Assembly (NCBI RefSeq): GCF_027213645.1 | Contig: NZ_JAPWGL010000001.1 | Coordinates: 992,001-1,056,000 of the forward strand | DNA: 64,000 nucleotides | DNA from: Pedobacter rhodius | GTDB lineage: Bacteria > Bacteroidota > Bacteroidia > Sphingobacteriales > Sphingobacteriaceae | Reading direction: 5' to 3' | Shown here: positions 1 to 64,000 of the stretch, piece by piece | Numbering within the stretch: the stretch's first letter is position 1 | Layout of the letters: every line of letters begins with the position of its first letter | Program-made: the position numbers and the translations under genes | Notes under the pieces: generated by a model | Seen by the model: the letters and a program-made list of their open reading frames with translations, nothing else | The model's database searches: none | Told to the model about the DNA's origin: nothing

Positions 1-3000
1 GATTTGGCCGGGAACCTGGTGCGCACCATTCCACCGGAAGGCGTACATTTCCTGAATACGAATGAGTTGGCAACTGTAGCCAAAGTACGCGCTGCGGGTA
101 ATATATCCTGTAATTATAACGGGCCAAATACGGTTTCAGATGAAGATGCCGCTTTACAGAAACTGTCGACGGTATTAAGCTCAACCGCATCGAACGCGGT
201 GGAAATGTGGCTGTACAGCGATTTCAGCGGCAGCCGACAGTTTATTGCGGCCACGCCCGACTTGAAATACATGGTACAGGCCTGCCAGAATGGTAAATAC
301 CTGAATGTAGAAATTTTCAGTCTGAGCCAGAGTGCTTCGGGCAATATGGTCATCAATTTAACCAACCAGGTAACGGCTGATGTAAGTAATATTTTACCGC
401 TTGCACCTTGGACCCATTTAGTGGTACAGGGGAATAACCTTTCGACCGGTGCTTTACAAATTTTTGTAAATGGTAAAGCCTATAACCCGGTTGGTGGTAA
501 ACCGGTAGCGGGTTGCCCATGGGCCATTGATGCGATGCCATTGCGGATGCCGAGGAATTTTACGGCAATGAAACATTTAAGGCTGTATGAAAACCGACTG
601 ATGTCAGCAGCGGAAATTAAGGCTAATGCGGAGAACACCTGCTTTATGGTGAGCGATACTACGGCTTTAAGCTGGTACCGTTATAACGTACCACAAGAAG
701 GCGGACCAACCACCATTGCTTATAACTCTACGCAAGAGAGCCAGGTGGCCGGTATTTACCCTGAACACGGGCTTCCGACGACCTATGCCTACAATGCGAC
801 CAACCAGGTGGTGCAGCAGTATACACCTGATGGCGGAAGCAGTAAGTTCTGGTACGATTACCTGAGCCGTTTAGTGGTTTCGCAGAATGCGAAACAGGAA
901 GCAGCCAAAGATTACAGCTATACCCGTTACGATGTTTTGGGCCGAATCACTGAAGTAGGACAGAAACACACCGGCACCAATGTACTGACCGACCCGGGCT
1001 ACCTGGCGGGTACCACCATCACCAATTTCCAGGCCAGTGGCAATAACAGCCAGCTAACGGAAACCCTTTACGATGAAGCGGCACCGGCAATAAACGGTAC
1101 GCCAAGCGGCCTGGTACAAAATAATTTAAGGAAAAGGGTAGCGGCTAGTATTTACCGCGAAACGCCGAACTCAGCAGCTATCAATGCAAGCTATTATAGC
1201 TACGATATGGCCGGCAATGTTAAAAAGCTTTACCAGCAGGTGAACGGGCTTGGACTGAAAACGCTGGATTATGAATATGATTTGGTGAGCGGGAAAGTAA
1301 ACTTACTGGCTTATCAGCACGACAAACCGGATGCTTTTTATTACCAGTATAAATATGATGCAGAGAACCGTTTAACGGAAGCCTGGAGCAGTACCCAGGC
1401 AAATATCGTAAGTTATGGTTTTGGCAGCAGTTTGAACGACCCAACGCGGCGACTGGATGCCAGTTACCAGTATTACCTGCACGGCCCACTGGCCCGTATG
1501 GAACTGGGGCCAGGTTTAGCTTTGGTACAGGGCATGGATTATGCCTATACTTTACAAGGCTGGTTAAAAGGGGTGAACGGCACACACCTGGATGGTGCAC
1601 AAAGTGATATGGGCCAGGATGGCACAGTAGTCGCAAAAGATGCTTTGGGTTATAGCCTGGGTTACTATGCCGGCGATTACCAGCCGATTGGGGGCAGCAG
1701 TGCATCGGCTTTTGCCTCTACTTATCAGCAAAATTTAGGTGACATTACCGGCAAAAACCTGTACAACGGTAACATCGGCAACAGTACCTATGCGATAGCT
1801 AAAATAAAAAATGGTGCAACGGTAGGTTACACCTATAAATACGACCAGTTAAACCGTTTGAAAGCCCTTCGCCAGCATGGCTTAAGCGGCACAGGTATCT
1901 GGACGAGCAATAGCCTGACCAATAATTATAAAGAAGATTTTAGTTACGATGGTAACGGAAATATCTTAGCCTTAATGAGAAACGACTCGATCGGGCAGGT
2001 GATGGACCAGTTAAGCTATCGCTACACGAAAAATGCTGCAGGGCAATTGGTACACAACAAACTGGCTGGGGTAAATGATGCGGTAAACAGCGGGCAGCAA
2101 GGTGAACTGGAAGGCAACACCAGTTACAGTTATGATGCGATTGGCAATTTAATAAAAGACAGCAAAGAAGGCATCACAAATATCGACTGGAGTGTTTATG
2201 GTAAAATAAAACAAATTAATAAAGCGAACGGCAACATTCAATATACGTACGATCCATCGGGCAACCGGGTAAGCAAATTGTACAACAATAAAACCACCTG
2301 GTATGTACGGGATGCACAAGGTAACAGCCTGGCGGTGTACGACAATGCGAATGGCCATTACAACTGGAAAGAACAGCAGCTATATGGCAGCAGTCGCTTA
2401 GGGATGTGGAAACCGGAACTGAATATCGATTCGGCAGGTGGTGCCAGCCTGAATAGCCTTACGGGTAACCGCAACTATGAATTGGCCAACCATTTGGGCA
2501 ATACCATGGCGGTAATAAGCGACAACCGTTTGCAAACCAGCAATGGTTATGAAGCTGATGTATTGCACTCAAATGATTACTATGCATTTGGTGCTCAAAT
2601 GCCGGGCAGAATGTTTAATTTAGCGGGTAGTTACCGTTATGGATTTAACGGTAAGGAGAATGATAATGAGGTGAAGGGCGAAGGCAACCAGCAGGATTAC
2701 GGGATGCGGATTTATGACCCGAGGGTGGGAAGGTTTTTGAGTGTGGATCCGATTGCTAATCAATATCCGGAGTTAACGCCTTATCAGTTTGCGAGTAATA
2801 CGCCAATTCAAGCTATTGATTTGGATGGGTTGGAAAAGTATCATTATTCATTGGATTTTGATAAAAAAGGTGCTGCATCGTTAAAGTTGACTTCTACAGA
2901 AAATTTCTCAGAATGGACTTGGAAACCAGAACTAGGCAATACAGCTTTTGGATTTCAATTATGGGAAAAGGTTAAAAATCCTTATAAGGAATACATTGTA

Positions 3001-3531
3001 AGCTATAATACAACAGAGTATCTAATTATAGCTCCAGTTGCGGCAAAAATGGAATCAACTTACAAATTGTCGTATGATAATCTGCCAAGTACAAGTACAG
3101 TACTTGATGGTTTAAGTGATAAAATTGAATCAACTCAAGTCAAGACTGCTATTGTTCAGGGGTTTGCAGGCGGATTGTCAACAGGAAGAGTTAGGAATAG
3201 GGCTTCAAAAGAATGGGAAGGACCTTTAGATTATTCAGGATTAAAAGAACCTAGGAAAGTTGGCCCAGGTATGGAAACCACGCCTTCCCAGCGACAACGT
3301 ATATTAGATTATAATAAAAAAATGAACGGAGGAGTACTTAGAAGTGATGAGGATGGAAGTGTTATAAATATGCCAAAGAGCGTTCCTAAAGGAGGTAAAG
3401 CTGATATGAAACAGGCCGAAGTAGACCATGTCGAAGAAAGAGTTAATGGTGGTTCAAATAGCAATAGAAATTTAAGAGTGGTTTCTAAAGAACAAAATTT
3501 GAAAAAGGAATCTCAAAGACGAAAGCAATGA
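1..3531 (+). CDS. Rhs/YD-repeat polymorphic toxin with HNH-like C-terminal tip (5' end outside window)
   Basis: The frame is open from the first base, so the N-terminus lies upstream; the in-frame TTG at base 4 is not a credible start. Counting from base 1, residues about 45-215 look like a LamG/concanavalin-type segment (LAPWTHLVVQG, LRLYENRLMSAAEIKANAEN). YD repeats follow (YDVLGRITEVGQ, YSYDAIGNLIKD). The Rhs-associated core (YGFNGKENDNE, DYGMRIYDPRVGRFLSVDP, ending DLDGLE) lies at about 880-942. In this family the core marks the junction between a conserved delivery shell and a variable toxin. The tip, about 945-1176, ends in an HNH-like pattern: D1142-H1143, N1157 and N1166, with GGVLRSDEDGS before it. 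Predicted role is a contact-delivered nuclease used against competitors, which is inference. The DNA is visibly more AT-rich after about 2830, as expected for an exchanged tip. The stop overlaps the next start by 4 bp. Confidence 0.9.
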   Translation, partial: DLAGNLVRTIPPEGVHFLNTNELATVAKVRAAGNISCNYNGPNTVSDEDAALQKLSTVLSSTASNAVEMWLYSDFSGSRQFIAATPDLKYMVQACQNGKYLNVEIFSLSQSASGNMVINLTNQVTADVSNILPLAPWTHLVVQGNNLSTGALQIFVNGKAYNPVGGKPVAGCPWAIDAMPLRMPRNFTAMKHLRLYENRLMSAAEIKANAENTCFMVSDTTALSWYRYNVPQEGGPTTIAYNSTQESQVAGIYPEHGLPTTYAYNATNQVVQQYTPDGGSSKFWYDYLSRLVVSQNAKQEAAKDYSYTRYDVLGRITEVGQKHTGTNVLTDPGYLAGTTITNFQASGNNSQLTETLYDEAAPAINGTPSGLVQNNLRKRVAASIYRETPNSAAINASYYSYDMAGNVKKLYQQVNGLGLKTLDYEYDLVSGKVNLLAYQHDKPDAFYYQYKYDAENRLTEAWSSTQANIVSYGFGSSLNDPTRRLDASYQYYLHGPLARMELGPGLALVQGMDYAYTLQGWLKGVNGTHLDGAQSDMGQDGTVVAKDALGYSLGYYAGDYQPIGGSSASAFASTYQQNLGDITGKNLYNGNIGNSTYAIAKIKNGATVGYTYKYDQLNRLKALRQHGLSGTGIWTSNSLTNNYKEDFSYDGNGNILALMRNDSIGQVMDQLSYRYTKNAAGQLVHNKLAGVNDAVNSGQQGELEGNTSYSYDAIGNLIKDSKEGITNIDWSVYGKIKQINKANGNIQYTYDPSGNRVSKLYNNKTTWYVRDAQGNSLAVYDNANGHYNWKEQQLYGSSRLGMWKPELNIDSAGGASLNSLTGNRNYELANHLGNTMAVISDNRLQTSNGYEADVLHSNDYYAFGAQMPGRMFNLAGSYRYGFNGKENDNEVKGEGNQQDYGMRIYDPRVGRFLSVDPIANQYPELTPYQFASNTPIQAIDLDGLEKYHYSLDFDKKGAASLKLTSTENFSEWTWKPELGNTAFGFQLWEKVKNPYKEYIVSYNTTEYLIIAPVAAKMESTYKLSYDNLPSTSTVLDGLSDKIESTQVKTAIVQGFAGGLSTGRVRNRASKEWEGPLDYSGLKEPRKVGPGMETTPSQRQRILDYNKKMNGGVLRSDEDGSVINMPKSVPKGGKADMKQAEVDHVEERVNGGSNSNRNLRVVSKEQNLKKESQRRKQ

Positions 3532-3806
3532 TAAAAGCATTTAAAGAAAGCTTAAATACAGCTGTTTTTACAAGTAAGTATGTAATGAGCGATAATAGTC
3601 CAATAGTTTATATAGCTCATCATGAGGACGGTGCCTGGGAATTTTGGGGTAGTCAAATTATCGATGAATCTGAAATAGTTGTTGTTTCTTTGCAGCAGAT
3701 TATCAAAGTTGACCCAACAATATTGGAGGTTTCGGATATTCCTATCGGTTTTAATGCTATTCGTGAAACGAAAGAAAAACCTTGGATAGTAGTCTCAAAA
3801 AATTAA
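3528..3806 (+). CDS. small protein, probable cognate immunity to the Rhs toxin
   Basis: This 92-residue acidic cytosolic protein has no signal peptide or membrane segment. Its ATG overlaps the Rhs stop in an ATGA arrangement, the classical toxin-immunity layout, so translational coupling is likely. The sequence shows VYIAHHEDGAWEFWGSQI near the N-terminus and a central DPTILEVSDIPIGFNAIRE stretch. This resembles small immunity-like proteins of the DUF2185 type, but that assignment is from memory and uncertain. The gene shares the AT-rich composition of the toxin tip, which fits joint transfer. The immunity role is inferred from position and size; no inhibitory residue can be named. Confidence 0.65.
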   Translation: MIKAFKESLNTAVFTSKYVMSDNSPIVYIAHHEDGAWEFWGSQIIDESEIVVVSLQQIIKVDPTILEVSDIPIGFNAIRETKEKPWIVVSKN

Positions 3807-3911
3807 CTTGGTTTATAAATTAGCATCCTCAAGGTAATTGTAATAGCCACTACTTAATCTGACAGTTGGTTAGTTTTGACTAATTCAAGGTAATTATTCT
3901 CCTTGAGGGAG

Positions 3912-4562
3912 CTAGCGAAGCTTAATGTATTTTTGTTTTAGGGAGTTTTTTGCAACATTTAATAATGCTGTATCTCCGTTTGATGTTTCTAAACAATGAT
4001 TAAGGAAGTCAAAAGTTAATTGTTTATTCCATCCAGCGCATGCAGCTGCTAATCCATATCTAGGGTCACAATAAGCAAGCTCTTTTCCTATACGGTCTTT
4101 ATGCTTGTGTAAATCCCAAGATAATTTAATTAGTGTTTTTATTTCTTCTGCTGAAGGCATCATTTTGTCATATCCAAGTGGATTTAATGCTCCATCGACT
4201 ATGGATAAGGAGCCTGTTTTTAATAATTCAATTATTGGTTTGGCGTCTTTTAAAGATCTTCGTTTTAGTCTAATATAGGTTTGTGCACCTGCATAACTTA
4301 CCATACTATGAGGTGTATTTAATAAAACTATTTTACTGATTATTATAAGTGCTTTTTTATAATTTATTAAACCTAAAGCTAAAATCATTTCAACTTGAGT
4401 TTCCCATGTTTTTGTATTTTGGGATTCTTTTAAATAAGCGTTAAATAGACTTTCTCCAAGCTCAACGACATTATACTTAGCAATTTCCTTTGCACCCTTT
4501 CTTCTTTCACTAGATTTATTGGAGGTCAAAAAAGTTTTGATTATATCTAAAGTCATCTTCAT
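3912..4562 (-). CDS. HEAT-repeat-like hypothetical protein
   Basis: A 216-residue cytosolic protein that appears all-helical, with helical pairs such as ERRKGAKEIAKYNVVELGESLF, WETQVEMILALGLINYKKALIIISK and SVVDGALNPLGYDK-type segments that suggest a short HEAT/armadillo solenoid. There is no catalytic motif. It converges on the immunity gene (105-bp gap) and lies 49 bp downstream of the Myb-like gene on the same strand, so it may be the last member of that operon. It is AT-rich like the toxin tip. HEAT-like proteins do occur among immunity proteins of polymorphic toxin loci, so an orphan immunity gene is one possibility; this is position-based inference only. No specific family was recognised. 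Confidence 0.6.
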   Translation of the reverse strand: MKMTLDIIKTFLTSNKSSERRKGAKEIAKYNVVELGESLFNAYLKESQNTKTWETQVEMILALGLINYKKALIIISKIVLLNTPHSMVSYAGAQTYIRLKRRSLKDAKPIIELLKTGSLSIVDGALNPLGYDKMMPSAEEIKTLIKLSWDLHKHKDRIGKELAYCDPRYGLAAACAGWNKQLTFDFLNHCLETSNGDTALLNVAKNSLKQKYIKLR

Positions 4563-4611
4563 CTTTATCGCAATCGTTCTGCTTTTGTTTAAAATAATTT
4601 ATGCGGGCTAT

Positions 4612-4932
4612 TTACTTTTGCTGCAATTCGCCGAGTTTAATCAGCCTTGCTTTAATTGCGTTATAAGAACGGTTGTGCAGAGTAGCAAGTTCTATAATCT
4701 TAGTGCCTTGATTAAACTGTTTTAATAAAACCTTATCTTCTTCGGTCGTCCATGGCTGTCCCTGGTTTCCTTTTTGTGCGAGGGCTTTGAGTTCGCTGAG
4801 TGCAAAGCGCAGGGCCCTGATTACCTGGGCCTGCCCGTAAGGGCTATCGATAGGGAATACCTCGCCTGTTGCAGGGTCAACACCTGCCGCCAGCTGCTCC
4901 AATACCTCGATATGTACGTTTTTGTCCTGCAT
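4612..4932 (-). CDS. small Myb/SANT-like DNA-binding protein
   Basis: A 106-residue protein in two parts. Residues 1-55 form a helical segment with GVDPATGEVFPIDSPYG and an RALRFALSELKAL helix. Residues about 58-104 form a Myb/SANT-like helix-turn-helix: PWTTEEDKVLLKQF, then IIELATLHNRSYNAIKARLIKLG. The Trp of WTTEED and the AIKARL recognition-helix pattern match the bacterial version of that fold. It starts 8 bp after the stop of the XRE regulator gene, so the two are almost certainly cotranscribed. The function is probably DNA binding or an accessory to regulation; nothing in the sequence gives a target. Confidence 0.7.
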   Translation of the reverse strand: MQDKNVHIEVLEQLAAGVDPATGEVFPIDSPYGQAQVIRALRFALSELKALAQKGNQGQPWTTEEDKVLLKQFNQGTKIIELATLHNRSYNAIKARLIKLGELQQK

Positions 4933-4940
4933 GGGTTTAT

Positions 4941-5276
4941 TTACATCGCGGCAATGTTCTTGAGTTTAGCGGCTTTGATGAATGCGTCTATCGCGGCAAA
5001 TACGTGGCTTTTGGTATCACTGTCGAGTTCCTGTATGGCTTTTAGTTTTTTGAGAGTGTCGTTGTCAATCTGTGCGTATTCCCCGTCTTTTACGAGGTAA
5101 TCGAGTGTAACGCCGAGTGCATCTGCAATCTTTGCGGCCACCTCTATTGATGGTACGTTTTCCCCCCGTTCGTACTTTCCGATGATGTCGCCTGAAGTAC
5201 CTACAACCTTACCCAGGTCGCTCTGTTTTATTTTTTTCTGTTTTCGGGCGAAGGTCAATCTGTCTGAAAAAGCCAT
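4941..5276 (-). CDS. XRE-family helix-turn-helix transcriptional regulator
   Basis: A 111-residue protein with an HTH_3/XRE domain at about residues 6-62: LTFARKQKKIKQSDLGKVVG, then the recognition helix around TSGDIIGKYERGENVPSIE, then AAKIADALGVTLDYLV. The C-terminal 45 residues are helical (IDNDTLKKLKAIQELD, AAIDAFIKAAK) and could mediate dimerisation. It resembles phage-repressor-like and stress-type regulators of Bacteroidota. It is first in a minus-strand group with the Myb-like gene and possibly the HEAT-like gene. XRE regulators commonly autoregulate, so an operator would be expected just above 5276, but no clear palindrome was identified there. Confidence 0.88.
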   Translation of the reverse strand: MAFSDRLTFARKQKKIKQSDLGKVVGTSGDIIGKYERGENVPSIEVAAKIADALGVTLDYLVKDGEYAQIDNDTLKKLKAIQELDSDTKSHVFAAIDAFIKAAKLKNIAAM

Positions 5277-5362
5277 AAATAGGTCGTTTTTACGCGTTAT
5301 AAATTAATAATAACCAAATATAGGTAACTTATGTGTCGGATAAAAATGCGATAGCCCCCCAT

Positions 5363-5552
5363 CTAGCGCAAGCGTCCCGCTTGTGCTTTAAACGGTAATA
5401 GGTTTGTCAGCTCGCTAACTCTAGCGCAAGCGTCCCGCTTGTGCTTAAATTGTAATAGGTTTAGGTTTTTAAAGGCCAATTGATATGATTAATAATTAGT
5501 TTTTCGAATATATTGTTAGTCACAAGCTAGACGCTTGCGCCAGCGTTTGCTT
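5363..5552. repeat. REP palindromes left of the RAYT gene (three units)
   Basis: Three REP-type imperfect palindromes fill most of the space upstream of the transposase gene. Two forward units lie at 5366-5386 and 5424-5444; each has a stem GCGCAAGCG and CGCTTGTGC around a 3-nt TCC loop, with one G-T wobble. A third in reverse orientation lies at about 5520-5540. Between units 2 and 3 an AT-rich spacer at 5464-5513 contains AAAGGCCAATTGATATGATT and a TTTTTCGAATATAT end. Almost the same spacer overlaps the 3' end of the RAYT gene at 6155-6203, so the gene is bracketed by direct repeats. A forward REP, spacer and reverse REP together look like a BIME-type composite element. Confidence 0.85.
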
Positions 5553-5644
5553 AAATGCTTTGTTAGTTTAGCTCTTAAGCTTTTTTGAGGCGAGTATCTT
5601 TGCTTATTGCATTTAATTATCTGAATAAATTTTATATTTAAGTA

Positions 5645-6178
5645 ATGAGTGTAAAATATAAAATCAGAGACCAGACCAAGTTATATTTCATCAGTTTTGC
5701 AGTAGTTTATTGGTTAGATGTATTTATAAGAAATGAGTATAAAGACATCTTAGTTGATAATTTAAAATATTGCCAAGAGAAAAAGGGATTGGAAATTTAT
5801 GCCTGGTGCATCATGACAAGCCATATTCATTTAATTATTGGTTCTAGTGGCGAAAAAATGGAAGATATTATTAGAGATTTCAAGGGTTTTACATCAAAAT
5901 GCTTAAAAAAAGCCATAGCAGAAAATCCGGTTGAAAGCAGAAAAGAATGGCTTCTTTGGATGATGCAAAGAGCGGGCAGTAAAAACAGTAATAATGAAAG
6001 TTTCCAGTTTTGGCAGCAGGATAATCATGCTATTGAACTATGGGATAATTATATGATGGAACAAAAGCTTGATTACCTTCATAATAATCCGGTTATTTCT
6101 GGAATTGTTGATGAACCGATGCACTATTTATATAGTAGCGCAAGAGATTATTCGGGTTTTAAAGGCCAATTGATATGA
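5645..6178 (+). CDS. REP-associated tyrosine transposase (RAYT), IS200-like Y1 family
   Basis: A 177-residue single-domain HUH endonuclease. The metal-binding HUH motif is H60-I61-H62 within WCIMTSHIHLII, and the likely nucleophile is Y144 in KLDYLHNNPV, the usual order for the Y1_Tnp family. RAYTs nick single-stranded REP hairpins and are thought to have spread REP/BIME elements in their host chromosomes. The gene is surrounded by REP palindromes (5366-5540 and 6211-6265), the classic context. The last coding bases (GFKGQLI and stop) lie inside the AT-rich spacer repeated at 5464-5513, so the element's right end overlaps the reading frame. The catalytic residues are intact, so it could be active. 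Confidence 0.92.
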   Translation: MSVKYKIRDQTKLYFISFAVVYWLDVFIRNEYKDILVDNLKYCQEKKGLEIYAWCIMTSHIHLIIGSSGEKMEDIIRDFKGFTSKCLKKAIAENPVESRKEWLLWMMQRAGSKNSNNESFQFWQQDNHAIELWDNYMMEQKLDYLHNNPVISGIVDEPMHYLYSSARDYSGFKGQLI

Positions 6179-6265
6179 TTAATAATTAGTTTTTCGAATA
6201 TATGATTCGTTACAAGCGAGACGCTTGCGCCAGAGGGGGGTTCGTCACAAGCGAGATGCTTGCGC
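6155..6265. repeat. REP palindromes right of the RAYT gene
   Basis: The spacer copy at 6155-6203 differs from 5464-5513 mainly by one T in a homopolymer. It is followed by two reverse-oriented REPs: 6211-6230 (TACAAGCGAG then ACGCTTGCGC) and 6246-6265 (CACAAGCGAG then ATGCTTGCGC, one base changed in the stem). They form hairpins matching the forward units on the other side of the transposase gene. Confidence 0.82.
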
Positions 6266-6273
6266 CAGAAGGG

Positions 6274-6525
6274 GACTGGATAGTTCAAAAAACTAATTTA
6301 TATTTCCTTGTTCTCTGAACTTTAATTAGCTCCTTTTCAAATTCCTTTCATCAGGCTAAATCGTAGTTCCGACACGCAATTGCGGAGATTCATCAAAGTT
6401 GTTTTTAAGGGTGCATAATTATCTGCAAATTAGATTTGTTAGATAACGTTTTAACCAAACAAACCAAAACTAAGATGAAATATTTGTTTCTGCTCCTGCT
6501 TTCAGTAGCGGGCTTTAATGCTTAT
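6274..6525. repeat. long direct repeat, copy A (promoter region plus signal-peptide codons)
   Basis: About 252 bp that recurs with few differences at 7977-8227. It starts at GACTGGATAGTTC and runs through the upstream element (6346-6376), a TAGATTTG box at 6431-6438, the leader and the first 17 codons of a signal-peptide gene (MKYLFLLLLSVAGFNAY). The best visible difference is TTCTCTGAAC here against ATTTGAAC in copy B. After the codon for Tyr the two copies diverge completely: copy B continues into the full fibre gene, this one does not. Confidence 0.9.
6346..6376 (+). promoter_or_regulatory. fibre-family upstream element, copy a
   Basis: One of five copies of a 31-32-bp element built on TTTCATCAGGC, A/T-rich bases, CGTA(G/C)TTCC and a final ACACG or AAACG. 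The end of this copy is 98 nt before the ATG at 6475, the same distance as copy b. The fixed spacing argues for a promoter or leader element rather than chance. The binding factor is unknown. Confidence 0.6.
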
Positions 6526-6582
6526 AAAATTGGTAATCTATTTATTTTAAACTGGAACAAATATATAGGTCTAATTGGATAG
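6475..6582 (+). pseudogene. truncated fibre gene: signal peptide only
   Basis: The ATG and 17 codons match the start of the fibre gene at 8177 (MKYLFLLLLSVAGFNAY), then the sequence departs and stops after 35 codons with unrelated residues. The remnant keeps its full upstream region, including the shared element and the TAGATTTG box. It is best read as the left end of a duplication whose body was lost or replaced. The intact secreted-protein gene at 6595 starts 13 bp after its stop and could now be driven by this promoter. Confidence 0.7.
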
Positions 6583-6594
6583 CAAAATAGTATA

Positions 6595-7251
6595 ATGAAA
6601 AGAAAATTATTATTTTTCTTACTGGTTATTGGTTTAAGCAGTCAGGCACAAATAACAGCGATACATGGTATAATCGCTAAAAAGAAAACGGTTGCATCCG
6701 ATTTGCTAACAGGTTATGCTTTTCTTAATTTATCGGTAGGGCAATCAGATGTTTCGATTACAAGAATTGGTAATACAGAAACCTGGAGATTATATAATGA
6801 TGGCGTTGGTAAATCACAACCTGGTAAAAAATTTGTAAAGGGTAGTGCCTTTGGTATTCAAAAAAAGGCGAACACTTATCAACAAGTACTTTCAATCACT
6901 TATGTTCAGGGTAGTAATGGAAATTACATCGCTTTATCAATGGCTTTTGACGAAAATGGTAGCTTAAAAATAACGGCGAATCACGATGTCGATGTTATTG
7001 ATGATACACCAACTACTCAACCAGGTATTGGTCAATATTCAATTTTTGAAGATATAAGTACTGGGACAAGCCCTTTATCTACACGTATCATCAGGCATAG
7101 TATTTTAGATGTGGATAAAACAACAGTTGTCTATTATAAGGATTACACGATTCATAATACTTCAGAAAATGACAGTGTGATAGACTTTGTTATGATTAGT
7201 CAGAACGGTGTGATAAACTATCCGCAAAGTAAAAATACCGTAGCCTATTAA
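6595..7251 (+). CDS. secreted hypothetical protein with HG-x2-AKKK N-terminal signature
   Basis: A 218-residue protein with a clear Sec signal peptide (MKRKLLFFLLVIGLSSQAQ), then ITAIHGIIAKKK. The same signature, SVAVHGMLAKRK, follows the signal peptide of the 211-residue protein at 11665, so the two share an N-terminal module while their bodies differ. The rest appears beta-rich, with no cysteine pair, lipobox or T9SS C-terminal domain visible and no recognised catalytic motif. The ATG follows the truncated fibre leader directly. Probable location is the periplasm or cell surface; function unknown. Association with the fibre proteins is inferred from gene order at both loci. Confidence 0.75.
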   Translation: MKRKLLFFLLVIGLSSQAQITAIHGIIAKKKTVASDLLTGYAFLNLSVGQSDVSITRIGNTETWRLYNDGVGKSQPGKKFVKGSAFGIQKKANTYQQVLSITYVQGSNGNYIALSMAFDENGSLKITANHDVDVIDDTPTTQPGIGQYSIFEDISTGTSPLSTRIIRHSILDVDKTTVVYYKDYTIHNTSENDSVIDFVMISQNGVINYPQSKNTVAY

Positions 7252-7460
7252 TGAGTATAGCGTTAGTGTAATAAAGCACAAGCAAAATATTGTCTTTTGA
7301 TCACTTTCCGGCTAGTTTGATAGGTGCTAAATAATTCTGCTCTTGTGCTGGCTTTGCCTCGTATTAAGAATGATAATCTATATTTAAGCCACAGATTCGC
7401 AGATTATTTCTTTATAAATTTAAGTTAACAGATTTAACAAATCTTTATCACTGAAGCGCA

Positions 7461-7780
7461 CCCCATCTAGTCTTAGCATCCCGCAATCTGGCACGAGCTT
7501 TTCTATTCATTAACTCTAGCGCAAGCGTCCCGCTTGTGCTTTAACACGGTAATAGATTTTGGTTTTTAAAGGCTAATTAATATTCGATTAATAATTAGTT
7601 TTACGAATATATGATTCGTCCCATCTGGCGCGAGCTTGTCAGCTCATAACTCTAGCGCAAGCGTCCCGCTTGTGCTTAAGCGGTAATAGCGTAATAGATT
7701 TGGTCTTCAACGGTAATTGTCTCGATTTATAATTAACTTTTCAAATATATGATTCGTCACAAGCGAGACGCTTGCGCCAG
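7461..7780. repeat. REP/BIME cluster between small secreted gene and fibre gene 1
   Basis: Two forward REPs at 7519-7539 and 7655-7675 and one reverse REP at 7758-7777 are each linked by the AT-rich spacer ending in TTTTCAAATATAT or TTTTACGAATATAT. A degenerate unit precedes them at about 7461-7490 and another lies at about 7621-7645 (CATCTGGCGCGAGCTTG). The order forward REP, spacer of roughly 80 bp, reverse REP matches the 5424-5540 element, so these are dispersed composite units of one family. The interval 7252-7976 has no credible gene; otherwise it holds only these repeats and a hairpin at 7908-7938. Confidence 0.8.
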
Positions 7781-7907
7781 GAATGTTCTTAAATAGACTT
7801 TTATGTTATTTAAAACTGCAAATTTAAAATAGATTGCTTCGTCGTTCCTTGTCGCAACGACCACCTTGGAGTTTGGCATAAAGAATAATAAGTTATTGCA
7901 TAAAAGA

Positions 7908-7938
7908 TTGCGAAGCCGATGAAAAATCGGCTTCGCAA
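7908..7938. repeat. 13-bp perfect hairpin
   Basis: TTGCGAAGCCGAT and its exact complement ATCGGCTTCGCAA are separated by a 5-nt GAAAA loop. No T-tract follows. The flanking CTTCGTCGTTCCT and GCAATGACGG words suggest a dispersed intergenic repeat rather than a terminator for the distant gene ending at 7251. Confidence 0.6.
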
Positions 7939-7976
7939 TGACGGTATAGGGTTAATGTAGGGGAATTGTTTTAGGA

Positions 7977-8227
7977 GACTGGATAGTTCAAAAAACTAAT
8001 TTATATTTCCTTGTATTTGAACTTTAATTACCTCCTTTTCGATTTCCTTTCATCAGGCTAAACCGTAGTTCCGACACGCAATTGCGGAGATTCATCAAAG
8101 TTGTTTTTAAGGGTGCATAATTATCTGCAAATTAGATTTGTTAGATAACGTTTTAACCAAACAAACCAAAACTAAGATGAAATATTTGTTTCTGCTCCTG
8201 CTTTCAGTAGCGGGCTTTAATGCTTAT
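7977..8227. repeat. long direct repeat, copy B (leads into intact fibre gene 1)
   Basis: Partner of 6274-6525. It carries upstream element b, the TAGATTTG box at 8133-8140, the leader and the first 17 codons of the fibre gene at 8177. This copy is followed by an intact gene and is the probable donor. Confidence 0.9.
8048..8078 (+). promoter_or_regulatory. fibre-family upstream element, copy b
   Basis: The element runs from TTTCATCAGGC to CCGACACG and ends 98 nt before the ATG of fibre gene 1. A TAGATTTG sequence at 8133-8140 fits the Bacteroidota -7 consensus TAnnTTTG, but a good -33 box at the usual spacing was not found. The conserved element may therefore be an activator site upstream of that promoter. 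Confidence 0.6.
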
Positions 8228-9979
8228 AGTCAGATTGCTGTGCTTAATGCCGATAGTGCCCGTTTAGGCAATCCGGCGGGTACCGGAACGGTAGCCCTGC
8301 ATGGTACCACACTGATAAAAAATATTGCCGAAGGTAATGCTGCAGACAGTGTTTTGGTGAGGGGTAGCGATGGCGCGGTACGATTTGTTAAAAGAAGCAG
8401 TTTTGGCGCATTAGGTATTCCTTTTAGCAATGGAGATAACCTGCCCGGATCAAATTATAACGGGCGGTTTTTGTTTAATACTTCACTCCAAAAGTTTAGG
8501 ATATATGATGCAACGGCCGGAACCTGGAAAGATGCTACGCCAGTTGATATGAGTAATTATTATACTAAAGCAAACATTGATTCTTTAACAACGTCGTTTG
8601 GAACGCAACTGTTCAACTTTGTACAAGATAGAGCACTTAATGCCGAGGTTTTACATAAAACCGGCAATGAAAATAAAACTGGCGATCTGGGGCTCGTTGG
8701 AACCTTTTCAGTTAATGGGTTGAGTTATTTTAATAACCTGCTTCAGGTTTCCAACCCCGGAACAGATCAGTATCTGCCAGTAGCTCACTTTTATGCCCCC
8801 AATAATACTGTTGCAGGTAATACTTCTCAATTTCGTTTTGGTACTGCAGGAACTTATAACAATGCGGCAGAATGGCGTTTTATGTATAATGGTGATCAAA
8901 GTAACTCGAACCGTATGGATTTTAGTTTTTTTGGACAAGGAAATCCAATAATAAGTTATACTGCAGAACGCAGGGTTGGTATTGGTACTACAACCCCTGC
9001 ATACCTGCTTGATGTTAATGGAGAGGCCAGGATTAAAACCCAGTTACTATTGGGAGAAAATGCAATTTCCCATGGCAGTTATCAGGTAGATATGAGGCGT
9101 AATGGAACAGGAAATAGCCAGGGTGTTTTTATGGCCACTCAAAACGGATATGATATTGCGTTAAGACAAAATGCAGGTACAGATAACTTTGGTATTTATA
9201 CTGAACAGACCAATACAGATGCATTCACACTTACGCAGTCCGGAAATGTTGGTATCGGAAACCTGACACCGAACGAAAAATTGGAAGTTTCAGGGAATAT
9301 AAAAACGACAGGTGGAATAGCTGCTACCTCGTTCAATAAAGTAAATATTACTGCTCCTGTAAATGGTTCCACGCTAACTATTGCAGATGGTGCATCATTA
9401 ATAACTTCAGGTGCTTTTTCGAACACCTTAACCACTACTGCTACCAGCAATAATACCTTGCCAAGCGGAACTAATACGCTTTACAGCACGAAATCTGCTT
9501 CTGTTACTTCGGCGCAACTGGCCACTACTTTAACAGATGAAACCGGTACCGGAACAGTTGTGCTTTCTGCTTCACCAACCCTTACGGGTACACCAACGGC
9601 ACCTACTGCAGCATCAGGTACCAATACCACTCAATTAGCGACCACTGCCTATGTACAGACTGCCCTTTCAACGGTAAATATTAATACGCAAACAGCAAAC
9701 TATACACTGGTATTGGCTGACGCCGGAAAATTCGTACAGCAGAATGTATCATCCGCAAATAATGTAACTGTACCTGCAAATGCTTCTGTTGCTTTTCCGG
9801 TAGGTACGCAGATTCTGCTTCGACAGATGGGATCAGGTCAGGTAACCGTTGTTGCCGCTTCAGGCGTTACGCTACAGTCGGCAGATAATGCCTTAAAAAG
9901 CCGGGTTCAGTTTGCGCCGATTACGCTGATAAAAGTGGCAACCAACACTTGGGCAGTAATGGGTGATTTGACGAATTAA
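8177..9979 (+). CDS. secreted phage-tail-fibre-like protein 1
   Basis: The ATG at 8177 is preferred to an in-frame TTG at 8138 because it gives an immediate signal peptide (MKYLFLLLLSVAGFNAYSQ) and 600 residues. Residues about 20-80 are the shared family module (IAVLNADSARLG, VALHGTTLIKNIAEG, DSVLVRG, VRFVKRSSFG). The middle contains tail-fibre-type segments (RVGIGTTTPAYLLDVNGEARI, NVGIGNLTPNEKLEVSGNI) and TAPTAASGTNTTQLATTAYVQTAL. The last about 95 residues, from YTLVLADAGKFVQQNV to TWAVMGDLTN, resemble a C-terminal beta domain common in phage tail proteins. First gene of a probable operon with fibre 2 (34-bp gap), a small secreted protein and PorP/SprF. No sorting signal is visible, so the mode of surface attachment is unknown. 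Confidence 0.82.
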   Translation: MKYLFLLLLSVAGFNAYSQIAVLNADSARLGNPAGTGTVALHGTTLIKNIAEGNAADSVLVRGSDGAVRFVKRSSFGALGIPFSNGDNLPGSNYNGRFLFNTSLQKFRIYDATAGTWKDATPVDMSNYYTKANIDSLTTSFGTQLFNFVQDRALNAEVLHKTGNENKTGDLGLVGTFSVNGLSYFNNLLQVSNPGTDQYLPVAHFYAPNNTVAGNTSQFRFGTAGTYNNAAEWRFMYNGDQSNSNRMDFSFFGQGNPIISYTAERRVGIGTTTPAYLLDVNGEARIKTQLLLGENAISHGSYQVDMRRNGTGNSQGVFMATQNGYDIALRQNAGTDNFGIYTEQTNTDAFTLTQSGNVGIGNLTPNEKLEVSGNIKTTGGIAATSFNKVNITAPVNGSTLTIADGASLITSGAFSNTLTTTATSNNTLPSGTNTLYSTKSASVTSAQLATTLTDETGTGTVVLSASPTLTGTPTAPTAASGTNTTQLATTAYVQTALSTVNINTQTANYTLVLADAGKFVQQNVSSANNVTVPANASVAFPVGTQILLRQMGSGQVTVVAASGVTLQSADNALKSRVQFAPITLIKVATNTWAVMGDLTN

Positions 9980-10013
9980 CGTTTATTCTGTATTAACGGT
10001 TAGAATTGTATAT

Positions 10014-11663
10014 ATGATGAGAAACCTGATTACTTTATTTTTTATTTTATTCGGTCTTTCTGCTGTTGCACAGGTAACGGTTGTACATGCAGATAGTGTT
10101 CGGCTTGGAACGGTTTCCGGAGTTGGAGGTGTTGCCCTTTATGGAAAAACATATTTAAAAAATTTGACTGAAGGTACATTTATCGATAGCGTACTGGTTG
10201 TTAATGGTTCTGGAAAAATCAGGTTTATTAAAAGAAGTGAATTTGCAGCTGGCGGTGGCGGTAATTATATTTTAGTTAATCCATCATCCCCGCAAGAAGC
10301 ATCTATTGATATTTCAGGGATGATTACAGTAAAAGGTACCGCACAATTCGAGGGTCAGACCAATTCAAAAAACCGGAGGGTTTTATATGGAACAAACCCA
10401 TATAGCCAACGAGATACCCAGCAAGGTTACATTGAGGAAACTACTTTAGAGAATTACTTAACGGGTGGCTTAAATCAATTTCACGTCCTTGGCTTCTTTT
10501 TTTCGGAAGCTTATTTCAGTAATAGTTTTGAAATGTTTTTTACCTCTTATGATGGCGCCATAAACCGAAAATATGTTGTAATTGAAGGTTATGGAGGCGG
10601 GGGAGATGGTGGTTTGGGTGAAGAGAATTCAACTGGCTGGTTTAAGATAATACCCAGCGAGGATGGTGGGACACGTGATGGCATGATCGATTTGGAAGCA
10701 AAATACATATACCCTTATGGTTGGTGGATTAGAATACGAAGAACGGTATCCGAACAGGATAATTATGATCGTTCATTTTCTCTGTATACAAAAACTTATC
10801 AAGGGACTTTTATACCTTATGATTCTGCCTACAATGGTGTAATTGGCTCTCAGACCGGAGTAGATTCAGTGGCTTGTACGAGCAGCTATGGCGGAAGGCG
10901 ATATGCGCAGCGGATGGAAGTGTATGGTGCGCCCGTTAAACCAACTGATGTAGTAAGATTACAGGATTTAGGCGGTACACTCCCAGCATCAGGTAATGCA
11001 TTTATACAGGCAAATCCTATTGAACCACAACTTGCTAATGTTGATTTGAATGGATCAATTGCCCTTAGAGGCGATAATGGAATCACTGCAAATAATGCCT
11101 CATTAGACAATTTAAATGTCGGTATTGCTAATATTAGAAGAGCAATTTTTAATTCAAATAGCAGTTCGTCTGGCAATTATGTAGAATTTGCGTCAGCTTT
11201 AGGTATTGCAAACTGGCAATTTAAAACGGATGATACAGAAGATGGTTTTGATATGTTTAGAATGGGTCTAGGCGGTACAGATGTTTTGCATTTAAGAGGT
11301 GACGGGCATTTGACATTACCGACCATTCCATCTGTTGCAAATGCAGATTATTCCCTTTTAGTACGCGACAATAATAGCGGCGAAATTAAACAAGTTGAAG
11401 TAAATGCAAATAGAGCTGCTTCTGCAGCAGAAATCAAACAATTTTCTGCCAAGGGAAGTGGAAATGGTTCATCTACAACAATCTCTATTCCGCACGGGCT
11501 TCCAAGTATTAATACATCGGCATCGGTTGTGGTAACGGCAAATAATGCTGCTGCTGCGGGAATAAGTTATGCAACAATAGATGCAGAATATGTCAATGTA
11601 TTCTACACAATTGCTCCAGTCACGGGAACAAATAACCTGTCTTATTCTATTTCAATAAAGTAA
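10014..11663 (+). CDS. secreted phage-tail-fibre-like protein 2
   Basis: A 549-residue protein with signal peptide MMRNLITLFFILFGLSAVAQ, followed by the family module (VTVVHADSVRLG, VALYGKTYLKNLTEG, DSVLVVNGSGKIRFIKRSEF). Two copies of the linker motif come next: ILVNPSSPQEASIDISG at about residue 83 and FIQANPIEPQLANVDLNG at about 330. The C-terminus, from about 480 (ISIPHGLPSINTSASVVVTA to NNLSYSISIK), looks like a beta-sandwich tip domain. It starts 34 bp after fibre 1, and the next gene starts 1 bp after its stop, so all are probably cotranscribed. Likely a surface fibre or adhesin; the ligand is unknown. The central region has no recognised domain. Confidence 0.8.
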   Translation: MMRNLITLFFILFGLSAVAQVTVVHADSVRLGTVSGVGGVALYGKTYLKNLTEGTFIDSVLVVNGSGKIRFIKRSEFAAGGGGNYILVNPSSPQEASIDISGMITVKGTAQFEGQTNSKNRRVLYGTNPYSQRDTQQGYIEETTLENYLTGGLNQFHVLGFFFSEAYFSNSFEMFFTSYDGAINRKYVVIEGYGGGGDGGLGEENSTGWFKIIPSEDGGTRDGMIDLEAKYIYPYGWWIRIRRTVSEQDNYDRSFSLYTKTYQGTFIPYDSAYNGVIGSQTGVDSVACTSSYGGRRYAQRMEVYGAPVKPTDVVRLQDLGGTLPASGNAFIQANPIEPQLANVDLNGSIALRGDNGITANNASLDNLNVGIANIRRAIFNSNSSSSGNYVEFASALGIANWQFKTDDTEDGFDMFRMGLGGTDVLHLRGDGHLTLPTIPSVANADYSLLVRDNNSGEIKQVEVNANRAASAAEIKQFSAKGSGNGSSTTISIPHGLPSINTSASVVVTANNAAAAGISYATIDAEYVNVFYTIAPVTGTNNLSYSISIK

Positions 11664-11664
11664 G

Positions 11665-12300
11665 ATGAAAAATTTTTTATTTATAACGCTGTTATTTTTA
11701 TACTCAGTTTCTTCTGCGCAATCTGTCGCTGTGCATGGCATGTTGGCTAAAAGAAAGAGTAGCACAACTGTAGCGCCCATACAAACTGTTAACATAAATA
11801 TGGATACCGAATCCAGAGGAGCAATTCCAAATTGGAATACCTGGATTTATAATAGTTCTGATGGCTTGAATTTATTAAATAGTGCTGGAACAACTACTGG
11901 TTTTAATCTGTTGAAAATCCAGGGCGGCTCCTGGACAGCGGAGAATGAAGGCAGTCCGGCAGGAGATTCAGAATTTCCGGGCGCTGTGCTTGCTTATATG
12001 ATGAATGGAAATAACCTTACAATTGAACTTCGATTACAGGGATTGGATGCTTCAAAAAGATATGAACTCATTTTTGCAGCTTATCAGAATTATAACGGAC
12101 CGGAAGATAATACCAATATAACCATTAATGGCATAACAAAAGCAACAGGGCTATCTAATGCCAATACAATTTACAAAACTAATTTTAGTGTTTCAAACCC
12201 CACATCGGGAATTATTAATATTACTTTCACTCCATACGATACTACTGGAAATGGCTGGACTTGTATAAATGCGATGATTTTAAAAGAGTATGCTAACTAA
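11665..12300 (+). CDS. small secreted beta-rich protein with HG-x2-AKRK signature
   Basis: A 211-residue protein with signal peptide MKNFLFITLLFLYSVSSAQ and then SVAVHGMLAKRK, matching the N-terminus of the protein at 6595. The body (AIPNWNTWIY, LNLLNSAGTTTGFNL, LTIELRLQGLDASKRYELIFAAYQ, ITINGITKATGL) has the pattern of a jelly-roll or galactose-binding-like domain, as in phage and carbohydrate-binding proteins; this is a resemblance, not a firm assignment. Its ATG is one base after the fibre 2 stop and it lies 66 bp before PorP/SprF. The arrangement suggests a periplasmic or surface component of the fibre system. Confidence 0.75.
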   Translation: MKNFLFITLLFLYSVSSAQSVAVHGMLAKRKSSTTVAPIQTVNINMDTESRGAIPNWNTWIYNSSDGLNLLNSAGTTTGFNLLKIQGGSWTAENEGSPAGDSEFPGAVLAYMMNGNNLTIELRLQGLDASKRYELIFAAYQNYNGPEDNTNITINGITKATGLSNANTIYKTNFSVSNPTSGIINITFTPYDTTGNGWTCINAMILKEYAN

Positions 12301-12366
12301 TAGGAATGCATGTTTTTTAACTTAACTTTAAAATAATTATTAGAATTACAGATTTGAAAAGATAAT

Positions 12367-13377
12367 TTGAAAATATTTATAGCGCTTTGTTTTTATTTAA
12401 GTTTTTTCCTTTATACAGCAGCCCAGCAAAAGCCGCAATACACGCAATATGTACTTAATAATTACCTGCTAAATCCTGCTTTAAGCGGGGTTGAAAACTA
12501 TACTGATGTAAAACTGGGCTACCGGCAACAATGGGCCGGACTTGCTGATGCGCCTAAAACCGCTTTTGTATCTGCACATTGGGCGCTGGGCAGCGAGTAT
12601 TTGTGGTCTAACGCACTTTCCTTTGATGAAAAAGGAAATGATCCCAGGAGCCGAAGTTACCAACAATATTATACGGCGTCTCCCGCACATCATGGTGTCG
12701 GTTTTTCAGCAGTAAATGATAAAGCCGGCCAGCTTACAACCACCGCCTTTAATTTAAGTTATGCTTATCATTTAATTTTAAATGATAAACTTAATATGTC
12801 TGTGGGTATAGCAGGTGGTTTTACCAGGATAGGCATAGATGCCAACCGGCTGCTGTTAGAAAATCCAAACGATCCTTCACTGGGTAATGCCATAGAAAGC
12901 CAGTTTAAGCCTGATGTTTCTGCCGGGATATGGCTGTACGGTTCCAGGTTTTTTTCTGGGATTTCTGTTCAGCAACTGCGGCCTCAGCAACTAAGTTTTT
13001 CTGACGATGGTAATTATAACCAGGGCAAACAGGTGCCGCATTTCTTTTTGACCGGTGGTTATAAGCTTTATGTATCAGAAGATATGCACCTTATACCGTC
13101 TGTAATGGTTAAAGCTGTTCAGGGTGTACCATTATCTGTTGATGCTAATCTTAAACTGGGGCTTAAAGATAAGGTGTGGATTGGTGCGGGTTACCGTAAT
13201 CAAGATGCTGTAACGGTTATGGCAGGCGTAAATGTAAGCAGTCTCATTAACGTAACTTACGCTTATGATTTTACCACGTCGGGACTGAACCAGGTTTCTA
13301 CCGGAAGCCATGAAATTGTGCTGGGCTTTTTACTAAATAATGTTTATAAAGTAATCTGCCCGAGGAATATGTGGTAA
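12367..13377 (+). CDS. PorP/SprF family type IX secretion-associated outer-membrane protein
   Basis: The 336-residue frame opens with TTG; no ATG gives a signal peptide and the frame start (KIFIALCFYLSFFLYTAAQ) fits one. The mature start QKPQYTQYVLNNYLLNPALSGVENYTDVKLGYRQQWAG is the hallmark of the PorP/SprF family, and the rest alternates beta strands typical of an outer-membrane barrel. SprF-like proteins help export or anchor cognate proteins with type-B C-terminal domains (known from Flavobacterium). A type-B CTD protein is encoded convergently 1 bp away, so the two are probably partners. The gene is last in the fibre operon, which ties that operon to T9SS. Confidence 0.9.
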   Translation: MKIFIALCFYLSFFLYTAAQQKPQYTQYVLNNYLLNPALSGVENYTDVKLGYRQQWAGLADAPKTAFVSAHWALGSEYLWSNALSFDEKGNDPRSRSYQQYYTASPAHHGVGFSAVNDKAGQLTTTAFNLSYAYHLILNDKLNMSVGIAGGFTRIGIDANRLLLENPNDPSLGNAIESQFKPDVSAGIWLYGSRFFSGISVQQLRPQQLSFSDDGNYNQGKQVPHFFLTGGYKLYVSEDMHLIPSVMVKAVQGVPLSVDANLKLGLKDKVWIGAGYRNQDAVTVMAGVNVSSLINVTYAYDFTTSGLNQVSTGSHEIVLGFLLNNVYKVICPRNMW

Positions 13378-13378
13378 G

Positions 13379-15472
13379 CTACCGGAATAGTGTTATGGAG
13401 CCGCTATATTTTATTTCCTTATTAAAAAGATCGATACCGTTTATCAGGTAATAGTAGGCGCCTACCGGTACGCTTTGTCCATTTCTGTCGCCCTTCCAGG
13501 AATCAAACAGGTTGTTAGAAGAAAAGATGCGGTCGCCATATCGGTTAAATATATTGATTTGGAATTTTTTAAGGTTTGTGATGTTGATATTGAATTCATC
13601 ATTTATGCCATCACCATTTGGTGAAAATGAATTTGGAATGAGTAAAGCAGAACTTTGCAGCATAACCAGGTTATTTACATTTGCCTCACTCATACAGCCG
13701 TTAACAGAAAAAGCGCGCAGGTTTATGGTATACACCCCTGCATTGGTATACAGATGTGTAGGGTTGGCTTCTGCTGAAATTGTTCCGTCACCAAAATCCC
13801 ATTCATATGTTGTGGCATCCTGCGATTGGTTAATAAAACTGATGGGGGCGGGGACAGCAAATTTTCCGGGCAAAAGCGGGTCAGTTGTAAAACCGGCTAT
13901 AGGTTTGTTTATAATAGCGGGGATGGTCATTATAGCCTGATCACTTTCACAACCGTTAAGTTTTATGCTCACACTATAATCGCCCGCCTGTCTGGAACTG
14001 GTTACGGGTACGGATATCGTAGCGGTTTCCGCTTTAAAGTTGTCTGGCCCAATCCAGCTATATATTGCATTTTCGACCTCGCTGATGGATAATACCAGCT
14101 GATCGCCAATACAGTAGCTTTTTTTACTGGCTGTAATTACCGGTTTATCGGGTTGAAAAGAAACATTAAAACTATAGCTGGAAATGGTGCTGCAACCCCG
14201 GGCTCCGATGGCTTCGAGTACAACTGTTTTTTTACCGGGACTGTTATAGGTTACCTCGTACGGCCCCTGGCCGCTCGCCGGCGCTGTATTGGCATCGGTG
14301 CCAAAATTCCATTTTAAGGCGTTGTAGTTAGCGCCTGTTGAGCTAAAAGTGAAACTTTGATTTTTTGAGCAGGGTGCATTCGCCTGCATACTAATTTTTG
14401 AAGAAGGGCCTTTAAATTCGCCCGTTCCGGAAAAAGAAATGGTAAAACCGTTGTTTCCGTTAGAAAAATTATCCACTAAAAGCGCATATACATGGTCGCT
14501 TACCATATCTACAAATTTAACAAAACCATCTTGCCCTGTTACACAGCCGGATTGCTCAGTTAAATCTGTAGAAGTATTATCCATACCGGTTTGGTAATAG
14601 ATTGGCATACAGTTTACCCCACTTCCTGCAGCGCAGCGGATGGCATTTTTCGATAAAATATTCTTACAATCGCCGTTTACCCCTAAATCGTAAAGTACCC
14701 AGTCAATATCATCGGTAATGGCGGTAGGTGTAATGATAAAAGTAAGTGTTCCGTCGTTTGCAGCGGTCCAGGTATACCATGCTGAATTTGATTCGGTGCT
14801 TAAACAACTTCCTGCCGATTCCTTATTGTTGCTTCCGGCACCGCTGATGTTCAGTTCGGTAAAGGTTTCCTTATTACAAAGGATAGATGCTGAAGAACAA
14901 TCCTGTCCGGGTTTTTTTGGTGGGTTATAATTATTGATACAAAGCTGGAAACTACCTGTTGCGTCGTTTTCGGCACTGATGCGGATGTAATATTCCTGGC
15001 CAATACTCAATCCGCCTTTATATAAGGTTGTTAAATTATTCGAACTGGTCATCGAGCCAATCAGTTCAGTTAAAAGTTTGTTTTCGAGCAGGTAAACAGC
15101 AGCCAGCGGATTAACTAAGGTGTTGGCATTGGTGCCCGATTTTCCGGTAATGTTTACAGATATATCGGTTGCAATTGCGGTAAACTTAAACCAGATGTCT
15201 TTACCTTCGCTGTTCCAGAAACTGCCTTTTTTATAACCGCTGGCTGTAGCATCCATGTTATTAAATGCACCGGATGCAGAACAATAGGCCGAAAGACTTT
15301 TTAATTCAATAGCATTCGCCATATCGTCATTTGTTGGAACGGCTGCTAAGGCATAAAGTTTTAAACCGTTGCAAAGCATCAAAACCGTTAAAAAAAGTTT
15401 TGTGTAAAACCCTGGTATATACTTTTTACGGTTATAAAGACAAACATTTTTTTGCATCCTAAACATTTGCAA
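13379..15472 (-). CDS. PKD-domain protein with T9SS type-B sorting domain (gliding-motility-associated C-terminus)
   Basis: A 697-residue protein. A hydrophobic signal segment lies at about 22-45 (FLTVLMLCNGLKLYALAAVP), so the true start may be slightly downstream of the ATG at 15472. Residues about 45-350 contain two beta domains with repeated DIWFKFTA / AWYTWTA motifs. PKD-type domains follow at about 355-450 (NALKWNFGTDAN, PGKKTVVLEAIG) and 535-610 (TTYEWDFGDGTISAEANPTH). The last 85 residues (SFSPNGDGINDEFNI, IFNRYGDRIF, WKGDRNGQSVPVGAYYYLI) are the type-B CTD recognised by T9SS. It should be exported and held on the cell surface, probably as an adhesin. The convergent PorP/SprF gene is its likely export partner. 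Confidence 0.9.
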   Translation of the reverse strand: MQMFRMQKNVCLYNRKKYIPGFYTKLFLTVLMLCNGLKLYALAAVPTNDDMANAIELKSLSAYCSASGAFNNMDATASGYKKGSFWNSEGKDIWFKFTAIATDISVNITGKSGTNANTLVNPLAAVYLLENKLLTELIGSMTSSNNLTTLYKGGLSIGQEYYIRISAENDATGSFQLCINNYNPPKKPGQDCSSASILCNKETFTELNISGAGSNNKESAGSCLSTESNSAWYTWTAANDGTLTFIITPTAITDDIDWVLYDLGVNGDCKNILSKNAIRCAAGSGVNCMPIYYQTGMDNTSTDLTEQSGCVTGQDGFVKFVDMVSDHVYALLVDNFSNGNNGFTISFSGTGEFKGPSSKISMQANAPCSKNQSFTFSSTGANYNALKWNFGTDANTAPASGQGPYEVTYNSPGKKTVVLEAIGARGCSTISSYSFNVSFQPDKPVITASKKSYCIGDQLVLSISEVENAIYSWIGPDNFKAETATISVPVTSSRQAGDYSVSIKLNGCESDQAIMTIPAIINKPIAGFTTDPLLPGKFAVPAPISFINQSQDATTYEWDFGDGTISAEANPTHLYTNAGVYTINLRAFSVNGCMSEANVNNLVMLQSSALLIPNSFSPNGDGINDEFNINITNLKKFQINIFNRYGDRIFSSNNLFDSWKGDRNGQSVPVGAYYYLINGIDLFNKEIKYSGSITLFR

Positions 15473-15502
15473 ACGATATCAGCTACGCAATAACTTAAAT
15501 AT

Positions 15503-16318
15503 TCAGGCACGTTTAAGTGCGTTTGAGTTTTCAAGATAAGGCTCATTATCAATTTCTTTAATTATTTTTGAGTCCCTCGTTCTTCCGGTTTTAATGGTAT
15601 ATAATTCAATAAAATCATTCAGTTCCTTTTTATAGCTTTTACCAACCTTAACCAAAATATCATTATCCAGGGTAATAATATCCCCGCCAATGGTTTTAAT
15701 GCTGTCAACCGAGATGACAAAAGTTCGGTGGATTTGTATAAAGCCTGGTTGTCTAATGAGCAGGTTCTTTACTTCATCAAATAAGATGTAGGTAATTACG
15801 GTAGCGGTTTCGGTAAATATTTTCACATAATTACCCTGACTCTCAATGGCGATAATTTCATCGAACTTTACTTTGGTTAACTTGTTCTTATCTTCCCGGT
15901 TTTTTACAAAGAAAAACTTATCCGGTTTCTGTACTTTCATGGGAATCTGCACATTTACGCCTTCAAGAAATAATTTTTCTATGAGTTTGGAGAATTTTGA
16001 AAAAGAAAACGGTTTGTGTAAGAAACCATCGGCATGCAATTCATACGCTTGTGTGGCATAATGGCTATGCGCAGTTGTAAATACCAGTTTACGGGTCTTG
16101 TGCCGTAGCGCTGCACATAAATCAATACCTGAAATACCAGGCATTTCAATATCCATAAATATCAAATCGACAACTTCGCCTTTGCTGATTTCGCAAAGCG
16201 CAACAAGCGGATCCTGGTAATGTTTAACAAGATTTAATACAGGCATGTTACCTATATAGTCAGAAATAGCGTCCAGGCAGTCAGGCTGGTCGTCAATGGC
16301 TATGCAATTGATAATCAT
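15503..16318 (-). CDS. LytTR-family response regulator
   Basis: A 271-residue two-domain protein. The receiver domain spans about 3-118, with D9, D10 and the phosphoacceptor D56 in IFMDIEMPG and a conserved Lys in FLHKPFSF. A LytTR DNA-binding domain covers about 140-250 (VKFDEIIAIESQGNYVKIFT, HRTFVISVDSIKTIGGDIITL). No histidine kinase gene is adjacent, so the cognate sensor (usually a LytS/YpdA-like kinase in Bacteroidota) is elsewhere. It lies 30 bp downstream of the type-B CTD gene on the same strand and beside the repeated upstream elements of the fibre genes, which makes it a candidate regulator of the island; that link is inferred only from proximity. Confidence 0.9.
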   Translation of the reverse strand: MIINCIAIDDQPDCLDAISDYIGNMPVLNLVKHYQDPLVALCEISKGEVVDLIFMDIEMPGISGIDLCAALRHKTRKLVFTTAHSHYATQAYELHADGFLHKPFSFSKFSKLIEKLFLEGVNVQIPMKVQKPDKFFFVKNREDKNKLTKVKFDEIIAIESQGNYVKIFTETATVITYILFDEVKNLLIRQPGFIQIHRTFVISVDSIKTIGGDIITLDNDILVKVGKSYKKELNDFIELYTIKTGRTRDSKIIKEIDNEPYLENSNALKRA

Positions 16319-16488
16319 AAAGCGTTAAAATAGAGTTTTGTTTGGTGTATCTAAGATAGGTTTTAATTTACATTTCAGGCAAAAAAAATCATACAGAAAT
16401 TTAGTTAATTATTTCCGGTCCCTAATCGAATTTCATGCACCTGATAATGCAGTGTTAATTTAGATTTTTTTTTTTATTTCTCTATATC

Positions 16489-16520
16489 TTTTCATCAGGC
16501 AATACCTTACTTCCAAAACG
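16489..16520 (+). promoter_or_regulatory. fibre-family upstream element, copy c (orphan)
   Basis: TTTTCATCAGGC, AATACCTTACTTCC and AAAACG match copies d and e except for one base (CCTTA instead of CCGTA). No gene starts about 100 nt downstream, so this is an orphan or decayed copy. It lies 171 bp upstream of the LytTR gene, which is transcribed the other way. The rest of 16319-16848 contains only AT-rich sequence with no credible gene. Confidence 0.5.
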
Positions 16521-16848
16521 TTTTATGGTACTTTCGTCATATTTGCCTTTTGATAAAGCTAAATGTCTGCAGGTTTATCGGTTATTTGCGAAATGGACTA
16601 ACCCATTGGCTGCGTAAGTTTTTAATTAAAAAGATTCTGCATTTCAGAGTATGCAGTCCGATACTTCGTTTCTCCAGGGTCAGAAATTTATAATGTCTCC
16701 TTCATCAAAGATTATGCTGAATTAATGGATTGCTAAATAATTTTTCTCTGCATAACAAATTGATAAACAATTCCTTTGAAAAAATAACAATTACTCCAAT
16801 TACTATTCGAAAAAAGAAAAAAACGCGATACATCTGAATTTTCTGTTT

Positions 16849-17300
16849 AATTTTCATCAGGCAATACCGTACTTCCAAAACGTTTTCCATGCGTTTCATC
16901 ATATTCACTTTCAGGTCATTTTAAAACGCTGCATATTAGTGCTTACTGTTTGATTAAAACCAGGCAGTATTACCAAACAACAGATATGAACTTCCGAAAA
17001 ACGACAAGGAGATTAATAGTAAGCATTTTGCTTCTGGTAATGTCGAAAATGGCTATGGCACAAATTCATGTAATTAATGCCGATAGCCTTAAGCTTGGGG
17101 AAACCGCTGGTACGAATGGCATAGCCTTTTATGGAAACCCTTATTTTAAAAACATAGGACTGGGAAAACTTTCTGATAGCATTTTAGTTAGGCAGGCTGA
17201 TGGTAAAATTAAATTTATGCCAAGGAGTTTAATGTTTAGTGGGGTTGGGGGAGGTTCTTACATACAGGCTAGCCCGTCTAGCCCGCAAAACGCTAACATT
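16849..17300. repeat. long direct repeat, left copy (promoter, leader and N-terminal 105 codons)
   Basis: About 452 bp almost identical to 18803-19254. It includes upstream element d, the leader, the signal peptide, the shared module and the first linker motif. The copies differ by scattered single bases, and one leader change puts a TGA in frame upstream in the right copy, proving that both genes start at the ATG of MNFRKTTRR. After the linker codons the sequences become unrelated. Confidence 0.92.
16851..16882 (+). promoter_or_regulatory. fibre-family upstream element, copy d
   Basis: TTTTCATCAGGC, AATACCGTACTTCC and AAAACG, ending 103 nt before the ATG at 16986. It is identical to copy e over its 32 bp and lies inside the long duplication, so d and e are not independent evidence for constraint. 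Copies a and b belong to a different, diverged duplication and are. Confidence 0.6.
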
Positions 17301-18044
17301 AGCTTAGAGGGAAATATTACGACTAAAGGCGGTCAATATGCTTACGGATTTATTGCGCAAGACGTTGACGGAAGCGCTAATATAAATTCTCATGTATCCG
17401 TAACCTGGTACGGCGTAACCGCTGATAATGGTATATATGATGGACAACATAAACAGTTGATAATGGATCCTATAGACGGATCTTTTAAATTTTCCGATGG
17501 AACTTATTTCACCCGCATAATTTCGCCTGTCCTTGAAAACTCCGCTACAGTAACTTTAAGAAATTTTAACGGAAACATAGCATTCACAGAAGATTTTGCA
17601 GCGGGTAAGACGGTAGGCGCTAATACTACTGGTAACGCAGCAAGTGCAAGTTCTGTGCCTTGGAGTGGTGTATCGGGAAGGCCGACATTAGAGAGCGGAA
17701 CCTATACACCTATATTAACGAGCAATAGCGGTAGCGTGTCCGCTTCAATTTCAATTGGTCACTACATTAGAGTAGGAAATCAAGTATCGGTCAGTATAAA
17801 TTTAGGCAGTTATAGTGGTTCATCAGGGGCTAACACATTTTATATAACATTACCTATACCCTCAAATTTAACAGCAACCGACGACGTTTCAGGTACGTGG
17901 AGTGTACAAGGTAGCGCAAGTTATCCAGCACAAAGAGTTGTCAGCGATGAATTGGGGGATAGGGCATATTGCGGTAGTATAGGAACTTTGCCCGGTATGA
18001 CAGGCGGCGGAGGTAATATAACATTTACTTATACGATTAAATAA
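16986..18044 (+). CDS. secreted phage-tail-fibre-like protein 3
   Basis: The start at 16986 is chosen over an upstream TTG at 16950 because the duplicate gene at 18940 has a stop codon in the equivalent leader. The protein has 352 residues: signal peptide MNFRKTTRRLIVSILLLVMSKMAMAQ, family module (IHVINADSLKLG, IAFYGNPYFKNIGLG, DSILVRQADGKIKFMPRS), one linker motif (YIQASPSSPQNANISLEG) and a variable middle. The C-terminal tip, about 240-352 (ESGTYTPILTSNSGSVSASI, HYIRVGNQVSVSINL, NITFTYTIK), resembles receptor-binding tip domains of phage fibres. It is monocistronic and sits beside a frameshifted small membrane gene. Confidence 0.8.
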   Translation: MNFRKTTRRLIVSILLLVMSKMAMAQIHVINADSLKLGETAGTNGIAFYGNPYFKNIGLGKLSDSILVRQADGKIKFMPRSLMFSGVGGGSYIQASPSSPQNANISLEGNITTKGGQYAYGFIAQDVDGSANINSHVSVTWYGVTADNGIYDGQHKQLIMDPIDGSFKFSDGTYFTRIISPVLENSATVTLRNFNGNIAFTEDFAAGKTVGANTTGNAASASSVPWSGVSGRPTLESGTYTPILTSNSGSVSASISIGHYIRVGNQVSVSINLGSYSGSSGANTFYITLPIPSNLTATDDVSGTWSVQGSASYPAQRVVSDELGDRAYCGSIGTLPGMTGGGGNITFTYTIK

Positions 18045-18063
18045 TTTATAATAATAAATAATT

Positions 18064-18316
18064 ATGGTTCTATCTGGTTTGATGTTGGTAATGGGCATAT
18101 TAGGTATATTCTTTTTAAACGCTTTTTAAAGCAACAGATTTTATTGCAACTAATACATTTCAGCTTGCAATTTTTATTAAAGAAAACTTAGCGGTATGGC
18201 TTTGGGCATTCTATGTAATTCTTGTATCAATTTTGATTTTATATATTGAACCCAACGCAAATGAAGTTATAAAAAATCTTTTCGGGCTTGATTTAGCAAA
18301 CAAAAAAACAGGCTGA
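18064..18316 (+). pseudogene. frameshifted small membrane protein gene
   Basis: An ATG at 18064 opens a hydrophobic frame (MVLSGLMLVMGILGIFF) that stops at 18127-18129 inside GCTTTTTAAAGC. Removing one T from the T5 run joins it to a second stretch, from KATDFIATNTFQ through LAVWLWAFYVILVSILILYI to LANKKTG with a stop at 18314-18316. The restored product would be about 83 residues with two membrane segments and a charged tail, holin-like in size and topology, though no holin family was recognised. The break is either a real inactivating indel, a sequencing error or, less likely, programmed frameshifting. It follows the fibre 3 gene by 19 bp. Confidence 0.55.
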
Positions 18317-18448
18317 CTGTTGTTCGGTGCGGGGCTATGCGGTCTGCCCCATCGTCCTCGTTTGTAACGAGTATGAGTTAGAAAAGCGATTCTATCGCTA
18401 AATAAAAATTAGCTAATAGTCATAAATGGAACGTTAGCACTAAACTAT

Positions 18449-18800
18449 TAGCCACAGATTCGCAGATTTTTTACAGTTACAAGCTAAGTTTTTTTATCAC
18501 TGAAGCATGTTTTCCTGCCCGCAGTCAGGAACTTCACGGCATTACAATATTTCTGTGCTTTGGTTCTTTTCTAATGCGAGTATATTGATATTTTAATTTA
18601 TGGAGTGAAAGAGACCATTCGAATTTTAAAAGCTTAATGGATATTCTGTTAAATAATTAGTTTTTGGAATATATTATTAGTCACAAACTAGAACCTAGCG
18701 CCAGAGTGTATATTAACCAGATATTTGTTGGCAGCCTGGTTAATCTTCAGTATACATCTGGCGTACGCATCCCGCCTGTAATAATGAGCTCTTTCCAAAA
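18449..18800. repeat. degenerate REP/BIME remnants in the fibre 3 - fibre 4 gap
   Basis: The interval 18317-18802 has no intact gene. A CCACAGATTCGCAGATT word near 18452 also occurs near 7387 in the other fibre-gene gap. A spacer remnant (GATATTCTGTTAAATAATTA, then TTTTTGGAATATAT) lies near 18643-18675 and is followed by a mutated reverse REP at about 18681-18702 and another broken unit near 18755-18780 (CATCTGGCGTACGCATCCCG). The palindromes no longer pair fully, so these appear to be old insertions. Confidence 0.55.
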
Positions 18801-18802
18801 TT

Positions 18803-19254
18803 AATTTTCATCAGGCAATACCGTACTTCCAAAACGTTTTCCATGCGTTTCATCATATTCACTTTCAGGTCATTTTAAAACGCTGCATATTAGTGCTTAC
18901 TGTTTGACTAAAACCAGGCAGTGATACCAAACAACAGATATGAACTTCCGAAAAACGACAAGGAGATTAATAGTAAGCATTTTGCTTCTGGTAATGTCGA
19001 AAATGGCTATGGCACAAATTCATGTAATTAATGCCGATAGCCTTAAGCTTGGGGAAACCGCCGGCACGAATGGCATAGCCTTTTATGGAAACCCTTATTT
19101 TAAAAACATAGGACTGGGGAAACTTTCTGATAGTATTTTAGTTAGGCAGGCCGATGGTAAAATTAAATTTATGCCAAGGAGTTTAATGTTCAGTGGGGTT
19201 GGAGGAGGTTCTTATATACAGGCTAGCCCCTCTAGCCCGCAAAATGCTAATATT
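18803..19254. repeat. long direct repeat, right copy
   Basis: Partner of 16849-17300, spaced 1954 bp from it. It feeds a completely different, longer fibre body. Homologous recombination between the two direct copies would delete or swap the intervening fibre 3 body. Confidence 0.92.
18805..18836 (+). promoter_or_regulatory. fibre-family upstream element, copy e
   Basis: Same 32 bp as copy d, ending 103 nt before the ATG of fibre gene 4 at 18940. Confidence 0.6.
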
Positions 19255-22113
19255 CGTACGAATGGAGCATTATCCGTTTCAGCAGGAAATAGTTCTATTG
19301 GTTTATCATCTGTAGGTAATGATGAAACAGGCATTTTTTATCGTCAATTTGCATTAGACCCTAATTCAATGCAATGGTATATTTATAGACAATCTGACGA
19401 AAAATATTTAGGGTTTTATCAATTTGGAAAGCAATTTCAGTTCTATGATGATTTTAATGAAAACGGATTGATGTACCAAAAGCCAATGAATAATTTACAG
19501 CCACTATCATTAATTAATAAAGGTTATGCAGATAATACCTATTCGTTGATATCTCCAACAGGTTCTTATATACAAGCTAGTCCATCTAGTCCGCAAAATG
19601 CTAATATAGATATTACCGGTAGTATTCAAAATGGGGGCTTTTATTCAGCTTCAGGCAGTATTGGATTATTATCTGCTCCAATAGGAGGGACTAACCATCC
19701 GAATATAGCAATTGGGGACCATGATACAGGTATAAATTGGTATGGCGATGGGGATATTGCTTTACGAGGAAATGGTAATGATTTTATAAGGTTTAGTCAA
19801 GGAAGTTTATTATACTTTCCTGTTAATCCACGGTTAGATGTTATTCCTACCCAAATATTAACAAGGGATGCTACTACAGGAGAAGTTAAATATGTGCCTT
19901 CGACTTCGCTTCAAAGTTCCGGAACTGGTGCAACGTCTGTGTTTGGACGAACGGGTGCTATTGCCGCACAATCTGGAGATTATTCATCTTTCTATTATCC
20001 TTTGAATGGTAATCCTAGCGGGTTTTTAACAAGTGTTCCTGTTCAAAGTTTTGCCAGTTTAACGGGTAAGCCAACTACGCTAACAGGTTATGGTATTACT
20101 GATGCATATCCTTTGAATGGTAATCCTAATGGTTTTTTGACAAGCGTTCCAGCACAGAGTTTTGCTAGTTTGACAGGTAAGCCAACGACTTTAGCAGGTT
20201 ATGGTATTACAGATGCTGTTCCAGGTTCAAGAACTGTTAACGGGCAGTCATTGAGCGGCAATGTAAATATTAATGATATTTCCGGTACTTCAGGAAATAC
20301 AACTTTATGGTTAGGCCAATCTGTAAACTGGACTGACGATGGTGTAAGCAATATTAATGACATTATTACAATGGGTAACAATGGTGTTGTTGGTAGGAGT
20401 AACCAAACGCAGGTTAGAAATTTTTTAGGCCTGAATTCTTTAGCTTATTCAAATGAAGATTTAAACAGATATGTACAAGGCGATAACCTTACAAGAACAA
20501 CCGGAAAAACAAGCAATAATGTAAATGTTGCTTTACCTTCTGGTTTTTATGATGGTAATAGCACAACGGGTATGCCTAATTCGGATTGGTATCATTTAAT
20601 TAATTCACGGCACGTAAATCAAAATGTTAATTATCAGATGCAGCTTGCAGGTCAATTTTTTAGTGGTAATGAATTTTATCTTAGAACTATTGCAAATGAT
20701 GTTAATATGGGTTGGAAACGTATTACAACTGATAATAGATTAGGTAGTAATGCCTGGGAAAGCAAAACAAATTTATCTCAATATGTAAATGATTTGGGTA
20801 ATTATGGCGGCTGGCTGCTTGCAGATGGCGCAACTTATGCAGGATTTGCAAGTAATGACATTAATTACCCATACATGAGATACAGCGCAAATAATGCCGT
20901 TGTCAGGCTATTACGTTATGATCAGGTAGGTTCTGGAGCTTTTTTAAATGGCAGCGTCGCGGCTGCAGCTAATACTGTTGTGCAAAGAGACAATAATGGT
21001 TATATACAAAATAGTTATATCAATACAACTGATGACGTCAGTCCATCTTTGGGTTATTTAATAGGTAAAAATGGTAGCGATAATTACCACAGGACCTACT
21101 CGCAAGCTACAGTACGCGCATTCTTAGGATTAGGTGCTAATGCATATGAATCAAAAACAAATTTATCACAATATGTAAATGATTTAGGATACGTTACGGC
21201 TAATGGATCGGTAAATTATGCAACGTCGTCTGGGTCTGCTAATTCATCAACCAAATTTATGTCGAGCTCGCATCCCGATAATTTTTATCTGGTTAATAAT
21301 TGGGATGGTGCACGCTGGAATGTAACGTCAAATCATGGTGCTCCTGTACGTGTTGGTTGGGCTGATAATGCCGGAAGTGTTGACTGGAGCAATATATCAA
21401 ACAAACCTTCAAATTATGCGGTTTCTGGTGGGCCAATAAGTCAGTTTGATAATGATTATGGTTATGCAAGAGCACAGGACATAACGCTTTCAACTGTAAC
21501 CCTTAGAGGTAGCGATACGCCACATAACCTTTATTTCTATAAAGGCGCTTCAGATAATGTAGATCAGGGTTCTGGGATTAGTTTCTCTTCGGAGGCGGGT
21601 GGAAGTCCAACTTACTCATCGTCATGGCAATTAGGAAGCAACGGCGATATGGTAAATTTTGGTTTTGATGGTATCTGGCAGACTAATCTGAGAATTTATA
21701 GAAATGGACATGCCTGGTTAAGGGGCTATCTGAGTCAGGGTTCGGATATTCGGTTGAAAAAAAACATAAAAGAGTTAAAAAGCGTTTCTGAAAATTTAAG
21801 AGCTGTACGGGCGGTAGAGTATGACCGTGTTGACAATGAGGAGCATCAAATAGGTTTTATTGCACAAGATATGCAGAAAATTTTCCCAAATCTGGTGATT
21901 GAAAATGGAGGAGAAAAGAAGATGCTGGGAATTGCATACTCAAATTTTACGGTTCCTTTGTTAAAGGGCTGGCAAGAACATGATGTTCTTATTGCAGCGC
22001 AGCAAACAAAAATTAAAACATTAGAAGAAGAACTCGTAATTCAAAAAAATGAGCTGAAAGATCTTAAAGAAGAACTAAAACAGCTAAAAGAATTCTTGAA
22101 GGTTAAAAAATAA
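18940..22113 (+). CDS. secreted phage-tail-fibre-like protein 4 with C-terminal S74 intramolecular chaperone
   Basis: A 1057-residue protein: signal peptide and family module as in fibre 3, then two linker motifs (YIQASPSSPQNANI at about 90 and about 208). A 37-residue unit repeats twice in tandem at about 353-426 (PLNGNP, GFLTSVP, SFASLTGKPTT, GYGITDA), the collar-type repeat of phage tail fibres. A second repeated unit (ESKTNLSQYVNDLG) occurs at about 607 and 737. The last about 115 residues form a peptidase S74/endosialidase-type chaperone (SDIRLKKNIKELK, EYDRVDNEEHQIGFIAQDMQ) followed by a coiled coil. In this family the domain trimerises the fibre and cleaves itself just before the Ser of SDIRLKK. 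A trimeric shaft is therefore likely. The phage-type body behind a Sec signal is the odd feature. Confidence 0.88.
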   Translation: MNFRKTTRRLIVSILLLVMSKMAMAQIHVINADSLKLGETAGTNGIAFYGNPYFKNIGLGKLSDSILVRQADGKIKFMPRSLMFSGVGGGSYIQASPSSPQNANIRTNGALSVSAGNSSIGLSSVGNDETGIFYRQFALDPNSMQWYIYRQSDEKYLGFYQFGKQFQFYDDFNENGLMYQKPMNNLQPLSLINKGYADNTYSLISPTGSYIQASPSSPQNANIDITGSIQNGGFYSASGSIGLLSAPIGGTNHPNIAIGDHDTGINWYGDGDIALRGNGNDFIRFSQGSLLYFPVNPRLDVIPTQILTRDATTGEVKYVPSTSLQSSGTGATSVFGRTGAIAAQSGDYSSFYYPLNGNPSGFLTSVPVQSFASLTGKPTTLTGYGITDAYPLNGNPNGFLTSVPAQSFASLTGKPTTLAGYGITDAVPGSRTVNGQSLSGNVNINDISGTSGNTTLWLGQSVNWTDDGVSNINDIITMGNNGVVGRSNQTQVRNFLGLNSLAYSNEDLNRYVQGDNLTRTTGKTSNNVNVALPSGFYDGNSTTGMPNSDWYHLINSRHVNQNVNYQMQLAGQFFSGNEFYLRTIANDVNMGWKRITTDNRLGSNAWESKTNLSQYVNDLGNYGGWLLADGATYAGFASNDINYPYMRYSANNAVVRLLRYDQVGSGAFLNGSVAAAANTVVQRDNNGYIQNSYINTTDDVSPSLGYLIGKNGSDNYHRTYSQATVRAFLGLGANAYESKTNLSQYVNDLGYVTANGSVNYATSSGSANSSTKFMSSSHPDNFYLVNNWDGARWNVTSNHGAPVRVGWADNAGSVDWSNISNKPSNYAVSGGPISQFDNDYGYARAQDITLSTVTLRGSDTPHNLYFYKGASDNVDQGSGISFSSEAGGSPTYSSSWQLGSNGDMVNFGFDGIWQTNLRIYRNGHAWLRGYLSQGSDIRLKKNIKELKSVSENLRAVRAVEYDRVDNEEHQIGFIAQDMQKIFPNLVIENGGEKKMLGIAYSNFTVPLLKGWQEHDVLIAAQQTKIKTLEEELVIQKNELKDLKEELKQLKEFLKVKK

Positions 22114-22399
22114 TAGACGATATTTTATGATAATTGATAAAATTTTCAGTCTATTTACTCACCTCAAAATTCCAGCTTTCGAGAGTATGATAATAGGAAA
22201 CTTAAATCTGCGTAAATCATCTGAATCTGCGGTAAAAATACCTGGTAAAACCTTATTCTATTTTTTTTATATATTTAAGTGCAAAAGATTATCCTGGCTT
22301 TAAAACCTAATTGTTATTCAATTAATTAGTTTTTTATTATCTCTCCAATTTGGTTACAATTGTATAAACCTAGTTCAAGACGAGACAGCTTTTTGATAA

Positions 22400-22660
22400 T
22401 TTATTCGTCACAAGCGAGACGCTTGCGCCAGAGTGGCGAAATATAGGTCAGTTGACTGGTTTTAATCATGCCTCATAGTTGGTCTGACGATTTAAATTGT
22501 CTTTATATTATGCACTCGTTAGAAACGAGCGCAAGCGGGTTCACTAGCTCTAGCGCAAGCGTCCCGCTTGTGCTTAAATTGTAACAGGGTTAGGTTTTTA
22601 AAGCCTAATCGATATTCTGTTAAATAATTAGTTTTTCGAATATATGATTCGCCAGAGTAT
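22400..22660. repeat. REP/BIME elements at right edge of fibre island
   Basis: A reverse REP lies at 22409-22428 and a forward REP at 22553-22573, followed by the AT-rich spacer (GCCTAATCGATATTCTGTTA, then TTTTTCGAATATATGATTCG) to about 22652 and a truncated reverse end. A related AACGAGCGCAAGCGGGTTC word lies near 22524. These are the last members of the family seen in the window. The surrounding interval 22114-22790 holds no credible gene. Confidence 0.78.
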
Positions 22661-22790
22661 GGAGTTATAATCACCATAACCCACTGTAATTTAAACTCCT
22701 TTACTTGCCCGGCTGTAGCTAATTCAAGCTATTTTTACTATTATTGTGATCCTGTAAATAGATATTTACAAAAGCCTAAATTTTTGAATC

Positions 22791-23369
22791 ATGTTTTCTT
22801 ACAGCCAGTATACCGATCAGGAATTGGCAGGCTTTTTAAAGTCTGGCGACCGGCTGGCTTATGAAGAGATTTATCATCGCTATAAGTTTATATTGCACAA
22901 CCATGCCTGGAACAAATTCAGAAATAAGCAGGAAGCAGAAGATGCCTTGCAGGAGGTATTTGCAAAGTTGTGGGATAAGCGTCTTTTGCTGGAGCCCAAT
23001 GTTAACTTATCCGGTTATTTATATACCGCTGTAAGAAATTATTTCCTGAATTTTATCGCCAGGAAAGATGTTCAGGATCGTTATGTGTCTTACATACAAA
23101 AATTTGCAGAAGAACAAAGCGTCTTAACCGACCACCGTATTCGTGAAAACCAGCTTAAAGAACATATTGAAAAGGAAATTGAAGCACTTCCGCCAAGAAT
23201 GCGGGAGGTTTTTGAATTGAGTAGGAAAGAACATTTAACGCACAGGGAAATTGCGGCCCGCCTGGGTACCAGTGAAGAAACGGTGAAAAAACAGATTTCA
23301 GCAGTACTTAAAGTCATGCGTGCTAAGTTTGGCCTTGTTGTGTATATCGGCTTTTTGCTGCACCGGTAG
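22791..23369 (+). CDS. ECF RNA polymerase sigma factor (FecI-like)
   Basis: A 192-residue sigma-70 family protein. Region 2 lies at about 8-95 (AYEEIYHRYKFILHNHAWNK, EDALQEVFAKLWDKR, YLYTAVRNYFLNFI). Region 4 lies at about 130-180 (IEALPPRMREVFELSRKEHL, REIAARLGTSEETVKKQISAV). Together with the FecR, SusC and SusD genes downstream it forms a cell-surface signalling module: FecR holds the sigma factor until SusC senses its substrate. In most such loci sigma and FecR are nearly adjacent; here 1.8 kb with an opposing lipoprotein gene separates them. Confidence 0.92.
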   Translation: MFSYSQYTDQELAGFLKSGDRLAYEEIYHRYKFILHNHAWNKFRNKQEAEDALQEVFAKLWDKRLLLEPNVNLSGYLYTAVRNYFLNFIARKDVQDRYVSYIQKFAEEQSVLTDHRIRENQLKEHIEKEIEALPPRMREVFELSRKEHLTHREIAARLGTSEETVKKQISAVLKVMRAKFGLVVYIGFLLHR

Positions 23370-23421
23370 GCATTATACTTCAGGTTTTTGAATATACTGA
23401 AATTCTACACTCAAACCGTCT

Positions 23422-23439
23422 TTTCCGCGCAAGCGGAAA
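23422..23439. terminator. hairpin after sigma factor gene
   Basis: TTTCCGC and GCGGAAA form a perfect 7-bp stem around a stable GCAA tetraloop, 52 bp after the sigma gene stop. There is no T-tract, so termination is only a possibility. Confidence 0.35.
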
Positions 23440-23455
23440 TTCTAATACCCAATAA

Positions 23456-23513
23456 GAATAAAACCAACCGTTTTAAGATTCCCTGTCGGGCAGGGAATGA
23501 CGAATCGCCCTAA
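23456..23513. repeat. 58-bp direct repeat, left flank of lipoprotein gene
   Basis: Matches 24941-24998 with two mismatches. It contains a palindrome, ATTCCCTG and CAGGGAAT around TCGGG. The two copies bracket the lipoprotein gene. Confidence 0.9.
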
Positions 23514-23523
23514 ATTATAAACT

Positions 23524-23730
23524 TAATAATACAATACGGCACGCTCGCGCAGGTGGACATCTTAATGCAGGAAAACTAATGCTTAAGATACTTCGGTTCC
23601 GGTCTGTGCGCCACACACCAGGGCGTTATAATCCAATACGTCATGCTCGCGCAGGCGGGCATCTTATAGAAAAAAACTAACGTCTAAGGGATATATCCAT
23701 TCCGGTCTGTAAGCCACAAACCGGAGTGTT
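23524..23730. repeat. two tandem-like units with CCGG palindromes
   Basis: Two units of roughly 100 bp each begin with CTCGCGCAGG(T/C)GG(A/G)CATCTTA, continue with an AAAACTAA word and end in a palindrome of the CCGGTTTGTG / CACAAACCGG type (23599-23623, mutated, and 23702-23724). The same palindrome recurs at 24907, 25043, 44724, 45910 and 46015. This family is distinct from the RAYT-linked REPs. Confidence 0.7.
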
Positions 23731-23770
23731 CGAATTTGAGTGTGCCATTTAAAGCCAGCGATTTGTACCG

Positions 23771-24823
23771 TTATTTCTTTACCACAACTATCTTTTCTAC
23801 AAAAGCATCATTTGTTCCATTGGTAAGTGTTACTGCTTTATCGTTTTTCCAATAAGTAGCTATTGCCCGGCTTGAAGGTTGGTTATAGGTGTACCCTGCT
23901 GCATAAATATCATTATTTAAAACGGTAATACTTTCTACCGATGTGGTAAGCGGACCGCCGGTTAGTGAAACAGCCATCCCGTTTTTCCAGTATTTTGCCA
24001 CAACCGAATTGCCATCGGAAGATGAACCTTGCCCGCCTACATAGACGTCGTTTCCCGAAACGGCTATGGAATTACCACGTGCATTTTGTGTTCCGTCGGC
24101 AATCGTTACAGGCGTACCTAAATTTTTTGAATAGCTGGTTTGAAGCTGACCCTGATTGTTGTAAGATACTGACCATGCCATATAAATATCATTACCTGAT
24201 ATGGTAATTGCCTGATCGGCAGCGTAGGTGCTGCGATTGGTAAGGTCGGCTACCTGGCCATTCTTCCAATAACAAACAATTGGTGTCGTTAAATCGATTG
24301 TTCGCTCACCCATAACATAAATATCATTATTCAGAATCGCAATTTTACTGGCAATCGAATTTGCTGTACCATCGGTCAGCGAAACAGGAACACCATTTTT
24401 CCAGTATTTTGCGATGTATATTGATGCGCCACTTTTTATTTCCTGACCGGCGATATAAACATCATTGCCTGCGATAAAAATATCATTTGCCATAGCGCTA
24501 TTGGTTCCATCCGTTAAGTCGACACCTAAACCGTTTTTCCAGTATTTTGCAACATATTTACCATTTGCGTTCATCTGATAGCCGACTGCATATACATCAT
24601 TACCCGATACTGCCATCCCCATTGCAGCCGAATTGGATGCGCCCAGTTTTACTGCAGTGCCGTTTTTCCAGTACGTTGCGATATAGCCATCACGTCCGGC
24701 AGCATAAACATCAGCTGTAGGCTGCGGTTCAGGGATATCTCCGCCTTTTTTTCGGCATGCGGTCAGGACAGTAATCAGCACAAGTACGGTTAACAAGTAT
24801 TTAAGTAAATTTTTAATTTCCAT
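23771..24823 (-). CDS. beta-propeller-like surface or periplasmic lipoprotein
   Basis: The ATG at 24823 is preferred to an in-frame TTG three codons upstream and gives 350 residues. A lipoprotein signal peptide ends in a lipobox (LITVLTAC), and the following RKKGGD is charged. The mature part is built of about six or seven repeats of roughly 45 residues, each with a GNDVY or NNDIY start and a YWKNG core followed by LTDGT or similar. This periodicity suggests a beta-propeller. Function is unknown; similar repeats occur in Bacteroidota lipoproteins near SusC/SusD loci. The gene is opposite to its neighbours and bracketed by 58-bp direct repeats, as if inserted into a sigma-FecR operon. Confidence 0.8.
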   Translation of the reverse strand: MEIKNLLKYLLTVLVLITVLTACRKKGGDIPEPQPTADVYAAGRDGYIATYWKNGTAVKLGASNSAAMGMAVSGNDVYAVGYQMNANGKYVAKYWKNGLGVDLTDGTNSAMANDIFIAGNDVYIAGQEIKSGASIYIAKYWKNGVPVSLTDGTANSIASKIAILNNDIYVMGERTIDLTTPIVCYWKNGQVADLTNRSTYAADQAITISGNDIYMAWSVSYNNQGQLQTSYSKNLGTPVTIADGTQNARGNSIAVSGNDVYVGGQGSSSDGNSVVAKYWKNGMAVSLTGGPLTTSVESITVLNNDIYAAGYTYNQPSSRAIATYWKNDKAVTLTNGTNDAFVEKIVVVKK

Positions 24824-24906
24824 GGTTTTCAAATCGTATTAAGCATATACATTTTTGACAATCAAATTGTTTGACCATTGATTTTTAAGTGCTATTTTCC
24901 CCGTTC

Positions 24907-25072
24907 CCGGTCTGTGCGCCACAAACCGGGGTGTTAAAATGAATAAAACCAATCGTTTTAAGATTCCCTGTCGGGCAGGGAATGACGAATTGCCCTAACC
25001 GGCTATCTTAAAGCAAAAACTAATTCTCAAAGTGTATCGGTTCCGGTTTGTGCGCCACAAACCGGGGTGTTC
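24907..25072. repeat. CCGG palindromes and 58-bp repeat, right flank of lipoprotein gene
   Basis: CCGG palindromes lie at 24907-24929 and 25043-25065. The second 58-bp direct repeat lies between them at 24941-24998. A third copy of the catctta / aaaactaa unit leads into the 25043 palindrome. The remaining bases to the FecR start contain no gene. Confidence 0.8.
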
Positions 25073-25203
25073 GCTTAAGTTAATGACATTGGGGTTGGTT
25101 TATCCTAATTTTCAATTAATTTCAACTATTTTCAATTTACAATACCCCCTTTGAAGCTGAAGTTTGTCTTACCAATATAAGGCCGAAAACAGCCTCCGGT
25201 ATA

Positions 25204-26337
25204 ATGAACGAAGAAGACATCAAACACATCCTGGATAAATATAAAGCGGGAAGCGCAAGCGATGAAGAAATTGCCTTGCTCGAAAGCTGGTATCTTCAGT
25301 TTAATTTGCCCGAACCTGAAGTCCTGAACGAACAGGAGCGTATGGAGGCTTTCAATAGGGTAGGGACACATTTAAACATCAACCCTAAGGTTAAAGTACG
25401 CAAAATATTCTGGCCGGGCGTTGCTGCGGCAGCTATCTTACTGATAGTGTTTTTAGCCGGCCTGATGCTGTTTAATAATCCATCGGGTGCCGACAAACAA
25501 ATGGCACAGCGTGATGTGGCGCCCGGAGGCAATAATGCATTCTTAACCCTTAATGACGGAAAGAAAATCGACCTTTCCAGCGCTGAAAATGGCGAACTTG
25601 CCAAACAATCGGGTATAAAAGTAACTAAACTGGCAAATGGTCAGCTGGTTTATGAAATCTCTGCTTTAGCAAGCCAACCTGCAACATCAAATGCAGCCAT
25701 CGCTTACAATACCATTGAAACACCAAGAGGCGGAACCTATATGGTTATATTACCTGATGGTTCAAAAGTATGGTTAAATGCGGCATCATCACTCCGTTAC
25801 CCGACGGTTTTTGAAAAAAATAAACAGCGGAAAGTGCAGCTTAACGGAGAAGCCTATTTTGAAGTTACCCATAACAAATTAAGTCCTTTTCTGGTGGAAA
25901 CAAACCGGCAAACGGTTGAAGTTTTAGGTACCCATTTCAATGTAAATACGTATACCGATGAACAGGCAGTTCGTACAACTTTACTGGAGGGTAGTGTAAA
26001 AGTAAACGCAGGTTCATCGCACTTGCTGATTAAGCCGGGCGAGCAATCTGTTTTAACCGGCAATAAATTAACAGCCATGCCGGTAGATGTTGAAGATATC
26101 GTGGCCTGGAAAAACGGATTGTTCCAATTCAGTGACGAGAACCTGGAAAGCGTAATGCGTAAAATTTCACGCTGGTATGATGTGGATATCGAATATGCTG
26201 ATGAGCATATAAAACAGATACCTTTAACTGGTATTATTACGCACTTTACTAATATTTCGAAAGTGCTGAGGATGCTTGAACTAACCAAACAGGTTCATTT
26301 TAAAATTGAGGGCAGGAAAATTATCGTTTCAAAATAA
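25204..26337 (+). CDS. FecR-family anti-sigma factor
   Basis: A 377-residue inner-membrane regulator. The N-terminal cytoplasmic helical part (1-70, NEEDIKHILDKYKAGSASDEE) binds the sigma factor, a single membrane segment lies at about 74-93 (GVAAAAILLIVFLAGLMLF), and the periplasmic FecR domain follows (about 165-270: TPRGGTYMVILPDGSKVWLNAAS, EAYFEVTHNKLSPFLVET, VLGTHFNVNTY, LLEGSVKV). A DUF4974-type C-terminal domain covers about 300-375 (FQFSDENLESVMRKISRWYDVDIEY). It controls the upstream ECF sigma factor in response to the SusC STN domain. The SusC gene follows by 203 bp. Confidence 0.93.
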   Translation: MNEEDIKHILDKYKAGSASDEEIALLESWYLQFNLPEPEVLNEQERMEAFNRVGTHLNINPKVKVRKIFWPGVAAAAILLIVFLAGLMLFNNPSGADKQMAQRDVAPGGNNAFLTLNDGKKIDLSSAENGELAKQSGIKVTKLANGQLVYEISALASQPATSNAAIAYNTIETPRGGTYMVILPDGSKVWLNAASSLRYPTVFEKNKQRKVQLNGEAYFEVTHNKLSPFLVETNRQTVEVLGTHFNVNTYTDEQAVRTTLLEGSVKVNAGSSHLLIKPGEQSVLTGNKLTAMPVDVEDIVAWKNGLFQFSDENLESVMRKISRWYDVDIEYADEHIKQIPLTGIITHFTNISKVLRMLELTKQVHFKIEGRKIIVSK

Positions 26338-26540
26338 ATCAACAACCAATAAACTATTTATTCATTATTAACCAGACTTTATGAAGTAAAAGAAACCAAC
26401 CTGAACCAAACCAACCAAACAGATAAAGAAATCGGAAGCGTTCGCGGCGCCCCCGATTAAATTTTGTCCGTTTTATCGAATACGTTAAACGTATTCCAAT
26501 AGAGAATCAAACAATACTTATTTTAAAAACCGACTATCAA

Positions 26541-29500
26541 ATGTATAAAAATTTTACAAGATTTTTTTGTACGCCTTCTGGCTATACGTATAAATTCCTT
26601 CGGGTTATGAAACTGACAACGATTTTGCTCTTTTCTGCTTTAATACAAGTAAGCGCTGCAAGTTTTGCTCAAAAAGTAACTTATGTAAAAAAGAATACAA
26701 CCTTAAAACAGGTGTTTTCAGAAATCTACAGGCAAACAGGATATAGCGTACTGTTTTCGGGCGCAAAGGTTAAAAGCAACCAAAAAATAGATGCAAATTT
26801 TAAAAATGCAACGCTGGATGAAGTCCTTAAAAAATCTTTCGAAAATCAATCTCTTGAATATACAATCGAGGAAAAAACTATTGTAATCAGAGACTTAGAT
26901 AAAGTCTTTAAAAATCCCTTTTCCTTTAGTGCCATAAAAGACACAACCGTAACAGTTAAGGGAAGGGTACTAAATGAGAACGGAACGCCATTAGCAGGCG
27001 CATCCATTTTATTTGAAGTTGCAAACGGGGCCACCTCATCAAGTTTTGCCGGTTCGGATGGTACTTTTAATCTGGCAGCTACTGTTAAAACAGATAAAAA
27101 AGCAATAAAGCTGACAATTAGCTATGTTGGTTATCAAACCGTGTCTTTTCGGGTTACAAAAAGCGATATGGGCGATATCAGGCTTGTACCAAAATCGACT
27201 GATTTAGAAGAGGTAAAAATCGTTATCGGTTACGGCACCACAACCAAAAAACTAAGTACAGGTAACTATGCTGTGGTAACCAGCGAAGACATTGAAAAAC
27301 AACCCGTCGTAAATGTACTTCAGGCGCTGCAAGGGATGGTACCCGGTTTAACCGTTAATCAATCCAGCGGTTTTGCAAGTGCAGCCTTCAATGTTAAACT
27401 TCGTGGTCAAAATACAATGGCAGCCAATATTGGCGATGGTATTAATAACCTCAGCGAGCCATTATTTATATTGGATGGCGTGCCCATTATTTCTTCGGGA
27501 AATTCTACAAATTTAAATTTTGGCGTTAACAAGGGCGGACTCAGAGGACCAAGTGAGGGGCAGAGTCCTTTGTACGGCATTAATCCGGCAGATATTGAAA
27601 GTATATCCATACTAAAGGATGCCGATGCAACTGCAATATATGGCGCCCGTGGCGCAAATGGAGTGGTCTTAATTACCACTAAAAAAGGAAAGGCGGGTGT
27701 AACAACCGTTACCGCAAATGTATATACAGGATTGAGTTTGCAAACCAGAAAACTGGATTTAATGAACACAGCCGAATACCTTGAAATGAGGAACAGGGCA
27801 TTTGTAAATGATAATATTACACCAACGGTTAGTAATGCTTACGACCTTAAAACATGGGACCAAACCAAGGATACCGATTGGCAGAAAGAGATACTGGGTA
27901 CCGCGCATACAACAGATGCACAATTAAGTCTTTCGGGCGGCGATGCGAAAACAACCTATAGGCTAAGCGGTGGATTTAACAGTGCCTCACCACCTTTTAA
28001 AGGTGATTATACAGAAAGGCGATCATCCGGCTCGCTTGCATTAACCAATGTAGCATTTAATAACAAGTTGCATACTGCAGTTACGGTAAACTTCTCTTCA
28101 ACAAACAGTAATCTACCGGCAAGTGACTTAACCAGGTTAATTTTTCTGGCACCAAATGCACCGGATTTACTCAACGCAAATGGTGACTTAAATTTCGCTG
28201 CCTATCCATCTTTTGGTTTTCCTTCGGATGCAATAGCATTAAAAAGGGTTTATTCAGCAAAAACTAAAAACCTGATTAGTAACCTGTCTTTAAAATACAA
28301 TATTGTTCCCGGCTTGGATTTTAACGCTTCGTTTGGCTACAACCTCAGTAAACAGGATCAGCTTCAAACTGCTCCCTATGGCTCTTTTGATCCAAACTCA
28401 ACTTCTACCGCTTTTTCCATCTTTGGAAATAACGATAGTCAATCCTGGATCATTGAACCCAATTTAACGTATCAAAAAAACATAGGGAAGCATAACGTCA
28501 CAACACTTATAGGTTCTACATTTCAGGATACGGAAATAGAGGGGAATAGTATTACGGCAAATGGCTATGCGGATAATGCATTTTTGAGTTCTTTGGCCTC
28601 CGCATCAACCTTCAGCAACCCGATTACCTTTTATACGAATACCAAATTTGAATCTGTTTTCGCCAGAATTAGCTACGATTATGATCAAAAGTATTTACTT
28701 AATTTAACCGGCAGGCGCGATGGGTCATCCCGCTTTGCCAGTGGTAAAAAGTTCGGAAACTTTGGTTCTGTTGGTGCTGCCTGGATATTTTCGCAGGAGG
28801 AATTTGTGAAAAATAAGTTGGGCTTTCTTTCTTTCGGGAAAATAAGAGCATCATACGGTTTAGTTGGTGGAGATAATTTAAGGGATTATCAATACTTATC
28901 GAGTTTAACAACCGGTCAAAATACTTATCAAAATACGACCGCATTTCAATTAAGCAGGTTGGCTAACGATCAATTTAGCTGGACAACGAACAAGAAACTT
29001 GAAGCGGCAATTGCTTTAGGGTTTTTAAATGACAGGATTAATACAGAGTTCTCCTGGTACCGCAATCGTTCCGGCAATCAGCTCGTAAGTTCTCCGTTAC
29101 CCATTACAACCGGGTTTACTTCTATTGTAGAAAATTTGCCTGCAGTGGTTGAAAACAAAGGAATAGAGTTTACCTTACAAACGCAAAACATAAAAAGTAA
29201 AAATTTTAGCTGGCGAACTGATTTTAACATTTCCAGAAACAGGAATAAACTCGTGTCATTTCCTGGATTGGAATCTTCAACCTATGCAGGCAGATACGCT
29301 ATAGGCAGATCAATTAATAGCCTTGGCCTTTACCAATATACAGGGGTTGATGCAGCCAATGGTCAGTATACTTTTGCCGATGTTAACGGAAACGGTGTAG
29401 TAGATTTATTCGGTATTACTGATTTTATTTATAAAGATAATACGCCTTCTTATTTTGGGGGATTAAGCAATAATTTCAATTATAAAGGTGTTCAGTTAAG

Positions 29501-29912
29501 TCTCTTTTTCACATTTACCAAACAAATGGGCGTACTGAGGTTATCGAATGTATTGCCTGGCGCATTAGGGAGCGGACTTGGAAATCAATTAATTTTAGCC
29601 GAACAGTTAACCGGTAAGCCTGCCCTCGAAAATTTGACCACAAACGGATTCCGTAATGATAGATTCGCCTACTACGCTTCAGATGAAACGTTTGTAGATG
29701 CTTCTTACATTAGGTTACAAAACCTGTCGCTTGCCTACAATTTACCCTCCTCTCTACTGCAAAAAGCGAAGCTGAAAAATTTAAAAGTTTATGTACAAGG
29801 CGAAAATTTATTAACCATTACCGGCTACAGAGGTACTGATCCGGCATCACCTGGTTCATTTTCACTTCCTCCAAGAAAAATAATCACAGCAGGCATTCAA
29901 ATCACACTTTAA
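26541..29912 (+). CDS. SusC/RagA-family TonB-dependent outer-membrane transporter with STN domain
   Basis: A 1123-residue protein. Its MYKN start is shared with the second SusC here, supporting this ATG despite the signal peptide only beginning near residue 22 (MKLTTILLFSALIQVSAASFAQ). An STN signalling domain lies at about 45-118 and a carboxypeptidase-regulatory-like domain at about 130-215 (VTVKGRVLNENGTPLAGASI, ISYVGYQTVSF). The plug is at about 225-375 (NVLQALQGMVPGLTV, PLFILDGVPI, SISILKDADATAIYGARGANGVVLITTKKG), followed by a beta barrel ending in ITAGIQITL. It imports a polymer fragment energised by TonB and signals through FecR. The SusD gene starts 1 bp after the stop. The substrate cannot be read from sequence. 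Confidence 0.95.
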   Translation: MYKNFTRFFCTPSGYTYKFLRVMKLTTILLFSALIQVSAASFAQKVTYVKKNTTLKQVFSEIYRQTGYSVLFSGAKVKSNQKIDANFKNATLDEVLKKSFENQSLEYTIEEKTIVIRDLDKVFKNPFSFSAIKDTTVTVKGRVLNENGTPLAGASILFEVANGATSSSFAGSDGTFNLAATVKTDKKAIKLTISYVGYQTVSFRVTKSDMGDIRLVPKSTDLEEVKIVIGYGTTTKKLSTGNYAVVTSEDIEKQPVVNVLQALQGMVPGLTVNQSSGFASAAFNVKLRGQNTMAANIGDGINNLSEPLFILDGVPIISSGNSTNLNFGVNKGGLRGPSEGQSPLYGINPADIESISILKDADATAIYGARGANGVVLITTKKGKAGVTTVTANVYTGLSLQTRKLDLMNTAEYLEMRNRAFVNDNITPTVSNAYDLKTWDQTKDTDWQKEILGTAHTTDAQLSLSGGDAKTTYRLSGGFNSASPPFKGDYTERRSSGSLALTNVAFNNKLHTAVTVNFSSTNSNLPASDLTRLIFLAPNAPDLLNANGDLNFAAYPSFGFPSDAIALKRVYSAKTKNLISNLSLKYNIVPGLDFNASFGYNLSKQDQLQTAPYGSFDPNSTSTAFSIFGNNDSQSWIIEPNLTYQKNIGKHNVTTLIGSTFQDTEIEGNSITANGYADNAFLSSLASASTFSNPITFYTNTKFESVFARISYDYDQKYLLNLTGRRDGSSRFASGKKFGNFGSVGAAWIFSQEEFVKNKLGFLSFGKIRASYGLVGGDNLRDYQYLSSLTTGQNTYQNTTAFQLSRLANDQFSWTTNKKLEAAIALGFLNDRINTEFSWYRNRSGNQLVSSPLPITTGFTSIVENLPAVVENKGIEFTLQTQNIKSKNFSWRTDFNISRNRNKLVSFPGLESSTYAGRYAIGRSINSLGLYQYTGVDAANGQYTFADVNGNGVVDLFGITDFIYKDNTPSYFGGLSNNFNYKGVQLSLFFTFTKQMGVLRLSNVLPGALGSGLGNQLILAEQLTGKPALENLTTNGFRNDRFAYYASDETFVDASYIRLQNLSLAYNLPSSLLQKAKLKNLKVYVQGENLLTITGYRGTDPASPGSFSLPPRKIITAGIQITL

Positions 29913-29913
29913 C

Positions 29914-31284
29914 ATGAAACAGAAATTAATCATTATAAGTATACTCGTGGCCGGAATCAACGCCATAATGGGTTGTAAGGAATTTGTTGATGTTGATCCG
30001 CCTAAAACGGAAATTTTAACATCAGAGGCTTTTCTACAAGACAAATCAGCAACATCTGCTGTTCTGGGCATTTATGCCAATATGGTAAACGATAATAATT
30101 TTATATATAGTGGAATTACGATTTATTCAGGCGTAGCTGCCGATGAGTTTGCATCTGCGCAAGATGCAGAAGGACTTCAGTTTGAAAAAAATCAAATACT
30201 ACCAACCAGTTCGATTATAAATTCGATGTGGACCGGCGCATACAAAAACCTTGCGCAAATTAACACTTGCATAGCCGGACTACAAGCTTCAAGTACGCTT
30301 ACGCCGGCTGTGAAAGCGCAATTACTTGGCGAGGCCAAATTTTGCCGGGCTTACACCAATTTTTACCTGGTAAATCTTTTTGGTAATATACCATTAGTTA
30401 CCGGGCTGGATTATAAACAAAATGCAGTAATTACCCAAAGTAGTTCTGCTGATGTTTATAAAGCGATTATAGCAGATTTATTAGATGCGCAATCTCAACT
30501 TAGCAATACGTATCCGACAAGTGGTAAAGTAAGACCAAATAAGTTCGCCGCAACTGCTTTGCTGGCCAGAGCTTATTTATATGTTAATGATTATGCAAAT
30601 GCCGAAATTCAGGCATCAGCCGTGATTGCGCCGGGTACTTACGGACCTTTACCAGCATTGAACAGCACATTTTTAAAAGGAAGTGCAGAAACAATTTGGC
30701 AATTACTGCCACTTAGTAATTATTCTGCTACGCAGGAAGGTTATATCTTTTTAAGACAGGCCACAACTGGTGGTGGTTATTATTTTACAAGTGATTTGTT
30801 AAATAGCTTTGAAACCGGCGACAATAGAAAAACGGCCTGGATTGGTACAGCAACTGTTTCGGGTGTAACTTATAACTATCCGTTAAAGTATAAAGATGTT
30901 GGGCAATACCTGCCTGCAACGGTAAATGAAAATTACATTATGTTGCGTTTAAGTGAGCAATACCTGATAAGAGCAGAAGCGCGGGCACAACAAGGTAATC
31001 TAACCAATGCCCTGAGCGATATAAATGTAATTCGCAGCCGTGCCGGCTTAGCCAACTTTAACACTTCGGATAAAGCGACATTACTAAGCGCAATTGCCAA
31101 TGAAAACAGGCATGAATTTTTTGCCGAATGGGGGCATCGCTGGCTGGATTTAAAACGTACAGGTACAGTTAATGCAGTATTATCTGCAAAGAAACCAACG
31201 TGGAAACCAACAGCTGCACTTTTTCCGATACCTCAATCGGAGATTACTGTGAACAAAAGCCTGGTTCAAAACCCCGGATATTAA
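29914..31284 (+). CDS. SusD/RagB-family substrate-binding lipoprotein
   Basis: A 456-residue outer-membrane lipoprotein whose lipobox cysteine is C21 (NAIMGC). The N-terminal SusD-like domain has the TPR-type helices of the family (IINSMWTGAYKNLAQINTCI, AKFCRAYTNFYLVNLFGNIPLV), and the C-terminal RagB/SusD part includes RLSEQYLIRAEARAQQGNL and NENRHEFFAEWGHRWLDLKR. It forms the lid of the SusC transporter encoded immediately upstream. No glycoside hydrolase, sulfatase or peptidase gene accompanies the pair, so the substrate class is open. A strong hairpin follows the stop. Confidence 0.95.
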   Translation: MKQKLIIISILVAGINAIMGCKEFVDVDPPKTEILTSEAFLQDKSATSAVLGIYANMVNDNNFIYSGITIYSGVAADEFASAQDAEGLQFEKNQILPTSSIINSMWTGAYKNLAQINTCIAGLQASSTLTPAVKAQLLGEAKFCRAYTNFYLVNLFGNIPLVTGLDYKQNAVITQSSSADVYKAIIADLLDAQSQLSNTYPTSGKVRPNKFAATALLARAYLYVNDYANAEIQASAVIAPGTYGPLPALNSTFLKGSAETIWQLLPLSNYSATQEGYIFLRQATTGGGYYFTSDLLNSFETGDNRKTAWIGTATVSGVTYNYPLKYKDVGQYLPATVNENYIMLRLSEQYLIRAEARAQQGNLTNALSDINVIRSRAGLANFNTSDKATLLSAIANENRHEFFAEWGHRWLDLKRTGTVNAVLSAKKPTWKPTAALFPIPQSEITVNKSLVQNPGY

Positions 31285-31293
31285 TTCAACAAT

Positions 31294-31340
31294 ATAACCT
31301 GGTTAGAGCGGTGTTAAAAACACCGCTCTAACCAGGTTAT
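31294..31340. terminator. 22-bp perfect hairpin after susD-like gene
   Basis: AACCTGGTTAGAGCGGTGTT is followed by AAA and its exact complement; including the adjacent TA pairs the stem is 22 bp. It starts 10 bp after the SusD stop and probably ends the Sus operon, separating it from the ABC genes that start 15 bp later. There is no long T-tract. Confidence 0.75.
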
Positions 31341-31354
31341 GCTTAAATTTTCTT

Positions 31355-32287
31355 ATGAACAATCCTATTTTAAAAATCGAAAACCTGTCGCATCGTTATA
31401 GCCGCGACTGGGCAATTCGCAACATTAACCTCGAAATTCGTCAAACCGGTATACTGGGCTTACTTGGCTCTAACGGAGCCGGAAAATCAACCACCATGAA
31501 CATTATGTGCGGGGTATTAAACCAAACCGAAGGCCAGGTTTTAGTAGACGGTGTGGATATGCGTACAAACCCGGAGGAAGCTAAAACAAAAATTGGTTTC
31601 CTGCCTCAAAGCGCTCCTTTATATATGGATCTTACGGTTGATGAGTATTTAATCCATTGCGCCTGGCTCAGACTTATGGATAAGAAAATCATCCCTGTAG
31701 CACTTAAGGAAGTAAAAGAGCGATGTGGCATCAGTCATTTCAGCAACAGGCTTATCAGCAACTTGTCTGGCGGTTACCGCCAGCGCGTAGGTATTGCGCA
31801 GGCCATTATCCACCGGCCGCAGTTAGTGGTATTGGACGAACCTACGAACGGCCTTGATCCCAATCAAATTATAGAAGTAAGGGCATTGATAAAGGAAATA
31901 GCATTGGACAGAGCAGTTATATTTTCATCTCATATCCTGTCTGAAGTACAGTTGCTTTGCAAGGATATCGTCATGATTGAAGGCGGGAAAATCGTTTTTG
32001 CCGATTCTATAGAAGCTTTTAATAATTATGTCGAACCGCATAGTGCAATAGTAACGCTGGCCAACCCACCACAAAAAAATGAAATCATGAAAATAGCCGG
32101 TATAACAGATGTTAATTTTCTAACTGATAACCAGTTGCGGGTATTTTTTAAGGATAGCCCACGTATTACAGAGCATATTGTACAAACCAGCGTAATCAAT
32201 GGCTGGCGTCTTACGGAAATCAGCCTGGATAAAACATCCGTTGATGAAATTTTTGCTCAATTATCAAATAAATCCAATCAAAATTAA
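31355..32287 (+). CDS. ABC transporter ATP-binding protein (GldA/CcmA-like)
   Basis: A 310-residue ATPase with Walker A at 38-45 (GSNGAGKS), Q-loop near GFLPQSAPL, signature LSGGYRQRVG, Walker B with LVVLDEPTNGLDP, and an H-loop in SSHILSE. The extra C-terminal 80 residues are as in ATPases paired with ABC-2 permeases. The next gene, a permease-GldG fusion, starts directly at the following base, so they form one transporter. In gliding Bacteroidota GldA-GldF-GldG make such a complex, but many non-gliding species have relatives, so a motility role is not implied. Confidence 0.93.
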   Translation: MNNPILKIENLSHRYSRDWAIRNINLEIRQTGILGLLGSNGAGKSTTMNIMCGVLNQTEGQVLVDGVDMRTNPEEAKTKIGFLPQSAPLYMDLTVDEYLIHCAWLRLMDKKIIPVALKEVKERCGISHFSNRLISNLSGGYRQRVGIAQAIIHRPQLVVLDEPTNGLDPNQIIEVRALIKEIALDRAVIFSSHILSEVQLLCKDIVMIEGGKIVFADSIEAFNNYVEPHSAIVTLANPPQKNEIMKIAGITDVNFLTDNQLRVFFKDSPRITEHIVQTSVINGWRLTEISLDKTSVDEIFAQLSNKSNQN

Positions 32288-34591
32288 ATGAAAACGACAT
32301 TAAAAATCGCCAAACTGGAACTTAGTCTCCTTTTCTATTCACCAATTGCATGGTTCTTATCTGTTGTTTTTATATTCCAGTGTGCTTTACTTTACACATC
32401 GCAGCTCGAAACATACCTCGATTACCAAAATATCGGCGGTGGTATGCTAAATAATCTGCACAATTTAACGTCGGCTATTTTCGGCATCCGAACGGGCCTG
32501 TACGGTGATGTGCTCAAAAAGATTTACCTGTACCTGCCTTTATTAACGATGGGCCTCATCAGCCGGGAAATAAGCAGCGGCACCATCAAACTATTGTATT
32601 CATCACCGGTTAAAATAAGGCAGATTGTATTGGGTAAGTTTACATCCTTAATGATTTATAATTTATTACTTATAGCAATATTGGTGATATTTGTTATTTC
32701 AGCAACATTTAATATTAAACAGGCAGATACAGGCCTGCTATTGGCCGGCCTGCTAACCGTTTACCTGTTGCTATGTGCTTATGCAGCGATAGGTTTGTTC
32801 ATGTCGTGCCTTACCGCTTACCAGATAGTTGCCGCCATAAGTACCCTTGTTGTTTTTGCTGTTTTAGCAAACATAGGCAACGTATGGCAGGATACGGAGG
32901 CCTTCAGGACCCTGAGTTACTGCCTTTCGATGAATGGCCGTGCTGAAAAAATTATTTACGGCTTAATAAATACTAAAGACATTGCTTACTTTATCATTAT
33001 AATTTTCCTGTTCCTGGCTTTCAGTATCGTCAAACTGCATGCGGCCAGAGAAACCAAATCAGCTAGTTTAAAAATTGCCGGGCGTTACGTTTTGGTTATA
33101 TTAATAAGCTTTACGGCGGGTTATATAACTTCTTTACCAAGTTTAATTGGGTATTATGATCCTACTGTAAACCGTTCGCAAACACTTACACCTACTACAC
33201 AAAAAGTTTTAAAAGATATTGGTAATGCGCCACTCGAGATAATTTCATACATCAACCTGCTCGATCAGCGGTTTGGGCAAGGTGTACCGAGGTATCGTAA
33301 CTATGAAAAAGAGCGTTGGGAACCCTATTTAAGGTTTAAACCTAATATTACATTCAAATATGTTTATTACTATGATGAGCCCAGTGCCGACCACATGTTA
33401 CATAAATATTATCCGGATAAAACTTTAAAGCAAATTGCGGAACAAAATGCCAAACCGTTTAACCTCGACCTGAAAGATGTTAAATCGCCGAAAGAAATAA
33501 AAAAAATAATCAATCTGCAACCGGAGCGTAACCGTTATGTTATGCAGTTGAGCTATAAAGGGCGTAAAACTTTTCTGCGTTTGTTCGACGATCAGGCACA
33601 GTTCCCATCGGAAACTGAAGTAAGTGCCGCATTAAAACGCCTTACCGTAAAATTACCGAAGGTACTGTTTGCACAAAGTGAGTTTGAAAGAAGCATAATT
33701 AAACTCAGCGACCGGGATTATGGCCTAATTGTTAGCCAGATTACCAACCGAAATGCAATGGTAAACCAGGGATTTGATACAGACAGCATAGACCTGAATA
33801 CCCAGGATATCCCGGCAGGTATTTCGGCGCTTGTAATTGCAGATCCCAAGGTTGCTTTTAAACCTGCTGTATTAGCTAAAATCAATCAGTATATCGATAA
33901 AGGGGGCAATTTGCTGGTCACTACAGAACCTGGTAAACAGGCGGTTATAAACCCGGTTATAAACCCTTTGGGTGTTAGCTTAATGAACGGTATCATTGTA
34001 CAAAAAAGCAAGGATTTTAGTCCTGATGTTGTTAAAGCAGAGTTAACTGAAAAAACGGCAGGATTTTCACTAGATCTTAAAGGTAACTTTAATAGCCAGA
34101 TAAAACTGAACATGCCGGGGGTTACAGGTTTAACCTACCGGCAAAATGGTGACTACAAAATTGAACCATTATTTGTTACGGACCCGAAAACATCGTGGCT
34201 GAGAGCGGATAAATTCATTCCAGACTCCATTGAAGTTGTTTTTTCTGCTGAAAAAGGAGATAGAAAAATTTCTGTACCGACAGCACTTGCATTAACACGT
34301 CAAATTAACGGCAAAGAACAACGTATTGTCATTGCCGGCGATGCAGATTTTTTAAATTCTACAGAAACAATGGGCTGGTATTCGGCTAATCGAAATTTTT
34401 ACATGCCGCTTATGGGCTGGTTTACCTACGGCCAGTTTCCTATAGACACCAGCAGACCACGTTCTGAAGATGACCGTCTGAATTTAACAGATTCCGGGCT
34501 TATGACATTAAAGATTATTTACTTAGGCGTTTTGCCAGGATTGATTATACTGTGCGGTGCAGGTCTTCTAATCAGGCGTAAAAGAAAATAA
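32288..34591 (+). CDS. ABC-2 permease fused to GldG-like auxiliary domain
   Basis: A 767-residue fusion. Residues 1-250 form the ABC-2/GldF-type permease with about six membrane segments (FYSPIAWFLSVVFIFQCALL, LLAGLLTVYLLLCAYAAIGL, AYFIIIIFLFLAFSIVKL). A further segment near 265-285 starts the GldG-like part (TAGYITSLPSLIGYYDPTVN, RSQTLTPTTQKVLKDI), a large periplasmic domain at about 300-720 with GGNLLVTTEPGKQ and RIVIAGDADFLNST, then a C-terminal anchor at about 742-763. In Flavobacterium GldF and GldG are separate proteins; here they are one chain. The substrate is unknown. Transcription probably ends at the hairpin at 34614. Confidence 0.88.
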   Translation: MKTTLKIAKLELSLLFYSPIAWFLSVVFIFQCALLYTSQLETYLDYQNIGGGMLNNLHNLTSAIFGIRTGLYGDVLKKIYLYLPLLTMGLISREISSGTIKLLYSSPVKIRQIVLGKFTSLMIYNLLLIAILVIFVISATFNIKQADTGLLLAGLLTVYLLLCAYAAIGLFMSCLTAYQIVAAISTLVVFAVLANIGNVWQDTEAFRTLSYCLSMNGRAEKIIYGLINTKDIAYFIIIIFLFLAFSIVKLHAARETKSASLKIAGRYVLVILISFTAGYITSLPSLIGYYDPTVNRSQTLTPTTQKVLKDIGNAPLEIISYINLLDQRFGQGVPRYRNYEKERWEPYLRFKPNITFKYVYYYDEPSADHMLHKYYPDKTLKQIAEQNAKPFNLDLKDVKSPKEIKKIINLQPERNRYVMQLSYKGRKTFLRLFDDQAQFPSETEVSAALKRLTVKLPKVLFAQSEFERSIIKLSDRDYGLIVSQITNRNAMVNQGFDTDSIDLNTQDIPAGISALVIADPKVAFKPAVLAKINQYIDKGGNLLVTTEPGKQAVINPVINPLGVSLMNGIIVQKSKDFSPDVVKAELTEKTAGFSLDLKGNFNSQIKLNMPGVTGLTYRQNGDYKIEPLFVTDPKTSWLRADKFIPDSIEVVFSAEKGDRKISVPTALALTRQINGKEQRIVIAGDADFLNSTETMGWYSANRNFYMPLMGWFTYGQFPIDTSRPRSEDDRLNLTDSGLMTLKIIYLGVLPGLIILCGAGLLIRRKRK

Positions 34592-34613
34592 AATTTAGGT
34601 TTAGTTAATGATG

Positions 34614-34644
34614 GCGGTAGGAGTGGATGCTCCGCCGCTTTTTT
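34614..34644 (+). terminator. rho-independent terminator after ABC genes
   Basis: A GCGG-TA-GGAG arm pairs with CTCC-G-CCGC around a short loop and is followed by a run of six T residues. Confidence 0.75.
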
Positions 34645-34772
34645 ATTTAATTAATCCTGTTGTTAAGATTTTGAAACCAGTCAATAATTTTATTTCACAA
34701 TAAACAAAACCTTCAGTCTACTGCTCATGTTAAATCTATAGTGCTCGAAGCCTTGCACGTTATTTATTTGCC

Positions 34773-35213
34773 ATGAAAAAAGTTAAGAATCTTCTTGCCG
34801 GATTTGCAGGTGCGGTAAGCCTCAATATTTTACACGAAGGATTAAAGCATCGGGTAGCAGATGCGCCGCGTATCGACCTACTTGGAGAAGAGGCATTAAA
34901 TGATTCGTTAAGCATATTTGGTAAAAAGATTAAAGACCCTGACAAACTTTATGCCGCCACCCTGGCCGGCGATTTGTTATCCAATACTTTATATTATAGT
35001 ATGATTGGCGCCGGTAAGAAACACACCTGGACCAGGGCCATATTTTTAGGGCTAAGTGCCGGTATAGGTGCTGTTGAACTTGCAAAGCCTTTAGGTTTAA
35101 ATGAGGGTACGGTAGCCAGAAACAATAAAGTAAAAACATTAACCATCTTGTATTACCTAACCGGGGCACTAGTTACGGCGGGTATAATTAAAGCATTTAA
35201 AAGCAGATCGTAA
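34773..35213 (+). CDS. hypothetical membrane protein
   Basis: A 146-residue protein with about four hydrophobic segments: LLAGFAGAVSLNILHEGL, AATLAGDLLSNTLYYSMIGA, AIFLGLSAGIGAVEL and TILYYLTGALVTAGIIKAF. No charged catalytic motif is visible. The neighbour at 35304 is on the same strand, 90 bp downstream. Together with the SDR gene and the two short acidic proteins nearby it has the look of a general stress-type neighbourhood, but this is only an impression. No family was recognised. Confidence 0.7.
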   Translation: MKKVKNLLAGFAGAVSLNILHEGLKHRVADAPRIDLLGEEALNDSLSIFGKKIKDPDKLYAATLAGDLLSNTLYYSMIGAGKKHTWTRAIFLGLSAGIGAVELAKPLGLNEGTVARNNKVKTLTILYYLTGALVTAGIIKAFKSRS

Positions 35214-35303
35214 AAATGACGGGAATGTAAACTGTCTTTCAAAAGGCTTTCCTGTTCTTTCATAATTTAATCGCTTGGGTATTAACAACTAATCTTGAGA
35301 TAA

Positions 35304-35486
35304 ATGGAAAACAAATCAACAAAAAAACAAGAAGCGCATGAAGAGAAGATAGGTGTTATCCCTGTTTCCCAAATTGAAGGAAGTGATGCAGATGCTGATA
35401 ATTCTGGTACAGCTTCCATCGGAAATCAGCAAGCAGAAACCGCCAAGTCTGATGCCGATACGGACGAGCAAACTGCTAAAAAATAA
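35304..35486 (+). CDS. short acidic, probably disordered protein
   Basis: A 60-residue hydrophilic protein beginning MENKSTKKQEAHEEKIGVIP, rich in Asp, Glu, Ala, Lys and Gln, without a hydrophobic core or signal peptide. The 62-residue protein at 38105 has a similar size, composition and MEN start, so they may be distant relatives. Proteins like this are often stress-induced in Bacteroidota; that is general knowledge rather than evidence here. A hairpin at 35554 follows. Confidence 0.55.
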   Translation: MENKSTKKQEAHEEKIGVIPVSQIEGSDADADNSGTASIGNQQAETAKSDADTDEQTAKK

Positions 35487-35553
35487 GCTTAGCGTAGAAA
35501 GCCATTACTTCATGGATAATTGAAATACCTGAGGTTAATGGCAATACAGGTAT

Positions 35554-35582
35554 GCCAGGGCTATAATTATTGTAGCCCTGGC
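35554..35582. terminator. perfect 10-bp hairpin
   Basis: GCCAGGGCTA and TAGCCCTGGC flank a 9-nt loop, with outer ACAGG/CCTGT pairing after a 3-nt bulge. It lies 67 bp after the short acidic gene and also downstream of the opposing gene ending at 35698, so it could serve both. No T-tract. Confidence 0.5.
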
Positions 35583-35697
35583 CTGTGCATTAACTGGTGT
35601 TTCAAATACCCGTTTTTCAAGGCTTTATGGTCCTTTCTGATAATAAAATTACTATTGTAAACGGAATCAGATTATTAGATGAACAGGTTAAATTTAA

Positions 35698-36663
35698 TTA
35701 ATTCAGAGGCTTAAAAACAGCGAGTTGTAACGAAAATTCCTTACTGGGTACCAATGTTGGATTGGAAAGCTCATTCAATTTTGAATTTAATACCCAAACC
35801 TGGCCTGCATCAAGTATTGCTGTTGAAGGTTGTGCAAACCGGTCTTCACCGGTTGTAGCGGCTTTAATTTTTGCAGACTGCCAGTTATCGGAACTTGAAA
35901 TGCGGTAAATTTTATTTACGCTTTTGTTTTGCACTAAAATTAATTCACCCTGATCAAATAACAAACCATCTGCGCCCGGAAAAAGATTATCAATTTTAAC
36001 CGTCGTAATATTTTTGGGATCATTAATATCAATTTTTAATATGGCGCCATTGCTGTTATTTACGGTAATTAAATAACCGGCAGGGTTAAATGCAATTCCG
36101 TTTAGTCCGATATCAACAGATTTAAATAATTCACTTTCTGCAAAAACATTTGCTTGTCCTTTAGCATCAACTTTGTATATCACAGGGGAGTAGCTATCTG
36201 TTAAATAAATATTACCCGCCTGATCGATGGTTAAATCATTTATAAAATGGTTTCCGGGATTAAGTGTTGCAAGGTTTATATCAAATTCGCGTTTTTTTGT
36301 TTTTAGGTTTATGCCGATGAGCCGGCCCATTTTTTTAAAAGTTTCCGGTTTACTGAAGCGGCTGTAATTCGGATTGGGGTCGCTCAGGCAAATCAGCAAG
36401 CGATTGGTTTTTGCGTCTACCTTCATTCCAAAACTGGAAATAAGATCTTCATCTTTATAGAAAACCTCGTAATTGCCGGATTTATCTACCGTACCTATGG
36501 TTCCGGTTTTTACGGAACTGATATAAAATGTTTTAGACGAAGCATTAAAAGCAACACCTTCCGGGTATAACATCGGAACATTAAATGTAATTCTAGGCGT
36601 TTGTGCGCATACACTTGTACACAGGCTGAATAAGAATAAACAGCCAAATATTATTTTTTTCAT
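35698..36663 (-). CDS. SMP-30/gluconolactonase-like secreted beta-propeller protein
   Basis: A 321-residue protein with signal peptide MKKIIFGCLFLFSLCTSVCAQ. The mature part is a six-bladed-propeller type with blades YPEGVAFNASSKTFYISSV, FINDLTIDQAGNIYLTDSY, GLNGIAFNPAGYLITVNN and GADGLLFDQGELILVQ, close to SMP-30/LRE and NHL-like proteins. Members of this fold include lactonases that use a divalent metal, but the ligands cannot be assigned safely by eye. It starts 5 bp downstream of the PQQ-type dehydrogenase gene, so the pair is an operon, perhaps oxidising a sugar and then opening the lactone. That pathway link is inference. Confidence 0.8.
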   Translation of the reverse strand: MKKIIFGCLFLFSLCTSVCAQTPRITFNVPMLYPEGVAFNASSKTFYISSVKTGTIGTVDKSGNYEVFYKDEDLISSFGMKVDAKTNRLLICLSDPNPNYSRFSKPETFKKMGRLIGINLKTKKREFDINLATLNPGNHFINDLTIDQAGNIYLTDSYSPVIYKVDAKGQANVFAESELFKSVDIGLNGIAFNPAGYLITVNNSNGAILKIDINDPKNITTVKIDNLFPGADGLLFDQGELILVQNKSVNKIYRISSSDNWQSAKIKAATTGEDRFAQPSTAILDAGQVWVLNSKLNELSNPTLVPSKEFSLQLAVFKPLN

Positions 36664-36668
36664 TTTCC

Positions 36669-37868
36669 TTATTTTGTTGCGGTTACGGAATAGATTACGC
36701 CACTTTCATCGTCAGAAATGAAAAGTGTACCCATATTTGAAATGGCTAAACCGGCAGGCCTTCCAAATCTGGTTTTACCATCGGCACTCAAAAAGCCGGA
36801 GAAAAAATCTTCAACACCGGTTGGTTTCCCTTTATAAAACTTAATGCGCTGGATTTTATAGCCTTCAGGATTTTTCCTGTTCCACGAGCCATGCCAGCAC
36901 ACCAGAGCATCGTCTTGAAAATCTTTCGGAAATGTTCCGGCCATTGTTAGAAATTTAAAATCTATCGGCGCACTGTGTGCAGGGAATTCCATGACAGATG
37001 GTTCGGTGCTTTTCGCGTAGGCACTTTTGGTTGTTCCAATCGGGTCTTCCCGGGTTTCGTCTACCTGTTGCTTTGCAAATACACGCGGCCAGCCATAATC
37101 TTTATCCGGTAAAATTCTATTCAATTCTTCCGGAGGAAATTCATCGCTTCTCCAGTCTGTACCGTTATCTACACCCCAGATTTCTTTTGTTTGCGGGTTC
37201 CAGTCAAAACCAATCGTATTTCGAAGACCTCTGGCATATATTTTCCTGGTCTTAAAATCCGGCGCAACCTGAAGTAAAGTTGCATGCTCGGCATTAGTTT
37301 CTGCACAGTCGTTACAGCTGCTGCCTACGCTGATGTAAAGCAGTTTGTCAGGGCCAAAAGCGATTACCCGGTTATCATGCTGACTGCCTTCGGGAAGATC
37401 TTTAATCAAAGTTGTCGTATCACTCAGGGAACCATCACTGTTAATTTTTCCTCTTTTTAAATCTGTTGAAGAGCATAGATAAAGATAACCATCGTGTATG
37501 GTAATTCCATGTACACCTAAAAATTGCGACCACACGGTTCGCAGGGTTTCCATTTTACCGTCGCCATCTTTATCTTCCAATAAAAGGACATCTCCAACAT
37601 CACGGCGGGTAATATATAAACCACCGTTGTCATTTACGGCCATCATGCGTGGCTTTCCCAGGCCTGTAGCTACAGCCGAAACTTTAAATCCATCGGGAAC
37701 TTTTAGTTGTGAGATTAACTTTTCATTAAAATCTTCATGTGCCGGATAAAAAGTACTGACACTAACCGTGGTCGGGGTTTTTGCGGGCAGGCCTTTTTGT
37801 GCATTAGCCGTCTGAATTGTCATTAAAAACAATAATAAAATGTATGTATGTAAGGTTATTCTTTTCAT
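36669..37868 (-). CDS. PQQ-dependent sugar dehydrogenase-like protein (sorbosone dehydrogenase type)
   Basis: A 399-residue periplasmic protein with signal peptide ending TANAQ. The propeller motifs LKVPDGFKVSAVATGLGKPR, GLYITRRDVGDVLLLEDKDG, VHGITIHDGYLYLC, LLYISVGSSCNDC, RGLRNTIGFDWNPQTKEIWG and GRPAGLAISNMGTLFISDDE are typical of the soluble glucose/sorbosone dehydrogenase family. Members oxidise aldoses or sorbosone with PQQ, though many homologues have not been tested. The CNDC pair may form a disulfide. First gene of a two-gene operon with the SMP-30-like protein. Whether this organism makes PQQ is not visible here. Confidence 0.85.
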   Translation of the reverse strand: MKRITLHTYILLLFLMTIQTANAQKGLPAKTPTTVSVSTFYPAHEDFNEKLISQLKVPDGFKVSAVATGLGKPRMMAVNDNGGLYITRRDVGDVLLLEDKDGDGKMETLRTVWSQFLGVHGITIHDGYLYLCSSTDLKRGKINSDGSLSDTTTLIKDLPEGSQHDNRVIAFGPDKLLYISVGSSCNDCAETNAEHATLLQVAPDFKTRKIYARGLRNTIGFDWNPQTKEIWGVDNGTDWRSDEFPPEELNRILPDKDYGWPRVFAKQQVDETREDPIGTTKSAYAKSTEPSVMEFPAHSAPIDFKFLTMAGTFPKDFQDDALVCWHGSWNRKNPEGYKIQRIKFYKGKPTGVEDFFSGFLSADGKTRFGRPAGLAISNMGTLFISDDESGVIYSVTATK

Positions 37869-38104
37869 AGGTTTTTTTTAAGGCTAACAAGACGAATGAA
37901 ACAAAAGTTTGATAAAAATTTGAGTTGCGTATAACTACCCTTTTAAAGCGATAAATAATCAACGTGATTTGAGGTTTATACCGATGTTGGATGTATTATG
38001 TCAATAGCTGTATTGTTTTGGTTTTCAAACAAATCCAATGATTAAGCGATTTTCCAAACTAAGTTGTCAAAGATTTTGTTCTGTTGTATATAATCTGATA
38101 ACAT

Positions 38105-38293
38105 ATGGAAAATAACAGCATCGATCCGAAAGATCAGGCAGGACAAAATCGTGAGGATGAAAAACACGATAAATCAATAGATGAACAGAAACACGAAGAC
38201 AATAGCGTGCAGGATGGATTGACGGGTGAAAGTGACGAAGAGGAAGATGTTTCAGGAGATCTTGCCGGAAATGCTGCCGGAAATCCGGAATAA
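38105..38293 (+). CDS. short acidic, probably disordered protein
   Basis: A 62-residue hydrophilic protein (MENNSIDPKDQAGQNREDEK) rich in Asp, Glu, Asn and Gly, ending GNAAGNPE. It has no signal peptide or hydrophobic segment. It lies 87 bp upstream of the SDR gene on the same strand and may be cotranscribed. It resembles the 60-residue protein at 35304 in size and composition. No function can be proposed. Confidence 0.55.
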   Translation: MENNSIDPKDQAGQNREDEKHDKSIDEQKHEDNSVQDGLTGESDEEEDVSGDLAGNAAGNPE

Positions 38294-38380
38294 TTATTTT
38301 AAAGCCTGTTTGGATTCCTGTTCCTCAATAACTTTTGACAAGAACATGTTTACAAACTGGCTTTATTAAATTCTACATTT

Positions 38381-39229
38381 ATGAAGAGGAAGATTCCTGA
38401 AAAGCAAACAACTCAGCCCGGTATTGAGGCCAAAATGAATCCCAGGCCGGAGGTGATCAAAAAAAGTTATCGGGGTGCTGAAAAACTAAAAGGTAAAGTT
38501 GCCCTGATTACGGGTGGCGACAGTGGAATAGGTCGATCTGTAGCGGTTCATTTCGCCAGGGAAGGCGCCGATGTGGCAATTGTATACCTGAACGAAGATG
38601 TAGATGCAAATGAGACCCGGGAAATGATCGAAAAAGAAGGCCGCTCTTGCCTGCTCATTAAAGGTGATGTCAAAAAGCCACTCTTTTGTACAAAAGCAGT
38701 CAATGAAGTATTAAAAAAATTCGGGCAAATCAATATCCTGGTTAATAATGCAGGTATGCAGGTTCCACAGAAAGACCCGGAATATATCGACAATAAGCAG
38801 CTGGAGGATACTTTTAAGACGAACATTTTTGCTTATTTTTATTTCGCACAGGAAGTTTTACAGCATTTAAAAAAGGGTGATTGCATCATTAATACCACTT
38901 CAGTTACTGCCTACCGGTCTTCGCCTAATTTAATTGATTACTCCTCTACCAAAGGTGCGATTACTTCATTCACGAGGTCGCTTGCAACCAATCTTGCTAA
39001 AACTGGTATCAGGGTGAATGCGGTTGCGCCTGGCCCGGTGTGGACACCGCTCATTGTAGCTACATTTGATGAAAAGAAAATTAAATCATTTGGTTCTGAA
39101 ACGGCAATGGAAAGGGCAGGCGAGCCATCAGAAGTTGCGCCGGCCTATGTTTTTCTTGCTGCCGAAGATTCATCTTTTATCACCGGGCAGGTTATTCATG
39201 TAAACGGTGGTGAAGTCGTGAACGGTTAA
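38381..39229 (+). CDS. SDR-family NAD(P)-dependent oxidoreductase (general-stress type)
   Basis: A 282-residue classical short-chain dehydrogenase with an N-terminal extension of about 40 residues (PEKQTTQPGIEAKMNPRPE) seen in the YdaD/YhdF/YghA-like group. Motifs: cofactor site TGGDSGIG (about 45-52), NNAG, catalytic Ser in NTTSVTAY, and Y-x3-K in YSSTKGAI; the C-terminal substrate region ends ITGQVIHVNGGEVVNG. The active site is complete. In Bacillus the relatives belong to the general stress response; the substrate is unknown. A hairpin at 39258 follows. Confidence 0.92.
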   Translation: MKRKIPEKQTTQPGIEAKMNPRPEVIKKSYRGAEKLKGKVALITGGDSGIGRSVAVHFAREGADVAIVYLNEDVDANETREMIEKEGRSCLLIKGDVKKPLFCTKAVNEVLKKFGQINILVNNAGMQVPQKDPEYIDNKQLEDTFKTNIFAYFYFAQEVLQHLKKGDCIINTTSVTAYRSSPNLIDYSSTKGAITSFTRSLATNLAKTGIRVNAVAPGPVWTPLIVATFDEKKIKSFGSETAMERAGEPSEVAPAYVFLAAEDSSFITGQVIHVNGGEVVNG

Positions 39230-39257
39230 TTATATAAAATATACTGTAATTTCATAA

Positions 39258-39298
39258 GAAATGCCTCTGCCTGTTATAAACTCGGATAGAGGCATTTC
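39258..39298. terminator. 11-bp hairpin between convergent genes
   Basis: GAAATGCCTCT and AGAGGCATTTC form a perfect stem with a 19-nt loop, 29 bp after the SDR stop. It lies between converging genes and probably acts as a terminator for the SDR transcript. Only a short T-rich stretch follows. Confidence 0.55.
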
Positions 39299-39385
39299 TG
39301 TTGCTAAGGCTGCTATTTATGTGCTAAATGCGAAGCCGGAGGATTGGCTATAGCCAGCCTGGTTTAACTAAATGTTGTACTTGCT

Positions 39386-39811
39386 TTATTCATTTGTTAA
39401 CCCCAATAAATTTAATGTGCTTTGATCCATTTGTCCATTGAAATATTTGTCTAAAACCGCTTTAAAAACGGGATGAGGGTTGTTGGTAAGGGAAAATAAA
39501 GTCATTGATGAATGCAGCTTAAGATCATCAGGCGTGCCCAGGATTTCGTTTGCAGATTTATCCCGAATATCGAGCAGGGCCTTTGAAATTTCAATAAGAT
39601 GTTTATTCAGAACAGGATGTGCAAGATAGTTACTGGCTTCATCCAAATTTCGGAGAGAATAATTTTTAGAAATTTCACTTTGCCCCAGCCCGGCTAACTG
39701 AGGAAAGATATACCACATCCAGTGGGAAGTTTTAGCACCATTTTTAATTTCTGCCAGTGCTGTCGAAAACATCTGGTTTTGTGCATCAAGAAAATGTTGG
39801 AAATTGTTCAT
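39386..39811 (-). CDS. DUF1810 family protein
   Basis: The start at 39811 (MNNFQHFLDAQNQMFSTALAEI) gives 141 residues, the normal length; an ATG five codons upstream is also possible. Conserved features are KTSHWMWYIFPQLAGLG, NYSLRNLDEASNYLAHPVL and DLKLHSSMTLFSL, characteristic of DUF1810. The biochemical role of the family is not known. It is a stand-alone gene converging with the SDR gene. Confidence 0.9.
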   Translation of the reverse strand: MNNFQHFLDAQNQMFSTALAEIKNGAKTSHWMWYIFPQLAGLGQSEISKNYSLRNLDEASNYLAHPVLNKHLIEISKALLDIRDKSANEILGTPDDLKLHSSMTLFSLTNNPHPVFKAVLDKYFNGQMDQSTLNLLGLTNE

Positions 39812-39859
39812 AGCAGTAAATATCATAATTTTTCATGCCGGCACCTGAATAATGATGCG

Positions 39860-41251
39860 CTAATTTACCTGGTAAACTTTACCCGCTTTTACAATGATTT
39901 TTTCAGCCAGAAAATTCCTGTAATTATCATACGGACTTTTGCTGAATATCAATAAATCTGCTTTTTTACCAGGTGCTATTGTGCCATAACTATCCTCAAT
40001 ACGCATCGCTTGTGCACCATTTAATGTCGCAATTTGCAAAATGTCGCCGATTGAAAAATCAGCCTCATGTAATAGCAGAAGTTCAGATAAAAGGGCTTTT
40101 CCACCATCTTTACAATCTGTGCCGATACGTATTTTTACGCCTTTATCATGGGCATCCTTAAGGTACTGCATCATTACGCCAAATGATTTTGCCAGCAATT
40201 GCTTTTGCCCGGGTGTATAGCTGGAAAGATCGGGGACATCCTGGTCGGATAATGATGTGTTAAAATAAGTTTTTCCCGCCAGCGAACCTAAAAAGTGAAT
40301 TGCCGTACTTAAGGAAACCTCATTTTTAGCCATTTTATCAAACAAATTTTCAAGTTTACCATTCAATTCAGGATGTTCTTTGATGTAACCGTAAAACAGC
40401 AGGATTCTTGCGAGAAATTTATCGACATTATCATCATCTCCGATTCCATATTTTGTTTGAATAAGGCGGAATGTTTCTTTGGTATTCAATATTTCAGGTG
40501 GAATTGACAGCATGTGCTCAATGTTTTTCACACCCAGATCAATTGCATCTGAAATGGACGTCACATTATTATCGATGTGGGCACTTATCGTTAAATGTTG
40601 TTTATTTCCTTCCAAAATAACAGCCTTCATTTCAGGCGCCCTCAATCGCCAGTATATTTTAATGTGTTTTATACCGCTTTCTGCGTAAGAAATAACCTTG
40701 AGCCGTGCATCTTCCGGGTTCTTGACAACGACATGATTCATATAGGTTTTTCGTCCTTCCTCTGCTGAAACCATTGCGCCACCCGAAATATAAATGCCGG
40801 GGTATGCAGGTAAGGTGTTTTGCTGCCAGTTTAAAGAGGTAGCGATCCATCTTTCCGGCTGGCCCATATCGATGATGGTGGTTGTTCCATAACTTAAATA
40901 AGTATCCGAAAGTTTTTTCCGGTCTAAACTAACCGGTAATTTTTCATCGTCGCTTATTTTACCATATACATTTTTCAGATGTGTATGTGTATCAATAAAG
41001 CCGGGAACAATCAGGCGGTTATTTCCATTAATAATACTAACTGCATTGAAAATGAAGGAATTATCAACAACAGCTGCGATGATATCGGTATTGATTAAAA
41101 CTGTTTGATGTTTGTGCAATTTCTTGGTTTTACTGTCGAAAACAGTAACGTTTTTAATTGCGAGATCGTAAGTTTTTGATTGCCCGTAACTAACGGCTGT
41201 ACAAAAAATCAGCACAGTGAAAATTAGGTAAGCAAAATATTTTTTATTCAT
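39860..41251 (-). CDS. secreted metal-dependent amidohydrolase
   Basis: A 463-residue protein with signal peptide MNKKYFAYLIFTVLIFCTAVSYGQ. The amidohydrolase TIM-barrel signature includes HxH in VPGFIDTHTHLKN, further candidate His ligands in TISAHID and NIEHML, and an Asp in IGTDCKDGG. The C-terminal GTIAPGKKADLLIFSKSP is typical of the imidazolonepropionase/prolidase-like subgroup. The substrate could be a dipeptide, hydantoin or other cyclic amide; it cannot be told from sequence. The gene lies 53 bp downstream of the serine hydrolase gene on the same strand, so the two are probably cotranscribed and work outside the cytoplasm. Confidence 0.88.
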   Translation of the reverse strand: MNKKYFAYLIFTVLIFCTAVSYGQSKTYDLAIKNVTVFDSKTKKLHKHQTVLINTDIIAAVVDNSFIFNAVSIINGNNRLIVPGFIDTHTHLKNVYGKISDDEKLPVSLDRKKLSDTYLSYGTTTIIDMGQPERWIATSLNWQQNTLPAYPGIYISGGAMVSAEEGRKTYMNHVVVKNPEDARLKVISYAESGIKHIKIYWRLRAPEMKAVILEGNKQHLTISAHIDNNVTSISDAIDLGVKNIEHMLSIPPEILNTKETFRLIQTKYGIGDDDNVDKFLARILLFYGYIKEHPELNGKLENLFDKMAKNEVSLSTAIHFLGSLAGKTYFNTSLSDQDVPDLSSYTPGQKQLLAKSFGVMMQYLKDAHDKGVKIRIGTDCKDGGKALLSELLLLHEADFSIGDILQIATLNGAQAMRIEDSYGTIAPGKKADLLIFSKSPYDNYRNFLAEKIIVKAGKVYQVN

Positions 41252-41304
41252 GTATAATATTATTTAATTAAGCCTGCAATACCTGCAAAGGATATATTTA
41301 AATG

Positions 41305-43194
41305 CTACAAAGCCCAGATGCGTACGCCAATCCAGCCATTTAAAATAAATATGCCTGTGAGATAACAAAGCATAATAATGGTAAATGTAAGGGTTATTTT
41401 AACGAACTTGTTTTTTAAAATATTCCATTGCTTAATAAGCAAAATGAGTGAAATTATAGTTAAGAAACCAAAACTAAGGGAAGTAAAAAATATAAATAAG
41501 GTTGTTGCATTTATAGATGAAAAAGCAATTTTATTAACCTCGTCGGTTATGCTCAATTTTCTGTAGGCCAGTAGTCCGCTCAAACCGGCCAAGGCAGGTA
41601 GTGCGAGTAAAAAGAATCTCTGGTAATTGATTTTCTTGAAAAGCAATAAAATAAGCGCAACAAAACCTAAAATTAGTGCGATTAGAATTGATAGTAAACC
41701 TGCATAAAAAAGGTATTGTTGAATTACAATTGGCGCCTTCGCTACTTTAGTAAAAAATTCGGATGTGTTATAACCCTGAAGAAAAGGCGTTCCATTTTCA
41801 TCTTTTGAAAAAATAAAAGCAGGAATGATTTCGGACTGAATTCTAAACAGATTTCCGCGCACGTGAACAAGTGTATCGATATGCCCTCTATTATTTTTCA
41901 GTATAATTTTCTGATTTGAAAAACGTACCGTTACGCCGTTAAATATTTTCTGAAGAAAATCCCAACGGTCGTTTTTTGGATTGGCCAGCGCATAATAACC
42001 ATCAAATTCCCTGAACCGGTCGAGATTTTCAACAGATGAATTCAGAAGAACAGGGGGAAGATCGCGTGTGATAAAGGATTCGATGATCTGAGAAATCCGC
42101 CAATTATTCTCTCCTGAGTTGTTGGCTATGGCATAAGCAATACCGTTTTTCCTATTGTAAAATATCCATGAACTGAATCCTTCTCCCAACCCCTCGTGTC
42201 CCCTGAAAGTTATTTTTTTATTATTTGCGAAGACTGCATTGCCCAAAGCATAGCCTGTTTGCAAACCATTTTTAGCCGCTAAAGAACTGTGGATGCTGTC
42301 CATTTCCACAGCGTTTTTTTCAGGGATTATATTTCCTGATTTGCTTTGATAATAATTAAGTAAACTAATGAGATACTTCGAAATGTCATCGGCACAGGAT
42401 ACCAGATTGCCAGCTGCGCCATTGCTTGCCAGGGTATATTCTGGTAAAACCTGATAATCATTTCCATTAAAATGATAGGCAGTTGCCAGATTTTGCATTT
42501 TGGTGTTATCCGTTAAAATGGCACTGTTTTTCATTCCTATTGGTAAAAGGATGTTGTTTTTTAGGTATTCATTTACCTTCATGCCGGAAAACTTTTCTAT
42601 CAGGTAGCCTAAAACTTCATATCCGGGGTTGGCGTACGACATCCTTTCGCCTGGCTTCCACCTGGAGATAAGCGAATTTTTATGGAATTCCAAAACGGTA
42701 ATCCCGTGCATGTTTTGACCGTCTTTAGCCATCATTCTTCCCAGTTGTACATCTTCAAATCCGGCGGTATGTTCGAGCAGGTGCACAACTCTTACCGGAT
42801 TGCTTTTTTCCCACGCATTTTCAAATGGAATTTCCGGTGCAATTTTTTTGATTGGGTCATCCAGTTTAAATTTTCCTTCACTAATGAGCTTTTCAATGGC
42901 AAGTGCAGTAAACATCTTTGTTACGGAAGCAAATCTGAAAACAGTTTGGCTGGTTACCCTACTTTTCTGCGCTAAATTTGAGTAGCCTATTCCACCGGCA
43001 TATATCACACCGGATCTGTTTACAATGGAAATCATAAGTCCCGGCATATGTGACTCGACTATTGCCTTATTAAGGTCAATAAGCATAGAATCGATACGGG
43101 CAGGAGGTAAAGATGGTTCAGGTTGCTGTTGAGCAGAAACATTCATGCCCAGCAATAAAAAAGCAATAAATACTAACGTACAATAATTTTTCAT
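41305..43194 (-). CDS. serine hydrolase (beta-lactamase/PBP4* family) with C-terminal membrane domain
   Basis: A 629-residue protein: signal peptide MKNYCTLVFIAFLLLGMNVSAQ, then a class C beta-lactamase-type domain to about 375 with S-x2-K in FASVTKMF, Y-x-N in SYANPGYEV and an HxG-like triad motif in GHEGLGEGF. A linker domain follows, then four hydrophobic segments from about 485 to 625 (YLFYAGLLSILIALILGFVA and others). The catalytic part should face the periplasm. Family members are esterases, D-amino-acid peptidases or penicillin-recognising enzymes; true beta-lactamase activity is unlikely. It is upstream of the amidohydrolase, and the AraC-type gene on the same strand starts further upstream. 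Confidence 0.87.
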   Translation of the reverse strand: MKNYCTLVFIAFLLLGMNVSAQQQPEPSLPPARIDSMLIDLNKAIVESHMPGLMISIVNRSGVIYAGGIGYSNLAQKSRVTSQTVFRFASVTKMFTALAIEKLISEGKFKLDDPIKKIAPEIPFENAWEKSNPVRVVHLLEHTAGFEDVQLGRMMAKDGQNMHGITVLEFHKNSLISRWKPGERMSYANPGYEVLGYLIEKFSGMKVNEYLKNNILLPIGMKNSAILTDNTKMQNLATAYHFNGNDYQVLPEYTLASNGAAGNLVSCADDISKYLISLLNYYQSKSGNIIPEKNAVEMDSIHSSLAAKNGLQTGYALGNAVFANNKKITFRGHEGLGEGFSSWIFYNRKNGIAYAIANNSGENNWRISQIIESFITRDLPPVLLNSSVENLDRFREFDGYYALANPKNDRWDFLQKIFNGVTVRFSNQKIILKNNRGHIDTLVHVRGNLFRIQSEIIPAFIFSKDENGTPFLQGYNTSEFFTKVAKAPIVIQQYLFYAGLLSILIALILGFVALILLLFKKINYQRFFLLALPALAGLSGLLAYRKLSITDEVNKIAFSSINATTLFIFFTSLSFGFLTIISLILLIKQWNILKNKFVKITLTFTIIMLCYLTGIFILNGWIGVRIWAL

Positions 43195-43281
43195 GTGATT
43201 AATTTTGAGGCAATCTCAAGAATTAATCCCTTGTCGGAGTTCTGTCTTATCCATCCGAACATCTTTTTAAAGTCGTATGGC

Positions 43282-44412
43282 TTAGCTACTTATAATTTGT
43301 CTTTTATATTCGGAAGGTGTTTGACCGGTAAGTTTCTTGAAAGCCGTGTTAAAAACCGTTTTGGAATTGAAGCCACAGGCATATGCGATACCAACCATAT
43401 TCAAATGCTTATGCGCCTCTGAAACAAGTAAAATCTTTGCTTTATTAAGCCGGTAGGCATTTACGAACTGATAGAAGTTTTGATTAAAGCCCCGGTTTAT
43501 TACATAAGATAGATCATGCACAGGATAACCCAGTGCGAGAGACAATGAAGGCAAACTAAGTGTTGCATCGAGGTAAATTTCGCTGGAAATCATAAAATCT
43601 TCGATTTCTTTTTTCTTCACCTGAATTTCTTCGTCGTTAACTCTGATTTGTAAAACCGGGCGTTCTTCTGCTTCAAAAATATCGATGATGTCTTTCAGAA
43701 CGGGCTCGCTGTAAGCAAAAACTTCTTTTTGTTTCAGCGAATAATAGGCGATAAAAAAACTTGCCAGCAAATAAGCCGGGGCAGTGATTTTATCTGCGAT
43801 TTCCAAATGGAAATAAACTGTATTTAACCATAATAGGTACATGGCCATTAGAAAGAACAGCAGGTAATACAGCCATTGCAGGTGAATGGGCTGAAGGTTA
43901 GATGTTAAAAGACGAATATTTTTCTGATGTTTTCTAACGCGCAGGTAGGCCAGCAGCCAGTAAATCAGGAATTGTAATTTGATGGCGAACGTTAATAAAA
44001 CAATTCTGTAAAAATCTATAGATTTTAATGGTTCTGGATGTTCCTGCATCAAACGTTTTGTTGAAACATCATTAAAAAAATAGGGGAGCTGGTATAGTAA
44101 AAAAATAAGGCAGGGCAAAAAGTGGAACAGACTGATGCTTTTGAAGTGATGTTCCGGACTTGTAAAATAAACCACACTAAGATAAAGTGCCGGTGCCATG
44201 GCAAACATAAATAGTTCACTTAGGCCTTTAAGATGAGGAAAAATTAAATAGGTGCCGGATTTAAAAAATACGACATCAATAAGAGCGCTAAAAATGCAAA
44301 AAATGAATAAGGAAAGCCATCTGTTTGCAATGGTATTTATTTTCAGCGGATTGCTGATTAACAGCACGGATAGTAATAACAGCGCACCGCAAGTGAGGTT
44401 TTCAATAATCAT
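43282..44412 (-). CDS. membrane-bound AraC-family transcriptional regulator
   Basis: A 376-residue protein. Residues 1-225 have about seven membrane segments (CGALLLLSVLLISN, LSLFIFCIFSALIDVVFF, YYLLFFLMAMYLLWLNTVYF). The C-terminal 110 residues form an AraC/HTH_18 domain with both helix-turn-helix units (LSLPSLSLALGYPVHDLSYV; HLNMVGIAYACGFNSKTVFN, then FKKLTGQTPSEYKRQI). This architecture is common in Bacteroidota and suggests sensing within or across the membrane. It lies 87 bp upstream of the serine hydrolase on the same strand, so it could regulate or be cotranscribed with the hydrolase pair. Confidence 0.88.
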   Translation of the reverse strand: MIIENLTCGALLLLSVLLISNPLKINTIANRWLSLFIFCIFSALIDVVFFKSGTYLIFPHLKGLSELFMFAMAPALYLSVVYFTSPEHHFKSISLFHFLPCLIFLLYQLPYFFNDVSTKRLMQEHPEPLKSIDFYRIVLLTFAIKLQFLIYWLLAYLRVRKHQKNIRLLTSNLQPIHLQWLYYLLFFLMAMYLLWLNTVYFHLEIADKITAPAYLLASFFIAYYSLKQKEVFAYSEPVLKDIIDIFEAEERPVLQIRVNDEEIQVKKKEIEDFMISSEIYLDATLSLPSLSLALGYPVHDLSYVINRGFNQNFYQFVNAYRLNKAKILLVSEAHKHLNMVGIAYACGFNSKTVFNTAFKKLTGQTPSEYKRQIISS

Positions 44413-44909
44413 TTGTTTTTACATTAAACAATGATAATAATTATCTGGGCCTAATGTAATCATTTGTATTTTCTGAAGCGCCGGCTATCTTAATTTAATT
44501 TTCTTTAAACTAAATCATTTAAAATATTAAGCCTTCAACCGCTGGAGGCTTAAGAGGCTAATTATGGTTGCCCGCTACCTCATTTTTTTTTAGTTTTCAG
44601 AATCTCCAAAAAAGAAGCAATTGTTTATAATTTGATTAATGAAAATAATTTGATTAATGAAAATAATTTGAATTATTGCAGGTTAGCATTTTCGCTTAAA
44701 TAATTACGTTGGATTGCTCTGTTTCCGGTCTGTAAGACGCAAACCGGGGCGGACCCAAAAGAAACGGGCGCAATCTGCGCTGGTTTTTTAAGGTAATTAA
44801 AAATATCTCTGCTTGTAGTGCTATAGTTGATGAACAATACCTCATTTATCCTGTTGTAAAATAAACTGGTTTTGATGCCTATCGGCCAATTGGATAAGTT
44901 AATTAATTT
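44413..44909. other. gene-free divergent intergenic region
   Basis: No credible gene is present. It contains a hairpin TAAGCCT / AGGCTTA at 44528-44552, an 18-bp tandem repeat (TAATTTGATTAATGAAAA, about 2.4 copies) at 44628-44674 and one CCGG palindrome at 44724-44746. Promoters for the AraC-type gene and the DUF72 gene must lie here but no consensus boxes stand out. Confidence 0.6.
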
Positions 44910-45668
44910 ATGAGCAAATTTTCCACTAACAAATACTTTACCGGCACCAGTGGACTGCTGTTGCCTGTTGCCAATAAATCATTTTATCCGCCGGCTTACC
45001 AGGATAAGAGCAGGCTTCAATACTATGCTTCACTATTTTCTTCGATTGAAATTAACAGTTCATTTTACAAAATACCCTTAGCTGCTACCATCAAAAAATG
45101 GGCATTTGATGTACCGGATAATTTTCGTTTCACTTTTAAGCTTTACAAAGAAATAACACATGCTAAGGAACTGAATTATAACCCCATGGATTTGGAAAAA
45201 TTTATGGATAATATTAATCAGGTGGCCAATAAAAGTGCCTGCTTATTATTGCAGTTTCCTGCGAGTTTCAAAGTCAAAAACTTGCAAAAACTGGAGTTGC
45301 TAATCGCCGCTATTCGTTTAAAAGACACAAACAGGAACTGGAAAATTTCAATAGAATTCAGGAATGAAGAATGGTATAATGAAGAAGTTTATGAAGTTTT
45401 GGAAGCGCACCTTTGCGGACTGGTTGTTCATGATAAAGGTGGCTATGGCTCAGGTTATCATGATACAGCAACCGACTGGGTTTACCTGCGTTTCCACGGT
45501 CCGGATGGTAATTATAAAGGAAGTTATGATGAAAGTTTTCTGGCCGAATATGCGGGCTACATTAAAGACTGGCTGAAACAGGGCAAATCTGTATATACTT
45601 ATTTTAACAATACAATGGGTGAAGCCTTAAATAATCTTGATACGCTAAAGAGGTATGTTTGTTCTTGA
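44910..45668 (+). CDS. DUF72 family protein
   Basis: A 252-residue cytosolic protein of the DUF72/YecE type: it begins with FTGTSGLLLP, has YYASLFSSIEINSSFYKIP, FRFTFKLYKEITH, SACLLLQFPASFK, WKISIEFRNEEWY and WVYLRFHGPDGNYKGSY, and ends with a YFNNTMGEALNNLDTLK motif. The fold is a TIM barrel; the biochemical function is not established. Length is normal. It is a single gene with no operon partner. Confidence 0.92.
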   Translation: MSKFSTNKYFTGTSGLLLPVANKSFYPPAYQDKSRLQYYASLFSSIEINSSFYKIPLAATIKKWAFDVPDNFRFTFKLYKEITHAKELNYNPMDLEKFMDNINQVANKSACLLLQFPASFKVKNLQKLELLIAAIRLKDTNRNWKISIEFRNEEWYNEEVYEVLEAHLCGLVVHDKGGYGSGYHDTATDWVYLRFHGPDGNYKGSYDESFLAEYAGYIKDWLKQGKSVYTYFNNTMGEALNNLDTLKRYVCS

Positions 45669-45831
45669 TAATTTTTGTGTGCCTGCATTGTGCATTCAGA
45701 TTTTTGCCTGCCTGCCTGCGGTCAATGTCATTAAGTTAAAAGAATAGAAAAATAATTGTCCGTCTGAGGGTTAATTTATTTTATAAAATGAGTATAAATG
45801 ACGTAAAAATTTAGGGATAAAACCCTTGAAT

Positions 45832-46037
45832 CGTCATTTGATAGCTATCGAATGACGGTTTGACAATGCGTCATTGACAGCTAGCTTGCACTGAGCGAAG
45901 TCTGATACCCCGGTTTGTGGCGCACAAACCGGAACCAACTGTCTTAATTGCGGATAAACCACCCCCAACCCCTCCTTGAAATAAGGAGGGGAGCTAATAA
46001 ATACCCTTAACACCCCGGTTTGTGGCGCACAGACCGG
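45832..46037. repeat. intergenic palindromes downstream of DUF72 gene
   Basis: A 26-bp near-perfect palindrome lies at 45832-45857 (CGTCATTTGATAG then CTATCGAATGACG). Two CCGG palindromes in the reverse orientation follow at 45910-45932 (perfect: CCGGTTTGTG, GCG, CACAAACCGG) and 46015-46037. They bracket an AAGGAGGGG-rich word. The remaining sequence of 45669-46294 shows no gene. Confidence 0.72.
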
Positions 46038-46294
46038 AACCGGCACATTTTAAGAATAATTTTTTTCTTTAAGATGTCCGCGTAGTGAACTACAGGCTCA
46101 TGGTAAGCTCGATTCGTCCTTCCCAATTTAATTGGGCATCCTAAAGTGGTAGTTATGATTTAGTTATCGTGTATTAAGATTTTCTTCTGCTTCCGGTAGG
46201 CAGGCAAGAAAAGATAGGTTAAGTATAGATTTTCAGAACTTTTATATTAAAACTAATGTTCTGAATATGACGCTAAAATATTGTCCGGCCCCCT

Positions 46295-47485
46295 ATGGAT
46301 TTAAATTTACATTCAAATACCGAAAAACGCTTTCAGCAGCCCATTCACAAGTCTTTAAAATTATCTATAATCGTACCCGCAAAGAATGAGGCCAATTTCG
46401 TTACCCATGCGTTAGACGCCTTGCGTAATCAGTATGATGAATCAGGGCAACCTGTTCCGCATGAAATTTACGAAGTATTGGTTTTAGCAAATAATTGTAG
46501 TGATGATACATTTAAAATTTGTGAACATTACCAAAGCGCGTACCCTGAATTTCGCTTGCATACTGAAGCCATAGAACTGTCGCCTGCAAATGCACACATT
46601 GGCACGGTAAGGCGTATACTTATGGATGCCGCCTATTGTCGTTTGATGAGGAAAGCTGGTCCGAGAGGCGTTATCGTATCAACTGATTCAGACAGTAAAG
46701 TAGATAAACACTGGGTTCATAACATCATGCTGGAAATGGATAAGGGCGTGGACGTGGTTGGGGGCAGGATTTTGCCTGGAGATACGCCAGCTTTGGCTAA
46801 AATACATCACTTGCGCGACGTCACCTACCGGTTTTTAAGAAGCCGGTTGGAGGCTGAACTCGATCCATGTACATCGAATCCATGGCCAAGGCATTTTCAA
46901 TGCTATGGGCCAAGTCTTGCAGTCACCTGCGAAATCTATGAAAGGGCAGGCAGGTTACCGGCGATTCCTTACCTGGAAGATGAGGAATTCAGAAAAGCAC
47001 TTAAACGTGTGGATGCAAAAATCAGGCATGCGCCAAAAGTACGGATACACACATCTTCGAGACTCCTAGGACGGGTAGCATTTGGCTTTTCGGTGCAATT
47101 GCAGCAATGGAACGATATGAGCATTAACCGTGAACAACAAATGGTTGAACCCCTGCAGCGTATAATTTCAGTGCTTCTGATAAAAAATGAACTTCGCCGG
47201 TTATGGGCATCAATTGCGGAAGGTTTTCAGGCAACTATAGATATAAAATCATTTGCTTTTAAAATTAATTATAATGCCCATAAGCTGGAACTACTAATAA
47301 ATGAAAGCAGCTATTTTGAACCATTATGGGAGCAAATTGAAAAGCACCTTATGCTTCAATATTCAGATTTAAACGCACTTCAGCCCATTTCTGTAGCCAT
47401 ACAGGAATTCAGGGTATATTTTGCCAATAATGCTCATCACATTGTTCGTCGAAAAACAGACTTATTAGCGGCGGTAGCTTTATGA
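46295..47485 (+). CDS. family 2 glycosyltransferase
   Basis: A 396-residue cytosolic GT-A enzyme. The nucleotide-sugar site starts at LKLSIIVPAKNEANFVTHAL (about 23-42); a DxD-like site appears as VSTDSDSKVD (about 130), with VGGRILPGD and an ED motif in YLEDEEFRKAL. The last 100 residues are helical. It overlaps the next glycosyltransferase gene by 4 bp (ATGA), so translation is probably coupled. It converges with the five-gene operon from 55284 and may belong to the same glycan pathway. The sugar and acceptor cannot be predicted. Confidence 0.88.
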   Translation: MDLNLHSNTEKRFQQPIHKSLKLSIIVPAKNEANFVTHALDALRNQYDESGQPVPHEIYEVLVLANNCSDDTFKICEHYQSAYPEFRLHTEAIELSPANAHIGTVRRILMDAAYCRLMRKAGPRGVIVSTDSDSKVDKHWVHNIMLEMDKGVDVVGGRILPGDTPALAKIHHLRDVTYRFLRSRLEAELDPCTSNPWPRHFQCYGPSLAVTCEIYERAGRLPAIPYLEDEEFRKALKRVDAKIRHAPKVRIHTSSRLLGRVAFGFSVQLQQWNDMSINREQQMVEPLQRIISVLLIKNELRRLWASIAEGFQATIDIKSFAFKINYNAHKLELLINESSYFEPLWEQIEKHLMLQYSDLNALQPISVAIQEFRVYFANNAHHIVRRKTDLLAAVAL

Positions 47486-48303
47486 CGGTAGATGTGTCTG
47501 TACTTTGCCTGGTTAAGGGTCGGCATAAAGCTTTAGAAAATCTGTTATCGGGCCTGTCTGCAAGCACAAAACTTCCCGATGAGTTCATCCTGGTTTTAAT
47601 GAATGAAGAAGCGCGTGAACTTCCAAAAACGCCGTTCCCGGTTGAACAGGTAATTCTTAACCACCGCATGCCATTGCCGCTGGCTGCCGCCCGTAACCTT
47701 GCGTCAAAACATGCCCGGGGTAGACTACTTATTTTTCTAGATGTGGATTGTATCCCGGCGCCCGATCTTATAGAACGGTATCGGGCAGCAGATAGCGATG
47801 GACATTTGCTGAATGGCGAGGTTCGCTATCTTTCCGAAGGTGTAACCGATAGGAAAGGATTTCTTTCGGATTTAGATGCACTAAGTAAAGCCGATCCCAT
47901 CCGGGCCGGACTGGAATCACTGCCTTACGAGCTCTTCTGGTCATTAAACTTCGCGTGTACGGCTAAAGATTATCGCAAAATAGGTGGTTTTGATGCGTCC
48001 TTTACCGGTTATGGCGCTGAAGATACAGATTTTGCCTTTATGGCAAGGCGTGCAGGAATACGTATGAAAAAAGTTTCAGCATTGGCTTACCATCAATACC
48101 ATATTGATTATGCACCACCTGTTAATCACCTTGCAGATATTGTTGCAAATGCCCGGATTTTTTATTCAAAATGGGGTAAATGGCCCATGGAGGGCTGGTT
48201 AAAGGAATTTAAAAAGTTAGGCCTTATTTATTGGGATGACCAGTCACTTAAAATGCTGCGGATGCCGGATGAGGAAGAACTCTTACAGAGCAGAAAAAGT
48301 TAA
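47482..48303 (+). CDS. family 2 glycosyltransferase with galactosyltransferase-type C-terminus
   Basis: A 273-residue GT-A enzyme beginning VDVSVLCLVKGRHKALENLL, with a DxD equivalent in LLIFLDVDCIPAPD and the GT7/chondroitin-synthase-like motif SLNFACTAKDYRKIGGFDASFTGYGAEDTDFAFMARRAG. The conserved GxxxEDxD region is intact. It is translationally coupled to the preceding GT. Its stop codon overlaps, tail to tail, the stop of the minus-strand glycosyltransferase. Confidence 0.9.
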   Translation: MTVDVSVLCLVKGRHKALENLLSGLSASTKLPDEFILVLMNEEARELPKTPFPVEQVILNHRMPLPLAAARNLASKHARGRLLIFLDVDCIPAPDLIERYRAADSDGHLLNGEVRYLSEGVTDRKGFLSDLDALSKADPIRAGLESLPYELFWSLNFACTAKDYRKIGGFDASFTGYGAEDTDFAFMARRAGIRMKKVSALAYHQYHIDYAPPVNHLADIVANARIFYSKWGKWPMEGWLKEFKKLGLIYWDDQSLKMLRMPDEEELLQSRKS

Positions 48304-49352
48304 ATTTTGAAAAAATTGTTTCCTGTATCAATGATGGCCTGTGCCATTCGAAACAGTGCACCATTATCGATAATACCCTTCCAATCGGGTAACTGATAAG
48401 ACAGCTGTTCAAAAATAGCTTTCCAATCCTGTGTAGTCAGGTCTTCAACTGCTATTATTTTAATGCCATTTCTATGCTGGATAGATTCTGCTTTTTGTTT
48501 TTGCTCCTGGAAAGGCCTTTTTTCCGGTATGCCAATAAAACGTTTATTCAGCGTGGCCACTTCCATTACCGTATTATGCCCGGTATTGCCAATAATGAAC
48601 TGACAGGATTCCAGCAACGATTGAGGATTTGCAACCTTACCATGCCAAAACAAATTGGGAAGGGATTGATCCTGTTTAAACACGCCAACAACATGAAAAA
48701 TATATTCAGGGCAGGCTTTTGCTATGTTTTTAATTAAACTTGTGTTTATAGAGGTTCCACCGCCTCCGATTAAGATGACGACATGTTTTGCGATTTCAGG
48801 TGTCTTTTCTGCTGCTCTTGAAAATCTGGAAAATCCACCGGTAAATACTGTTTTATTATAAATCCAGTCTTTTTTTCCAATATAGATATCCCCGGAAAAA
48901 GGCGCCAGGAGAATTTCTGCACTTTGGTAAGCCATTAAGTGTGGTAAATCATCACGCAGGCCATGCTGGCGTATCACAACCGTTGGCACGGCACACAACC
49001 TGGCCAGTAAAGTTACTTCTACCGATACATCAACAACCAAAAGCAATGGATATTCTTTCCGGAACAGTTCGGCCATGATGGCCATGCGGTCCCGTATGCC
49101 TTCAATGTTCAGGGGCGCGTAATGAAAGGTATCAGGTGCCTTTGTACCGGTATTATCTGACATTGCGGTATCTGGTACATCCGCAGGAAGATGGATTAAT
49201 TGTATGTTTTCCATATTCTTTTCCTCTAATCCCTGTAACTGGCTGCCAAGCAAAATAACTTTATAGGCAGTAAGTTGCCGCGCAACCTGCAAAGTCCGCA
49301 TCAGGTGGCCCGACCCGTGGTGGTGAACATAAAAAGCAATTGTAAACGACAT
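48300..49352 (-). CDS. GT-B (GT28/MurG-like) glycosyltransferase
   Basis: The start at 49352 (MSFTIAFYVHHHGSGHLMRT) is chosen because it gives a proper N-terminal GT-B loop, 350 residues and a 4-bp gap to the preceding stop; the longer frame would overlap the upstream gene by about 100 bp. The N-terminal HGSGH motif and the C-terminal donor domain (ILIGGGGTSINTS, FIIGNTGHNTVMEVATLNKRFIGIPEKRPFQEQKQKA) are typical of MurG-like or UDP-glucuronosyl-type enzymes. Last gene of the minus-strand glycan operon. Confidence 0.87.
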   Translation of the reverse strand: MSFTIAFYVHHHGSGHLMRTLQVARQLTAYKVILLGSQLQGLEEKNMENIQLIHLPADVPDTAMSDNTGTKAPDTFHYAPLNIEGIRDRMAIMAELFRKEYPLLLVVDVSVEVTLLARLCAVPTVVIRQHGLRDDLPHLMAYQSAEILLAPFSGDIYIGKKDWIYNKTVFTGGFSRFSRAAEKTPEIAKHVVILIGGGGTSINTSLIKNIAKACPEYIFHVVGVFKQDQSLPNLFWHGKVANPQSLLESCQFIIGNTGHNTVMEVATLNKRFIGIPEKRPFQEQKQKAESIQHRNGIKIIAVEDLTTQDWKAIFEQLSYQLPDWKGIIDNGALFRMAQAIIDTGNNFFKI

Positions 49353-49356
49353 CCGG

Positions 49357-50685
49357 TTATGTTTTTCTGTACACATCAAGGCGGTAATCTGCTGTTCGCT
49401 TCGCATCCAGATGAGATATTCCGATAGCATTAAAACACCCATGTACTTCATCGCCACTCAGCGGATATTCGGCTACAAAGTGTATCCAGTGCACCAGGAT
49501 TAGTACGCCGCCAGGCAACAATGCATTTACGATCTGCTGCCTTGTTAATAAAAGATCGCTCATTGAAAGGTAATAGCCAACCTCGCTCATGATGATGAGA
49601 TCAAAATTTCCGGTCGGGAAGTCTTGTGGAATACCGCCCAATAGGAATTCTACCTTATATGATTTGCCCAAACGCTGGCGCGCCCGTTCTAATGCTGTTT
49701 TGCTGATATCCATAGCAACCAGATGTTTGCAACGTTCGGAAAGCATTTCAGTCAGCACGCCGATTGAACAACCAATTTCCAGTGCGTTTGTGTAGTCAGC
49801 TTCCGGAATGGCCGCTATCGTAGCCAGGTATTTGTCCTGTTCATATGCACTTTTCTCGAAATCCCAGGGATCTGCCGATGTATGGTAGAGCGCATCAAAA
49901 TATGTTTTGTCGAGCGTATTATCAGGATTAATTTTTTTTCTCTCCATAAAATACTCTTTTCCCTGCGTAAAGTTTGCAATAACATCAGGCAACAAAATAA
50001 AGCCTGTCGGGTCATCATCAATCAGGTGTGTTGTTTGAGATTTATGCATTTGAATGCATTGCATTTTCAATGCTGAATAATCGCTGATGTCGAGCGCCAG
50101 TGTTTCACCTGGCTGTAAATCCGGGATATCTTCCTGTACGGCATTTTCATACAACCAAATCGGATATTCCCATATCCGCGGACGGGGTATGTTAGCCTTT
50201 TCCAACGCCGAAAGCATAAGCTGGTGTGTTGCCCTGTGGTCGCAATGCGGATCCAGCTCGTAAGGAACCAGTATAAGATCTGGATTTAGCGCAATTAAAT
50301 CTTCAGCTAACCTATCAGCCAGTCCGGCAAAGCCAGGCATTCCCTTTGCAGGCATGTTGCTGTCCTGCGCCTGGTAATATTTTAAAGCTTCATTTTTTAA
50401 ACCAAGTAAATCCATCGCCTGCCGCAGTTCGTCTAAACGGATGCCGGCCAGCCTATCTGCCGGGTATTTCCGGGAATTCGGGTGCGAGCGGCTGCCATCG
50501 GTTGTAAGAATAATCTGCACTTGCGTACCTTGTGCTACCAAGGTAGCTATCAGGCCTGCGCAGCCCAAAGATTCGTCGTCGGGATGGGGTACAAGTACGA
50601 GGCAACGCTGAATTTCCTGAAGATCTTTAGCCATCAATGCAAGTGCGCCTGACCAAAAAATATTTTTATCAAACACGTTAATCAT
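49357..50685 (-). CDS. bifunctional PIG-L deacetylase / SAM-dependent methyltransferase
   Basis: The start at 50685 (MINVFDKNIFWSG) gives 442 residues and an ATGATTAA overlap with the preceding gene. Residues about 30-225 are a PIG-L/LmbE-type zinc N-deacetylase with PHPDDESLG, a downstream D/H pair and DPHCDHRATHQ. Residues about 240-440 are a class I methyltransferase of the NodS type (DALYHTSADPWDFEKSAYEQ, ALEIGCSIGVLTEML, LLGGIPQDFPTGNFDLIIMSEVGYYL). The pair could deacetylate an N-acetyl sugar and methylate the product. This fused form was recognised as occurring with acyl-CoA dehydrogenase and glycosyltransferase genes elsewhere, a recollection rather than a check. Confidence 0.9.
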   Translation of the reverse strand: MINVFDKNIFWSGALALMAKDLQEIQRCLVLVPHPDDESLGCAGLIATLVAQGTQVQIILTTDGSRSHPNSRKYPADRLAGIRLDELRQAMDLLGLKNEALKYYQAQDSNMPAKGMPGFAGLADRLAEDLIALNPDLILVPYELDPHCDHRATHQLMLSALEKANIPRPRIWEYPIWLYENAVQEDIPDLQPGETLALDISDYSALKMQCIQMHKSQTTHLIDDDPTGFILLPDVIANFTQGKEYFMERKKINPDNTLDKTYFDALYHTSADPWDFEKSAYEQDKYLATIAAIPEADYTNALEIGCSIGVLTEMLSERCKHLVAMDISKTALERARQRLGKSYKVEFLLGGIPQDFPTGNFDLIIMSEVGYYLSMSDLLLTRQQIVNALLPGGVLILVHWIHFVAEYPLSGDEVHGCFNAIGISHLDAKRTADYRLDVYRKT

Positions 50686-51823
50686 TGAATGCAGCCGGAT
50701 TGTTAATAAAAAATTCAGCAACCTTTATCCTGGTAGCGTCAGGTGCCGGTTGTCTTAAATAAAAGCTGAGGTCGCGAAAAATTCTTTCCATCGGATAGGG
50801 CTCCATAAGTCCCCTTGCACCAACACACCGATTACAATCTTCCATCACACGAAGACAGATTTCTTCTATATTAACCCTTGTCATGTTTGCAAAAGCAATC
50901 AGTTCTTCGTTATGATTGCCATCATCTGCCCAGGTATCATAGTATTTTCCCGCTTGTTCAAGCCACATCCGGCCGGTGATTACTGCAGACATCATATTCG
51001 AAAGGCGAAGTTGTTGGAAAGCGTCTCCGGTTCTTTCGAGTTCCTCCAGATAACGTATAGTTGCCTGTGAAAGTGCTTCTGCGCCACCCAATTGAACAGC
51101 TGCAAAACGAATGGCACCTCCGTTAAAATAGGGTTGGTTAAGGTATATTCCCGGCTCGCCCAATAATTCGTTTTCGTGAACCTTATAGCCCGAAAAATTT
51201 ACGGTATAACTGCCGGAAGCTTTCATACCCAGTGGTTTCCAGCTTTTCCGGTCGATTTTTTCCGGATCAATACCATCCATATCAATAATGGCCATTTGCC
51301 AGCCTGTGCGTTCGGGACAACTGATGTTTCCGGTGATCAATGCCCTGTTAACTAATGTTGCACCAGAGCAAAAAGTCTTGGAACCCTGTATTTCAAGACT
51401 GTTGTTATTTTTATTGAAGGTGATGCCATCCTGGCCCTGCGTATTCCAGATGCCAAAAATATGTCCTTCTTCTTTTACGCCACGATACCAGTTATCGCGT
51501 TGGTCATTACCGGCATACAGGTGTATCAGATAAAGGGTATTAATATGGCCTTCAAAAATCCGCCCGACAGAAAGGTTCGCTTTTCCTACGTCTTTCAGGA
51601 GTCTTAAAAGGGCAGGTGTATCAGGCTTATTAAAGTCTAAGGGTTCTCCGGGCAATACCAGTTGCAGTGCGCCACATTCCCGGAGCCAACGGAATTCTTC
51701 GACCGGCCCTGCAGGATTTTTTTCGGTTATTGCGGCCTGGTGTTCAATCTGCAAAAGAACACGATTAAAATGTTTCCGGCTGAATGCATTTTGTACGGTA
51801 TGTATAGCGGTCGTATCGATCAT
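50678..51823 (-). CDS. acyl-CoA dehydrogenase-like flavoprotein
   Basis: A 381-residue protein of the acyl-CoA dehydrogenase fold: helical N-terminus, FAD-type middle domain (FGIWNTQGQDGITFNKNNNS, LEIQGSKTFCSGATLVNRAL), and C-terminal helices (GGAEALSQATIRYLEELE, NRCVGARGLMEPYPMERIFRDLSFYLRQP). The usual catalytic Glu could not be assigned with certainty. It overlaps both neighbours (4 bp upstream, 8 bp downstream), so it belongs functionally with glycan genes rather than with beta-oxidation. It may oxidise a lipid carrier, an acylated sugar or an amine; this is inference. Confidence 0.88.
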   Translation of the reverse strand: MIDTTAIHTVQNAFSRKHFNRVLLQIEHQAAITEKNPAGPVEEFRWLRECGALQLVLPGEPLDFNKPDTPALLRLLKDVGKANLSVGRIFEGHINTLYLIHLYAGNDQRDNWYRGVKEEGHIFGIWNTQGQDGITFNKNNNSLEIQGSKTFCSGATLVNRALITGNISCPERTGWQMAIIDMDGIDPEKIDRKSWKPLGMKASGSYTVNFSGYKVHENELLGEPGIYLNQPYFNGGAIRFAAVQLGGAEALSQATIRYLEELERTGDAFQQLRLSNMMSAVITGRMWLEQAGKYYDTWADDGNHNEELIAFANMTRVNIEEICLRVMEDCNRCVGARGLMEPYPMERIFRDLSFYLRQPAPDATRIKVAEFFINNPAAFND

Positions 51824-52911
51824 ATGGCGTATTTTAGTTTTTTTCTCCGTCCGGAAACACGTTCCAAAAGGCTTTCATAAGCCTTAATCATCTGCAGGAA
51901 ACTGAATTTATGTTGTGCGTATAAATGAATTGTTTTTCTATCCAGTCTGATTGCTTTTTTTATGGCTTCAGCCAAGGCGTTTACATCAGCAAGTTCAACA
52001 AGAACACCTGTTTGCGCGTTGATAAGCTCTGGCAATGCACCCATTTTAAATCCGGCAATGGGTGTTCCGCAGGCCATCGACTCAGCCACAACAAATCCGA
52101 ATGGCTCTTCCCAGCATGGGGTAATCAAACAAACACTGGCCATTCCAATTTCCTTGTTCAGCGCTTTTTGATCGAGTAATCCCAGTAGCGTGATGTCATC
52201 TCCTAACATCGGCGCAATTTCTTTATCAAAATATTTTTGGTCGGCAACGCCGCCAGCCACCCGTAAAGGTATTTTTGCTTTCCTTGCGGCCGCGATGGCC
52301 AGATGCAATCCTTTATCCGGATGAATCCGGCCAAACCATATCGCATACACGGCTTTTGAGGCCTCAGGGTAAAAAATCCAGTCTTCAAGAGGTATGCCAT
52401 TAAGTATTACCGGACAATCTTTTACATGTTTTCTCCAATTGAAGGCGCTTTGCCCGGATACGGTAACATAATTAATTACCGGCTGTCGCCGCTCGGCAGC
52501 AATAGCCATATCCAGTTCATAAAATGGCGGTGTATGCAGTACGGTAACCATCGGGGTTTGAAGGGTACCCGCCATAGTGATTGGAATATAATGCAAACTG
52601 TTGTTAAATATAATATCAAGGCCGTAATCGTCGATTTTCGTCATTAATCCGAAATAGGCATGATGCTCTGCAATATATTCTGAGGGAAGATCTTTCTTCT
52701 TTTTTCTTATGCCCGTTGTTTTATCATAATGATTATCGGAAAGAATGGGTTCCAGAGGAAGCGCAGGATCAGAAGCATCACTGGCAAACAGCATTACATC
52801 ATGGCCCATCGCAACCAGGGCAGTTGTTACCTGGTGCGTAAATACTTCAAGTCCCCCTGCAAACGGCGCAATAATAGGGTGTTTGAGGTGTGCAATGATT
52901 CCGATTTTCAT
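51820..52911 (-). CDS. family 4 glycosyltransferase
   Basis: A 363-residue GT-B enzyme. N-terminal motif APFAGGLEVFTHQVTTALVAMGHDVMLFAS and C-terminal donor site WFGRIHPDKGLHLAIAAARK, then CWEEPFGFVVAESMACGTPIAG with the E-x7-E pattern, are diagnostic of GT4. The family usually uses UDP- or GDP-sugars to extend polysaccharides or glycolipids. It has a 4-bp overlap with the acyl-CoA dehydrogenase gene and lies 174 bp downstream of the toroid protein gene. Confidence 0.93.
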   Translation of the reverse strand: MKIGIIAHLKHPIIAPFAGGLEVFTHQVTTALVAMGHDVMLFASDASDPALPLEPILSDNHYDKTTGIRKKKKDLPSEYIAEHHAYFGLMTKIDDYGLDIIFNNSLHYIPITMAGTLQTPMVTVLHTPPFYELDMAIAAERRQPVINYVTVSGQSAFNWRKHVKDCPVILNGIPLEDWIFYPEASKAVYAIWFGRIHPDKGLHLAIAAARKAKIPLRVAGGVADQKYFDKEIAPMLGDDITLLGLLDQKALNKEIGMASVCLITPCWEEPFGFVVAESMACGTPIAGFKMGALPELINAQTGVLVELADVNALAEAIKKAIRLDRKTIHLYAQHKFSFLQMIKAYESLLERVSGRRKKLKYAI

Positions 52912-53085
52912 AAGGGATTGGCTATTGATTTTTGCTTGTATTCTAAATAGACACCAAAAAGCAGAAGAAGGTTTTCAAAACTGTGCATATGGCAGGATAA
53001 ATTAAATAAGCACTGGTTAATTGTTTGATGAATCTGCGTTGATTATAAAGCGCAGATCAAATTGTTATCAGGTATTAATGTATTA

Positions 53086-55284
53086 TTAAGATTTTTTCCA
53101 GTTGAGGTGTACCATTTTATTGCCCTTTAAAAAGATTTCTAAATCCTGGCGACGGTCTTTTGGAGTTTTAAATGCTTCTGAATCTTTAATTTCAAAATTC
53201 AGTTTTAATGCATTTCTGGAATTGTTATCCGGTACTATCCGAAGCCGGTAGTCTATCCGGGTGTCTCCCAGTAAATGAAATTGCACGGTGTTTTTGCTTT
53301 TCCTGATTCTCCCAATCGGGCAATCGGTGAAAACAAGAAACGGTTCTCCATCAATTTTGATAAAATGACGTGGCAGGATTCCAAATGCATTTCCCGCTCC
53401 GTAAACTTCCTGCCCTACAGCACCGCTTTTTTCTATGCCATCGTGTATATCTTCCAGTGCAATCCATAATTTCCGATCGACTTCACCGGTTTTTACTTCA
53501 TCAGAAATCATCTCCTCAGGGAGCATTGGCGGGTAGTAGTAAGGCGCACGCTCAACCAGGTAACGGATAAATTCGCTGCATAACAATCGCACACTTGGCA
53601 GAATTTCGACGCCTTCAGCATGCAAAAGATAATCGTGAAACGCGCAAAAAACTTCCTGTTCTTCATAAGCAGCAGTATAAGGCGCATCACTCAGCGGGAA
53701 AAGTGCGAAAAAAGTAGGGATGTATTTTCCAAACCCGTAATTGCAATCCCATAATTGTATATTTTGAAAGATAGAGGCCAGGCACCTGTAGCTTAAATTA
53801 AGATACCGTTCATTGCCGGTGAGTTTATATAGCCGGAGCAAGGCGCCGGCACCAAAAGCCGTATTATTTGCCTGGTACATGATATTATACCCCACAGTTG
53901 CAAGCTTTTTAGCGGCGATTTCGGCTTCTTTTAAATATTTTTTCTCGTTTGTAAGTTCATAGGCCTGCAGCATAACGTGCGTATACAAGCCTGCAACATC
54001 CTGTTCGCCACCTGCTCCGGGTTTAGTTTCTGCCTTGATAATTTCCAGGGTATCCATTTTATAAAATACAGGCCATTGGTATTTAAACTTATGTGCCACT
54101 TTAATCGCATAGCCAAGAGAATTGAGAAAAAGTTTTTCTGCCTGTTTATCGCCTTTGAGGGCTAACCTGGAAAGGTTAAGTAACGGATGATGGAGGTACC
54201 AGGAATCCATAACCATAGGCATTTTTTGTTCTTCTTCGCCTTTCAGTTTGTCTTCAGCAGCAGGATGCCAGCGCACAAGCGTTTTTAACTTTTCGCTGTA
54301 AAAAGGTGCAAGTCCCTCTTTAATAACTTTCATTACATCCAGTGTTTTACCACTCCATTCCGAATAATCCACCAATGGTAAAAGAACGGCAAGCTGCACC
54401 ATTATTTCAGGAGGGGTGTCGTAATCGCATACATAAGCATTCAGGTATTTGCTGCCACTAACCATCGACCAGCAACCCGGGTTTTCAATTAAGTCTTCCA
54501 GTCCTTTTTCAAGAATATCCGGCCAGTGTGTGTAACGCGTTGCAGGTTTAGGGACTTGCAAATAAATTTCACTAAGCATGTCGAGATAGTCGGTGGCTTG
54601 ATCAGACGTCAAAATAGCACCGGTTTTAAAGCCGATACAAGCGTCTGAAATGGTATATTTTATCCCGGCCTTTAATGGTTTATCTTTTGTTTCGGGAAGG
54701 GAAAGCCCGATTTCAGGAAGACTACCGCCCACAACTTCGGCAAGAGATGTTCCGGTTTGTTCTGCATAAGGCGAAAGTTCTGTTAAGTTTTGAAAATAAA
54801 GGATGCGAAGATCTCGTTCCGGAAGAGAAAAATACAAAAGTCCGGACCTGGTACCAATTTGCTGTACATGGACTTCACCTATTGATTTTACCGGTTGTTT
54901 TGCATGGTTTGTTGTTAAGATATCCCTTGGCCAATACGGGATAAACAGCTCATCTGATGGAATAAGTGTGCATTTATATTTCAGTATAATTAGTTTTTCA
55001 AAGCTGAAAGCAATGCTTAAATCAAAGATTCCTATAATGCTTTTAATATGAATTGAAATACCATCAGCTGTTTTTTTTAACTTCAGGTCTTTACCCACGC
55101 CCCCGGGTACATAACATGCCCTGAAATATACAGGTGTGTAACTCAAATTTGAAACCGCTACCCAGATGGACTCTTTTGTTGCTGATATCCTTAAAGATAA
55201 ATCTTGAAAATGCTCACTGTGAATTACTTCATTATTTTCAAATTCATCCATTGCAGTCAATGCCCATGGTGATAATCCGCTCAT
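53086..55284 (-). CDS. large (alpha/alpha)6-toroid glycosidase-like protein
   Basis: A 732-residue protein without a signal peptide, so probably cytosolic. The N-terminal 230 residues are beta-rich; residues about 250-600 form repeated helical hairpins of a six-hairpin toroid (VMLQAYELTNEKKYLKEAEIAAKKL, AFGAGALLRLYKLTGNERYLNLSY, LWDCNYGFGKYIPTFFALFPL). A C-terminal beta domain follows (FGILPRHFIKIDGEPFLVF). No family name could be assigned with confidence, and catalytic acids cannot be chosen among many. First gene of the glycan operon; it may trim, transfer or bind the glycan made by its neighbours. Confidence 0.7.
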   Translation of the reverse strand: MSGLSPWALTAMDEFENNEVIHSEHFQDLSLRISATKESIWVAVSNLSYTPVYFRACYVPGGVGKDLKLKKTADGISIHIKSIIGIFDLSIAFSFEKLIILKYKCTLIPSDELFIPYWPRDILTTNHAKQPVKSIGEVHVQQIGTRSGLLYFSLPERDLRILYFQNLTELSPYAEQTGTSLAEVVGGSLPEIGLSLPETKDKPLKAGIKYTISDACIGFKTGAILTSDQATDYLDMLSEIYLQVPKPATRYTHWPDILEKGLEDLIENPGCWSMVSGSKYLNAYVCDYDTPPEIMVQLAVLLPLVDYSEWSGKTLDVMKVIKEGLAPFYSEKLKTLVRWHPAAEDKLKGEEEQKMPMVMDSWYLHHPLLNLSRLALKGDKQAEKLFLNSLGYAIKVAHKFKYQWPVFYKMDTLEIIKAETKPGAGGEQDVAGLYTHVMLQAYELTNEKKYLKEAEIAAKKLATVGYNIMYQANNTAFGAGALLRLYKLTGNERYLNLSYRCLASIFQNIQLWDCNYGFGKYIPTFFALFPLSDAPYTAAYEEQEVFCAFHDYLLHAEGVEILPSVRLLCSEFIRYLVERAPYYYPPMLPEEMISDEVKTGEVDRKLWIALEDIHDGIEKSGAVGQEVYGAGNAFGILPRHFIKIDGEPFLVFTDCPIGRIRKSKNTVQFHLLGDTRIDYRLRIVPDNNSRNALKLNFEIKDSEAFKTPKDRRQDLEIFLKGNKMVHLNWKKS

Positions 55285-55734
55285 AAAAGTTAATTTAGGT
55301 TATTAAGGTCTTTGTTTCACAACATGTCTTTTTACCATAAAGTTTTACTAATGCTATTGGCGACTATAAAACGATTAGAATTCCCGGTCAATTGGTAATG
55401 TTGAACAGGCAGTTAAAATTTATATGTTATTTAATTGCTAATCTATGTCTGCTATGGGCTGCATACTGTATTGATTAAACTTTATAAAACGGTTCCGGGG
55501 TAATTCCAGGCAATTTAGGATTGTAATTACAATCACTTAAAATATTGAGAACAGTTCATTAGCAGAAGGAACATTATCCGGAGCTGTCCCGGATATCTTT
55601 ATCAAAAGGGGGATTTTGTAGTAATTAACTTTTAACGATTGTATAATAAATTATATTTGAAAATTTGAGTGCATCAGAATACATAAAAATGTATTAATAT
55701 TGGACTTAACTATTTAATTTCTTTTAAACAATAT
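55285..55734. other. gene-free divergent promoter region
   Basis: No gene or repeat of the families above is seen. It separates the glycan operon from the second sigma factor. The only promoter-like sequence noted is TATATTTG at 55652-55659. Confidence 0.5.
55652..55659 (+). promoter_or_regulatory. possible -7 box for second ECF sigma gene
   Basis: TATATTTG fits the Bacteroidota consensus TAnnTTTG, 75 bp before the start. The -33 region (TTTTAAC) is poor, so the call is weak. Confidence 0.3.
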
Positions 55735-56334
55735 ATGGCAATCGCCCCCCTCCATAATGAGCAGGAATTGCTGGCTAAAATAGCCCGGGGGGATGAACGT
55801 GCTTTTACTGAACTTTTTGAAGGTTACTATGGGGCATTGGGCGAATTTGTATTTAAGCTAACCGAATCATTACCTGTAACGCAAGAAATTGTTCAGGATG
55901 CTTTTATTAAAATTTGGCTGAAGCGCGAATCTTTAACTGAATTGAAAAGTTTTAGCAACTACCTGTTCATCATCTGCAGAAATCAAACCTATAATCATTT
56001 AAGGAAAATAGCCGGAGAACGTAATCTTCAGCAACAGGTTAATCAGTACTTAAATGAAAACAACGAGTTGCAGGATGATGATGTCGCAATCGACCAATAT
56101 CGTCTACTAATTGATCAAGCTATAGATAAGCTGCCTGAAAAAGCTAAAAAAGTATATCTTTTAAGCAGACATGAGCGGCTTAAGTATGATGAGATTGCTC
56201 AGAAATTAAATATTTCTCCGGAAACGGTAAAAAAACATATCCAGTATGCTGTTAATTTTATTAAAAATGACATTAATTCCCGAATGGATATAGGTATTGC
56301 GGTCATTTTAATGAGTTCGATGGTTATTCGCTGA
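55735..56334 (+). CDS. ECF RNA polymerase sigma factor (FecI-like)
   Basis: A 199-residue sigma-70 protein. Region 2 lies at about 20-95 (DERAFTELFEGYYGALGEFV, EIVQDAFIKIWLKRESL, YLFIICRNQTYNHLRK). Region 4 lies at about 130-180 (IDKLPEKAKKVYLLSRHERL, DEIAQKLNISPETVKKHIQY). It belongs to the Bacteroides-expansion type of sigma factors linked to FecR and SusC. FecR follows after 74 bp on the same strand, the normal layout, in contrast to the interrupted first module. Confidence 0.93.
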   Translation: MAIAPLHNEQELLAKIARGDERAFTELFEGYYGALGEFVFKLTESLPVTQEIVQDAFIKIWLKRESLTELKSFSNYLFIICRNQTYNHLRKIAGERNLQQQVNQYLNENNELQDDDVAIDQYRLLIDQAIDKLPEKAKKVYLLSRHERLKYDEIAQKLNISPETVKKHIQYAVNFIKNDINSRMDIGIAVILMSSMVIR

Positions 56335-56408
56335 TTTTTATATAAAATAACTACCCCTTTTTGTGTGCAGTTGTGTCTTTAGTGTAAAATATCTATAAGC
56401 CGGCTATT

Positions 56409-57599
56409 ATGCAAAATACAAGACTAACGCTTTTATTTAATAAATATTTAGATAAATCTGCTACCCCGCAGGAACGGGCGCAGCTTTTTGCCTGGCTTAG
56501 GGATTCATCAAACAAATATGATATAGAGCAGGAGATGGAAAAGCTGTGGACTAATTTTGCAGTTCAAACTAATCCGTTTTCTGAGCAGGATAAGGTTGTG
56601 ATGCTGGAAAAAATTCTTCACTTTACGAAGGAAGAAAGCGTGACATCACAAAAACCGGTTAAAATTTACCGTTTATTTCAAAAATGGGCGGTTGCCGCAG
56701 TGATTACCATTGCAGTAATGGCCGGAGGTTATTTTTATTATGTTCAACAAAATCAACGGGTTGAAACAGTTGCTTATCAAAATGATATTGCTCCTGGCAG
56801 AAAAGGTGCTACACTCACGTTGGGCGATGGGAAAAAGATTCTAATCAAAGATGCTTTAGCGGGTAACCTCGCAAACCAGTCTGGCGTAAAAATTTCGAAA
56901 ACTACTGATGGCCAGATTGTTTACGAAATTGCAAATGATAAATCTGATAAAATTGTTTACAATACCTTATCCACTACACGGGGGGAGCAAACCCAGGTGC
57001 GTTTGCCTGATGGCACTGTTGTTTTTTTAAATGCCGAATCTTCTTTAACCTATCCAACAAATTTTTCTAAATCGGGTGAAAGGCGGGTTTCTTTAACAGG
57101 GGAGGGTTATTTCGAAGTTGCCAAAGATAAGAAGCATCCCTTTATCGTAAAAACAGATAAGCAGGAAGTCGCCGTTTTAGGAACGCATTTTAATATTAAT
57201 GCGTACCGTAATGAAGAAAGCATTAAAACCACCTTAATTGAAGGTAGGGTAAAAGTTTTCTCTTTCCTGTTAAGACATGAAATTACGCTAAAGCCGGGGC
57301 AGCAAGCTGTTTTAAATCAGCAAGCGCTCACAACTAACCAAGCTAATATTGATGAGGCGCTGGCCTGGAAAAATGGTGAATTCAGATTCGACGATAAAAG
57401 CATTTCTGAGATTATGAAACAAATAGCCAGATGGTATGATGTAACGGTTATTTTTAATGATCAGGTACCAAATGGTTATTTAAGTGGATCAATTTCGCGG
57501 AATAGAAATTTAAGTCAGGTACTTAAAATGATAGAAAAAACAAAAGAAGTTAAATTCAGAATTGATGGGCGAAAAATTTATGTAAACAAATATAACTAA
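56409..57599 (+). CDS. FecR-family anti-sigma factor
   Basis: A 396-residue protein with cytoplasmic N-terminal helices (LLFNKYLDKSATPQERAQLF), a membrane segment at about 96-113 (WAVAAVITIAVMAGGYFYYV), FecR domain at about 195-290 (STTRGEQTQVRLPDGTVVFLNAES, GYFEVAKDKKHPFIVKTDKQ, VLGTHFNINAYRNEES) and DUF4974-like C-terminus (FRFDDKSISEIMKQIARWYDVTVIFN). It regulates the adjacent sigma factor and responds to the STN domain of the SusC encoded 189 bp downstream. Confidence 0.94.
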   Translation: MQNTRLTLLFNKYLDKSATPQERAQLFAWLRDSSNKYDIEQEMEKLWTNFAVQTNPFSEQDKVVMLEKILHFTKEESVTSQKPVKIYRLFQKWAVAAVITIAVMAGGYFYYVQQNQRVETVAYQNDIAPGRKGATLTLGDGKKILIKDALAGNLANQSGVKISKTTDGQIVYEIANDKSDKIVYNTLSTTRGEQTQVRLPDGTVVFLNAESSLTYPTNFSKSGERRVSLTGEGYFEVAKDKKHPFIVKTDKQEVAVLGTHFNINAYRNEESIKTTLIEGRVKVFSFLLRHEITLKPGQQAVLNQQALTTNQANIDEALAWKNGEFRFDDKSISEIMKQIARWYDVTVIFNDQVPNGYLSGSISRNRNLSQVLKMIEKTKEVKFRIDGRKIYVNKYN

Positions 57600-57788
57600 A
57601 CTAAACAACTATAAATAAACCGAACTGTATGAAGAAATATTTATGAAAGAAAATTAAAACATAAAAAAACCAGCAGTACATAAAGCACCCCTGGTTTTGT
57701 CTGGCTCAGCCAATAAAATATCAACCGTTTAACCGCAGTATGCCGCCGCTTCGAAACAAAGGCAAGCTGCTAAACCAAACCTAAACAA

Positions 57789-60700
57789 ATGTATAAAAAT
57801 TATACTAAGAAACTTCGTATGTCCGAAGGGCATATCCTCAAACTATGGCTTATTATGCGCTTAACCATCGTAATACTAATCGCTTCTTTAATGCAGGTCA
57901 GTGCAGCCAGCTTCGCACAGAAGATTACCCTGTCTGCAAAAAATGCTACGCTAACCCAGGTTCTTGATAAAATAAAAGCACAATCCGGTATTGATTTTCT
58001 GGTCTCTTCAGAGATTCTTAAAAATTCTAAAAGAGTTTCAATAGATGTAAAAAATGCAGAATTAAAAATTGTTTTAGGTGAAATTTTTAAAGACCAGTTA
58101 CTGGATTATACCATCGAAGATAAATTTGTTGTGGTTTCCAGAAAAGAGCGCAGCCTAAGTGATAAAATTATAAGCTTTTTTGCTGCTAATCAAATGCTTA
58201 CCGGTACGGTTACCGATTCAACAGGAACTAATTTGGCTGGTGCCACCGTAACAATTGTGAAAACAGGATTAAAGGATGGGGTTAGTATAAGAATGGTGTC
58301 TGATGAAAAAGGCGGTTTTCGCTTTTCGCTTGAGCCGGGTCAGTATCGACTATCCATCTCTTATATAGGCTATGTTCCATACCAGAAAGACATTACCATA
58401 GCAAGTGAAGCTATTGACCTGAAAATTGTATTGGCAAGCCTGAAGAATCAATTGGATGAAGTTGCAGTGGTGAATACAGGCTATCAAAAATTCGCTTTAG
58501 AACAGGCAACCGGATCTTACAATGTCATTAGCAAAGAACAATTAGAAAAACCTACAAATGATATTATTTCAAGGCTGATCGGAACTACAGCGGGCGTACA
58601 AACGCGATCTACCGCTTCAGGAGGGTTAAATATAGAAATACGCGGTAAAAGTAATTTAGTTCAGGGCGCCAATTCATCTCCGCCGTTAATCGTGATTGAC
58701 GGGTTTCCGGTAACCAGCACTTTGCTTGGCCCCACAGGATTAGTGAATCCAAATGACGTAGAGAGCATTACTGTATTAAAGGATGCGGCTGCAGCGGCTG
58801 TTTGGGGTGCAAAAGCAACCAATGGCGTAATCGTGATTACGACTAAAACGGCTAAAAAAAATCAGCCTTTAAAGATCGATTTCTCTGCTTTCGTGTCATT
58901 TTCACCAAAGTTCGACTTAGGTTATGCCACAGGTTTGGCTTCACCTGCTGAAACGGTAGATTACGAAGCCATGGTATACAACAACTACGGCACCTCTGCT
59001 ATTACAAATTCCAAATTTAATACCGGGAAAAGAAGTCCTGCCTTAACTGCTCTGAACGAGAATTTTTTAGGCTATACAACGGCAGCCGAATTAAGTGCCA
59101 CGCTGGCGCAACTCAGAACACAAGATAATCGCCAGCAAGTAAGCGATAATTTATTGGCCAATCCACTTACCACCCAATATAATTTAAACTTATCCGGTGG
59201 TAGCGAAAAAATGAGGAATTATTTGGCCATGGAATTTCAGACAGATCAATATAATTTAAAAGGCAATAAGGACCAGCAATATAGATTTAATTATAAAGGA
59301 ACGGCTAGTGTAGCTAAGTGGTTAGATGTTAACATTGGTGTAAATGCACAGTATAGTAATGCTACTGCAAATGGTTATGCATTAAGCAGCATAGCAGGAA
59401 TATCGCCCTATGCTTTATTAAAAAATGCCGATGGTAGCTTAACAGATGTACCACAATACTATCAGCAAATGGTATCAAGGCTTTATACAACCAGTAATTT
59501 TCCATATTCTTTTACCTTCAATCCCATTGAAGAAATTAATAACCGTAATATACAAACACCGGAATATAATGCACGCTTACAAGGCGGATTAACCTTTAAA
59601 ATAATACCAGGGCTAACATTTGATGTAAGAGGCCAGTTTGAGTACTTCCAGCGCTACAACAGGGATTATGAAAACGACCAGACATTTCTGGCAAGAAGTA
59701 CCGTTAATACTGCAGCTACTGTAGCGGCTAATAATACAGTTACCCTAAATCTTCCGGTAGGGGGCATTTTGCAGAACCAGCAATCGGCTTCTACCAATAA
59801 ATATTATTTCCGCCATCAACTTAACTTTGTGCGCAGTTATAATGACAAACATCAGTTTAATGCCATTGCCGGATTAGAGTATAGCAACTCAATTTTTAAA
59901 TCAAATAACGCACCTAACAGCTATGGATACAACGATAACACCTTGTCGGTAGGTACCCCAAATTTTGCAGCGAGCACCAACTGGCTGGGTAACAGCAATT
60001 TTTTTAGTCCGCTAAGTTCATATTCATATTCTACACAAGTTTTTTATTCGCTTTTTGCGAGCGGAGCGTACACTTACCTTAAAAAATACACCGTCTCTTT
60101 CAGTGCACGTACAGATGCTTCTAATTTAATCACAGACAATCCCAAATACAGGTACCGCCCGTTTGGATCTTTGGGTTTAAGTTACGACATCAGTAAAGAA
60201 AATTTTATGCGTAGCGCAACCTGGTTGGATAGGTTAAACATTAGGGCAACCTATGGATACAACGGCAACGTAAATGCAGCAAGCAGTCCATATACAACAT
60301 TGAATTTGAGTACTTCTCCAAATGTTTTTACCGGCGATCTTACGGCGCAGGTACGTACACAAGGCAATCCATTTGTAAGATGGGAACGTACAGGTACGCT
60401 AAATTTGGCTACTGATTTTTCTATGTTCAAAGGACGATTGACCGGGTCTGTAGATTATTACGATAAAGTTGGCAAAGATTTATTAACCACAGTAACCGTA
60501 CCCGCAGTTAATGGTACAACCAGTACTGTTTTTAATGATGCCTCACTAAGCAACAGGGGGATAGAGTTGGTTTTAGGTACTACTTTGCCTATTCTTAACA
60601 ACAAAATCGTGTGGCGCGGCAGCGTAAACCTTGCCTATAATCGCACTAAGGTAATAAACATCATAAATACGGCATCCGCATATAGCAGTTTTATCACTGG

Positions 60701-61352
60701 TAACAACTATATAACCGGATATGACCCTAATACGGCCTGGGCATTTCAATACGCAGGTCTTGTGGGTGGTGTAGCTTCTATAAAAGGCCCGGATGGAACA
60801 ACTTATCCGATAACCAGCATACCAACTACTTCTGATGCACGTACTTTTTTACAAAATACAGGAACATTTAATCAACCTTATAATGCCGGAATGGTTAACT
60901 CATTTAAAATTTACGATTTTAATCTATCCTTCATTGTAACAGGTAAATGGGGTGGTGTATTCCAAGGTCAGGCGTTTAATTATCCGACATCATCACAGGG
61001 CTATATTTTGCCAAATGGCCAGTTATCAGCTGTGCTTAATGGCGATCCGAATACGATGTTAACTTTTCCTGCAAATACAACAAGCTCACTTACGCCGTAT
61101 ACGCAAACCGCCAGATTTATGAGTTACAATTATTTGAATGCTGCTTTATTAAGGATGCAGGAAATTAATTTGAGTTACAACATTCCTGTTGGTCTGCTTG
61201 CGCATGCAGGTTTTAAAAATGCCACCATAGGAGTACAAGGAAACAATTTGTTTAGTGTTTTTGCGAACAAGACCGGGCAAGATCCTGAATTTGTGCGGGG
61301 TAACTTAAAGCAAGTGGCTCTATATACTTTCAATATAAGAGTTGGGCTTTAA
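57789..61352 (+). CDS. SusC/RagA-family TonB-dependent outer-membrane transporter with STN domain
   Basis: A 1187-residue protein. Like the first SusC it begins MYKN, with the signal peptide core at about 23-45 (MRLTIVILIASLMQVSAASFAQ). STN at about 47-120, carboxypeptidase-regulatory-like domain at about 136-215 (LTGTVTDSTGTNLAGATVTI, SISYIGYVPYQKDITI), plug at about 225-355 (NDIISRLIGTTAGVQTRSTA, PPLIVIDGFPV, ESITVLKDAAAAAVWGAKATNGVIVITTK), then the barrel. The STN-FecR-sigma chain should autoregulate expression. SusD follows 47 bp downstream. The substrate is unknown; the presence of a TlpA-like gene rather than a glycoside hydrolase leaves peptide or glycan uptake open. Confidence 0.95.
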   Translation: MYKNYTKKLRMSEGHILKLWLIMRLTIVILIASLMQVSAASFAQKITLSAKNATLTQVLDKIKAQSGIDFLVSSEILKNSKRVSIDVKNAELKIVLGEIFKDQLLDYTIEDKFVVVSRKERSLSDKIISFFAANQMLTGTVTDSTGTNLAGATVTIVKTGLKDGVSIRMVSDEKGGFRFSLEPGQYRLSISYIGYVPYQKDITIASEAIDLKIVLASLKNQLDEVAVVNTGYQKFALEQATGSYNVISKEQLEKPTNDIISRLIGTTAGVQTRSTASGGLNIEIRGKSNLVQGANSSPPLIVIDGFPVTSTLLGPTGLVNPNDVESITVLKDAAAAAVWGAKATNGVIVITTKTAKKNQPLKIDFSAFVSFSPKFDLGYATGLASPAETVDYEAMVYNNYGTSAITNSKFNTGKRSPALTALNENFLGYTTAAELSATLAQLRTQDNRQQVSDNLLANPLTTQYNLNLSGGSEKMRNYLAMEFQTDQYNLKGNKDQQYRFNYKGTASVAKWLDVNIGVNAQYSNATANGYALSSIAGISPYALLKNADGSLTDVPQYYQQMVSRLYTTSNFPYSFTFNPIEEINNRNIQTPEYNARLQGGLTFKIIPGLTFDVRGQFEYFQRYNRDYENDQTFLARSTVNTAATVAANNTVTLNLPVGGILQNQQSASTNKYYFRHQLNFVRSYNDKHQFNAIAGLEYSNSIFKSNNAPNSYGYNDNTLSVGTPNFAASTNWLGNSNFFSPLSSYSYSTQVFYSLFASGAYTYLKKYTVSFSARTDASNLITDNPKYRYRPFGSLGLSYDISKENFMRSATWLDRLNIRATYGYNGNVNAASSPYTTLNLSTSPNVFTGDLTAQVRTQGNPFVRWERTGTLNLATDFSMFKGRLTGSVDYYDKVGKDLLTTVTVPAVNGTTSTVFNDASLSNRGIELVLGTTLPILNNKIVWRGSVNLAYNRTKVINIINTASAYSSFITGNNYITGYDPNTAWAFQYAGLVGGVASIKGPDGTTYPITSIPTTSDARTFLQNTGTFNQPYNAGMVNSFKIYDFNLSFIVTGKWGGVFQGQAFNYPTSSQGYILPNGQLSAVLNGDPNTMLTFPANTTSSLTPYTQTARFMSYNYLNAALLRMQEINLSYNIPVGLLAHAGFKNATIGVQGNNLFSVFANKTGQDPEFVRGNLKQVALYTFNIRVGL

Positions 61353-61399
61353 CGAACAGATTAATATCATATAGATTCATTATTAAATATAATAATATC

Positions 61400-62941
61400 A
61401 TGAAATTGAAAACAATATATAGCGCATGTTATCTGATTATTGCAAGCACAATGCTGGCAATGGTAACAGGTTGTGAAAAAGATTTGAATTTGCGCCCGTC
61501 AAAAGGATCTGGAGTGGTCATTACACAAACTTCAGACTTAGATGCGCTTTTAAATAATTACACTAGTTTTTGTAACGAAATAAACCGTACCGCAATTTAT
61601 AGTACCGATGATTTTCAGCTCGATACGGGTATCTACAATGCACTCCCTTCCAGGTATCCGATAGATGGAATTGAATTTGGCACCTGGGACACCCAATATA
61701 TTCCAACAGATTTTTCAGAGCAATTTTGGAGCGGGGAATACAGTAAGATTTATCAGGCTAATTTAGTGCTATCGTATGTAAATAAGGTAACCGGACCAGA
61801 TAAGCAGAAGGCAGATTTAGCTGCTGATGCATATTTTATAAGGGCTTACAGTTATTGGGAGCTCGTTAACAATTACTGCCTGCCATACAGCCAGGCAAAT
61901 CTTAATGAACCGGGCCTGCCCATTAAATTATTACCGAATTACGAAGAATCTTTAGTTCGTCAGTCATTGGGGGCAACTTATAAGCAAATTCAGAACGATC
62001 TCAATGAAGCTTTGAAAACGACCGTTCCTTTGGTGCAGAATGGGGTTAATCGCAGTTGGCGGGCAAATATTACAGCTGTAAATGCATTTGCAGCTCGTTT
62101 TTACCTGAGTATAGGTGATTATGCCGCTGCATTAAAGTATGCAAATGCTTCTTTGTCTTCTTATAGCACTTTGGTTGATTATAATAGTGGAATGCGTTAT
62201 GGTACTCCTGCTAGCGTTACGGTAACAAATAAGAACGGCACCAAGCAAACCGTTACCATCCAATATCCGTACACACACGATAGAACAGATGTTAGTTACC
62301 AGCTAACCTGGCCAGAATCAACCTATTTCAGGGTATTAAATTTTGGTAATTCACTTAACTGGTTTATACCAAGCCAGGCTTTACTAAATCTTTATGATAA
62401 AACTAATGACCTTCGCTATAAATATAATATTGTTCAAAATTTCTCTTATGTAAGAGGGCTTATTAACCCTGCCTATGGTTATCCGGGTTATATATTTTAT
62501 GGTGAAACAGCTATACCTCTGGGGCCCACCACTGCCGAAATGTATTTGATAAAAGCGGAATGTTTAGCCAGGACTAACGACGTACCCGGCGCAATGGCAG
62601 CGGTAAATGTGTTGCACCGTGCCCGTACGGTTACCGGCTCTCCCGATCTTATTGCGACCACACAAGCTGCAGCTATTACCAGTATATTAGAAGAGCGCAG
62701 GCGGGAAATGCCATTCAGGCAACGTTGGAGTGATGTAAAGCGATTGAACAATAACGATTATGCAGGCGACAATGTTGCGCCCTTTACACGTTTGTTTTAC
62801 CAATACAATTCTTCGTCGACAATAAAACCACTCGTGTTTCAAACGTTCACATTGCCTGTAAATTCGAGGCGTTTTGCCGTGCCAATCCCTCAAAACGACA
62901 TTAACAACAGTAATGGTCAAATCACTCAAAATACCTATTAA
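61400..62941 (+). CDS. SusD/RagB-family substrate-binding lipoprotein
   Basis: A 513-residue lipoprotein; the lipobox cysteine is C25 (AMVTGCEKD). SusD-like N-terminal helices (FWSGEYSKIYQANLVLSYVN, AADAYFIRAYSYWELVNNYC) and RagB/SusD C-terminal motifs (AEMYLIKAECLARTNDVPGAM, SILEERRREMPFRQRWSDVKR) are intact. It is the partner of the upstream SusC. It shares the overall plan of the 29914 protein but is longer, indicating a different substrate. Confidence 0.95.
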   Translation: MKLKTIYSACYLIIASTMLAMVTGCEKDLNLRPSKGSGVVITQTSDLDALLNNYTSFCNEINRTAIYSTDDFQLDTGIYNALPSRYPIDGIEFGTWDTQYIPTDFSEQFWSGEYSKIYQANLVLSYVNKVTGPDKQKADLAADAYFIRAYSYWELVNNYCLPYSQANLNEPGLPIKLLPNYEESLVRQSLGATYKQIQNDLNEALKTTVPLVQNGVNRSWRANITAVNAFAARFYLSIGDYAAALKYANASLSSYSTLVDYNSGMRYGTPASVTVTNKNGTKQTVTIQYPYTHDRTDVSYQLTWPESTYFRVLNFGNSLNWFIPSQALLNLYDKTNDLRYKYNIVQNFSYVRGLINPAYGYPGYIFYGETAIPLGPTTAEMYLIKAECLARTNDVPGAMAAVNVLHRARTVTGSPDLIATTQAAAITSILEERRREMPFRQRWSDVKRLNNNDYAGDNVAPFTRLFYQYNSSSTIKPLVFQTFTLPVNSRRFAVPIPQNDINNSNGQITQNTY

Positions 62942-62973
62942 TTTTATTTATAAAGCTACAAAAGATCAGAATT

Positions 62974-64000
62974 ATGAACTTTAAAAAAATAGTTATGGCA
63001 TCAATGTTTTTGTTGATGTCGCTGCATATACTCGCCCAGACTAAAACTTTTACGCTAAAAGGGAAACTGACCAATGTAAAGGATGGTTCAAAAATCTGGT
63101 TCTATGCCTATCATCCGGCGCTCCAGAAAGACTCGGCTATTATAACCAATGGTACATTTGAATTTAAAGGAAATCTGACAGGCCCGATCCAGGCGCAATT
63201 GTTTTTGCCACATGGTCCAAAATTTAAAGTGATGCTGCCTTTAACTGGTGCATATGATTTCCTTAACCTTTACCTGGATGAAGGGGTAATCAAGGTAAAT
63301 GGAACAGATTCGGTTAAAAACATGCTCGTATCGGGTTCTATAATTAATGCAGAAGACCAAAAACTTTCCAAAACATTAAATGTGCTTGAAAATAAAATCT
63401 TAACCATAAGATCCGAATTTAAGCAGGCGCCGGTTGAGCAACAGAAAGATCCGGCTTTTATGAGTGCGTCAGATAATAAAATCATCAAACTCTGGAAAGA
63501 AATAGAAGCTGCAAAACTTAAGTTTGCAAAAGAAAATCCTGATTCGTACGTGAGCCTGAATGCCGTTTTTGAATTGACCCGGGGCAGAACTATGAATTAT
63601 CATGTACTTGATACCGCTTACCAATCGCTTTCTGATCGCTATAAAAATACTGTTTTAGCAAAAAATACAAAGCAAATGATACTAACAGGTATAAATACAA
63701 CCGTTGGATCTCAGGCAGTAGATTTTTCCCAGCCAGATGTTAATGGCAAGATTTATAAATTATCTGATTTTAAAGGCAAGTACGTTATGCTTGAGTTTTG
63801 GGCTTCCTGGTGCGGGCCATGCAGGGCAGAAAGCCCAAATCTGGTAAAGGCTTATGAGAAATATAAGGATAAAAACTTCACGATTATGGCCATTTCTTTA
63901 GATAAAAAGCGGGATGAATGGCTTAACGCAGTAAAAGAGGATAAAATTCCGTATTTACAACTGGGCGATCTTAAAGGCCCTCAAGTAAGTGAAGTGGCAA
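62974..64000 (+). CDS. DUF4369 - TlpA/thioredoxin-like protein (3' end outside window)
   Basis: The ATG at 62974 opens a frame that runs off the window after 342 codons. It has a signal peptide (VMASMFLLMSLHILAQ), an N-terminal DUF4369-type beta domain (TFTLKGKLTNVKDGSKIWFY), a helical middle, and a TlpA/AhpC-TSA thioredoxin fold starting VDFSQPDVNGKIYKLSDFKG, with the redox pair C280-G-P-C283 in WASWCGPCRAESP. It is therefore a periplasmic thiol-disulfide oxidoreductase or peroxiredoxin-like protein. It lies 32 bp after SusD, so it is probably the last or next member of the Sus operon, as is common in Sphingobacteriaceae. Confidence 0.92.
   Translation, partial: MNFKKIVMASMFLLMSLHILAQTKTFTLKGKLTNVKDGSKIWFYAYHPALQKDSAIITNGTFEFKGNLTGPIQAQLFLPHGPKFKVMLPLTGAYDFLNLYLDEGVIKVNGTDSVKNMLVSGSIINAEDQKLSKTLNVLENKILTIRSEFKQAPVEQQKDPAFMSASDNKIIKLWKEIEAAKLKFAKENPDSYVSLNAVFELTRGRTMNYHVLDTAYQSLSDRYKNTVLAKNTKQMILTGINTTVGSQAVDFSQPDVNGKIYKLSDFKGKYVMLEFWASWCGPCRAESPNLVKAYEKYKDKNFTIMAISLDKKRDEWLNAVKEDKIPYLQLGDLKGPQVSEVA

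Follow-up and report, generated by a model that had tools for sequence, protein, structure and literature searches.

The locus described here raises the question of what a chromosomal group of partly phage-like fibre proteins with predicted export signals does for its bacterium, and what holds such fibres at the cell. Within the window, the 64,000-nt stretch of the Pedobacter rhodius genome that we analysed, ATG starts were confirmed for four fibre genes at 8177, 10014, 16986 and 18940 (Table 1; genes are named by their lowest coordinate). The combination of an export signal, a common first module and unlike, partly phage-like C-terminal parts makes it likely that their products are surface adhesion fibres. 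The reading that we tentatively favour is that they resemble mosaic adhesive trimer (MAT) fibres, that the module is their cell-proximal anchor, and that they are probably held or displayed with the PorP/SprF-family carrier 12367 and its type-B partner.

Table 1 Coordinates of the fibre locus and its repeated segments within the window
Feature	Coordinates	Strand	Remarks
Truncated front-end copy	6316..6526	+	Copy (98%) of 8018-8228, covering 17 signal-peptide codons and the region before them
Fibre gene 1, 600 aa	8177..9979	+	Signal peptide, module, VGIG-type shaft repeats, phage minor-tail-like C-terminal domain (res. 488-599)
Mature N-terminal module, fibre 1	8231..8416	+	
Fibre gene 2, 549 aa	10014..11663	+	Signal peptide, module, C-terminal part without relatives found
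Mature N-terminal module, fibre 2	10071..10259	+	
Small secreted protein, 211 aa	11665..12300	+	Same gene run as 8177/10014
PorP/SprF-family outer-membrane carrier	12367..13377	+	PF11751 1.5e-75, TIGR03519 1.7e-81; one mature Cys, in C-tail (KVICPRNMW)
T9SS type-B sorted PKD protein (CHU_C / TIGR04131)	13379..15472	-	Convergent with carrier 12367
LytTR regulator	15503-16318	-	
Upstream region, signal peptide and module (cassette)	16847..17299	+	439/453 bases identical to 18801-19253; about chance level beyond
Fibre gene 3, 352 aa	16986..18044	+	Signal peptide, module, short shaft, tip matched by one podovirus record (res. 231-327)
Mature N-terminal module, fibre 3	17061..17246	+	
Second cassette copy	18801..19253	+	Fused to another C-terminal part
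Fibre gene 4, 1057 aa	18940..22113	+	Signal peptide, module, collar-like repeats, S74 chaperone (SDIRLK), coiled coil (read from sequence)
Mature N-terminal module, fibre 4	19015..19200	+	62 residues identical to fibre 3

Four proteins with predicted export signals share an N-terminal module

All four window fibres have a predicted signal peptide, as the original prediction had proposed, in the form of a hydrophobic stretch followed by A or S directly before Gln (a rule-based check, not SignalP). Failed signal peptides, which had been named as evidence against that prediction, were found in none of the 12 module proteins: the simple rule (again not SignalP) recognised a predicted signal peptide with A/S before Gln in 12/12, an ATG inside a longer frame having been taken as the start of two module genes from genome G058. 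The Gln after the cleavage site of the module proteins matches the Bacteroidetes Q-rule, which covers periplasmic proteins too (PMC5837995). The four fibres carry no lipobox, Gln and not Cys following the cleavage site, and a domain-profile scan found no type-B C-terminal sorting domain (TIGR04131 / CHU_C) on them; the fibres were therefore rejected as T9SS type-B cargo.

A module of ~62 residues is present in all four fibres at pairwise identities of 44-100%, in agreement with the shared N-terminal segment first noticed. Used alone as a query against the genome, the N-terminus of 18940 recovers the other three with E values of 2e-66, 2e-23 and 5e-15, so the similarity is beyond chance, and 13 columns are invariant in an alignment of 12 module sequences. 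A module profile gave no significant match to solved structures (PDB), and the AlphaFold2 models obtained for the module (pLDDT 54, pTM 0.31) and for 16986 (32.6) were unusable. Among viral contigs passing a pattern pre-filter no relative of the module was found, contrary to what would be expected of a module residing mainly in phage virions, the other outcome that had been weighed against the prediction. Judged from its sequence, the module may be an undescribed anchor domain.

Unlike C-terminal parts and their phage matches

The differing C-terminal parts originally described were recovered: beyond the module (from residue 96 on), BLASTP at E ≤ 1e-5 matched none of the four window fibres to another. 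The accompanying claim that each carries phage-type domains stood for 8177, whose C-terminal part has a phage tail match (PHROG 8780, 3e-24), and for 18940, which has a strong phage tail protein match and the expected S74 chaperone (PF13884, 3e-14); for 16986 it rests on a weak match to one phage record, and for 10014 it fell, Pfam, PHROG and viral searches finding no phage-type domain and a plasmid search no match. The lack of any sign of phage ancestry in 10014 counts against the favoured reading. Among the matches listed, those to phages always lie outside the module (15 of 246 for 8177, 15 of 140 for 18940 and 1 of 1 for 16986). Neither PHROG nor phage searches gave a match for a remnant of 62 residues that lies behind 16986.

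This plan is close to that of the MAT fibres of Bdellovibrio bacteriovorus, which are surface-displayed (Caulton et al. 2024, PMC10769870), and close functional parallels are in that sense already in print. As in MAT, a signal peptide (predicted here) is followed by a conserved domain, a shaft and variable tips that are either S74 (SDxxxK; SDIRLK in 18940) or non-S74, with several paralogues per genome; a Pfam scan of 10 of the 12 module proteins detected S74 in 3, the others being non-S74. Unlike MAT, the Pedobacter fibres belong to a different phylum, have a candidate anchor gene linked to them and carry a module of ~62 residues vs ~130, for which the PDB profile search gave no significant match. 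A weak match between 8177 and the MAT protein Bd2133 (8ond; res. 344-434; E 8.7e-4) is of biased composition.

That the exported fibres instead remain periplasmic, or leave in vesicles or the medium with no surface anchor, would agree with the missing type-B signal and lipobox and with the periplasmic reach of the Q-rule. We consider this unlikely, since phage-type receptor-binding and S74 domains would be of little use in the periplasm, the diversification of tips implies targets outside the cell, and MAT fibres, which share this plan, are displayed at the surface (PMC10769870).

The ~20 residues past the module that 16986 and 18940 have in common are accounted for by duplication of a segment of ~450 nt (Table 1). 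New tips are probably acquired by such duplication of the cassette onto other C-terminal parts; the copies are observed, and from them we infer the exchange of tips.

As in phage tail fibres and S74 endosialidase-type tips (PHROG 8780, 5668, 1699; PF13884), there are C-terminal domains of phage type here, and the proteins would follow the same scheme of exchangeable tips on a constant N-terminal anchor, whereas predicted Sec export, a module not seen in phages and the absence of virion genes among the scanned neighbours set the Pedobacter proteins apart. No phage structural gene was found by Pfam among 19 ORFs between 1 and 31,281, which bears out the original prediction on this point, and the surroundings are chromosomal, with RHS, ECF sigma/FecR, TonB receptor/SusD and T9SS genes (Pfam scan). 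Given these scanned neighbours, and a module not found in the viral searches made, we rejected the view that the locus as a whole derives from a phage or prophage. The phage tail matches of the C-terminal parts could still denote phage remnants or domesticated phage pieces, such as decoys or anti-phage traps and not adhesins, but the ORFs are long, intact and provided with signal peptides, and they recur with a common gene order in related species, which together with the same two negative searches makes this quite improbable.

Particles of extracellular contractile injection systems (eCIS) assemble in the cytoplasm, so that a Sec signal peptide would not be expected on their fibres, and no sheath, tube or baseplate gene was found in the same 19 Pfam-scanned ORFs between 1 and 31,281. 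The presence of the signal peptide and the absence of contractile-system genes among the scanned neighbours led us to reject eCIS fibres, and tail fibres of an eCIS or tailocin are a highly improbable reading, even though eCIS fibres occur in Bacteroidota and likewise join conserved N-terminal domains (eBAP anchor domains) to diverse tips, S74 among them (PMC12923769).

A PorP/SprF-family carrier beside the fibre genes

The 12367 protein scores above cut-off as a PorP/SprF-family member (PF11751 254.7 bits, TIGR03519 273.9 bits). Its proposed placement in one operon with the fibres holds for the run 8177-10014-11665-12367, with gaps of 34, 1 and 66 nt, and does not extend to 16986 and 18940, which are cut off from the carrier run by the two minus-strand genes 13379-15472 and 15503-16318. 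The type-B protein 13379-15472 is the probable cognate cargo of the carrier. LytTR 15503 was dropped as a fibre regulator because no counterpart was seen among the ORFs listed for the other three loci with a module. The start of the 11665 protein is similar to the start of 6595-7251.

A comparison of 30 carrier loci placed 12367 in a clade separate from its sister. Carriers of this fibre-type clade have a Cys in the C-tail (11/11) and no type-B gene upstream (0/11), and those of the sister clade have no such Cys (0/19) and a type-B-like gene upstream in 19/19 (12 by pattern, 7 by eye). The upstream slot of the fibre-type clade holds exported fibre genes of two classes in 8/11 loci (in second upstream position in G000, the window's genome). 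In five other genomes the slot is occupied by a different exported class, the 'PDYVF' fibres, which share some shaft/knob domains with the module fibres; unlike these, they have no module, and their C-end is conserved and their N-end variable (by eye).

The order fibre, PorP/SprF carrier and convergent type-B gene occurs in three of the four module genomes (G000, G098 and G058), and all four are within the 11/144 genomes that have this type-B protein (hypergeometric 1.9e-5, a value that ignores relatedness). The link to PorP/SprF recurs in related species and involves a separate carrier clade, yet it is not strict. G144 (88% complete) encodes a module protein and the type-B protein, but a search at E ≤ 1e-110 recovered a single carrier there, of the Cys-less sister type; G048, G010 and G014 have a fibre-type carrier with no fibre gene directly upstream.

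Like SprB/SprF, in which SprB is a long surface adhesin, and other type-B/carrier pairs (PMC12635249, PMC12618676, PMC9143113), the locus combines a carrier of the same family, an adjoining type-B protein and a C-tail Cys. Unlike such pairs, its fibres have no type-B C-terminal domain, its type-B gene is convergent and not upstream, and the Cys-x-Cys motif of the SprF C-tail is absent from 12367, which has a single Cys at -6. Immediately upstream of each of the seven other carriers of the genome lies a gene that matches TIGR04131, in 5 cases above the NCBI cut-off and in 2 under it; four of the seven also have a C-tail Cys, each beside a type-B gene, so that this residue is not special to fibres. 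GldK is present in the genome and has Cys at 316 and 429 besides 19, one of which may be the counterpart of Cys343.

A possible alternative is that the proteins are MAT-like surface fibres but that the carrier serves the convergent type-B protein only, the fibres being held otherwise and merely sharing an adhesion island. Much of what weighs against our carrier model speaks for it: a module fibre with no fibre-type carrier in G144, carriers with no adjacent fibre in G048, G010 and G014, the position of 16986 and 18940 outside the carrier's gene run, and the Cys of the four other carriers. The single Cys in place of Cys-x-Cys likewise counts against the carrier model, and the convergent type-B protein would suffice as a partner with no role for fibres, published type-B/carrier pairs operating without them (PMC12618676, PMC9143113). 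Against this alternative stand the fibre-type loci themselves, with no upstream type-B gene in any of the 11 and exported fibres of two classes filling the slot in most.

A tentative model for fibre display

Under the favoured reading of MAT-like fibres with a carrier, Sec would export each fibre by its predicted signal peptide and the module would form the anchor closest to the cell. The unlike C-terminal parts, three of them with phage tail-region matches, would bind targets on other cells or surfaces, and the carrier encoded just downstream of 8177/10014, together with its type-B T9SS partner, would probably keep the fibres at the outer membrane or display them there. The C-tail Cys of the carrier clade could permit disulfide bonding with the GldK track, the kind of link published for SprF. 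A bolder version, which we think improbable as a whole, has the module docking exchangeable phage-derived fibres on a dedicated carrier that is disulfide-linked by its C-tail Cys to a moving GldK track, so that tips exported without a type-A/B signal would be carried along the surface.

Mosaic fibres, with a fixed cell-side module and swappable phage-type tips, have been described from the predator Bdellovibrio, and the model would add a second phylum. The MAT paper calls the anchor of its fibres unidentified (PMC10769870), and carrier 12367 is a concrete candidate for an anchor of this kind. Surface proteins tied to a T9SS carrier without a type-B signal would be an addition, and one testable with few genes. 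Among the papers listed by literature searches on fibres in connection with PorP/SprF, with Pedobacter or with MAT proteins, whose scope left out preprints and the majority of subscription journals, no title or beginning of an abstract describes this locus; one of these papers, on new spreading genes, proved unrelated.

Distribution of the module

Clear module copies (E ≤ 3e-22, with almost the full profile covered) were found in 12 genes from 4 of 145 Pedobacter genomes, in Pedobacter only and in no phage record encountered. Protein-database searches with residues 1-100 of 10014 and with 16986 as queries returned only self-matches, and the matches of a 7-protein profile, with the best 7,990 candidates scored, were confined to Pedobacter sp. 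BAL39, a MAG of Pedobacter and a single protein from a metagenome. At E ≤ 0.01 the module profile was positive in 70 genomes, four of which we counted as having the module. Most of the remaining matches at this threshold span columns ~6-50 in frames of ~200 aa and were not counted; the three that were read (L011, L012, and, from the window's own genome, L048) belong to a single family of integral-membrane proteins that resembles the module by chance. Some of the other uncounted matches sit in longer frames (G017, G019, G107). A half-module in G024 (L019, columns 39-77) also belongs to an exported fibre, and this half was read by eye as a general fibre motif.

Four proteins with predicted export signals share an N-terminal module

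The window spans positions 992,001-1,056,000 of contig 1 in a genome of 4.68 Mb. All four fibre proteins of the locus start with a predicted signal peptide, called by a rule-based check and not by SignalP, and its cleavage would leave a glutamine exposed, in agreement with the Q-rule described for Bacteroidetes (PMC5837995). Directly behind the signal peptide lies a module of 62 residues with 44-100% identity among the four, bearing out the original prediction of exported proteins with a similar N-terminal segment. Across 12 copies from four genomes identity is 37-100%, with 13 invariant columns in the 12-row alignment. At E ≤ 1e-5, BLASTP found no similarity among the parts behind the module. 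AlphaFold2 returned no usable model of the module or of fibre 3.

Fibre genes and associated features of the locus
Feature	Position	Strand	Length
Fibre 1	ATG 8177	+	600 aa
Fibre 2	ATG 10014	+	549 aa
Fibre 3	ATG 16986	+	352 aa
Fibre 4	ATG 18940	+	1057 aa
PorP/SprF-family carrier	12367-13377	+	
T9SS type-B sorted protein	13379-15472	-	
31-base motif copies	6346, 8048, 16490, 16852, 18806		

Of 145 genus genomes searched with a profile of the module, four have clear relatives (four copies in P. rhodius, five in Pedobacter sp. BAL39, two in G058 and one in G144), and another 66 gave weaker hits. Among the weaker hits inspected, L011, L012 and L048 (the last from P. rhodius) were rejected as relatives, belonging to one membrane protein family that resembles the module by chance, and L019 (829-1680, minus strand), from another Pedobacter genome (G024), encodes an exported fibre that has just the module's second half. 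Two related genes of another kind (MAKQSLNTIKAWFKTGLKP...) stand next to the L019 fibre. No hit beyond the genus was obtained in 201 family genomes at E ≤ 1e-3, and in 395 phylum genomes at 1e-4 the sole hit outside P. rhodius was a weak half-module in G633. In these Bacteroidota genomes, where the original prediction looked to a profile search for relatives, clear copies were found only in Pedobacter. When a seven-protein profile was run against 5.8 billion proteins, with the best 7,990 candidates scored, all hits came from Pedobacter sp. BAL39 and a Pedobacter MAG except for a single metagenome protein.

Phage-type matches in three of the C-terminal parts

The C-terminal parts had been predicted to be phage-type fibre domains that differ in each protein, which stands for fibres 1 and 4 and, weakly, through one podovirus record, for fibre 3. 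Fibre 1 matches the minor tail protein profile PHROG 8780 over residues 496-598 (3e-24), and its residues 488-599 have matches in 246 phage records, 223 of them Gordonia phages. Fibre 4 ends in an S74 chaperone with the motif SDIRLK (Pfam 3e-14) and has matches in 140 phage records. The tip of fibre 3 has a single match (E 2e-5), to an uncultured podovirus protein whose gene lies in the tail-gene region. The prediction is not confirmed for fibre 2, without a Pfam or PHROGs match at E ≤ 0.1 or any match in phage or plasmid records. In every match listed (15 of 246 for fibre 1, 15 of 140 for fibre 4, the single one for fibre 3) the similarity falls outside the module. Six of seven related module fibres from other genomes match phage PHROGs profiles, the seventh, a 439-aa protein of G058, having none, and S74 was found in 3 of 10 module proteins scanned with Pfam.

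This architecture resembles the mosaic adhesive trimer (MAT) fibres on the surface of Bdellovibrio bacteriovorus, which combine a signal peptide and an invariant N-domain with tips of the S74 or another type, and whose anchor the MAT paper describes as unidentified (PMC10769870). Fibre 1 matches the MAT protein Bd2133 in a weak, compositionally biased manner.

Cassette duplication suggests how the module gains new tips

The segments 16847-17299 and 18801-19253 share 439 of 453 bases. This cassette comprises 139 nt of upstream sequence, the signal peptide, the module and one YIQASPSSPQNANI motif, and beyond it identity drops sharply to about chance level. The segment 6316-6526 is a 98% match to 8018-8228 and ends after 17 codons. 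The duplicated cassette with its sharp break and the truncated front end suggest a route by which the module acquires a new tip, in which the front cassette would be copied and then joined to a different C-terminal part. A 31-base upstream motif (TTTCATCAGGC...) has five copies in the window and none in shuffles, the pattern being derived from those same copies, and begins 129-134 nt ahead of an ATG in four. The copy at 16490 is an extra one, and that at 6346 precedes a truncated copy at 6475.

Fibre genes, carrier and type-B protein

In P. rhodius, BAL39 and G058 the fibre genes lead into the carrier gene, which is convergent with the type-B gene; in P. rhodius a small secreted protein gene sits between fibres and carrier. 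Of 144 genus genomes, 11 encode the type-B protein of about 684 aa (E ≤ 9e-241), all four module genomes among them, a co-occurrence with a chance of 1.9e-5 if genomes were independent. Its gene adjoins the carrier in 10 of the 11, stop-to-stop within 5 nt in nine and about 1.1 kb apart in G061; G144 has it without an adjoining carrier. An 850-aa paralogue has another neighbourhood, without carrier or fibres (eight loci read).

Upstream of the carrier, G061 (one gene) and G159, G127, G148 and G009 (several each) have exported fibres of another class, with a 'PDYVF' C-end and no module. In G048 and G010 the gene adjoining the carrier is not a fibre, and G014 is an exception, with neither fibres nor type-B gene seen within 16 kb of its fibre-type carrier. 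The predicted co-location with PorP/SprF recurs as a gene order in three genomes, but coupling is not strict: G144 combines the module with no fibre-type carrier, in G048, G010 and G014 no fibre adjoins the carrier, and fibres 3 and 4 lie apart from the P. rhodius one.

The 'PDYVF' fibres (L089, L090, L092-L094, L052) often stand in arrays, with a variable N-end and a conserved coiled-coil C-end, possibly a degenerate S74-like chaperone; two scanned had no significant Pfam match.

The fibre-type carrier is a separate clade by sequence

A profile of ten carriers found matches in 113 of 144 genus genomes. The best 11 (E ≤ 2.4e-173), ten of which were in the profile with their tails, all have a cysteine six residues from the C-end (KVxCPxxxW); it is absent from 19 further loci (1.5e-163 to 3.4e-157) and from L104, a further P. 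rhodius match, these being the matches to this profile inspected for it. In a tree built without the last 12 residues, a single change still separated the two groups in each of 200 bootstrap trees (support 57/98), with very long outgroup branches and a bootstrap that had not settled. All 19 loci of the cysteine-less sister have a type-B-like gene upstream in the same direction (12 recognised by pattern, 7 judged by eye because their ending resembles that of the gene upstream of L104, TIGR04131 1.5e-17), against 0/11 for the fibre type. The other seven P. rhodius carriers all have a TIGR04131 match directly upstream (five above NCBI's cut-off, two below), and four of them, each beside a type-B gene, also carry a C-tail cysteine, which counts against the cysteine being special to fibres.

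Secretion of type-B cargo is reported to depend on cognate PorP/SprF proteins (PMC12618676), which have been suggested to anchor it (PMC9143113). Profile scans found no type-B signal on the four fibres. A C-tail disulfide is described as tying SprF to the moving GldK track (PMC12635249); the carrier tail has one cysteine, whereas SprF has Cys-x-Cys.

The four proteins are probably adhesive fibres, with or without the carrier; that they work with it is a tentative reading, slightly on the doubtful side. They would be exported by Sec and, judging from their domains and the MAT parallel, form fibres displayed at the surface. The module, by its conservation and position, may be the cell-proximal anchor, and gene order and the clade split point to the carrier as a candidate holder. 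A link from carrier to GldK track would be speculative.

Other features of the neighbourhood

A LytTR response regulator (15503-16318) sits between the two fibre groups, with no counterpart seen in other module loci. Just behind fibre gene 3, 18060-18316 (approximate) appears to be a frameshifted remnant of a small membrane protein, whose longer piece had no PHROG or phage match. The secreted proteins at 6595-7251 and 11665-12300, otherwise different, share a mature start (HG-I/M-I/L-AK-K/R-K) directly after signal peptide cleavage, which may be another common module, shorter than the first. An RHS-repeat protein (PF05593) is represented at positions 1-3531 by its C-terminal part, which has, by eye, an HNH-like end; G061, G159, G048, G148, BAL39 and G058 likewise have RHS/YD-like genes ahead of their fibre/carrier locus (by eye). 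An IS200-like Y1 transposase (PF01797; 5645-6178) is present, which we take to be RAYT-like, and many copies of a REP-like palindrome surround the fibre genes (about 6198-6270, 7511-7692, 7745-7785 and 22396-22590).
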